From: a virus
Reading direction: 5' to 3' (one strand)
Length of the DNA stretch: 30,762 bases
Virus record (IMG/VR): IMGVR_UViG_3300037189_004823
Coordinates: 1 to 30,762 of that record
Shown in pieces: positions 1 to 30,762 of this stretch (the stretch's first letter is position 1; each line of letters opens with the position of its first letter). Both the position numbers and the translations under genes were made by a program. The notes below the pieces were generated by a model. It saw only the letters and a program-made list of their open reading frames with translations. It was not told the origin of the DNA and searched no databases.

Positions 1-1340
1 CCGGTCGCTCTTAACGTGCCAGCAACGTTTGCACCAGTACCAGTTACAACAACAATATTGGCATTCCCTGCCGCACTGATGTTGACATTGCCATTTGCTG
101 CGGGAATAGTAACATTCGAATTGCCGTTAACTACTGAACCAGAAGTAGCAACATTGAGATTGGCTACTTGCGTGGTTGAAGTAACAGATAATGGAGCAGT
201 ACCAGTTGCTATATTAGAAATGTATCTAGTGGCCGTCAATACACCAGTTGCATTTAAGTTGCCTACATTAGCATTGCCGTTTAAAGTTAGTAATTTGGTA
301 GAATCATTGTATGTGAAATCGGGGTCGCCGTCTAATAGATTGGTGTTGTTGTATTGAATAGTCGAGTTGGAACCGCCTGCACCAACACTATTGCCGGCAA
401 TCGCAAACGATACGGCTCGGCCGCCCTCTTGATAAACAGCGGCCGATAAACTAGTAGCGGTTGATAGTACTACTATGTTTCCAGCTACTCCATTGGCTAG
501 CAATTCACTAGATACTGTCATCGTAGTAGTACTAGGTGTAGATTTTACATAATACGTTACGTTAGGAAGCAATCCTGTTAGATTGCCACCCGAATTAGCT
601 GCGATATTTCCAGTAAATCTGACTGGGGCATTGACCGTCAACAGTGCTTGTACGTTTGCTGCAACTGTAATAAGATTAGTGTTTACCGTAGTAGCACTTA
701 CAGTTGTATAGCCATATGCAGTGTACGCAGATGAATTTGCAGGAGTAGTTAGAGAAGAATCAGTATATAGCGAAAAAGTATTAGAAGTCAACACGTTGGC
801 ATAATAAGAATTACCATTTAACTGGGTCATCCCCACTGCATTAGTAATCGTAATTGCAGCGCCATCGGTGAAAAAATTGTCTTGTGTAGTGGTGACTACT
901 GCAGGGTTAGCTTTCGTTACATTTTGAATATAGGCTACAATGGTTGACTTAGGAGTCCAAGATAGATTTCCTAGACCGTCTGTTTCTAGCACGTATCCAA
1001 TGCCGCCGCCTTCGATATTAACATTTGACACGTTTCCCAGCGTGATCAAGCCGCCTGCATTGCCGCCGCGATTGACCCAATTCGAGCCATCGTACACGAG
1101 AGCTTGCCCGTTCGCTAGTGTTACTGGATTTATATTTAAGTTGCCTATCGCACCTGTGATTTGACTAAAACTTATATTCGAATAAGCAGTCATCACTTCG
1201 ATATTTTCGTTAGGTGTAGTTTTACCGATAAAAAGTCGTTTGGTATCGGTTGCCCATCCTAATTCGGCTTCAGCTAACTGCGGTAAGTCAACTTGATTGC
1301 CTGATCGATGCTGTATCCTAGAGATTTGCAAGATGGCCAT
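1..1340 (-). CDS. Phage tail fibre / adhesin, C-terminus beyond window edge
   Basis: Open from ATG 1340 through the left edge with no stop, so at least 446 codons are present and the receptor-binding end is missing. The N-terminus (MAILQISRIQHRSGN, then LPQLAEAELGWATD and RLFIGK) matches the tail-fibre attachment domain also seen in major tropism determinant proteins. It is followed by a module with FTDGAAITITNAVGM and FSLYTDSSLTTP, typical of phage fibres, then GGSNSTIQYNN and LTLNGNANVGNLNATG repeats rich in Gly, Asn, Thr and Ala, as in trimeric beta-fibres. Function in host attachment is inferred from these family features. The ATG shares one base with the stop of the upstream small ORF (TAATG), so the two are probably translationally coupled and transcribed from the late promoter near 1592. 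Confidence 0.85.
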   Translation of the reverse strand, partial: MAILQISRIQHRSGNQVDLPQLAEAELGWATDTKRLFIGKTTPNENIEVMTAYSNISFSQITGAIGNLNINPVTLANGQALVYDGSNWVNRGGNAGGLITLGNVSNVNIEGGGIGYVLETDGLGNLSWTPKSTIVAYIQNVTKANPAVVTTTQDNFFTDGAAITITNAVGMTQLNGNSYYANVLTSNTFSLYTDSSLTTPANSSAYTAYGYTTVSATTVNTNLITVAANVQALLTVNAPVRFTGNIAANSGGNLTGLLPNVTYYVKSTPSTTTMTVSSELLANGVAGNIVVLSTATSLSAAVYQEGGRAVSFAIAGNSVGAGGSNSTIQYNNTNLLDGDPDFTYNDSTKLLTLNGNANVGNLNATGVLTATRYISNIATGTAPLSVTSTTQVANLNVATSGSVVNGNSNVTIPAANGNVNISAAGNANIVVVTGTGANVAGTLRAT

Positions 1341-1561
1341 TATAAATTATCCTCTTTATAAGACCGAATTCGTTTCCCGTCAATAGACAGTAGTTCTATA
1401 CTATCGTTTTCTAGCGTATTTTTTTCAAAATTTTCTTTGCCGTGAGTGTTGACGGCATTGGGTAGAGCCTTGACAGCCCCCAAATAGGATCGGAGATTAT
1501 TAGCATCTTTGCCAATAAAACACTTACCTAATAAATTATTGGTGGTTTTGTAAACGATCAT
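1340..1561 (-). CDS. Small GIY-YIG-endonuclease-like protein, probably degenerate
   Basis: A 73-residue ORF. Residues 2-18 (IVYKTTNNLLGKCFIGK) resemble the N-terminal strand pair of GIY-YIG homing endonucleases (typically xIYKxTNxxNGKxYIGK), followed by a SYLG segment and HGKENFEKNTLE, which matches the usual YGKENFxxxxLE. GIY reads IVY and YIG reads FIG. The protein stops soon after, so there is no DNA-binding tail and part of the catalytic region may be missing. It could be a trimmed homing nuclease, an inactive domain with a new job, or a remnant. Its start lies in a hairpin (1561-1590) next to a late promoter, and its stop overlaps the tail-fibre start. Confidence 0.6.
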   Translation of the reverse strand: MIVYKTTNNLLGKCFIGKDANNLRSYLGAVKALPNAVNTHGKENFEKNTLENDSIELLSIDGKRIRSYKEDNL

Positions 1562-1590
1562 ACGTATAACCTAATCCTTGATTATACGTA
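1561..1590 (-). promoter_or_regulatory. Hairpin masking a ribosome binding site
   Basis: On the minus strand TACGTATAA (1590-1582) pairs perfectly with TTATACGTA (1569-1561), nine base pairs around a 12-base loop. The loop carries the purine-rich AAGGATTAGG and the last stem base is the A of the start codon. The 5' arm overlaps the end of the late promoter. A long transcript from upstream would contain the whole hairpin; a transcript begun at the late promoter should lack most of the 5' arm. This is the layout known for T4 I-TevI, soc and lysozyme e, where early transcripts are not translated. Confidence 0.55.
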
Positions 1591-1596
1591 TTTATC
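1589..1596 (-). promoter_or_regulatory. T4-type late promoter
   Basis: Minus strand GATAAATA followed by CG, 28 bases before the start of the GIY-YIG-like ORF and presumably also serving the tail fibre. It matches the T4 late consensus TATAAATA at 7 of 8 bases and resembles the four other late promoters of this window. Confidence 0.6.
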
Positions 1597-1614
1597 TCAA
1601 GTGGGACGAAACCC

Positions 1615-2328
1615 TTAAACGAATTTAGAATAGTATTGTTCTAATCGCTTATACCACATATCCTGATACTTATCGTATTCATTACCTTCGATAACGAACT
1701 CGATGTACTGTGGTTTAGTCCAAACGTTGTTTATTAGTTCTGGCTTGACGCACATAAAGATAACGCCTTTACGTATCTTGGTATTGTACACTTCATTATG
1801 TGCAGTTCCATATGCAGCAGTCTGAACAAAGTAGTCGTCGATCCATTCGCGCTTCTTTACTTTGTTTGATTGTTTATGATCCATGATAGCTTCTGCACCG
1901 GCATGTATTCCGCACAAATCAGTAGTGCCTGCATAAACTTCGGGAAAATATAATGCAACTTCAGTACCCCAATATTCGTTGCAGTTTACTAATCCATGTT
2001 CGATGATCTGGGTTGCCATCAGATGGCTTTGCTGACTATATGGATTACTGCCCGGTGAACCAGGGTCATCATCTTTGATGTAGTTTTCGATCCACTTGTG
2101 CATCCTAGTTCCTCGATTGGCAGCTTCTGTAGTGATCTCTATTGCTCTCTTATGACCTACATTGTTTCGCCAATTCTGTAGAGCTTGTTTAGATTCCTCA
2201 GATTTTGTTGCCTCTAAGATAGTCGTTACACTAGGAACTTTGTTGCCGTCGGGAGTGAGATACCGACGCTTGCCGTCGACTTCTACCTTCTCCATCGCAG
2301 CGTATGGAAATTTGCTAATTAGTGCCAT
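1615..2328 (-). CDS. PD-(D/E)XK exonuclease, RecB/MGME1-like
   Basis: A 237-residue single-domain nuclease. It shows PSVTTIL (32-38), RGTRMHKWIE (72-81) with the helix His77, a conserved Glu123 in GTEVAL, AGTTDL with Asp137, the core D150-x-K152 in MDHKQS, and the C-terminal helix motif VQTAAY (168-173). This order is that of RecB-family and mitochondrial MGME1-like exonucleases that process single-stranded DNA ends. A role in phage recombination, end processing or host DNA breakdown is inferred. The ATG directly follows the IscA stop codon with no gap, so it is co-transcribed from the promoter near 2670. The stop is about 20 bases before the late promoter of the next unit. Confidence 0.85.
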   Translation of the reverse strand: MALISKFPYAAMEKVEVDGKRRYLTPDGNKVPSVTTILEATKSEESKQALQNWRNNVGHKRAIEITTEAANRGTRMHKWIENYIKDDDPGSPGSNPYSQQSHLMATQIIEHGLVNCNEYWGTEVALYFPEVYAGTTDLCGIHAGAEAIMDHKQSNKVKKREWIDDYFVQTAAYGTAHNEVYNTKIRKGVIFMCVKPELINNVWTKPQYIEFVIEGNEYDKYQDMWYKRLEQYYSKFV

Positions 2329-2649
2329 TTAAATGGTGAAACTTTCTCCGCAACCACAATAATCGGTTGCATTGGGGTTTATAAAGCTAAACTTCGAATC
2401 GAAGTTTTTCTGTACGTAATCTATGATTGTTCCGGTCAAGTACTCGACTGATTTAGGATCAACAAACAAGACAAATCCATTTTGAGCAAGCGCAATGTCT
2501 GTGCTTGTTGCAACCTCGACGTAATCTAGTACGTAAGATAATCCAGAACATCCGGTAGTTTTCACACTGACTCTGATGCCTATACCAGAGTCATGCTTCG
2601 ATAGATGTTGTTTGATTTTTTCTTCGGCGTGGCTAGTTAATGTAATCAT
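2329..2649 (-). CDS. IscA/SufA/HesB-type iron-sulfur carrier
   Basis: 106 residues, the normal length of A-type carriers. The three cluster-binding cysteines are present: Cys34 in TTGCSGLSY and Cys98 and Cys100 in CGCGESF. A-type carriers deliver Fe-S clusters to target proteins in the cytoplasm; copies occur in many marine T4-like phages. The target here is unknown, but the gene is directly followed by a RecB-like nuclease, and some nucleases of that superfamily (AddB, Cas4) carry Fe-S clusters; the nuclease here has no obvious Cys cluster, so this link is weak. The -10 element of its promoter ends only nine bases before the ATG, so the leader would be nearly absent, and there is no Shine-Dalgarno sequence. 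Confidence 0.93.
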   Translation of the reverse strand: MITLTSHAEEKIKQHLSKHDSGIGIRVSVKTTGCSGLSYVLDYVEVATSTDIALAQNGFVLFVDPKSVEYLTGTIIDYVQKNFDSKFSFINPNATDYCGCGESFTI

Positions 2650-2658
2650 TTATTCTAT

Positions 2659-2687
2659 AGTATAGATCAAATTATTGCAAAAGTCAA
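2659..2687 (-). promoter_or_regulatory. Sigma70-type promoter of the iscA-exonuclease unit
   Basis: Minus strand TTGACT (2687-2682), 17-base spacer, TATACT (2664-2659). It lies between the stop of the upstream gene and the IscA start, and only nine bases separate the -10 element from the ATG. Confidence 0.8.
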
Positions 2688-2690
2688 GTT

Positions 2691-3020
2691 TTATTTCATT
2701 GCTCTTTTAGCCATTTTAGCGACTGTTTTGTTAGCGTCACTGTCGGGTAATGTCGGAGCAGGTGCTCCCTGCTGTCCTTTAAATACTATTGCGTCTCCTT
2801 GAATGTTCTTAATCAGGTCCTTTAAAGGAGGAACCTTGATCATTCCATACAAGTCTTCGACATCAAGAATAACGTCGTAATTTTGAAAATAGTTTAATAG
2901 GTCGTCTACGGTATAATCGTCTCCGAGTTCACCGTCTTTGAGATCCTGTGCTAATTGATTAGTCAATACTATGATCTTATCAACGACAGTTCGGTCTTGA
3001 TCTAGTTCAAAAAGAAGCAT
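2691..3020 (-). CDS. Conserved phage protein of unknown function
   Basis: 109 residues, acidic in the N-terminal 80 residues and with a basic tail ending AKMAKRAMK. There is no signal peptide, membrane segment or recognisable catalytic motif. It contains a helical segment with DDYTVDDLLNYFQNYDV and a Pro/Ala-rich linker before the tail. It follows the 231-residue gene by four bases and must share its late promoter (3749-3756), so a virion or assembly role is plausible but unproven. Confidence 0.6.
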   Translation of the reverse strand: MLLFELDQDRTVVDKIIVLTNQLAQDLKDGELGDDYTVDDLLNYFQNYDVILDVEDLYGMIKVPPLKDLIKNIQGDAIVFKGQQGAPAPTLPDSDANKTVAKMAKRAMK

Positions 3021-3024
3021 TTGA

Positions 3025-3720
3025 TTATCGCTTCATTCTTCCTACGTTGCCCATCGAATCATTTGGTTCTTCTGGGCTACCTAGATCAGGCATCGGAGGA
3101 AGTTCTTCCTCTGCAGGAGCTTCGTCGTCCAAATCAAAATCTATATCTACTTCTTCGTCCCCCATACCAGGTTCGCTTCCGAATTCGTTCATGTTGCCTT
3201 GACCAGTTAGGCCGTTAAGTGCATCTGTCATTGCGGTTTTTGCTGCCTGAAGTGCAGCGTTAAGTGTCGTCAACGCGCCATATGCCTGTTGGTTGTATGC
3301 ATCGCTTTCGGTAACTCCGATTTCAGATTGAATCGAGTCAATGATGGCAGGTAATTCTTTGACGAGCATATCATTAACATCTTCATAATACTTCTGAATC
3401 GAGTCGACCATGTCTTGTGCAGCAAGAATAACTTGTGATCTATTTACTTCTTCGTTTTCGAATACGATACGAGGAGTCTTAGCTGTCCTCAAGTGCTGAG
3501 ATAGTACTTGTTCCATAAACTTCAACTTCAGATAAGTTGGATCGTTCAGGGCTGTATGAAATTTAGGTGATCTTCTAGATTCGTTGATGAGGCTATTTAC
3601 TTTGTTAAGCATTACACGAGTCTTTGCTCGGTCTAAGTTAGATACATCAAAATTCATAGCAAAAGACTCGTGCAATGCTCTGGCTGCAACGTTCTTTTTG
3701 TCAAAATCATTTAGTTTCAT
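3025..3720 (-). CDS. Late helical protein with acidic tail, possible virion component
   Basis: 231 residues. The first 165 residues are predicted to be largely helical (for example FAMNFDVSNLDRAKTRVM and QVILAAQDMVDSIQKYYEDV). The C-terminal 60 residues are strongly acidic and proline-rich (GDEEVDIDFDLDDEAP, EEELPPMPDLG). A perfect-position late promoter and a GGAAGAG ribosome binding site precede the ATG. Proteins of this build occur in T4-like marine phages without a known role. Late timing suggests a structural or assembly function, for instance a chaperone or head protein. This assignment is an inference from timing and composition only. Confidence 0.65.
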   Translation of the reverse strand: MKLNDFDKKNVAARALHESFAMNFDVSNLDRAKTRVMLNKVNSLINESRRSPKFHTALNDPTYLKLKFMEQVLSQHLRTAKTPRIVFENEEVNRSQVILAAQDMVDSIQKYYEDVNDMLVKELPAIIDSIQSEIGVTESDAYNQQAYGALTTLNAALQAAKTAMTDALNGLTGQGNMNEFGSEPGMGDEEVDIDFDLDDEAPAEEELPPMPDLGSPEEPNDSMGNVGRMKR

Positions 3721-3748
3721 GAGTGGTACTCTTCCCGTGTTGATATAG

Positions 3749-3756
3749 TATTTATC
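3749..3756 (-). promoter_or_regulatory. T4-type late promoter
   Basis: Minus strand GATAAATA followed by CT, as in the T4 consensus TATAAATACT. It lies 29 bases before the ATG of the 231-residue protein. Confidence 0.7.
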
Positions 3757-3765
3757 ACACCTAGT

Positions 3766-4245
3766 CTAAAAAGTTGGGCGTTTGAGTTTTTTAAACCTAG
3801 TAGACTGGATGTACTTACAGCTATTTATATAATAGGTGAGTTCGTTGAGAATACCTCTACGTTTGGTCCTGTCTTGTTGAAGTTTCACGGTGTATATGAA
3901 TTTGGACTCAGTAGTATTGGACATCTTGATCAAACGTTTGTGTATGGCGATCTCAGTTTCGATGCTGCATAGTTTCAAATCTAACATTTCGAACTTTTCT
4001 GCTTCTCGATATTTACGTTCGTTGTGTAACACACACCAGATAGTCGCATTCCTAAGCGTAGCGAACTCAATTGGTTTTGGCATGACGTTGGACTTTACTC
4101 TATAGTAGCCAGACTCTGCAAGAACAATGATATATTTTCCATATAGCTCATAGGTTCCTTTTTTGTCATACGTGATGATTATATGCTTAAGATCAGAGCT
4201 AAGTTCTGACATAAAAAAATGATCGAGTTTTATCGCATTGTGCAT
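3766..4245 (-). CDS. Conserved phage protein of unknown function
   Basis: 159 residues, basic at the C-terminus. The N-terminal part (KGTYELYGKYIIVLAESGYYRVKS) looks like a small beta-rich fold. The rest is helical, with LRNATIWCVLHNERKYREAEK, a heptad-like stretch LDLKLCSIETEIAIHKRLI, and a Lys/Arg tail (RFKKLKRP). Similar proteins are familiar from marine T4-like phages as conserved unknowns. Its ATG overlaps the stop of the gene upstream by one base (TAATG), so the two form one unit. No enzyme motif is visible; the basic tail would allow nucleic-acid or protein binding. Confidence 0.65.
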   Translation of the reverse strand: MHNAIKLDHFFMSELSSDLKHIIITYDKKGTYELYGKYIIVLAESGYYRVKSNVMPKPIEFATLRNATIWCVLHNERKYREAEKFEMLDLKLCSIETEIAIHKRLIKMSNTTESKFIYTVKLQQDRTKRRGILNELTYYINSCKYIQSTRFKKLKRPTF

Positions 4246-4682
4246 TATACTACCTCAAAATAGATGTTCTTTAACTCGTCTGAAGTGTCCAAAAATGCAG
4301 GTAGCGTATCTTCTTGCCCATTGCATCTTATCATCGGTACGCCGTCGCAGTCCTTATACAACGCTCCTAACGGAACAATTCCATTCTCGAAAACATTAGA
4401 ATGCTGTACTTCAAATTCAAATTTCCAATAGTGTCTGGGGCTGTTTCTATATAAAACCCCAAACTTCTCAAATTCTGCTTCGTGAATGCTTATCTTATTT
4501 GGCATTTTAATTACTTCGGGCTGTGAACGCAATGATATAACTTGCAATAAAGTATCAAAATTACATTGCGTATTACGCCGGTGCATCCAGTTGTCAATAT
4601 CATCCGGGGTAGGTTTACTTCTATTCATTACTCCGGTATGTGTAATATCAAACAGTGTAAGGCAACTGATGCGATGTGACAT
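4245..4682 (-). CDS. Conserved phage protein of unknown function
   Basis: 145 residues. It begins SHRISCLTLFDITHTGVMNR, followed by DIDNWMHRRNTQCNFDTLLQVISLRSQPE, a pattern recurring in uncharacterised proteins of T4-like marine phages. The C-terminal half (HYWKFEFEVQHSNVF, IVPLGALYKDCDGVPMI) looks beta-rich. No catalytic signature is seen. There is no good Shine-Dalgarno sequence before the ATG; a degenerate late-promoter-like TCTAAATA lies only five bases upstream. It is coupled to the following 159-residue gene by a TAATG overlap. Confidence 0.65.
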   Translation of the reverse strand: MSHRISCLTLFDITHTGVMNRSKPTPDDIDNWMHRRNTQCNFDTLLQVISLRSQPEVIKMPNKISIHEAEFEKFGVLYRNSPRHYWKFEFEVQHSNVFENGIVPLGALYKDCDGVPMIRCNGQEDTLPAFLDTSDELKNIYFEVV

Positions 4683-4687
4683 AGATA

Positions 4688-4695
4688 TATTTAGA
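4688..4695 (-). promoter_or_regulatory. Weak late-promoter-like element
   Basis: Minus strand TCTAAATA, two mismatches to TATAAATA, five bases before the ATG at 4682. It is the only promoter-like sequence between this gene and the terminator upstream of it, but the match and spacing are poor. Confidence 0.3.
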
Positions 4696-4700
4696 GCATA

Positions 4701-4733
4701 AAAAAACCCGAGAATAAATTATTCTCGGGTTTT
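4701..4733 (-). terminator. Strong intrinsic terminator, possibly bidirectional
   Basis: CCCGAGAATA (4707-4716) pairs with its complement at 4720-4729 around a three-base loop. It is flanked by six A on the left and four T on the right, so the minus-strand transcript has a ten-pair stem followed by six U. It sits 22 bases after the stop of the 137-residue gene and closes that single-gene unit. The T run on the other side could also stop plus-strand transcription. Confidence 0.9.
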
Positions 4734-4754
4734 CGGTTTTATGTCTAGCTAAGC

Positions 4755-5168
4755 TTAGTTAGTGAAGGTTGCAGTCGCAAGACCAGTTGTAGTGTTGGCA
4801 ACTGAAGCGGCAGTAAGTGCAGCATTGACTGCTGCAACAACGTTAGCATTTGCACCATAAGTAGCGTCAACTGTAGCCCAAACGCCGACTGGATAAACAG
4901 CGAATGCTATAGTATCAGGACCAGCAGTAGTAAACTCATACATATAGATAGTTGCTTTTTGCTGAACAGTCTGAACGATGACGTTTACTTGTGTTGTGCT
5001 GAATGCACTAGTAGAAGCTGCAACGATAGTGAAGAATTCGAGCTTTGGGCCCTGTGGCTGGACAGATGCAGCCGATGTAACAGCGTTAACACCAGTGTTG
5101 GTGTATGCTGGGGAGTCCATATTCATTACTGGCTTGAAGTCGCCGTTTGTACGTGTGAATTGTGCCAT
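4755..5168 (-). CDS. Small abundant-type virion protein (putative)
   Basis: 137 residues, rich in Ala, Thr and Val, with beta-type segments (LEFFTIVAAS, QVNVIVQTVQQKATIYMYEF) and no enzyme motif. The N-terminus MAQFTRTNGDFKPVM is followed by YTNTGVNAV and VQPQGPKLEFF. It is a single-gene unit: late promoter CATAAATA, a good AAAGGA ribosome binding site eight bases before the ATG, and a strong terminator right after the stop. That layout suits a product made in large amounts late, such as a head decoration or tail-associated protein. The exact role is not recognisable from sequence. Confidence 0.7.
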   Translation of the reverse strand: MAQFTRTNGDFKPVMNMDSPAYTNTGVNAVTSAASVQPQGPKLEFFTIVAASTSAFSTTQVNVIVQTVQQKATIYMYEFTTAGPDTIAFAVYPVGVWATVDATYGANANVVAAVNAALTAASVANTTTGLATATFTN

Positions 5169-5211
5169 ATCAATATTCCTTTAAAAAAGTGAGTTCATTG
5201 ACTCATAATGA

Positions 5212-5219
5212 TATTTATG
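5212..5219 (-). promoter_or_regulatory. T4-type late promoter
   Basis: Minus strand CATAAATA followed by TC, 44 bases before the ATG of the 137-residue protein. The leader then carries the AAAGGA ribosome binding site. Confidence 0.7.
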
Positions 5220-5252
5220 CCTAATGTAAAAAAAATCGGATTTGGGTATGAT

Positions 5253-6386
5253 TTACCTTTGAACCGCACGATTGGCCGCAGTAAATCCGCTACGATTTAC
5301 AAGTTTGATATCTCCTTGTGGATCCGCGATGACATATCCTTCACCACCTTCTTGACCTGCAGTCGTAGCTTTGATACTACTACTCTTATCGAGTTGTGCG
5401 ATGATGCCATTCTTTACATTCATAATGCCTGCAACCAATGTCCATAGTGCTTGCCAGCCTGTAAGATTATCAGATATATGCTGGATTATTTTAGCTTGCT
5501 TGACTGTACTTACTTTACTGGATGCTAACCACTGCTGGAAATCAGCGCCTATGTTAGCTAGACCCGTGTCTACTTTACTATTCACGTAAGTATAGAGTAT
5601 GTTAGCAAAATCACTTATCTTCTTTTCACGCAACTCACTATCATCCAACAACATATCGATATCGCGCCCATGTGTACGAGCGATTGACATCAGTTTGTTA
5701 GTTGCGTTGATATCTACCTGCGGTGGTTGTTCTACTGTTACTGGAGGAACTACTAATAATTCTCCGCTACGCAACACTTTACCGTCCGTTAACGGGCTTT
5801 CGTTGCCCATATCGTCAATCTGACGATGAATCACTACACCTACTTTAGATTGACCTATCTGTTTGCCTAATGTAGTGTTGATCGGAACATAATATTCTAC
5901 TACATTAGGTTTGAACGCGTAATGGCCATTCACTATCGGTGGAGTATTGAAGTACAACAGGTCACCCTTGAAATAACCTCTATAATCTCGCGGAACCGCT
6001 CTAGCGAATACATCGAAAACGTTCTGCATATTCGTAGCGAAGTTCACATAACTAGGATTCTCTCTGTTCTTGCCACCTGAACGGTTCAAGAACATGTTCT
6101 TTAAGTCTTTGCCTGATTTAGCTTTGCCATCATATCCTCTGGCAGTAAACCCGCTTTTGTCAGTAAATATGAATTCACCATTGTCATCTCTACCAAAAAT
6201 AACAGCGGGACTTCCATCCCACTTGACAGTAGTAGCTTTATTGCCACCTTTCTCCATGTTGATTAGACTTTGGATGGCACGAACTGCACCTTTACTACCT
6301 TCCCAAAAGAGTATATCTTCCGCATGCTGGATTCTAGCTGATTCTGCTAGGATACGCGACTCACCGAGAATCTCTCTAATCTTCAT
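5253..6386 (-). CDS. Ligase-fold nucleotidyltransferase-like protein
   Basis: 377 residues. VKWDGSP (54-60) fits motif I of covalent nucleotidyltransferases (KxDG, nucleophile Lys55). FKGDLLYF (139-146) could be motif III. EGYVI (349-353) with IKLVNR (360-365) fits motifs IV and V, with Lys361 as the second conserved lysine. The motif IV-V pair lies far from motif I and close to the C-terminus, so a large insert would separate the halves and no OB domain follows. This is unlike standard DNA or RNA ligases. The start MKIREILGES resembles T4 capsid-targeting leaders. The ATG overlaps the stop of the Pol-beta-fold gene (ATGA). Adenylylation of a nucleic acid or protein is inferred; the substrate is unknown. 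Confidence 0.65.
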   Translation of the reverse strand: MKIREILGESRILAESARIQHAEDILFWEGSKGAVRAIQSLINMEKGGNKATTVKWDGSPAVIFGRDDNGEFIFTDKSGFTARGYDGKAKSGKDLKNMFLNRSGGKNRENPSYVNFATNMQNVFDVFARAVPRDYRGYFKGDLLYFNTPPIVNGHYAFKPNVVEYYVPINTTLGKQIGQSKVGVVIHRQIDDMGNESPLTDGKVLRSGELLVVPPVTVEQPPQVDINATNKLMSIARTHGRDIDMLLDDSELREKKISDFANILYTYVNSKVDTGLANIGADFQQWLASSKVSTVKQAKIIQHISDNLTGWQALWTLVAGIMNVKNGIIAQLDKSSSIKATTAGQEGGEGYVIADPQGDIKLVNRSGFTAANRAVQR

Positions 6387-7252
6387 AATATGGTATCCAG
6401 TAATATCCTAAACCATTCGGTAGACCCTATCTTCGCTTCAGATAATCCAGATTTGATGTCATCCGGAACGCCCGCGTCTTTGATCACTGAGTTGTTGGCG
6501 AAATCTTTTAGTATTTTATTGACTAGTTCAGGTGGATAATTCTTGTCCATTGCCTTATGTAATGTCTCATATGAATATAAGTCATCTGCATTATCAAGCT
6601 TAAGTACTCTGGCGATCTCGTCTGGATTCTTGTAGGGACCATCGATGATCTTGTTGATATTTTTCTTTGTGTACCCGTCTCCCTTTTTGTTAGGTTCGGG
6701 TGTTCTTTTGACACGGACTAATCCATCTGCTGAACTCCACATATAACGCTCAGATTGCAGTGATCTACCGTCTGGTATCTTTTCTTCAGAATCTTTGCGA
6801 TCAAGAAATGCAGCGATTGTCGAAATCAAAATATTTCTGTAGACACCTTTATATTTCGAGTCTTTCTCATGGGGAGCGTGGTAGAATGTCTTCATCCAAC
6901 CTGGATCGCCGGGCATAAAATCAACTTGAACAAATCCCGTTCGTGACTTTCCTGGCGCTTCTTTCTCGGGATCATACCCAGAAATCTTAACTTTAGTCAT
7001 GATCACTGAACTTTTAGCAAGTTCCATGATCTCAGGAATAGACTTTAGTTTCTCAACAAAGGCAGGAATATCATCTGGCTTGATATCGATGGCGACATCG
7101 ATATCACCCGAGAACTGTTTCTTGCCGACACTACCCAGAGTGTTATTACGCAAATCGATGCCTAATACTTTTTCCAATGATTTAAGAGTAGGTTCGATCT
7201 CACTAATATGAATCGCACCGACGCCGGGCATCGAGCCGCCTTCTGTAAGCAT
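6383..7252 (-). CDS. Pol-beta-superfamily nucleotidyltransferase
   Basis: 289 residues. LGSVGKKQFSGDIDVAID (39-56) carries the family signature, Gly40-Ser41 followed by the metal-binding Asp50 and Asp52. The third carboxylate is probably Asp111 in FVQVDFM. The rest is charged and helical, with basic stretches (RVKRTPEPNKKGDGYTKK) that could bind nucleic acid. Members of this superfamily add nucleotides to RNA, drugs or proteins, or fill DNA gaps. The target here is not evident. The gene follows the 214-residue gene by three bases with an AGGA site, and its stop overlaps the start of the ligase-fold gene, so the two enzymes are made together and probably work together. Confidence 0.8.
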   Translation of the reverse strand: MLTEGGSMPGVGAIHISEIEPTLKSLEKVLGIDLRNNTLGSVGKKQFSGDIDVAIDIKPDDIPAFVEKLKSIPEIMELAKSSVIMTKVKISGYDPEKEAPGKSRTGFVQVDFMPGDPGWMKTFYHAPHEKDSKYKGVYRNILISTIAAFLDRKDSEEKIPDGRSLQSERYMWSSADGLVRVKRTPEPNKKGDGYTKKNINKIIDGPYKNPDEIARVLKLDNADDLYSYETLHKAMDKNYPPELVNKILKDFANNSVIKDAGVPDDIKSGLSEAKIGSTEWFRILLDTIL

Positions 7253-7255
7253 AAT

Positions 7256-7900
7256 TTATCCTGTGATGTTGACTGGCTTTAAAGCTCTAACTAATTCATT
7301 ATAAGCTTGGGGGTTGCTATTGCTCAAGTTATCGAGGTCAGATTTAAGCTCTTCCACGGATGCGAGTTCTTGTTGTTGAGCTTTTTTGAATTCCGGTGGG
7401 GCGCCCGCTGGCGTTCTTCCGACATTAACACTTATTAATGCTAGTCCAATTCTTGCTAAAGTCGTGAGATTTTCTTTTACGTTCCTGGGATATTCATCCT
7501 GTAATTTGTTGAGATTTTGTTGAACAACTGCTCTGCTCGATTCCCAATTTACCCCCTTCATATACAAAGTAAACCAATCCATCATAAAATCACTGATTGT
7601 TCTTAGCTTTGCTTGTTCGTTGATATTAATAATGCTTTCAAAGACATGATTCATCTTGTCATACCTCGATTCGGATGTAATTGGTGGATTACTAGTGGTA
7701 GTTGATTTTGCAGTTGGGTCAATCAACCCTCCCAAGATTCCATTGCTCAATGAAGTTGCTGCATCTCCTACAAAATCTTTGATGAAAATATCCTGAATCA
7801 TCTGAGACTTGATTGTGGTTCCAGGCTGACCTTTACTTCTAAATGCAGCAGCACCTACGTCTCCGATTATGTTGGGTAATCCTATTTCATTAATTTTCAT
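7256..7900 (-). CDS. Late protein of unknown function, operon with two nucleotidyltransferases
   Basis: 214 residues. It begins MKINEIGLPNIIG, similar to the MKIREI start of the 377-residue protein two genes downstream. The next hundred residues are Gly/Ser/Thr-rich and probably loosely structured. Residues about 85-205 are helical, with TISDFMMDWFTLYMKGVNW and SVEELKSDLDNLSNSNPQ. No catalytic or membrane motif is seen. Its start overlaps the 81-residue gene by 11 bases. The shared N-terminal pattern and late promoter suggest a virion-packaged or head-associated protein, but this is an inference. Confidence 0.6.
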   Translation of the reverse strand: MKINEIGLPNIIGDVGAAAFRSKGQPGTTIKSQMIQDIFIKDFVGDAATSLSNGILGGLIDPTAKSTTTSNPPITSESRYDKMNHVFESIININEQAKLRTISDFMMDWFTLYMKGVNWESSRAVVQQNLNKLQDEYPRNVKENLTTLARIGLALISVNVGRTPAGAPPEFKKAQQQELASVEELKSDLDNLSNSNPQAYNELVRALKPVNITG

Positions 7901-8135
7901 TTTTCTTCCTCAAGCTTTTGGAAAATCTTGCTTGATCTTTGCCTCGGATAGCACTAAGCAATTTCTTTTCGAGTAGTTCTGCTTTTTCAGGAGAATAATT
8001 ACGCTGCATTAGTTCTATCAAGTTGATAGCACTCGTGATAATATTAGATGCACGAGATTCGATCACGTGATTGATATCACGAGTCTCGCTATACGACTGC
8101 AACTCCTCGAGGAGGCTTTTTGTTTTTTTCTGCAT
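7890..8135 (-). CDS. Small helical protein, first gene of the late nucleotidyltransferase operon
   Basis: 81 residues, almost wholly helical and charged (KSLLEELQSYSETRDINHVIESRASNIITSAINLIELM, broken by polar turns). It ends in a basic tail, RFSKSLRKKNEN. The segment ERALLEKKLLSAIRG-like (AELLEKKLLSAIRGKDQ) recurs in small proteins of T4-like marine phages whose role is not known. It is the promoter-proximal gene of the late operon ending at 5253, with a late promoter 24 bases before the ATG and an AGGA site somewhat far upstream. The function is not recognisable. Confidence 0.6.
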   Translation of the reverse strand: MQKKTKSLLEELQSYSETRDINHVIESRASNIITSAINLIELMQRNYSPEKAELLEKKLLSAIRGKDQARFSKSLRKKNEN

Positions 8136-8158
8136 TGAGAGTAAAATCCTACTAACAG

Positions 8159-8166
8159 TATTTATT
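8159..8166 (-). promoter_or_regulatory. T4-type late promoter
   Basis: Minus strand AATAAATA followed by CTG, 23 bases before the ATG at 8135. It lies just after the helicase gene and gives the four-gene nucleotidyltransferase operon late timing. Confidence 0.6.
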
Positions 8167-8180
8167 CGAAAGAAACAAAA

Positions 8181-9581
8181 TCATTTCTTAAGGGAATTTA
8201 ATAGAGATTTTAATTTTGCGCTTTGAATGTCAGGAACTACTCGTTTTTCTTCAATGGATGGATGTGATATATCTATATTCGTCCCGACAGTGCTAGTATT
8301 CTTGATCTGACTCATGATCTGGCTTGCACTAGGCGGTGGCTTGCTATCACCTTCTGGGTCTTCATCAGTAATACGCATAGTCTCGATGTTATATTCTAAG
8401 TCAATCTTTTGACCTACGCCAGTCGAACTACGAGATTTCATACATTGGATCTGATATTTGCCGCGTTCGCGCATCGAACGAGAAGTAAAGATACCAAATA
8501 CATTGTCAGCAGTATTGATCTTTGAGATACCTCCTGCGATGTGACTGTGGTCGAACTCGATCTCTTCAACCGCTGAACGATTCAATTGCGACGCAGTTAC
8601 CATGAGAACGCCTAGTTCTTTCGCTAGGTTTCTAAGTTCTTCTGACACATACTTATCCTTGATAAACTGATCATTAGGATTGACTTTCACGCTGACCGGC
8701 ATGACAAGATCGAGGTAGTCGATCATCACGAAGTCTACCTTGATTCCGGTCTGAATCTGAACTTCTTTGAGATAGCTACGAATGTCGTTTACAGTGCTTT
8801 GCGCCGGCATACCCTTAACCCGATACTTACCGGACTTCTTGCCCATCATCACGACCTTCAAGCCAGTCGTTTCGATGTCCTTACGAATGTCTCTCGTACT
8901 CATGCTGGTCAACATCGCATCTGTGCGCAACGAAGTCAGTTCTTCTGATAGTTCGAGACTGACATACACGCCGCTGAGGCCTCTCTGTAGCCAGTTTAAC
9001 GCGATGTTCATCATGACAAGTGACTTACCAGAACCAGAACCACCTGCGAATATGTTTAACTCTCCGCGACTAAATCCACCATACAACAACCGATCCATCT
9101 GAGGCCAGCCAGTGCTGACTTGTCCGCCTGCGTTGAAATACTTATGGATGCGCTGTTTGGGATCAGCAAAGTAATCAGTGCCCATATCGCGTTGGAGGCT
9201 GATCTGAACTGCGTCTTTGATCAGTTTCTCGACTGGATCGAATTCTCCCTTCTCAAGCATGTCGGCTGCTTTGAGGATAGCTCGTTCAAGCTCCTGACGT
9301 TTTGTGAATGATTCAAATTCTTCCAAGAACCAATCGTAGTGCCCCTCATCTAGTTCAGGGATAGTATCGATAGTTGTTCCGGTCGTTGCTTTGATCTGCA
9401 AAGGATCAGGCATCACGCTATACTTTGTAGAATGTTCTACTATGAATTCTGCAACGGGTCGAAGAGTACGATCAAAATTTGCTGGATTCATGATATTCAT
9501 AACACGAGTATAAAGTTCCGCATTCGTAACCATCATTCTCAAGAATAGTTCTTGCACATCTGCGTTAAAGTTTTTTATCAT
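8181..9581 (-). CDS. 41: Replicative DNA helicase, DnaB/gp41-like
   Basis: 466 residues, close to T4 gp41 (475). The N-terminal helical domain (about 1-125) is followed by a RecA-type motor: Walker A GGSGSGKS (180-187), SLELS (208-212), Walker B FVMIDYLD (284-291) and a C-terminal HIAGGISKINTADNVFGIF with the conserved pattern of DnaB-family motif 4. Hexamers of this family unwind the fork 5'-3' on the lagging strand and carry the primase. The start overlaps the primase gene by 17 bases, so helicase and primase are made together, as their joint function requires. The C-terminus (about 410-466) is a polar tail rich in Ser and Pro. Confidence 0.95.
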   Translation of the reverse strand: MIKNFNADVQELFLRMMVTNAELYTRVMNIMNPANFDRTLRPVAEFIVEHSTKYSVMPDPLQIKATTGTTIDTIPELDEGHYDWFLEEFESFTKRQELERAILKAADMLEKGEFDPVEKLIKDAVQISLQRDMGTDYFADPKQRIHKYFNAGGQVSTGWPQMDRLLYGGFSRGELNIFAGGSGSGKSLVMMNIALNWLQRGLSGVYVSLELSEELTSLRTDAMLTSMSTRDIRKDIETTGLKVVMMGKKSGKYRVKGMPAQSTVNDIRSYLKEVQIQTGIKVDFVMIDYLDLVMPVSVKVNPNDQFIKDKYVSEELRNLAKELGVLMVTASQLNRSAVEEIEFDHSHIAGGISKINTADNVFGIFTSRSMRERGKYQIQCMKSRSSTGVGQKIDLEYNIETMRITDEDPEGDSKPPPSASQIMSQIKNTSTVGTNIDISHPSIEEKRVVPDIQSAKLKSLLNSLKK

Positions 9582-10536
9582 GTTTTCTTTTCGCCATTTC
9601 TACTTTGATTTTACTGGTTGTCGCATTTTGTAAGATAGATAAAAGTGTCGGTAGTTTACCATATTTTAGTACGGCATCATTCACATCTTTTACTTCTGAA
9701 CCCCAGGCTGGAATAGATACTTGAAACCCGAACTCTAATGCTTGCTCGCATATCAGTAATCCTGTTTTATCCTGATCAGGGACGACAATGACTCGTCTAT
9801 TAAGTTTACGTATAAGTCCTGCTTGTTCTTCACTAATTGTGTTGTGTGTAAGTGCTAATGCGTTAAGAGACAGTGCATCGAATATGCCTTCAACTACAAT
9901 ACATACTTCCCAGTTTGGTTTCTGTAAATCATATCCAAATACAAAACCAGATTGTTGATCTTTAATAAATTTGGGTGCGCGGTTATCAAGATAACGACTA
10001 GTGTGTCCCACTATCTTATTCTTGTATGTATAGGGAATGATGATTCTATTATTATTTCTTCCATGGTCATCTGGAGTAACCATGAACGGATAATCCGTAG
10101 CTTTCAGTCCCCTACTGTTGACATAATCTACGAATCGTTTATGCTTTGGATTATTCTCGTCTAATAGTTCAGCTACAGGAAGCTGAACTTCATCGAATTT
10201 GAGATTAAATTTTTGTTTGGTCTCGGTAACGTATTCGATCAAGTCCTTATGTCGTAGATTTTCTAGATTCCATCTGGTAATCTGACTCTCGTCGACACCC
10301 AACCAACCAAGAAACTGTTTGGTTGGAAACGAAAATTGTCTACCTAATATAAAGCTACACTTAAAATCACAGTTGAAACAATGAAAAGACCAGTTGTCAC
10401 CGTTTTGTTTGATGCCACCTCGCATTCTTTTGTCAACATTATGTCCGCGATGATGACAGCAGGGAGCGTTGAAGCTATACCAGCCATCTTGTGTACGCTT
10501 TTTCTTGCCTTGAATAAGGGTTAGGACATCAAACAT
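9565..10536 (-). CDS. 61: DNA primase, gp61/DnaG-like
   Basis: 323 residues, similar in size to T4 gp61 (342). The N-terminal zinc site is CCHH (26-29) with Cys53 and Cys56 in HCFNCDF. The TOPRIM core contains EGIFDAL (216-222) and PDQDKTG (253-259). It makes RNA primers for lagging-strand synthesis with the helicase encoded next. No other in-frame ATG lies near the start. The -10 element TACGAT ends five bases before the ATG, so the message would be leaderless or nearly so, and no Shine-Dalgarno sequence is visible. Confidence 0.95.
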   Translation of the reverse strand: MFDVLTLIQGKKKRTQDGWYSFNAPCCHHRGHNVDKRMRGGIKQNGDNWSFHCFNCDFKCSFILGRQFSFPTKQFLGWLGVDESQITRWNLENLRHKDLIEYVTETKQKFNLKFDEVQLPVAELLDENNPKHKRFVDYVNSRGLKATDYPFMVTPDDHGRNNNRIIIPYTYKNKIVGHTSRYLDNRAPKFIKDQQSGFVFGYDLQKPNWEVCIVVEGIFDALSLNALALTHNTISEEQAGLIRKLNRRVIVVPDQDKTGLLICEQALEFGFQVSIPAWGSEVKDVNDAVLKYGKLPTLLSILQNATTSKIKVEMAKRKHDKKL

Positions 10537-10541
10537 AATCT

Positions 10542-10569
10542 ATCGTAGCATATTTGATATAAAAATCAA
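10542..10569 (-). promoter_or_regulatory. Sigma70-type promoter of primase-helicase
   Basis: Minus strand TTGATT (10569-10564), 16-base spacer ending in TGC (extended -10), TACGAT (10547-10542). The ATG of primase is only five bases further, so transcription should begin at or next to the start codon. Confidence 0.6.
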
Positions 10570-10583
10570 GTATTACGGTTATG

Positions 10584-11360
10584 TTATCTAGCCAAAATCT
10601 TTGTAACTTCACCTGAGTCAGATTCGAATACCATTCTCACGAATGGATGATAGCCCCTGATAGTATATCCAACCGTGTCACTCGTATTGGCGTAGTAATC
10701 ATCAGTTATCGGGTACCACTCAGAGTCTGGCTGACAGGATCCTTCAATGAGAACATTGCCGTTGTATTCGTTGAATGTGGTTTGGATCGTGAGTATTGGA
10801 TTATCCTGAGTATTGATCACGCTGCTATAGTATGCGCGGGCATTGGCTGGCAATGTCCACTCGGTTTGATTATTGAGATTAGGGAAAGGTTGACCAGTTG
10901 GAATGGTAATGTTGGATGACGGCACGAACGACGGGAGCACCGAGTCAACTACATTCAACACCCCGCGAGCTCCTGCATTCTGATCTACGAATACCGGATA
11001 GTTAAATGCGCCAACGGGAATCTCCAATGAATAATAACATTTCTGTGCAGGAATGTCCTCGACTTCTGCGGCATTAAGTTCAAGTGCTGCGATTCCAGTC
11101 AATGCTAATTGTAAACTAAGAGCTTTCTGGATAAGAACTTCAGTGCCATCATAGTTGATAACCCTACAGATGATCTCTTTACCAGTAATGTCAATTGGTT
11201 TTTGCTGCTGATCCAAAAACTGGAATTGTATCTGATTATCCACCCCTCTGTTTAGTACGAGGGGCTTGCTATACTGCGGCATGTATTTCCTCACTGAGTT
11301 TCCTAATAGGAGTACCACGATCTGTCTTTGAAAATAATAGAATACTGACGTTGCGTACAC
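10584..11360 (-). CDS. Late virion protein, BppU-like N-terminal domain (putative baseplate/neck)
   Basis: 258 residues from a GTG start with AAGGAG six bases upstream and a late promoter 20 bases before that. After the first 26 residues comes VLNRGVDNQIQFQFLDQQQKPIDITGKEI in two parts, the pattern of BppU-like N-terminal domains found in phage baseplate and tail proteins. The rest is beta-rich with aromatic segments (SEWYPITDDYYAN, YHPFVRMVFESDSG). A second start, ATG 11282 with its own GAGGAA site, would remove the hydrophobic first 26 residues. I prefer the GTG because the late promoter and the best ribosome site belong to it. A structural role is well supported; the exact location in the virion is not. 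Confidence 0.7.
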   Translation of the reverse strand: MYATSVFYYFQRQIVVLLLGNSVRKYMPQYSKPLVLNRGVDNQIQFQFLDQQQKPIDITGKEIICRVINYDGTEVLIQKALSLQLALTGIAALELNAAEVEDIPAQKCYYSLEIPVGAFNYPVFVDQNAGARGVLNVVDSVLPSFVPSSNITIPTGQPFPNLNNQTEWTLPANARAYYSSVINTQDNPILTIQTTFNEYNGNVLIEGSCQPDSEWYPITDDYYANTSDTVGYTIRGYHPFVRMVFESDSGEVTKILAR

Positions 11361-11380
11361 GAGATGCTCCTTAGTATCTA

Positions 11381-11388
11381 TATTTATG
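11381..11388 (-). promoter_or_regulatory. T4-type late promoter
   Basis: Minus strand CATAAATA followed by TAG, 20 bases before the GTG start at 11360, with AAGGAG between. The core is identical to the late promoter at 5212-5219. Confidence 0.7.
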
Positions 11389-11442
11389 CCCTATAATATG
11401 AAAATATTAACTTTGGAAATTTTGGTGTAAATATACTTTAGC

Positions 11443-11823
11443 ATGAATACACCCGATTTTTTTAAGAAACTAAACGAAAATTACCCGTTTATAACGGTCT
11501 GTTCCTATGCCCAGCAAGACTATGTTGGTATTATTCAGAATCGAGATTACATGGTCACTACAATGTATGACTATGGTTCATTGGTTCTCCCTGAACTAAG
11601 AACAAAATTCTTAGAATTAGGTGAAGTCTGGTGGTGGGAATCAAATAGAACGATTCCCATTAACATGTTCTTAAAAGAAGAATGGGGTATCTTTAAACCT
11701 TATATTCGTACTTTTAATAATAAGAGCTTAGATATCGTCTATGGCCCGGTCGTTAGCATGACCGATTTCATGAAAAAGCGAGCAAAGCGCAAAAGCGTCA
11801 TGTTCATTAAACGGATGCCTTGA
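11443..11823 (+). CDS. Conserved phage protein of unknown function, the only plus-strand gene
   Basis: 126 residues. FFKKLNENYPFITVCSYAQQDYVGIIQNRD and GEVWWWESNRTIPINMFLKEEWGIFKPYIRTF give a Trp/Tyr/Phe-rich globular core, and the tail is basic (KKRAKRKSVMFIKRMP). The composition and lack of a coherent reading frame opposite argue that it is real, and similar proteins occur in other aquatic T4-like phages. A -10-like TATACT ends five bases before the ATG and TGTAAATA, a late-like element, overlaps it; there is no Shine-Dalgarno sequence. It converges on the peptide-deformylase remnant, whose reading frame overlaps its 3' end. Function unknown. Confidence 0.7.
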   Translation: MNTPDFFKKLNENYPFITVCSYAQQDYVGIIQNRDYMVTTMYDYGSLVLPELRTKFLELGEVWWWESNRTIPINMFLKEEWGIFKPYIRTFNNKSLDIVYGPVVSMTDFMKKRAKRKSVMFIKRMP

Positions 11824-11933
11824 TTACTTTTGCTAAGTTTTTCTTGCGTTTCTCTTTGGCTATCTTGATACAAGTTCCCGGCCCTTTGATCGAACGTGAT
11901 TCCTAGCAGGTGATCAAACTCGTGCAGCTTCTG
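11807..11933 (-). pseudogene. Peptide deformylase, C-terminal remnant with one frameshift
   Basis: After a TGA at 11936-11934 the minus strand reads QKLHEFDHLLGITFDQRAG. HEFDHLLG is the HExDH zinc/catalytic motif of peptide deformylases followed by the usual GITF strand. One base too many in the GGG near 11885 shifts the frame; the next frame continues IKIAKEKRKKNLAKVIKASV and a stop, which is a normal basic deformylase tail. The N-terminal two thirds are missing: upstream DNA belongs to the mini-DnaE gene, whose stop codon lies inside the HEFDH codons. Deformylases remove formyl groups from nascent proteins and are common in aquatic T4-like phages. Confidence 0.75.
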
Positions 11934-12492
11934 TCAAAAGATTAAGATGAACCACAACCAGCATTGCGTAGGCAAGGCTATGCGAACGCTTAAAATGGTA
12001 GCCAGTATCATCTTTATCCCAGACTGTTTCGTTGATCTCTTTCCAAGACTTGTTTAATAGATGTCGTTTTGCAGGTCTGATTACTGCTAGAAACATCGCT
12101 AGTCTAGGAATAGAATCTATGGGTTCCGGCATTCGTCTGATTGTATTATATTGATTACCTAGGTGTATCAGTTGCTCGACAACTTTCCTATTTTTCAACA
12201 TTGACCAATCTGGTTCTTGCATCAAGCTAATCAGATGTTCTTCATCACGAACTAGATTGTAGACGTGAACATTTAGTAAATCTAGTTTAAAATATCCGCG
12301 ATCTTCAGCTTCCTTGTAGTCGATAGACGCCATGTCATAAATAGGATCATACGGTATACTAGTGAGGTATACCCCAGATGCATGTTTCCTGATAGGATTT
12401 ACGTTTCTCATCGACGCAGGAATATATTTGATCAAGCTAAGTATCTTGTCACGGTCGCCTGTGTCAATATCAACGTCTGAATCAATTCTCAT
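11914..12492 (-). CDS. Miniature DnaE-like (family C) DNA polymerase protein
   Basis: 192 residues against about 1160 in bacterial DnaE. The order of DnaE landmarks is kept: SDVDID (5-10), matching the metal-binding PDFDVDF, with Asp8 and Asp10; RKHASGVYLTS (35-45), like the HAGGVVI strand; EAEDRGYFKLDLLNV (61-74), like the vEyaGLvKfDfLGL segment, with the third Asp71; LAMFLAVIRPAKRH (131-144), like ALVALFRPGP; and GYHFKRSHSLAYAM (164-177), like GYGFNKSHSAAYAL. PHP, tau-binding and OB regions are absent. Whether it polymerises is unknown. It follows the 92-residue gene with no gap, in the unit headed by a DnaQ-type exonuclease. Its last residues, TEAARV, are encoded by deformylase-remnant DNA, so the original C-terminus has changed. 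Confidence 0.7.
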   Translation of the reverse strand: MRIDSDVDIDTGDRDKILSLIKYIPASMRNVNPIRKHASGVYLTSIPYDPIYDMASIDYKEAEDRGYFKLDLLNVHVYNLVRDEEHLISLMQEPDWSMLKNRKVVEQLIHLGNQYNTIRRMPEPIDSIPRLAMFLAVIRPAKRHLLNKSWKEINETVWDKDDTGYHFKRSHSLAYAMLVVVHLNLLTEAARV

Positions 12493-12771
12493 CTATTTCC
12501 ATTTCAATAGAAACAAAACATATAACTTTTCATCAACAATGTCAAACTTATCGGTAATCATACCGTCAACGATATGTATCCTAAGACCATAGTTTCGTTC
12601 TAAGTGAGTGCTGAAGTTGGCAAGATCGAAATTTTCGAGTAAGTCTTCGTCGATAGCCTTGACAAGGACTTTCCTGATCATGTTCCAATAGTCCTGTCGT
12701 TTCTTGCGAAACTCGATATCAGGATCATCTGAGTCAAAGTCTTCGATGTTATTAGGAACATTCATTCTCAT
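12493..12771 (-). CDS. Small acidic protein between exonuclease and mini-DnaE
   Basis: 92 residues from ATG 12771, which shares its A with the exonuclease stop (TGATG); a GTG three bases earlier is the less likely start. The N-terminus is acidic (NNIEDFDSDDPDIEF), then helical (YWNMIRKVLVKAIDEDLLENF). The C-terminus FDIVDEKLYVLFLLKWK closely resembles the end of the 73-residue protein at 14176 (FEIVDESKYIIFLLMK), so it belongs to the family of small proteins described there. Its place between an exonuclease and a polymerase-like protein suggests an accessory role, but no motif shows it. Confidence 0.65.
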   Translation of the reverse strand: MRMNVPNNIEDFDSDDPDIEFRKKRQDYWNMIRKVLVKAIDEDLLENFDLANFSTHLERNYGLRIHIVDGMITDKFDIVDEKLYVLFLLKWK

Positions 12772-13322
12772 CACTTGAGGTGAATAAAACCTGCATTATA
12801 GAGTTTTTGATATGCACGCTGAACTACAATCGCTTGATGTTCCGCATCTTCTACTGCTTTGTGCGAGGTAACATGCCCGCCGTCCTTGAGACTGACACCT
12901 GCAATATCATATATCGTGCGACAATCTCGAATGGCCCAAAACTGCCAGGGTACACGCATCTCTAGGTCTTTGAAGGCCGACTCTGCGATCATGATGTCAA
13001 ATACAGAACCATTGGACCAGATATTCTTTTTGTTCCAACAGAACTTGTAAAGTTGTTCCATACATTCACGATAGCTAATACGATCACGGTCGCCCATCGC
13101 TTCATTGATGGCTTCGGAACTCTGTTCACTCCACCAACGCAGGGTATCATCACTTATAGTGCGATTATATACATCGGTCTGCTCATCTATCGTAGGACGA
13201 AGTTCTAGGCGCTCAATAACACCAGAACCCATTGGGTCAAACAGTACCGCACCGATAGTGAGAATAACAGTTGACGTAGCTGTGTCAAGCGTTTCCATGT
13301 CTAGCATGATGGCAGTAGCCAT
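12771..13322 (-). CDS. DnaQ-like 3'-5' exonuclease (DEDDh type)
   Basis: 183 residues. The exonuclease motifs are Exo I LDMETLD (7-13) with Asp8 and Glu10, Exo II SNGSVFDIMI with Asp109, and Exo III SHKAVEDAEHQA with His154 and Asp159. The spacing and SNGxxFD motif fit the T4 DexA / exodeoxyribonuclease VIII branch rather than bacterial DnaQ itself. It degrades DNA from 3' ends; in phages this can serve host DNA breakdown, repair or proofreading. It is the first gene after a sigma70-type promoter, with AAAGG eight bases before the ATG. The mini-DnaE follows in the same unit, so an exonuclease-polymerase pairing is possible. Confidence 0.9.
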   Translation of the reverse strand: MATAIMLDMETLDTATSTVILTIGAVLFDPMGSGVIERLELRPTIDEQTDVYNRTISDDTLRWWSEQSSEAINEAMGDRDRISYRECMEQLYKFCWNKKNIWSNGSVFDIMIAESAFKDLEMRVPWQFWAIRDCRTIYDIAGVSLKDGGHVTSHKAVEDAEHQAIVVQRAYQKLYNAGFIHLK

Positions 13323-13354
13323 ATAAAATTCACCTTTCTTTTTAGTATATCATC

Positions 13355-13383
13355 ATAATACACGATGATTTAGTGGATGTCAA
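13355..13383 (-). promoter_or_regulatory. Sigma70-type promoter of the exonuclease / mini-DnaE unit
   Basis: Minus strand TTGACA (13383-13378), 17-base spacer, TATTAT (13360-13355). The leader contains AAAGG before ATG 13322, so this promoter has an ordinary leader. Confidence 0.85.
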
Positions 13384-13395
13384 GTACAAATAAAT

Positions 13396-13683
13396 CTATT
13401 CGCACAATTTATAGTGGGTATATGTCTTTTCATCTAATATGATGTAGCCAGGTACTTTGAACCAATTGCCAAGATATCTCGGTTCCTTGTAATGGTCACG
13501 ACACCAATGCTCTAGCTTTCCGGCGGTTCTAGATATACGTTCCGATCCGATCGGAATGCGAATGAACAGTCTGTCTTCCCAGACACCATCTACATCAATC
13601 TTCTTCTTGATCTTCTGCGTCTGGGGCACTGCATCAATTATTTCATCTTGATAAGAAGTTAACCCCATACTAGTCTGAACCAT
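13396..13683 (-). CDS. Small phage protein of unknown function
   Basis: 95 residues, basic, from ATG 13683 (a second ATG, 13668, is possible). It contains KIKKKIDVDGVWEDRLFIRIP and LEHWCRDHYKEPRYLGNWF. The end, GYIILDEKTYTHYKLCE, fits the same pattern as its neighbours: a beta strand, an acidic turn, an aromatic, then x-[FY]-x-L. It overlaps the gene upstream by 25 bases. It is the last gene before the promoter at 13355 and probably the end of the early unit begun near 17565. Confidence 0.6.
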   Translation of the reverse strand: MVQTSMGLTSYQDEIIDAVPQTQKIKKKIDVDGVWEDRLFIRIPIGSERISRTAGKLEHWCRDHYKEPRYLGNWFKVPGYIILDEKTYTHYKLCE

Positions 13684-13907
13684 ATAAAATCTCTCTCATA
13701 TCTAAACTTAACTTTCCATATTCCGTCAACAAATCCCCACCTACTGTGTTTCTCGCAACTGTCGATTTGGTTATATAACCAGTCGAGCATATCAGTATAG
13801 TAAACATGACCGTTTGGATCAAATATCACGGCTGTTTCGTACCAGCCCGGATTAGTATTTTCCCAACCTTTACTGCTGTCGTAGTTTGCCAGCTGCTGAT
13901 CTTGCAT
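13659..13907 (-). CDS. Small phage protein of unknown function, F-x-L-x-W family
   Basis: 82 residues from ATG 13907, which shares its A with the previous stop (TGATG), preceded by GAGGTGG. It is rich in Trp and Tyr (GWENTNPGWYETAVIF, YTDMLDWLYNQID, SRWGFVDGIWKVKF). It ends ERDFIWFRLVWG, matching the KKHAMLFKLRWA end of the gene before it. The shared end and tandem position point to duplication. No function can be assigned. Confidence 0.65.
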   Translation of the reverse strand: MQDQQLANYDSSKGWENTNPGWYETAVIFDPNGHVYYTDMLDWLYNQIDSCEKHSRWGFVDGIWKVKFRYERDFIWFRLVWG

Positions 13908-14176
13908 CAAGCCCACCTCAATTTAAAAAGCATGGCATGTTTTTTTTCTTTAAACCAAAAACTAATGTCAGATTCATGATGGCACTCCCAAACAATACGT
14001 TTAGTAGTATGGTTGTATCCGGAGTTCCCGAATGTCATATGGCACCAAGTGACCATCTTGAGTAGTTCAGAGAAAGAATACATGATTGGATTGGCACAAT
14101 AGCTGGGATAGTCGGGCATCTTACGCTGCACCGATATAATTTGTATCGTTCGAGCTACAGGTTCAACCTTGTCCAT
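13907..14176 (-). CDS. Small phage protein of unknown function, F-x-L-x-W family
   Basis: 89 residues. The N-terminal half (VEPVARTIQIISVQRK) is followed by YCANPIMYSFSELLKMVTWCHMTFGNSGYNHTTKRIVWECHHES in several short segments. The end, DISFWFKEKKHAMLFKLRWA, has the form seen repeatedly in small proteins of aquatic T4-like phages. The ATG overlaps the previous stop (TAATG). Function unknown. Confidence 0.65.
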   Translation of the reverse strand: MDKVEPVARTIQIISVQRKMPDYPSYCANPIMYSFSELLKMVTWCHMTFGNSGYNHTTKRIVWECHHESDISFWFKEKKHAMLFKLRWA

Positions 14177-14397
14177 TATTTCATCAACAAAAATATTATA
14201 TATTTGGATTCATCTACGATTTCAAACTCTCTGTCTGGCCAGCTTATTAACTGCATTCCCCATTTTGGTTCTAAAATCTGATTGACATAATCATTGCTTA
14301 TGCCGATCTGTTTCCAATCATATCCTGATTCCAACATCCAAAATACTAGATCATTAAACACAGTTGAACTCAACGTAAACCGTTTGCTGTATGCCAT
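14176..14397 (-). CDS. Small phage protein of unknown function, F-x-L family
   Basis: 73 residues. FNDLVFWMLESGYDWKQIG is followed by NQILEPKWGMQLISWPDREFEIVDESKYIIFLLMK in parts; the last 15 residues nearly repeat the end of the 92-residue protein at 12493 (FDIVDEKLYVLFLLKWK). It starts two bases after the stop of the zinc-finger gene. Function unknown; the C-terminal strand-turn-strand may be a shared binding element. Confidence 0.65.
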   Translation of the reverse strand: MAYSKRFTLSSTVFNDLVFWMLESGYDWKQIGISNDYVNQILEPKWGMQLISWPDREFEIVDESKYIIFLLMK

Positions 14398-14399
14398 GC

Positions 14400-15116
14400 T
14401 TAATAACCTGCTGCTGCTAATAGTTCCTTTACCTGGACAACGATAGCTGAATCGCGCCTAAACTTTATAGCCCATTGCTCTGGATTGATATAGTCTAGGA
14501 TCATCTTCTGTTGCGATTCGTCTAAGTCTTCGATCAATTTGATGCCACTCTCGCTGTGAAACAACATCCAAGGACTGATCTTTCCGGCAGTGATAGCATA
14601 GACTAGTCTGTTTCGATTTGCATAGCGTAGGCAGTCTTTCGTTTCGATTCCTGTTGCTTTTGCAAGCTCAATCGTGTTCTCAATACTACGAGCAATAGCA
14701 TCCATTGGATCTTCGTCCTTTAGATGTTGAATGAGAAACTTAGTGTAGTTTGCATCACTGCACCAGCTATCAATCTTGATATCATTTTTTAATAACCAAT
14801 CAGCATACCTGTTAACATTTAGACACTTTATGTTGACGCAATAATGCCCAAACTTAACAAACGCTAGGTAATATGCAGACTTAGTAAAGTCTAGATAGGT
14901 CTTAGGTTTCTTTGTTGCAGTATTCTTTGCGTAAAACCTGATCCAAGATTGGAATCCTATGCGATTGCCTGGCAAGTCTTTGTCCTGCCACCGCCTTTTA
15001 GATTCACATAAATGTTTGCCCATTGTAGTTTCGCGCTGGAAACCTCTTCCACAGAACTCACAACTAAAATCGCTCTTAGTTGCCGGAATCTTTTTCATAC
15101 TGTTCAATGTCTTCAT
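14400..15116 (-). CDS. Zinc-finger phage protein
   Basis: 238 residues from ATG 15116, or 232 from ATG 15098. A C2HC finger lies near the N-terminus: CEFC (Cys19, Cys22) then F-x-R-E-T-T-M-G-K with His35 and Cys37, followed by a basic stretch. The rest is helical, with RIGFQSWIRFYAK and YYLAFVKFGHYCVNI. This finger plus helical domain is a familiar unknown in T4-like marine phages. Nucleic-acid binding is likely; a more precise role cannot be read. The start overlaps the 195-residue gene by 23 or 41 bases, and neither start has a strong ribosome site, which fits translational coupling. Confidence 0.75.
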   Translation of the reverse strand: MKTLNSMKKIPATKSDFSCEFCGRGFQRETTMGKHLCESKRRWQDKDLPGNRIGFQSWIRFYAKNTATKKPKTYLDFTKSAYYLAFVKFGHYCVNIKCLNVNRYADWLLKNDIKIDSWCSDANYTKFLIQHLKDEDPMDAIARSIENTIELAKATGIETKDCLRYANRNRLVYAITAGKISPWMLFHSESGIKLIEDLDESQQKMILDYINPEQWAIKFRRDSAIVVQVKELLAAAGY

Positions 15117-15663
15117 CTGTGATAAGGTCGCCTAACAACTCGATTTCATCATACTTTAAACTAGGATACTTATTAGCAAGATACATCCTTTTGCGATGAG
15201 AGTCTACGTAGACCTCGCTAATGAGGGCGATATCGTTTTCTCCGACTTTTGGATAAATCTTCTTGAAATATTCCTTGATCTCTTTGACTTTTGGAGATTC
15301 TTTTAGTTTACTGACACGGTCTTTGATCTGCGGAATCCATTGATGAAACTGTTTACCTATTCCTGGGCTTGCAGCACACAACATCAACCACACTAAGTGC
15401 GGATGCTTCTGTACATTTTCGTTAAATAGATACTTATTGGCATGGTAGTCCGTGCTTCGAAGATAATAAGATTGGGTATCTTTATTACCTTTGATAGTAC
15501 TCATCCACTGCACTAGTATATAAAAACTAATACCTTTTTTTTGGGTCTCGCTTAGATTTTTATAATAGTTGTAATCTTTACGATCTAGGGCAGCAAGAAC
15601 ATCAAACAAGTTGACAGCCTGGTCTGCTAGTTGAAGTTCTGCTGGTAGTTTTTCTTTTGCCAT
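15076..15663 (-). CDS. Possible clamp-loader small subunit (gp62-like)
   Basis: 195 residues; T4 gp62 has 187. By eye the layout is similar to gp62: NLFDVLAALDRKD (like FFEIIGAINNKT), a helical pair with ISFYILVQWMS, YLRSTDYHANKYLF and KHPHLVWLMLCAASPG, then GKQFHQWIPQ (like GKRYGKWAKL) and EIKEYFKKIYPKVGENDIALI. gp62 has no catalytic motif; it joins gp44 ATPases in loading the sliding clamp. The identity is tentative because no gp44 or gp45 gene is in the window. It lies in the early unit with a zinc-finger protein downstream. Confidence 0.5.
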   Translation of the reverse strand: MAKEKLPAELQLADQAVNLFDVLAALDRKDYNYYKNLSETQKKGISFYILVQWMSTIKGNKDTQSYYLRSTDYHANKYLFNENVQKHPHLVWLMLCAASPGIGKQFHQWIPQIKDRVSKLKESPKVKEIKEYFKKIYPKVGENDIALISEVYVDSHRKRMYLANKYPSLKYDEIELLGDLITDEDIEQYEKDSGN

Positions 15664-15665
15664 TC

Positions 15666-15965
15666 TTACATTGCTTGAGGATGAGGAAGTACTAGGTGTT
15701 TATTGTTGTATGATATCACATAAATCGACGCATCCATAATACTATTGTACCAATGATTAGCACAATCAGCCCGAACCTTGTCGATAGCTTCTTCTAGTTT
15801 ATAATCCGGGATCGTCAACTCAGCAATAAGAAACTGTTGTCTAACGATAGATTGTCCCACAGGAGAACGGTGTAGCCGATGAAAATAATGAACTTTGTCC
15901 GTCGTGTCTGGTTCTAGCTGTATTCTTGCGACTGGAACATCGGCAAATGGATGTGGCTTCTTCAT
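15666..15965 (-). CDS. Small phage protein of unknown function
   Basis: 99 residues. PVARIQLEPDTTDKVHYFHRLHRSPV precedes FLIAELTIPDYKLEEAIDKV and a C-terminal DASIYVISYNNKHLVLPHP, in pieces that suggest a compact alpha/beta fold. No recognisable motif, signal peptide or membrane segment. Its ATG overlaps the previous stop (ATGA), and two bases separate its stop from the gp62-like gene. Confidence 0.6.
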   Translation of the reverse strand: MKKPHPFADVPVARIQLEPDTTDKVHYFHRLHRSPVGQSIVRQQFLIAELTIPDYKLEEAIDKVRADCANHWYNSIMDASIYVISYNNKHLVLPHPQAM

Positions 15966-16237
15966 GCTTTTAATGACTCTAATGTAATGATATGAGCTAT
16001 AGCAGTTCCTAAATCTTCTTCCCGATTAACCAATGTCAGCGTGGTGCCATCGGAATCTGCATGTCGTCTTCGCAACGAATGTTCTACTACATATCCCCCG
16101 TTTGCTGGATAAATTGCAAAACTAATCGAGGATTTAGCATCTATGTAGAGTTTAGGTTCTTGCCTCTTCGAATTCAGTGCGTAAATATGATTTTCGTTTT
16201 TTTTATTAAGCAGTTTGCTAAACCATTTCATTTTCAT
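15962..16237 (-). CDS. Small phage protein of unknown function
   Basis: 91 residues, basic N-terminus (KMKWFSKLLNKKNE). The core IYPANGGYVVEHSLRRRH and GTAIAHIITLESL recurs in conserved unknowns of T4-like cyanophages, where the ANGGYxVE segment is typical. It overlaps the end of the 207-residue gene by 20 bases. No function is known to me. Confidence 0.65.
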   Translation of the reverse strand: MKMKWFSKLLNKKNENHIYALNSKRQEPKLYIDAKSSISFAIYPANGGYVVEHSLRRRHADSDGTTLTLVNREEDLGTAIAHIITLESLKA

Positions 16238-16841
16238 TTTCCTTTTCTACTTTTCCAAGCCAGGCGTCGCTTAGACCTATTGGGCCGGCTACGGTTGACA
16301 ACTCTCCCAATTCTTCTAGCTCTTGGTCATCATAGATTATACTAGTTACTAGGTCCCAGCCGTCAATACTACTCATTTGAAATGTCAACCTGTTAGGATT
16401 AAAACTATCTGCGTCGAACTCATAGCTTTGGAAAAACCCTTTCTCCTGCAACTGTATAGCGATGTGGGTATCCCCATCTTCAAGCAATTCATCCGTAAAG
16501 AATTCTTCTACTGATTCGAATGTCGCACCGATATTAGATAACACCGAAGACCCTATGTTATCTAGGATCACTTCATCACTTCGTGTCACCGTCACGTAAA
16601 GAGAATCTACAGGTACTCCGTATTCATGTACGATATAGGCGCCTTCGGTCCATTCACCAGGCTCAAAAGGACGGATATCTTCTGGAATAACAACATCTTC
16701 ATTTTCAGTGAAGAAGTCTTCGTTCCAAACATAGTCAGCTATGTCCAGTGAATCATCGATGAAGCGATTGTAAAATTCGCGATTGACTTTGCCGATTAGA
16801 GCTTCTCCGCCGCAGCCGGTAATTTCGATTCTATACTTCAT
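16218..16841 (-). CDS. Acidic phage protein of unknown function
   Basis: 207 residues, very acidic, with clusters such as EELGELST, ESVEEFFTDELLEDGD and YDDQELEEL and few Lys or Arg. It has a beta-like N-terminus, KYRIEITGCGGEALIGKVN, and no transmembrane segment or catalytic motif. Acidic early phage proteins of this kind can be DNA mimics or inhibitors of DNA-binding host proteins, but nothing here proves that. GAGGAGA lies eight bases before the ATG. Its start lies inside the end of the 47-residue gene. Confidence 0.6.
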   Translation of the reverse strand: MKYRIEITGCGGEALIGKVNREFYNRFIDDSLDIADYVWNEDFFTENEDVVIPEDIRPFEPGEWTEGAYIVHEYGVPVDSLYVTVTRSDEVILDNIGSSVLSNIGATFESVEEFFTDELLEDGDTHIAIQLQEKGFFQSYEFDADSFNPNRLTFQMSSIDGWDLVTSIIYDDQELEELGELSTVAGPIGLSDAWLGKVEKENENEMV

Positions 16842-16974
16842 GCGTATCTCTCCTCTTGTAAGATGTCTTGCGTAACGTGATTTTTATATTTGGATACATC
16901 GTTCTAATCACCCCGTTGATATCCGAATGCTTGTGTTGCTTTTGAAACTTCGCTACTACTTCTAAATTAACCAT
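16831..16974 (-). CDS. Short basic protein (47 residues)
   Basis: MVNLEVVAKFQKQHKHSDI, then NGVIRTMYPNIKITLRKTSYKRRDTHEV. It is preceded by AGGA with good spacing to ATG 16974 and fills the gap between the 166- and 207-residue genes. Its stop overlaps the next start by 11 bases, the same coupling used by its neighbours. Strongly basic (many Lys, Arg, His), so RNA or DNA binding is possible. No family is recognised. Confidence 0.5.
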   Translation of the reverse strand: MVNLEVVAKFQKQHKHSDINGVIRTMYPNIKITLRKTSYKRRDTHEV

Positions 16975-17016
16975 TATTGTGTCCTGTTATTACTATCGTT
17001 GTGTTATTAGAATATG

Positions 17017-17517
17017 TCACCAAGCATTCCCGTAATCTACGACTTCACAGTTTCTGCTGATTTCTTTTACAAAGTAAACGCAACGAGGTTTAGGGGTATC
17101 ATCTAACGGGACACACAAAAATTGTCCGTTCTTAAGCCTAGGCGCATACCAAGTGACATCAGAATATATGTCGAGAATTTCGATCGGTTGAAACGTGGGG
17201 GCAAATGACGATAGGGGGTTGAACTCAAACGCATTGAATCCCCTGTCATTCAGACTAGAAAGAGGAAGTGTTTCTAAGTCTCCGTGTTCCTGTTCACCAA
17301 TAAGAACTTGCCAATCAACCGGCATCTTGATTGTTCTATTTCCGATCTTTAGCACGAGTGCAGGAGAATTGAATGACTCTAGAAAGATCAATGGAATGTA
17401 ATGATAATCCACATTCGACGGTACGGAGTTATCTAGAATCGCAAACCTCAAGTCGTCTACTTCTTCGGGAAGGGTCTCTAGATCATAGTATTGATTTTCT
17501 AACGTTAAGATGCGCAG
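17017..17517 (-). CDS. Conserved phage protein with a CTG start
   Basis: 166 residues if read from CTG 17517: (M)RILTLENQYYDLETLP, then EEVDDLRFAILDN, YHYIPLIFLESF, MPVDWQVLIGEQEHGDLE, LNDRGFNAFEFNPLSSF and DIYSDVTWYAPRLKNGQ. These segments are familiar from conserved unknowns of T4-like phages. No ATG exists in frame; TTG 17451 would cut off 22 well-formed residues and has no ribosome site, whereas the CTG has GGAG eight bases upstream and a promoter at the right distance (leader about 27 bases). No catalytic motif; function unknown. Confidence 0.65.
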   Translation of the reverse strand: MRILTLENQYYDLETLPEEVDDLRFAILDNSVPSNVDYHYIPLIFLESFNSPALVLKIGNRTIKMPVDWQVLIGEQEHGDLETLPLSSLNDRGFNAFEFNPLSSFAPTFQPIEILDIYSDVTWYAPRLKNGQFLCVPLDDTPKPRCVYFVKEISRNCEVVDYGNAW

Positions 17518-17550
17518 GGTTTTTCTCCAATATGTCTTTTCATATTATTA

Positions 17551-17579
17551 TCATATCATTTCTGTTATAAAAAGTCAAC
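17551..17579 (-). promoter_or_regulatory. Sigma70-type promoter of the early small-gene unit
   Basis: Minus strand TTGACT (17579-17574), 17-base spacer, TATGAT (17556-17551). Transcription would begin near 17544, giving a short leader with GGAG (17529-17526) before the CTG start. Confidence 0.8.
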
Positions 17580-17605
17580 ACATTAATAGTCCAATTTAAA
17601 AAAGA

Positions 17606-19060
17606 TCAATACTCTAACTTTTCTACAGAGGTAGGATACTGTGCATCCTTGTAGAAAGCTTTTCTTTGAGTAAGGTGCCTTTTTGCAAACTTACAGGTTG
17701 AGGTGATGTCCCAAATTTGCACAAAATCTTTGTCTGATGCCTTACGAAGTCCTCGGCCGATCGATTGAATAACTCGGACAAATGATTTGCCTGGTTCGAT
17801 TAGTACTACATTGAACAGTCTAGGAACATTAATACCTACTGCCGCTACGCCGTAAGTGCAGATTAATATCTTATCGTCACTGATGGCAATTTCATCATAT
17901 TCTTCTTTCCTTTCAGTAAGCTTAGTGCTGCCGTTAACAACCACTGAATTAGATAATCTACTAGCAAGCTCTTTGCCCGCATTGACTCGATCAACTAGAA
18001 CTAATGTATTTCCTGTCTCGTTTACCTTTTGAATCAATTCCGCTATCTTGTCTAGTCGATTAGAATCTTCCAATAGATATTTCAATTCAGATTGATAGTT
18101 TGTAAATTCTACTTTATCCTTAAGTTGAACGATGTTCACGTGACATCTAGCAAGGACACCCCTGTCTTGCAATTCACTTGCTGCCAACTTACTAGTGACT
18201 GGACCCAACGAAACTAGGATAGACATCTGATCCATCGGTTCTTTGGGAATCGTACCTGTTAGACCCCAGCGAATGGGGATATTACTGAATACACCAGTTA
18301 GCATTGTCTTAAGTACCTCAGCTTTAGCTTGGTGCACTTCATCAACCATAACACAGACAATATCTTCAAAGAAAAATTCATCGGATTCTTCTTCTCCTGC
18401 ATCTGCTTTGTTTTTGAAAAGGTTATTTAGCGACTGCCAAGTACAAATAGTATGTGTCTTACCATAATCCTTACGATCACCGAAATACACTCCTACGTCA
18501 AGTCCTAGATTGATATAATCTGCTTCTGTCTGTACCACTAGGCTCTTGTTAGGGACGATCACAAGAGAACGTCCTAGATGCTCTACAGACTTAGATAGAG
18601 CAGCAGTCACAAGAGTCTTGCCCGCCCCAGTCGCGGCCTCTTGAAGTGATTGAGTGTTCTCCAAGAAATTGTTTACGATCTCAATCTGGTAATCGCGCAA
18701 TATTACGGGTTGACCTGCGCGTTCGTGACCTTCAGGCCACGAGATACCCGAGAAAGTCTCTTCTGTTACCTTCTCAAACATGAATTCTGGATGTAGAAGT
18801 CTACGATCATCTAGTTCAATTTGATAATCATAGTCGATCAAGATCGGGATAATTTGATCGAGCAGATTCATATATGTACTACCAGCAAGTGAGAAATAAC
18901 TGATCTTGCCGTTCCATCGACCCAATCGGACTGCAGGAAGATATCGCGCCCCCGGTTTCTCGAATTCAAACTTTTTATGTAAAAACTTTCGGACATCGAG
19001 GTCTAGTCCGGTGACGGATACATTCACTTCGTCTTTTATTATGATTTTTGCTAGTTTCAT
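17606..19060 (-). CDS. uvsW: UvsW-type superfamily 2 DNA helicase
   Basis: 484 residues from ATG 19060 (T4 UvsW is about 500). The N-terminal 90 residues form the UvsW accessory domain with RLGRWNGKISYF. The motor has motif I ATGAGKT (143-149), motif II DEVH (240-243), motif III GLTGT (266-270) and motif VI QSIGRGLR near residue 435. UvsW remodels forks and recombination intermediates, removes R-loops and ends origin-dependent replication. ATG 19060 overlaps the stop of the HARP-like gene (ATGA); an ATG 39 bases earlier is possible but less well placed. Pairing with a HARP-like partner suggests an annealing-helicase activity. Confidence 0.93.
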   Translation of the reverse strand: MKLAKIIIKDEVNVSVTGLDLDVRKFLHKKFEFEKPGARYLPAVRLGRWNGKISYFSLAGSTYMNLLDQIIPILIDYDYQIELDDRRLLHPEFMFEKVTEETFSGISWPEGHERAGQPVILRDYQIEIVNNFLENTQSLQEAATGAGKTLVTAALSKSVEHLGRSLVIVPNKSLVVQTEADYINLGLDVGVYFGDRKDYGKTHTICTWQSLNNLFKNKADAGEEESDEFFFEDIVCVMVDEVHQAKAEVLKTMLTGVFSNIPIRWGLTGTIPKEPMDQMSILVSLGPVTSKLAASELQDRGVLARCHVNIVQLKDKVEFTNYQSELKYLLEDSNRLDKIAELIQKVNETGNTLVLVDRVNAGKELASRLSNSVVVNGSTKLTERKEEYDEIAISDDKILICTYGVAAVGINVPRLFNVVLIEPGKSFVRVIQSIGRGLRKASDKDFVQIWDITSTCKFAKRHLTQRKAFYKDAQYPTSVEKLEY

Positions 19061-20049
19061 GTGATATCTATCGGCCTCGAATTTTTTAAGATAATGCATT
19101 TAGTTATCTTTGGTGCAAGCCCAAAGATATGAGTAACGTTTTGTATTTGGACAAGATTATTACCTGAATAATTGTCTAACACAACACTCGAAATATAGTG
19201 TTCATTTAGTTTACTGAGAATCTGATTTCTGATGGTTCGACCGCTGCCATATGCCATACCCTGCCCTAAGGTCACATTAGCACAACCAATGTCTACTAGC
19301 CACTGGACTGCGTGTGCCATATCATCTAGGTCTACTTCAGTGATAAATTCTGATGCAAACTTAAGTTCCGGGCGATTATCTGTAATTTTTGAATCTACTT
19401 TAATTCCATATTGTGATAGCAGATATAGTGTTTTCATATCCAATTTAAGTTCGACGTCCTGTAACAATTCGTGAACAACATGATTGGACGCAGCGATGAA
19501 AAGGTATCCGTTGTGATCGAACAGTGTGGGTTCCCATACGGTCGCGCTATCATAATAAGATAACTTGTCTAGTATAGCCGAAAGATCGTTGCTATAGCTA
19601 ACATTACTGAAGTATTTAGGAAGAGTATGATGTGCGATTTTAAATGCAGTAGTAGAGAAGGGGGCCCGGTAAACTTTGGAATCTTTGCTCCATTCAAAAG
19701 AATTGTCTGGGATCTCTCTGAATTTGGCAATAAACGCTTTATTAAAGGGGACTCTGATTTGAAGTTCACCGTCTATAGTAGAAACGAACGCTCCGGTATA
19801 TTCTACTGTACTCTCTACGAGAGAGGCATTCCATGGAAGTTTTTTAAGTTCTTCTTTGATATAACCTGTCTTAGTTAACTGTTTTTTATATTTACTAATA
19901 AGATTGTCAAACAACATTGCTTGATTAGAAGTGATTCGTTGCGTGTTACCGATAATTGTTTGCAGGTTGGTCATGAACTTATAATCATACTGGCTCAACG
20001 AAATTTTTCCACTGAGGAAAAAATACAAAAGCTGCTCTTTGTTCTTCAT
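19057..20049 (-). CDS. HARP-like partner of the UvsW helicase (putative)
   Basis: 330 residues from ATG 20049. An earlier ATG at 20085 lies inside the promoter and is rejected. The N-terminal part has LTSNQ-type RITSNQAMLFDNLISKYKKQL (39-59), seen in phage replication and repair proteins. IPDNSFEW (113-120) and VYRAPF (126-131) follow the pattern of HARP modules of SMARCAL1 (iP..ryd...k.W.vp). The remainder is alpha/beta with no NTPase motif. HARP modules direct annealing helicases to forked DNA. As the gene is directly coupled to uvsW, I infer that it supplies such a module in trans. The leader is almost absent. Confidence 0.6.
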   Translation of the reverse strand: MKNKEQLLYFFLSGKISLSQYDYKFMTNLQTIIGNTQRITSNQAMLFDNLISKYKKQLTKTGYIKEELKKLPWNASLVESTVEYTGAFVSTIDGELQIRVPFNKAFIAKFREIPDNSFEWSKDSKVYRAPFSTTAFKIAHHTLPKYFSNVSYSNDLSAILDKLSYYDSATVWEPTLFDHNGYLFIAASNHVVHELLQDVELKLDMKTLYLLSQYGIKVDSKITDNRPELKFASEFITEVDLDDMAHAVQWLVDIGCANVTLGQGMAYGSGRTIRNQILSKLNEHYISSVVLDNYSGNNLVQIQNVTHIFGLAPKITKCIILKNSRPIDIT

Positions 20050-20057
20050 TCTATTAT

Positions 20058-20085
20058 TGTATATCATTGTAGTACAACAAGTCAA
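20058..20085 (-). promoter_or_regulatory. Sigma70-type promoter of the HARP-uvsW unit
   Basis: Minus strand TTGACT (20085-20080), 16-base spacer, TATACA (20063-20058). Only eight bases separate the -10 element from ATG 20049. Confidence 0.7.
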
Positions 20086-20095
20086 CTATATCGGT

Positions 20096-20124
20096 AAAAA
20101 ATTAGGGGGCAAATGCCCCCTAAT
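20096..20124 (-). terminator. Intrinsic terminator after the AAA ATPase gene
   Basis: ATTAGGGGGC (20101-20110) pairs with GCCCCCTAAT (20115-20124) around a four-base loop. On the minus strand the stem is followed by five U (20100-20096). It ends the AAA ATPase transcript just before the next promoter. Confidence 0.9.
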
Positions 20125-20148
20125 TTAAGTAGTTAGTATTTTTAAAGA

Positions 20149-21156
20149 CTACCCACGCTTCATGCAAGTACTTTGAGCGAGATTGGCCCAGTTCTTCGGG
20201 GACATCTTGATAAGATCAGCGATCTTGAGAGCCATACGGATAGACAATTCACGCAGCTTATTGTTGTTCGCTTCCATATATGCGAGTACTTGTTCACCTT
20301 CATTATTTTGGAAGTTATAATCACTGAACAGGCCGCCAGTAGCATCACGATCAACCTGACGGATCCTAAGCATCATGTCACGAGCAGTATCAATCGTCAG
20401 ATCGAGGAAGTGACAACGAGACTGAAGGGCTTCAAGGTGATCTTGCAGACGCTTAGACTTGATATTGTCGAACTTAAGGTTCGTGATAAAGATGCACGAG
20501 CCATTAAAGTTGAAGCTATTGGGAATGCCTTCTTCACGCAGCAAGCGAGAATCCGAATTCCAACAAATCTTACGACGCTTGCCGCTGTCAAGAGCCGCCT
20601 TCAGGATGTTCAACGCGAGATCATCCATGAACACACTATCACAGTCGTCGAAAACCAAGATGTTCTTCTTGTCACTATACTTGTACAGCTGGGTATAGAG
20701 ACCAAGAGCAGTCATCGCACCCTTGACAACTTGATACCGAATACGATTGCCTGCGATCTTATCAAACATCGAAGCCTTTTCAAGCTGGGTCTCGACACCA
20801 AACGACTTGCCGACTCCCGGCGGTCCCGAAACGATCATCGCACGGATGTCACCGTTAATGCAGGCCGTCGACATCTCGTCGAGGATCTCGAACCGAGTAG
20901 CAATACGGTTCATCGCTTCTTCGTCAGTTTCCTCTGCCTTGACTTCAGCAGCGATCGGTTCTCCGTCGATCTCAAAATCGTCAGGACCGTTGACCTTGAT
21001 CTTGATGTCTTCGATAGCCACGGGAAAAAATCCGCCGTTCTTCACAGTAATGTATCCACCCTTTGCACCGATTTGAAAACCCTTAACGAGTTCGAAACTC
21101 GCATCGATTACGGGATAGTTACGGTATTCACCGGACTTAACGAGGACGCGAGACAT
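20149..21156 (-). CDS. AAA family ATPase
   Basis: 335 residues from ATG 21156, chosen because AAGGA lies six bases upstream and a strong promoter 32 bases upstream. The N-terminal 90 residues are a small beta-rich domain. Walker A is GPPGVGKS (111-118), Walker B ILVFDDCD (166-173), and sensor 1 lies in CIFITN (221-226). A helical lid follows, ending with MKIADLIKMSP-like segments (ALKIADLIKMS). Such single-domain AAA proteins act as ring-shaped motors on DNA or proteins. This family is common in T4-like phages without a firm role. The reading frame stays open upstream into the Ala-rich gene, see that entry. Confidence 0.85.
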   Translation of the reverse strand: MSRVLVKSGEYRNYPVIDASFELVKGFQIGAKGGYITVKNGGFFPVAIEDIKIKVNGPDDFEIDGEPIAAEVKAEETDEEAMNRIATRFEILDEMSTACINGDIRAMIVSGPPGVGKSFGVETQLEKASMFDKIAGNRIRYQVVKGAMTALGLYTQLYKYSDKKNILVFDDCDSVFMDDLALNILKAALDSGKRRKICWNSDSRLLREEGIPNSFNFNGSCIFITNLKFDNIKSKRLQDHLEALQSRCHFLDLTIDTARDMMLRIRQVDRDATGGLFSDYNFQNNEGEQVLAYMEANNNKLRELSIRMALKIADLIKMSPKNWANLAQSTCMKRG

Positions 21157-21777
21157 GTTCATTCCTTTTGAATCGTTTCTATAATTCAATGTAGCAAAAG
21201 GGGCATCTGATGTCAACCTTTTATTTTCGTATTCGGACAAAATAATGTTGATAAAGATTTCAAATAGGTCAGCTTCGGCAGCGGCAGTGTTAGCGTTAAC
21301 AGCAGCATAAGCAGTGGTAGGATAGGGGTTGCGGAACGTCGTGAATGAATCGCGCGCGGGAGCGGGCACCAAAGCAAGTGATGCATCGCGAGCAGCATAA
21401 TAAGCAGTATCAGCAACACTAGCAGCAGCAGTACTAGCAGCAGCACCAGCAGCATGAGCAGCAGCGGCACGAGCATCAACCAAATCACCATTACCATTCA
21501 AGGCATCGATGACCTGTTGACAGGCATCTTTTACCGTTTGCCAGTAATCAGGAATTGGGATCGACACAACCTTGATTTCCGCCGCAGCCATGGCATATTC
21601 GATACACGCGATACGAAACTTGCGCATCACTTCATCTGGATCGATGGTATTCCAAGTAAACGAAGTACTGTTGAACTTTTTCTTGAATTCTACCGTATCG
21701 AAATGGCGTATCAGGTCGTTGAACTGCTCGGGCGGTTCACAAAGAACCGCCCACATCTCAGCTTGAGTATCAAGCAT
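21157..21777 (-). CDS. Ala-rich helical protein, no stop before the AAA ATPase gene
   Basis: From ATG 21777 (a promoter is properly placed upstream) this frame runs 207 codons and then straight into the AAA ATPase without a stop. Residues 1-100 are ordinary (EQFNDLIRHFDTVEFKKKF). Residues about 100-180 are an Ala-rich helix repeat (ARAAAAHAAGAAAS, ADTAYYAARDAS). The natural end appears to be EIFINIILSEYENK; the next 27 codons (RLTSDAPFATLNYRND) are simply the promoter and leader of the ATPase gene read as codons. The stop was probably lost, so a 542-residue fusion may be made. Function of the Ala-rich family is unknown. Confidence 0.6.
21188..21216 (-). promoter_or_regulatory. Sigma70-type promoter of the AAA ATPase gene, inside an open frame
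   Basis: Minus strand TTGACA (21216-21211), 17-base spacer ending TGC (extended -10), TACATT (21193-21188), then GAATTATAGA, a box shared with the promoters at 23386 and 23939. It lies within the open frame that runs from the Ala-rich gene. Confidence 0.9.
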
Positions 21778-21806
21778 TGCTTTTTCCGATTGATTGTCTA
21801 TGATTC

Positions 21807-21835
21807 ATAATAGCAAGAGACGGATATGAAGTCAA
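21807..21835 (-). promoter_or_regulatory. Sigma70-type promoter of the Ala-rich gene
   Basis: Minus strand TTGACT (21835-21830), 17-base spacer ending TGC, TATTAT (21812-21807), then GAATCATAGA, a variant of the shared box with one change. Confidence 0.85.
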
Positions 21836-21847
21836 CCGAAATCGTAA

Positions 21848-22126
21848 CTAGATACTAGGCTTATCGCGATTTTCTGCCATCGCCTTATTAACACGGACCC
21901 GTTCTTCTTCGATCTCCTTAGGAGTCATCACTATATTCTGATAACTACGAAGATTGGCTAGTTCTCCTGGTTCCATTCGATTGATCACATCTTTGAGAGC
22001 ATGTTCCATATACTTGATTTCTCCGATGTAACCTTCAGGCTTGTTGATCTTCAAACTGCCGATTCGTCCTTCGATGGTACGAACGTAGCCTTGATTTACA
22101 GTAGGGATAAAAATATTCTCGCTCAT
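21848..22126 (-). CDS. Small phage protein of unknown function
   Basis: 92 residues. A beta-like start (NIFIPTVNQGYVRTIEGRIG) is followed by helices (IKYMEHALKDVINRMEPGELANLR, PKEIEEERVRVNKAMAENR). AAAGGAAAAGAG precedes the ATG and the gene starts 21 bases after the RNA ligase stop, so it shares that promoter. No known motif; co-expression with RNA ligase hints at, but does not show, a role in RNA metabolism. Confidence 0.65.
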   Translation of the reverse strand: MSENIFIPTVNQGYVRTIEGRIGSLKINKPEGYIGEIKYMEHALKDVINRMEPGELANLRSYQNIVMTPKEIEEERVRVNKAMAENRDKPSI

Positions 22127-22147
22127 TCTCTTTTCCTTTGAGGTTAA

Positions 22148-23356
22148 TTAGCTGTTGTATTTTACGTCAGGGAACCACGCATCACGAATTTCTTCATACC
22201 GTGCGGTCTTGGTCAGGTTGTTGCGAATCATATTATGCACTAGAGGAAGGATATTCGGCAGAGTATACTCATCGAAGATTCTGAAAAGGATCGGGCGGAC
22301 GAATGCGTCATGCTTCTGTGCTTCATTAAGAGCAAACGCTTTTCGATCCATACCAGCAACTTTCAGTGCAAGATGGTCAGCTTGGATCTTATCAACTACC
22401 CGATAGACTGCGTTGTTAAAATCAGATTCGAACTTAGTGATACGAACACGATCTTCATCGATAAGATGCGCCTTGACATCATCAAGATGTTCCTCAAGAA
22501 TCAGTTCGACAATGTTGCGATCCTGCAGGATAGCTTCCTTAGCCTTATGAATCTGAAGGTACCAATGACACTTCACCTTGGCCATATGACCATCAGCGAA
22601 GCGAATAACAAAACCTTCAACGTCAGTGAGCGTCGAAACATACTCGAGGAAAGCCTTCATATCCGTAATGGGATCGAAGCCTCGAACTTCGGGGATGTCA
22701 TACAACCCTCGATTATAATAGTTGAGAGGCATATATTTGCCGGTCTTGATTTCTCGGACCGCGGTAAGGATCAGTTGATCTTCTTGGCCGTAGTCAAGAA
22801 CAATCTTTTGCTTGCGCGAGCACCATTCGAAAATCGGGCAAAAGCCCAACTCCAAAAGATCGCGAGCATAATCCACGTATTCAATATTGGAATTCTTAAC
22901 GAACTCTTCAACCGGAGCAGCCACATCAGTCAGCCCCATCTTGGTGCCCCAGCGGATCTCGCCGTTGAGCAGGAAAGGAACGATCATAGACCCGTCCAGC
23001 TTCTCAAGGATAACGTGCGGCTGCGACAAGTCAACGATGTGATCTTGCGTTTCAGTACGCTCGTTGACATTGAAGAACTTATGGAACGGACGACGGATTA
23101 TATCACCAGTCTCCGCATCAAAGATGATGCCGCGGCACTCACGCCGAACACGAGCGTTAAAGTTCTCTATTTCATAGTGATCATGGTTTGCGCGAAGATC
23201 ACCATAGTGGATTACTTCCGGAAACGTATCCTCGAACATCACGTTATAGTTGATGACCGTGTAGCCTTCTTTCTGGGCTACTGTAAATTCGGCACGACCT
23301 TCAATCGCCGGCAAAACATCAGATATGTTAGTGATCCTGGGGAAATCATAGTTCAT
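22148..23356 (-). CDS. rnlA: RNA ligase, T4 RnlA family
   Basis: 402 residues (T4 RnlA 374). RRECRGIIFD (71-80) precedes the nucleotidyl motif I EKLDGS (118-123) with the AMP-accepting Lys119. FEWCSR (176-181) fits motif IIIa, EGFVIR (247-252) motif IV and MAKVKCHWY (258-266) motif V. The C-terminal 130 residues are the helical domain typical of this family. Such ligases seal RNA ends, in T4 repairing host tRNA cut by anticodon nucleases as a phage defence. No polynucleotide kinase is seen in the window. The gene has its own sigma70-type promoter and AAGGA seven bases before the ATG. Confidence 0.92.
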   Translation of the reverse strand: MNYDFPRITNISDVLPAIEGRAEFTVAQKEGYTVINYNVMFEDTFPEVIHYGDLRANHDHYEIENFNARVRRECRGIIFDAETGDIIRRPFHKFFNVNERTETQDHIVDLSQPHVILEKLDGSMIVPFLLNGEIRWGTKMGLTDVAAPVEEFVKNSNIEYVDYARDLLELGFCPIFEWCSRKQKIVLDYGQEDQLILTAVREIKTGKYMPLNYYNRGLYDIPEVRGFDPITDMKAFLEYVSTLTDVEGFVIRFADGHMAKVKCHWYLQIHKAKEAILQDRNIVELILEEHLDDVKAHLIDEDRVRITKFESDFNNAVYRVVDKIQADHLALKVAGMDRKAFALNEAQKHDAFVRPILFRIFDEYTLPNILPLVHNMIRNNLTKTARYEEIRDAWFPDVKYNS

Positions 23357-23385
23357 GACATATTCCTTATTTCGATCTATAATTC

Positions 23386-23414
23386 AATATAGACTATATC
23401 AAAAATAAAGTCAA
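23386..23414 (-). promoter_or_regulatory. Sigma70-type promoter of the RNA ligase gene
   Basis: Minus strand TTGACT (23414-23409), 17-base spacer, TATATT (23391-23386), then GAATTATAGA (shared box). The leader carries AAGGA. Confidence 0.9.
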
Positions 23415-23418
23415 GCTG

Positions 23419-23694
23419 TTATACACTAATCCATGATGGGGGAGGAACAATTGTGCTAAGAATATTACCGTGAGAGTCTATCTCTCGTACTTCGACTTGA
23501 GGACGATTTTGATAATGCTTATTCGGAGCAGAATATCCCGGAGGAAGAGAGCGAGTAACGTTTTGCAACGCGCCCGCTTCAATCGCAGCATGGCGGCGGA
23601 TGTACTGTTTAGCTTGTTGCAAATTTGAAGTATATGGATTAGCCCGCCAGGGATACATGTATTGATTCATTTCGTTGTCATACAATACAAACAT
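23419..23694 (-). CDS. Small phage protein of unknown function
   Basis: 91 residues. It begins FVLYDNEMNQYMYPWRANPYTSNLQQAKQYIRRHAAIEAG in pieces that look like a short beta hairpin and a helix, and ends VREIDSHGNILSTIVPPPSW. The start directly follows the stop of the 71-residue gene. The DSHGNILS strand-turn is common in small phage regulators, but no family is recognised. Confidence 0.6.
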   Translation of the reverse strand: MFVLYDNEMNQYMYPWRANPYTSNLQQAKQYIRRHAAIEAGALQNVTRSLPPGYSAPNKHYQNRPQVEVREIDSHGNILSTIVPPPSWISV

Positions 23695-23910
23695 TTATTT
23701 GCCCCTGATGGCATCAAACACCGAATTCTGAAGCTCAGCAGCTTCTTCATGCGAGAGATAGAAGTCAGTAGTTGGATCGTAGTAGGCACCTTCCTTTGGA
23801 TCGTAGTAACTCACTCGACCGTTTGGGTAGAAAAAGGGACCTTCAAGGCCCTTGCGGGCCTGATACTTAGAACGGAAATCTTGAGAAATGTTCAAAACTT
23901 GATAACCCAT
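23695..23910 (-). CDS. Small phage protein of unknown function
   Basis: 71 residues, with an aromatic middle (GPFFYPNGRVSYYDPKEG, AYYDPTTDFYLSHEEAAE) containing two YYDP repeats. It is the first gene after a strong sigma70-type promoter, and GGAG precedes the ATG. Short early proteins of this type often act in host takeover; no motif supports a specific role here. Confidence 0.6.
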   Translation of the reverse strand: MGYQVLNISQDFRSKYQARKGLEGPFFYPNGRVSYYDPKEGAYYDPTTDFYLSHEEAAELQNSVFDAIRGK

Positions 23911-23938
23911 GTCGTGTCTCCGTTGCTATCTATAATTC

Positions 23939-23967
23939 AATATAACAAAACGGGCAACTAATGTCAA
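23939..23967 (-). promoter_or_regulatory. Sigma70-type promoter of two small early genes
   Basis: Minus strand TTGACA (23967-23962), 17-base spacer ending TGT (extended -10), TATATT (23944-23939), then GAATTATAGA, identical in box and -10 to the RNA-ligase promoter. Confidence 0.9.
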
Positions 23968-23976
23968 CCGAAAAAG

Positions 23977-25071
23977 TTAGAAAAGGTTGATTTTTTCCCA
24001 AGGCAGATAGCTTTTTCCGAAGTGACCATAGTTAGTAGTACTGCTATAGATCGGAGAAAACAGGTCGAATCGGTCGATTATGCCTTTTGGAGTTAGGTCG
24101 ACATTCTTGATGATCCATTCAGTCAAGTCTCTGCTGTCCCTATCACTTTCGACATACACACTAGTAGGATTTACCATTCCAATTGCATAACTGAGTTGTA
24201 CCGTAGCCCACTCTGCTTTACCAGAAGCAACTAGATTTTTTGCGAGATATCTAGCCATGTATGCTGCTGACCTATCTACTTTGGTAGGGTCTTTACCAGA
24301 GAATGCGCCGCCGCCATGGGGAGATGAGCCGCCGTATGTATCAACTATAATCTTGCGACCAGTTAATCCGGTATCTCCAACGGGGCCGCCTATCACAAAG
24401 CGTCCGGTTGGATTAATCAAAAATTCAGTATTATTGTCAACTAGATTAGCAGGAATCACTGCACGGATAATCGCTTCGATGCTAGCTCTAACTAATGCAA
24501 TGTTGATGTCGGCATGATGTTGTGATGAGCATACAATTTTCGCGATGCGACTTACTGTGCTGTCATCATTGTATTCTACCGTTACCTGACTTTTAGCATC
24601 GGGGCCTAACCACGTGCCTTCATTAGAGCGGCGAACCTGGGACAATGCTTCTACAATCCTATGTGAATAATAGATAGGAGCCGGCATAAAATTTTCAGTT
24701 TCTTTACATGCATATCCGAACATCAAACCTTGATCTCCGGCGCCGAAATTGTCAGTGCCTAAAGCAATGTCCGAACTTTGCTCGTGCATAAAATTAGTGA
24801 CGTTGAGGGTTTTCCAATGAAACCCCTCTTGTTCATACCCAATGTTCTTTACGACACGCCTAACCATATATTCTAAATCAAGGCTATCTATCTCGCCCTT
24901 AAACTCACCTGCGACAACTACCTGATCAGTAGTAACCAATGTCTCACACGCACATCTTAGTGAAGTATCTCTATTTGCCATTATCATATCTAGGATGCCG
25001 TCACTAATGGCATCAGCAACTTTATCTGGGTGACCTTCGGAAACGCTTTCACTGGTAAATAGATATGTCAC
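23977..25071 (-). CDS. metK: S-adenosylmethionine synthetase
   Basis: 364 residues from GTG 25071 (bacterial MetK about 384). A TTG 21 bases earlier is open too, but alignment to LFTSESVSEGHPDK favours the GTG, with AGAGGA ten bases upstream. Signatures: GHPDK (13-17) binding ATP, GAGDQGLMFGY (110-120), GDTGLTGRKI, and the loop GGGAFSGKDPTKVDRSAA near residue 245. It makes S-adenosylmethionine from methionine and ATP. In a phage this can feed DNA methylation or other methyl transfers, or replace host supply. No methylase or SAM-using enzyme is in the window. It lies 53 bases after the 1065-residue virion gene. Confidence 0.96.
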   Translation of the reverse strand: MTYLFTSESVSEGHPDKVADAISDGILDMIMANRDTSLRCACETLVTTDQVVVAGEFKGEIDSLDLEYMVRRVVKNIGYEQEGFHWKTLNVTNFMHEQSSDIALGTDNFGAGDQGLMFGYACKETENFMPAPIYYSHRIVEALSQVRRSNEGTWLGPDAKSQVTVEYNDDSTVSRIAKIVCSSQHHADINIALVRASIEAIIRAVIPANLVDNNTEFLINPTGRFVIGGPVGDTGLTGRKIIVDTYGGSSPHGGGAFSGKDPTKVDRSAAYMARYLAKNLVASGKAEWATVQLSYAIGMVNPTSVYVESDRDSRDLTEWIIKNVDLTPKGIIDRFDLFSPIYSSTTNYGHFGKSYLPWEKINLF

Positions 25072-25123
25072 TGTATATAAATCCTCTATCAATAGTTATG
25101 TAGAAAACAAAAGTATCAAAAAT

Positions 25124-28100
25124 TTAGTTGATCCAGCAATCACAGTTGCAGTTAATTACATGATCAATCGCTTCGGGGATCGACAATGTTGCAGGTAGTA
25201 TCGTACTCGTTATAAATCTAGGATCAAGATTTGGTGGAAGATTAACAGGATCGTATTCGGGTGCGGGTTTAATAAACGGAACTAATGTTATCGGTGACAA
25301 TATTTCAGTAGTAGGGCCTATAGGTACGCGTGGACCAGAAGAAGGATTGGGGTCGGCCCCTAGCAATGGTCCAGTGATATCACCGGGTGCAGTGCCTGCA
25401 GTGGGTTGATATTTCGGTAAATCAGGATTATATGTTCCGATCGGGGAAGGAGTTAATACATTTCCACCGTCATCAATATTACCGGGCCATGATGGTATCG
25501 TATAGTCTGTCCCTGTAGTTAGATTAGTGATGCCATCAACTGCACCTCCGATTGTTCCGTTCGTGGTAACTGCTTTCTGACTATCTGAAGTTGGAGTGTC
25601 CGGAATAGAATTATCTAGTTCAAGTCCTGCCAATGCGAGTCTAGTTTGATTTCTGGATTCTCGCATCATTGCAACTAAACTTTGTCCACCGACGGTGTTC
25701 AAGTCGGCAAGTGCTTCCAATGTTTGCACAGTCATGTGCGGTCTGGTGTCTTGCGCTGCTGCAGGAAGCGTGTCTACAAAGTTAGACAATTGGTTTGGGT
25801 AGGATGTTGAGAAGTAATTCTTTGGGATCGACACCGGAGTTAATGCCTTATAGCGAGTACGTTGCTCCCGTTTTAGTTGAGCACCACATATATCCCAGTA
25901 TGCATTCAAGTACACGCTTTGCTCTATATTATTTTGATAGATCGAAGAAATCTCGGCATTTGCTTGTGAGACATAACCTTGAACGACACTATTCATAGGA
26001 TCGGGCCATGCTACGGTACCTGATATGGTATTCGTGCCTCCGGTGGCAATTTCCCCTGTCACGGTTACGGGTAATGCCCCAATCGGGGGAGCTTCAATCG
26101 TAGCAGTCGGCAATGACGTAGTTTCAATACCGGAAGAACTTATTCTTACTGTGGTTACTTTACCAAAAGTTGTCATGTCCATATCATCTGTCCCGATCGA
26201 GACGATTGCAGTAGCACCCGAACCTCCCGAAATAGTAATAGAAGGGACTGGGGCATTTCCTCGCCCATATCCGCCGCCAGGATCAGTAACTGTAATTCCG
26301 ATTATACTATAATATGTGGTAGGACCAACAGTCCTGGTCGCACAGTCTATCGTAACCTGCGCTTCACTCCATGTGGTAGCTAGATAGTTTTCTCGGTAGA
26401 TATTATGTAGTTTGGTTGTGCTTACATTTTGTATTCTATTTTGCAGTAATTCCCAGGGATAAGGTAAGCCTGTCAGACATCCGAATGCATCAGACATCGT
26501 ATATGTGCCATTGGGGCCGCTGCCTAACGCAGTAATTGAATTGGCGGCGTCGGTTGATATTTGTGCAGTTGGTTTGCTAGTGCCTGCAGTCAACGGAAGA
26601 TTAGCGTTGTTTTCTAATCCTTGGATCGCTTTGCCCAATCGATTGATATCAGTAAACTTGATGTTACGAACCTGGCGCATCGCAAAAGACCAAGCTCCTG
26701 CTGCTATCGCCTGATCGAGAGGTATGATATCTCTGAGATATGCGCCGAATCCAATCGGAACATCGTTGTAGTTAGTTGAATTTAATGCTCTCTCGTATGT
26801 AGAAGGAACACTAGTTGGAATTTGAATTCCAACATATGTTCTCATAGTAGGGGTGTCCAATGCCATATTGATCGCGCCGTCGACGTACAATAGATAGTAG
26901 GTCTTACTATTCGTAGGGACTACATCGGCATTGTATATAGGAACAGTCATCGCAGCATAACTGATAGGAAACATCATCTTGACATCTAGCAAGTCTGATA
27001 ACGCAGTCAACCCAAGAGTCTTGCATTGTAGCGGCGCTAGCACATCAATTAAATTTTGTCCAGTTATGATCAAGTACGCACCGTAAATCTTTTGTTCTTG
27101 AAGTTTAGTAGGAGTAATAATAGTACCATCAGAGATATCTTGAATCTCGTTGATGTCTAGACCCGCTGCTAATAAAGCTAAGCTCAAATCTTTAGTTAGG
27201 GCGCCAGCCGTAGTGATTGCCTTCAACAAGTTAGAAGGTAATCCAAACGATTCAATATCCTGCAAGTCGATAACTTTACCTAGATTGATCAAGTCAGTGC
27301 CAAACTCGAATGATGAGAGGTTGACACCGGCAATGTCTCCTGTCATCAAATCATTCATATTGCTGTACACGCCGTCAAGGAACTGAGCAGAGTTACTAGC
27401 AATAGAAATTGTTTGATTTTCTTGAGTGATCCACCCTGATATTTGAGAGAACGAATTTGTGAACTCTGAATAATTTGGATTAGCTGCTGTCGGCTCATCG
27501 CTGTTCCAATTAAACTCGTTCCACGCCTGCAACGCGTGAAGTCTTAGATACCCCCATTGTGTTACTGATATGTTTGGATTGGTAGTGTTATACGGAAGCC
27601 AAGTAGCTGACTGTCCTTGAAGGGTTATTCCTTCTATTCCATATCCGGACGTTGCTGGTCCTGGCAATGCCGACGGATATCCGTTTTGAATTCCATAATT
27701 TACTGCTGCGGTTGTCCAGATGCCTGCAGGATCTTCTGCGACATATGTAGGTGGTTTAGCGTTGCCTAATACTGGAAGTGTGCCACTGCCGATAGAGATC
27801 AATTGATCATACGTATCATTTGTTATTGTAGTATTGCCGGGAGTAAAAGTCGCGACCATCGGAGTAGGGGTGCTGACTGTCGAACTAGTACTTAATAGCC
27901 ATCTACTTCCACTAGTTGTGCCGTCACTATTACTTAGGTTGCCGATAATAGTGGTACCGGGAGTTACTCCGGTACCACTGAGCGTCATTCCTAACTCGAT
28001 CTTACCTTCCTTGCCCGAAGTCACCGACCCAACTTGAAGTATGTCTCCGCTCGGTGATCCTGCTCCACTAATGATGCAATTTGCCAACGTTGCTGTTTTT

Positions 28101-28321
28101 ATAGGATTTCCCGGTTCCCCTCTCAGATAGGCGTCGTTGATCGCATATGTCAAACAACGCAATACTGTATGATTGATCAAAGATCCGGGTGTATAAGAAG
28201 CATTAGTTTTACTCGCGCCCATATACGATGCAGCGACCGGATTAACGTTTAGTCCAATATTACTTAGGAACTGACCGAATACGTTCATTCCTAATGGGCT
28301 CTGTTTTCCTGTTTCTGCCAT
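25124..28321 (-). CDS. Large virion structural protein with adhesin-type repeats
   Basis: 1065 residues, low in charge and rich in Thr, Ser, Gly and Asn. The N-terminus (GKQSPLGMNVFGQFLSNIGL) occurs in large structural proteins of aquatic T4-like phages. At about 95-155 a fibre-type module has GMTLSGTGVTPGTTI. The middle (about 300-620) is helical. At about 660-770 a GGGYGRGNAPVPSITISGGSG strand repeat in two copies with ATAIVSIG matches common phage adhesin modules. The tail is Pro-rich and ends in a Cys-containing CNCDCWIN. Baseplate- or tail-associated placement is likely. The upstream start has only a weak ribosome site. Confidence 0.75.
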   Translation of the reverse strand: MAETGKQSPLGMNVFGQFLSNIGLNVNPVAASYMGASKTNASYTPGSLINHTVLRCLTYAINDAYLRGEPGNPIKTATLANCIISGAGSPSGDILQVGSVTSGKEGKIELGMTLSGTGVTPGTTIIGNLSNSDGTTSGSRWLLSTSSTVSTPTPMVATFTPGNTTITNDTYDQLISIGSGTLPVLGNAKPPTYVAEDPAGIWTTAAVNYGIQNGYPSALPGPATSGYGIEGITLQGQSATWLPYNTTNPNISVTQWGYLRLHALQAWNEFNWNSDEPTAANPNYSEFTNSFSQISGWITQENQTISIASNSAQFLDGVYSNMNDLMTGDIAGVNLSSFEFGTDLINLGKVIDLQDIESFGLPSNLLKAITTAGALTKDLSLALLAAGLDINEIQDISDGTIITPTKLQEQKIYGAYLIITGQNLIDVLAPLQCKTLGLTALSDLLDVKMMFPISYAAMTVPIYNADVVPTNSKTYYLLYVDGAINMALDTPTMRTYVGIQIPTSVPSTYERALNSTNYNDVPIGFGAYLRDIIPLDQAIAAGAWSFAMRQVRNIKFTDINRLGKAIQGLENNANLPLTAGTSKPTAQISTDAANSITALGSGPNGTYTMSDAFGCLTGLPYPWELLQNRIQNVSTTKLHNIYRENYLATTWSEAQVTIDCATRTVGPTTYYSIIGITVTDPGGGYGRGNAPVPSITISGGSGATAIVSIGTDDMDMTTFGKVTTVRISSSGIETTSLPTATIEAPPIGALPVTVTGEIATGGTNTISGTVAWPDPMNSVVQGYVSQANAEISSIYQNNIEQSVYLNAYWDICGAQLKREQRTRYKALTPVSIPKNYFSTSYPNQLSNFVDTLPAAAQDTRPHMTVQTLEALADLNTVGGQSLVAMMRESRNQTRLALAGLELDNSIPDTPTSDSQKAVTTNGTIGGAVDGITNLTTGTDYTIPSWPGNIDDGGNVLTPSPIGTYNPDLPKYQPTAGTAPGDITGPLLGADPNPSSGPRVPIGPTTEILSPITLVPFIKPAPEYDPVNLPPNLDPRFITSTILPATLSIPEAIDHVINCNCDCWIN

Positions 28322-28339
28322 ATGCTTTTACTCTATCCA

Positions 28340-28639
28340 CTAGCCAAGTATGAGTTTTTTGTCAGGCACCACTAATCCAGTTGTTGCTTCGATGTACTTT
28401 GCCTTGATACTGTCGTCCGTCAACGCATAAAAAGCGATATTACTAGTGTTTAGTCTTACTTCGGCCTTTACTCCTGCAGTAAACAGACTGGGAACTAATC
28501 CTAGTCCTTGAGGTCCCGGAGCGACCGAAACCGGTTGATGTAAAAGGACTTCAGTGTCTTCTACTTTACTTACTTTAGCGATAATTTCTTCACCGCTATT
28601 CATCTTGAATGTCCATACATCCCCGACCGTGATTTTCAT
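28340..28639 (-). CDS. Sm-like fold phage protein
   Basis: 99 residues. The beginning TVGDVWTFKMNSGEEIIAKVSKVEDTEVLLHQPVSV has the strand order of an Sm/Lsm core, where a GEExIAKV strand follows a first loop. It continues GPQGLGLVPSLF and ends IKAKYIEATTGLVVPD. This arrangement is common in short proteins of T4-like marine phages. Sm proteins bind RNA; whether this one does is unknown. AAAGGA precedes the ATG, and it sits between glutaredoxin and the virion gene in one unit. Confidence 0.7.
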   Translation of the reverse strand: MKITVGDVWTFKMNSGEEIIAKVSKVEDTEVLLHQPVSVAPGPQGLGLVPSLFTAGVKAEVRLNTSNIAFYALTDDSIKAKYIEATTGLVVPDKKLILG

Positions 28640-28651
28640 AATATATTTCCT

Positions 28652-28885
28652 TTATGCTGCTTCTGCTAAAAATTTAGCTCTAAGTTCTGTGAATCCGCCG
28701 ATCAGTTCACCATTAAGGAAAATCTGCGGTACGGTTCGGGCGCGCGGCGCCACTTCTAATAAATCTTCTCTAGTATAGCCTTCCCCAATCTTTCGTTCTT
28801 CATACTCGATGCCCTTCTGTTCTAGAAGTGTTTTAGCCTGTATACAGTAAGGACAGTTGTCTCGTGACCAGATAATTGCGTTCAT
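28652..28885 (-). CDS. Glutaredoxin
   Basis: 77 residues. The redox site is CPYC (11-14), the cis-proline lies in TVP (51-53), and GG (63-64) is the glutathione-contact turn. It passes electrons from glutathione to disulfide substrates, above all class Ia ribonucleotide reductase, whose small subunit gene lies directly upstream. AAGGAG is close to the ATG. It is the same arrangement as T4 nrdC near nrd genes in function, though NrdA is outside the window. Confidence 0.96.
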   Translation of the reverse strand: MNAIIWSRDNCPYCIQAKTLLEQKGIEYEERKIGEGYTREDLLEVAPRARTVPQIFLNGELIGGFTELRAKFLAEAA

Positions 28886-28905
28886 TTTTTCTCCTTATAC
28901 ATCAA

Positions 28906-28913
28906 TACTTATC
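28906..28913 (-). promoter_or_regulatory. Possible late-promoter variant
   Basis: Minus strand GATAAGTA followed by TT, two mismatches to TATAAATA, 20 bases before the glutaredoxin start. If real it would allow late expression of glutaredoxin, Sm-like and virion genes. Confidence 0.3.
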
Positions 28914-28946
28914 GTAATATTAACGGCGACATTTTAATAACTACGG

Positions 28947-30041
28947 TCACAAATTTGGCAATTGGTCATAATCTAACTCAGCCGTCATAGCTCCAATAAC
29001 ATAACTAACCGATTCTGCTTCTTGCAGGGCCGACTGCTTCTTGGAAGTGTCCATATGCTTATTAAACCAGGGAATAGGAGTCGTCTTTGAAGATGGGTTC
29101 CAGTACTTGATTCCAATCTGCTTAAGTGCATCTACCGCATTGAAGTCTACGAAATCAATCATGATGCGCTCGTTGAGGCCGATTACCGGGCCCTTCTTGA
29201 AAAGATACATAGCCCATTCTTTTTCTTCACGAATGACATCTTCATAAATCTTGCGGACTTCTTGTTCACATTCTGTCTTAGCAATAACAAAACGACTATC
29301 TTCTTTGACAACCTGATTGATCATCCATGCCGTCCACTCTTTGTGAAGCAACTCATCATTTAGTATTAATGAAATAATTGCGCCATTGCCCATAAAAATC
29401 TTGTTCTCTACCATTGCAAGTGAAGTAGCAAACGAAACCATGAAGCGGAAAGCTTCAAGCGCGTATGACGCATGAAGTGCTAACCAAATTGCATTGATAT
29501 GTTCTTGCTCTGGTACTTCAATACCAAGTTCTTTCTTGCAATTAAGAATATGCAATCTCTCGTAATAGTCACCTACACTAGCAGCCATATCGATGATCTC
29601 TTTGGTATCGTGAATCGTATTGAATACTTCTTTTGGCACATTGTAGATGTTACGGATAATGTGTGAATATGCGCGCGAGTGAATGTTAGTTTCAAACGAC
29701 GACCATATCAATACCAATGACTCTAGCTCCGGAATTGACGCAACGGGTGAAAAGATTTGAACCGGTGCGCGGCCCTGAATACTATCAAGTGCGGTTTGCC
29801 TTAGTAAGTTACTAGTGAAAATATGGCGTACCGTATCACTTGCTTCCTTGAAGTCGTTCGCATCCTTAGATAAGTTAATTTCTTCGGAAATCCAAAAGAA
29901 TCCACGTTGCATTTCCTCAAACTTTGCAAGTTTGGGCTGGCGGTATTCTTCAAATCGCTGAACAGTCACTACCCCATCCAAAAACATCTTTCGTTTTAGA
30001 TAGTTAGGGACTTCGCTTATATTATATTGATCTTTAGACAT
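28947..30041 (-). CDS. nrdB: Ribonucleotide reductase class Ia, small subunit
   Basis: 364 residues. LDSIQGR with Asp86 and FETNIHSRAYSHIIRN with Glu117, His121 and Tyr125 match the metal and radical sites of E. coli NrdB (Asp84, Glu115, His118, Tyr122); EAFRFMVSF and LNDELLHKEW carry the second-half ligands. Glu117 and His121 are four residues apart, while in E. coli the same pair is three apart, so one residue (Asn119) is inserted. It forms the tyrosyl radical that lets NrdA make deoxynucleotides. It follows the aldolase gene with a TAATG overlap, and glutaredoxin follows. Confidence 0.96.
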   Translation of the reverse strand: MSKDQYNISEVPNYLKRKMFLDGVVTVQRFEEYRQPKLAKFEEMQRGFFWISEEINLSKDANDFKEASDTVRHIFTSNLLRQTALDSIQGRAPVQIFSPVASIPELESLVLIWSSFETNIHSRAYSHIIRNIYNVPKEVFNTIHDTKEIIDMAASVGDYYERLHILNCKKELGIEVPEQEHINAIWLALHASYALEAFRFMVSFATSLAMVENKIFMGNGAIISLILNDELLHKEWTAWMINQVVKEDSRFVIAKTECEQEVRKIYEDVIREEKEWAMYLFKKGPVIGLNERIMIDFVDFNAVDALKQIGIKYWNPSSKTTPIPWFNKHMDTSKKQSALQEAESVSYVIGAMTAELDYDQLPNL

Positions 30042-30661
30042 TAATAATTCCCACTAGCAAGTACGATATGGCAGATATGTTCTAACCGCTCAATGTGTTC
30101 ATAGGCTCTCCATGGTGTGTTAGCAATTGCGACAACACCATGGCCCTTGATTCCAATTATATCATAGTCGATATTACCGTCGGCGTCAAGATTAAAGGAC
30201 TTAAAACATTCATCGGCAAGATGCTGACTAATAGGAGGAACTTCCCCGACATTTTTACCAACTGTAGTATATCTACTTAGTTCAGGAAAATGTTTGACTA
30301 GTTCACTTAGTTCTATTCCGGCATGCATTGCTGCAACACAGTAAGTAGGATGAAGGTGAACAATCACGCGAATATCATCTTTGTGCTGACCCAGTTGCTT
30401 TTGCAATCCAAAGTGTAAAGGCACTTCACCACTTGGTATTAGGTTCTTACTGATAGTAGTGTAGGGCATGTCTTCCCACTGTTCTCCGTTTATCAGCAGC
30501 TTCTTGAACTGATCCGGCTGTAATGTTTGTTTGCGAACCCCACTAGGTGTAATGTAAAAGTGGTCGCGATCATGATGTCTAATCGAGATGTTGCCGTCTC
30601 GACTAGTGATCCAGTTGCGTTTATATGCATCCACTAGGATGTCACAGATTGTTTCTAACAT
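30041..30661 (-). CDS. Class II aldolase / adducin family protein
   Basis: 206 residues, the normal length of FucA-type enzymes (about 215). DGNIS (22-26) and TPSG (38-41) form the phosphate site, SGEVPLH supplies the catalytic Glu79, and the zinc ligands are His102 and His104 in VHLHPTY and His174 in KGHGV. Members cleave sugar phosphates (fuculose-, ribulose-type) or dehydrate methylthioribulose 1-phosphate (MtnB). The actual substrate cannot be read. With metK in the window, MtnB-like methionine salvage is one possibility. It lies between the hydroxymethyltransferase and nrdB genes. Confidence 0.85.
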   Translation of the reverse strand: MLETICDILVDAYKRNWITSRDGNISIRHHDRDHFYITPSGVRKQTLQPDQFKKLLINGEQWEDMPYTTISKNLIPSGEVPLHFGLQKQLGQHKDDIRVIVHLHPTYCVAAMHAGIELSELVKHFPELSRYTTVGKNVGEVPPISQHLADECFKSFNLDADGNIDYDIIGIKGHGVVAIANTPWRAYEHIERLEHICHIVLASGNY

Positions 30662-30663
30662 TG

Positions 30664-30762
30664 TTAATCTCTCAATAGTTTGATAATAGTTCTGGCTAAA
30701 TCTTTAAACCAACGCTCATCGTGGCCTCTAGTCGTCTCTGCTGCAACTCCGATGCGTACTCC
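30664..30762 (-). CDS. glyA: Serine hydroxymethyltransferase, C-terminal end only
   Basis: The last 32 codons before a TAA: GVRIGVAAETTRGHDERWF, then KDLARTIIKLLRD. GVRIGxxAxTTRG is the conserved C-terminal signature of GlyA, whose Arg holds the substrate carboxylate. The rest of the gene is beyond the right edge. GlyA converts serine to glycine and methylene-tetrahydrofolate, needed for thymidylate or hydroxymethylcytosine synthesis. It is two bases upstream of the aldolase start, so they share a transcript. Confidence 0.8.
   Translation of the reverse strand, partial: GVRIGVAAETTRGHDERWFKDLARTIIKLLRD

Follow-up and report, generated by a model that had tools for sequence, protein, structure and literature searches.

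A small phage protein as the C-terminal half of a split minimal DnaE

Can a single phage gene of 192 codons encode a DNA polymerase of the DnaE type, or does it encode only part of one? This question is raised by a gene in the metagenomic virus record IMGVR_UViG_3300037189_004823, a 30.8-kb fragment that we analysed as a whole; the window, the fragment and the record are one and the same stretch. An initial annotation had placed a 192-residue open reading frame at 11914-12492 and described its product as a self-contained miniature of the DnaE palm. The frame is real and its coordinates are exact: it runs on the minus strand from an ATG at 12492 to 11914. We find that the protein, a member of PHROG 11778, is almost certainly the C-terminal half of a split, minimal DnaE. 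Its gene lies one gene downstream of a DnaQ-type exonuclease (12771-13322, minus strand; PF16473 Rv2179c-like, PHROG 255), and a 93-residue frame without a family match (12493-12774, minus strand) stands between the two, with its stop directly before the ATG of the C-half gene. Further downstream on the same strand are a DNA primase (9565-10536; PHROG 47, Toprim) and a DnaB-like replicative helicase (8181-9581). A conserved convergent gene with no known function (11443-11823, plus strand; PHROG 11637) is arranged tail to tail with the C-half gene.

The 192-residue protein is truly homologous to the palm and fingers of DnaE, corresponding to about residues 397-781 of the E. coli enzyme. PHROG 11778, annotated 'DNA polymerase', matched residues 5-189 of the 192 with an E-value of 1.5e-58, and the phage DnaE family PHROG 405, which spans 1190 positions, matched with an E-value of 2e-5. 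In the profile-profile comparison with DnaE that the initial annotation had proposed, a profile of 83 C-half sequences aligned with seven DnaE proteins at an E-value of 3.6e-5 and a probability of 71 (hhalign), in an alignment that begins past DVDID, so that the register at DVDID rests on the motif. Direct similarity to E. coli DnaE was weak. The best BLASTP E-value was 0.004, at the GYxFxxSHSxAYA motif, where 9 of 15 residues were identical; in the window this motif reads GYHFKRSHSLAY (11968-12003, minus strand). A Pfam scan of the window protein alone gave no match, and the fingers model PF17657 scored above its cut-off on the same gene in two relatives, XacN1 and CM1. Searches of PDB sequences yielded no DnaE for the C half, phmmer returning one unrelated chain (E = 0.66) and the profile none. 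The link to DnaE rests on the PHROGs, the profile-profile comparison and the fold.

The predicted fold agrees with this assignment. The AlphaFold2 model of the C half had a mean pLDDT of 91.9, and the top 13 Foldseek matches were all Pol III alpha chains, with a best E-value of 0.0021 and none reaching 0.001. VIA-align, which here re-ranks the Foldseek matches only, placed 14 family C entries on top and gave the next row a Z score of 3.2; two of the 14, titled 'DNA polymerase with inhibitor', were assigned to PolC by their numbering. The model superposed on Geobacillus PolC (3f2b) with a Z score of 9.5 and an rmsd of 3.5 over 187 positions, on 3e0d with a Z score of 9.2, and on E. coli DnaE (2hnh) with a Z score of 8.6 and an rmsd of 3.9 over 182 positions, residues 4-192 of the model lying on 400-781 of the chain. 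PolC thus has the best structural score and is tied with DnaE (9.5 versus 9.2). The fold comparison, which the initial annotation had also suggested, therefore places the model on DnaE and PolC and not on an unrelated fold. Taken together, the agreement of PHROGs, profiles and Foldseek ranking puts the DnaE likeness noticed in the initial annotation beyond chance.

We then compared the active-site residues across relatives. Nine residues of the C half (Asp6, Asp8, Asp10, His37, Lys69, Asp71, Arg139, His171 and Tyr175) did not vary across 84 distinct sequences, of which the window's is one, or across the 19 members of a more diverse set; in order, their E. coli equivalents are D401, D403, D405, H511, K553, D555, R639, H760 and Y764. 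The conservation of the aspartates, named beforehand as a point on which the DnaE reading could fail, held for Asp6, Asp8 and Asp71 in all of these sequences, although it is in part selected: relatives were fetched by two pattern searches (the best 80 of at least 598 and the best 80 of at least 538 matches), and the patterns held GRGSS, DIDID or K(L/M)D. His37, Arg139 and His171, together with Glu165 of the N half described below, lay outside the patterns, and 11 named phages were found by tblastn. The 84 C-half and 78 N-half distinct sequences came from 86 and 89 processed proteins, respectively; left out before the count of 84 were 14 of 22 loci in one set and 2 of 80 in another, as repeats or truncated. 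One locus (L017) had a broken frame, with an in-frame stop about 69 residues past the start. Purifying selection is indicated by a dN/dS of 0.20 (C half) and 0.054 (N half), in one pair each; eight other pairs were saturated.

The initial annotation had named Asp8, Asp10 and Asp71 as the catalytic triad. Asp8 and Asp71 (D555) were correctly chosen, but Asp10 corresponds to D405, and the catalytic pair is Asp6 and Asp8 (D401 and D403), as judged from the match of the E. coli motif DFDVDF to DVDID(T/F). The codons for Asp6 to Asp10 lie at 12463-12477 and those for Lys69-Leu70-Asp71, which include the equivalents of K553 and D555, at 12280-12288, both on the minus strand. Judged through superposition on DnaE and PolC, the three aspartates would meet in space. 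According to passages of PMC3919608, family C keeps D401, D403 and D555 without exception, whereas D405 is kept in the DnaE groups and is Asn in PolC. Asp10, present in 84 of 84 and 19 of 19 sequences, points to a phage enzyme of the DnaE type. H760 is proposed, in a passage of PMC8485763, to act as a steric gate against ribonucleotides, and the histidine kept at this position, His171, would argue for dNTPs as the substrate.

DnaE landmarks are present in the 192-residue protein, as first reported, but a further one, the GRGS strand, is absent from it and sits in another gene. The idea of a self-contained miniature was therefore not borne out: the protein is the C-terminal half of the palm only. 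Searching the 16 records behind our loci with PF07733 (DNA_pol3_alpha) revealed a second small gene above the cut-off in 14 of them: all 11 named phages plus three contigs from metagenomes; two weak places fell below the cut-off (W05:56579, E = 0.008; W04:123058, E = 0.06). The proteins encoded by these second genes, the N halves, are about 165-185 residues long and carry GRGS and then EF(L/F), the latter at the C terminus or close to it. GRGS was present in 78 of 78 distinct N halves and in 18 of 18 of a diverse set.

No N half was found within the 30.8-kb window. A sibling contig, IMGVR_UViG_3300032315_000356, matches the window at 99.99% identity along 8576 bases. It has the C half at 23463-24038 and, 19.1 kb away on the same strand, an N half at 43153-43656. 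By this layout the N half is expected about 7 kb past the window's left end, and we took the sequence from the sibling contig. This 168-residue protein matched PHROG 11127, also annotated 'DNA polymerase', with an E-value of 1.9e-42 and scored above the Pfam cut-off for DNA_pol3_alpha. Its profile aligned without gaps to residues 321-393 of E. coli DnaE (E = 1e-7, probability 94) and retrieved nine Pol III alpha sequences from the PDB (best E = 1.4e-4). The model of the N half (pLDDT 90.7) superposed on E. coli 278-393 in 2hnh with a Z score of 8.9 and an rmsd of 2.6 over 93 positions; the best structural match was 9qrn (Z = 10.7), with Foldseek E-values above 0.001. Residues 1-67 of the N half (L048 3001-3201, on the sibling contig) are confidently predicted and lie outside the DnaE alignments.

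The two alignments meet. The C half begins at E. coli residues 397-400, just before D401, so that the N and C halves abut between FERFLN and D401. The same abutment was seen in the structures from Thermus (455/459) and M. tuberculosis (413/417) and in PolC (965/968).

The halves also occur together. By tblastn, the C half was found in 63 phage records and the N half in 64, and both were present in 60 of the 63, the N half being judged among the 60 matches listed of 64. For the C half, 60 of the 63 records were listed, and those not listed are presumably RAS14, Slicko01 and Slickus01. W12-3, Slicko01 and Slickus01 lay outside the 60 listed N-half matches. A profile search found the N half of Slicko01 (E = 2.7e-19); W12-3, a record of 109 kb, had no N half in the tblastn listing or by profile. 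The N-half frame itself was read in 11 of the 60 phage records. In 12 named phages, the halves lie 11-224 kb apart along the record and on the same strand in each. Slicko01, with a genome record of 141 kb, carries both, and related halves occur in metagenomic contigs of 267 and 364 kb. Among metagenomic contigs, which were chosen as mostly longer ones and were all classed as linear and hence are likely to be fragments, 9 of 15 that bear a C half also had an N half, and of 17 that bear an N half, 10 also had a C half. The N half was absent from contigs of 200, 191 and 121 kb, and those without a C half included contigs of 250, 121, 118 and 108 kb. In bacterial genomes, 4 of 56 matched stretches encode a relative, all in records titled MAG. 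A 335-kb contig filed under a Neomarinimicrobiota genome (PBPT01000016.1) bears a C half (locus L241); the same genome has an N half and a 1145-residue frame with a weak N-half match. This frame is probably the cell's own DnaE, and the contig is perhaps a jumbo phage binned with the bacterium.

Even as a pair, the halves fall well short of DnaE. The initial annotation was right that PHP, clamp-binding and OB parts are absent: neither half has a PHP match (Pfam, E up to 10), and neither is long enough to leave room for clamp-binding, tau or OB parts. The thumb and index-finger regions are missing as well. Asp10 and His37 are separated by 26 residues, compared with 105 in E. coli, which indicates that the thumb region, between D405 and H511, is gone. 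Similarly, Arg139 and His171 are 31 residues apart, compared with 120 in E. coli, so that the index-finger region, between R639 and H760, is lost together with Q687, E688 and R709; these three residues are invariant in the seven DnaE proteins and absent from both halves. A further change affects R390, which is likewise invariant in the seven DnaE proteins. In the gapless register it falls on residue 165 of the N half; 76 of 78 N halves have Glu at this site and the other 2 have Asp, and in the diverse set all 18 have Glu. The phage enzyme otherwise resembles E. coli DnaE in its palm core, its aspartate triad, the D405, H511, K553, R639 and H760 positions and the order of its motifs, and differs from it in being encoded by two genes, in lacking a PHP match, thumb and index finger, in having Glu or Asp at the R390 position and in leaving no room for clamp-binding and OB parts. 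The missing regions and the R390 change argue against the usual DnaE mechanism, and polymerase activity could be weak, altered or absent.

A third piece carrying the missing fingers did not emerge from a PF17657 search of the 16 records, in which small unknown genes could hide one. The model matched nine places in 8 of the 16 records. Eight were the C half itself, two of them above the cut-off (the XacN1 and CM1 genes mentioned above), and the ninth (W05:201372, E = 0.016) lies in a frame of 558 residues. A second set of four records gave no PF17657 places. We also considered a clamp-binding tail at the C terminus of the C half and dropped the idea, as the tails, compared by eye, vary in length and sequence.

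The surroundings of the C half were surveyed at 115 loci, within the available flanks and with repeats of the same contigs included. A primase was nearby in 92 of the 115 and a DnaB-like helicase in 69, the flanks often being too short to reach the latter. The PHROG 11637 convergent gene was present at 104 loci, always on the opposite strand. A DnaQ-type exonuclease was found at 79 loci, on the same strand and a median of 560 bases before the C-half gene, and might serve as a proofreading partner of the split enzyme. The same neighbour search detected it near none of 13 named-phage loci; an exonuclease is annotated 4.4 kb upstream of the C half in GAP32 and RaK2 and 2.3 kb downstream in XacN1. 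The 93-residue frame had tblastn matches at 35 of the 115 loci, mostly further upstream (median offset -1079). In the window, this frame belongs to a run of small frames of 73-95 residues (12493-14397, minus strand), four of which were scanned without a Pfam or PHROG match. Two of them are alike in a C-terminal stretch (60% over 15 residues, with an E-value of about 1e-3 when five sequences were compared) and are perhaps diverged paralogues. Near the N half, an annotated clamp loader gene lies within 2 kb in two of the five phages viewed, RaK2 and XacN1. The idea of a primase-side C half and a clamp-side N half is weakened by Slicko01, whose annotated clamp loader gene neighbours the C half, and was set aside.

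The initial annotation had also assumed that a family B polymerase is present alongside. This holds for the named phages, in which one was found in 11 of 11 genomes; Slicko01 has one too, as do 3 of 6 long contigs from metagenomes, and none was found in the window or in the sibling contig. In PA5oct, Atu_ph07 and Slicko01, the family B match is spread over two frames (825 + 379, 578 + 418 and 578 + 322 residues, respectively), which suggests that the gene is split or interrupted.

Other genes on the minus strand of the window encode a DNA helicase (17606-19099; PHROG 16), a T4 RNA ligase 1 (22148-23356), an S-adenosylmethionine synthetase (23977-25092), a ribonucleotide reductase small subunit (28947-30041) and a 1065-residue protein (25124-28321) with no Pfam match and a weak PHROG match to head closure Hc2 (E = 6e-5). 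Two long frames on the plus strand (20173-21171, 332 residues; 22310-23392, 360 residues) are antisense to minus-strand genes and have no Pfam match; they are perhaps by-products of codon usage.

This arrangement was already described in 2021, and the window adds a further member from a 30.8-kb metagenomic fragment. In the passages of Iyer et al. (PMC7824862) that concern group 2.2 jumbo phages, the family B polymerase occurs together with a minimal, phage-specific Pol III alpha that is split between distant genes and has no other Pol III domains; the two proteins are proposed to reconstitute the enzyme, a role in the synthesis of one strand or in repair is suggested, and the split enzyme is read as a model of an ancestral replicase. 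Earlier, a truncated alpha of 172 residues had been noticed in phage CBB (a passage of PMC5259590), and alpha and epsilon subunits in phage Atu_ph07 (a passage of PMC6102473). Compared with the system of Iyer et al., ours has the same stand-alone, metal-binding C half (E. coli 400-781) and the same distant N-half gene, 19.1 kb away in the sibling contig, and we saw no essential difference; nor did we see one from PHROG 11778 and PHROG 11127, the families to which the C and N halves belong. The exact junction, the R390 change, the retention of H760 and D405 and the 141-kb phage with both halves may go beyond the main-text passages of PMC7824862. A search of the open-access literature, supplements aside, found no experiments on the split minimal Pol III alpha.

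Cyanobacteria also make DnaE from two genes, and there the pieces are joined through an intein and together are of full size. In the phage system, the N half ends at the equivalent of FERFLN and the C half begins immediately ahead of D401, with no space for an intein between them. The intein-split DnaE of cyanobacteria is mentioned in a passage of PMC3919608.

The best explanation of these observations, and in our judgement a rather likely one, is that two genes together encode a minimal Pol III alpha which acts as an accessory DNA polymerase, with the 192-residue protein as its C-terminal subunit. It is similarly probable that the two halves as a pair constitute an active DNA polymerase. The C half carries the metal-binding aspartates, the proposed steric-gate histidine and part of the fingers, and the N-half protein, of about 170 residues, carries the GRGS nucleotide-binding strand. 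We infer that the halves bind each other, folding together without a linker into one complete Pol-beta-type palm. Short stretches of dNTPs may then be added by the pair at primers, gaps or lesions, with bulk synthesis left to the family B polymerase. A more specific form of this proposal, which we regard as unlikely, is an obligate two-protein polymerase whose active site would exist only after assembly, gating synthesis at the fork; lacking a thumb and with Glu in place of R390, such an enzyme might use an altered triphosphate (for example, a phage-modified dNTP) or perform a short, non-processive extension unlike that of any known DnaE.

The main rival to an accessory polymerase is an inactive or altered nucleotidyl transferase. 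The pair could be an inactive or barely active subunit of the replisome, a remnant of Pol III alpha that senses nucleotides or serves as a scaffold to aid the primase, helicase or clamp loader. The loss of the thumb and index-finger regions, the Glu or Asp at the R390 position in 78 of 78 N halves and the family B polymerase in 11 of 11 named phages all fit such a role; the three catalytic aspartates, Lys69 and His171, invariant in 84 of 84 sequences, would be unexpected in a dead enzyme, and we consider this reading a less probable one. Alternatively, the pair might catalyse another nucleotidyl transfer, such as untemplated addition or the transfer of a nucleotide to protein or RNA. A missing duplex-gripping thumb and a nucleotide pocket altered by the R390 change and the deletion of the R709 region would suit this, but the proposed steric-gate histidine is kept and the neighbours are replication genes, and the idea seems quite improbable.

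The remaining explanations fare worse. The view of the initial annotation, in which the 192 residues form a stand-alone polymerase, draws on the fact that one protein holds all three catalytic aspartates; with the GRGS strand residing in a partner present in 60 of 63 records, among the matches listed, it is highly improbable. Phages that shut off host replication are common, and the DnaE-like surfaces could in principle let the protein join or titrate host Pol III as a decoy. There is very little chance of this, however, given that neither half has a PHP match or is long enough for the clamp or tau parts through which host subunits would be bound, and that the retained catalytic residues would be needless. 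A decaying fragment would be short next to DnaE, as this protein is, and the broken frame of locus L017 looks like decay, yet a dN/dS of 0.20 for one pair and catalytic residues kept in 84 distinct sequences make decay barely conceivable.

If the accessory polymerase is active, it would be a very small enzyme of the DnaE type, with about 360 residues in two chains and without thumb, PHP or clamp domains, and the pair would test the minimal needs of a family C palm. It would also explain why large T4-like phages keep a second polymerase when they already have one of family B. Because the two proteins are small, they make the ancestral-replicase reading given in the passages of Iyer et al. (PMC7824862) testable.
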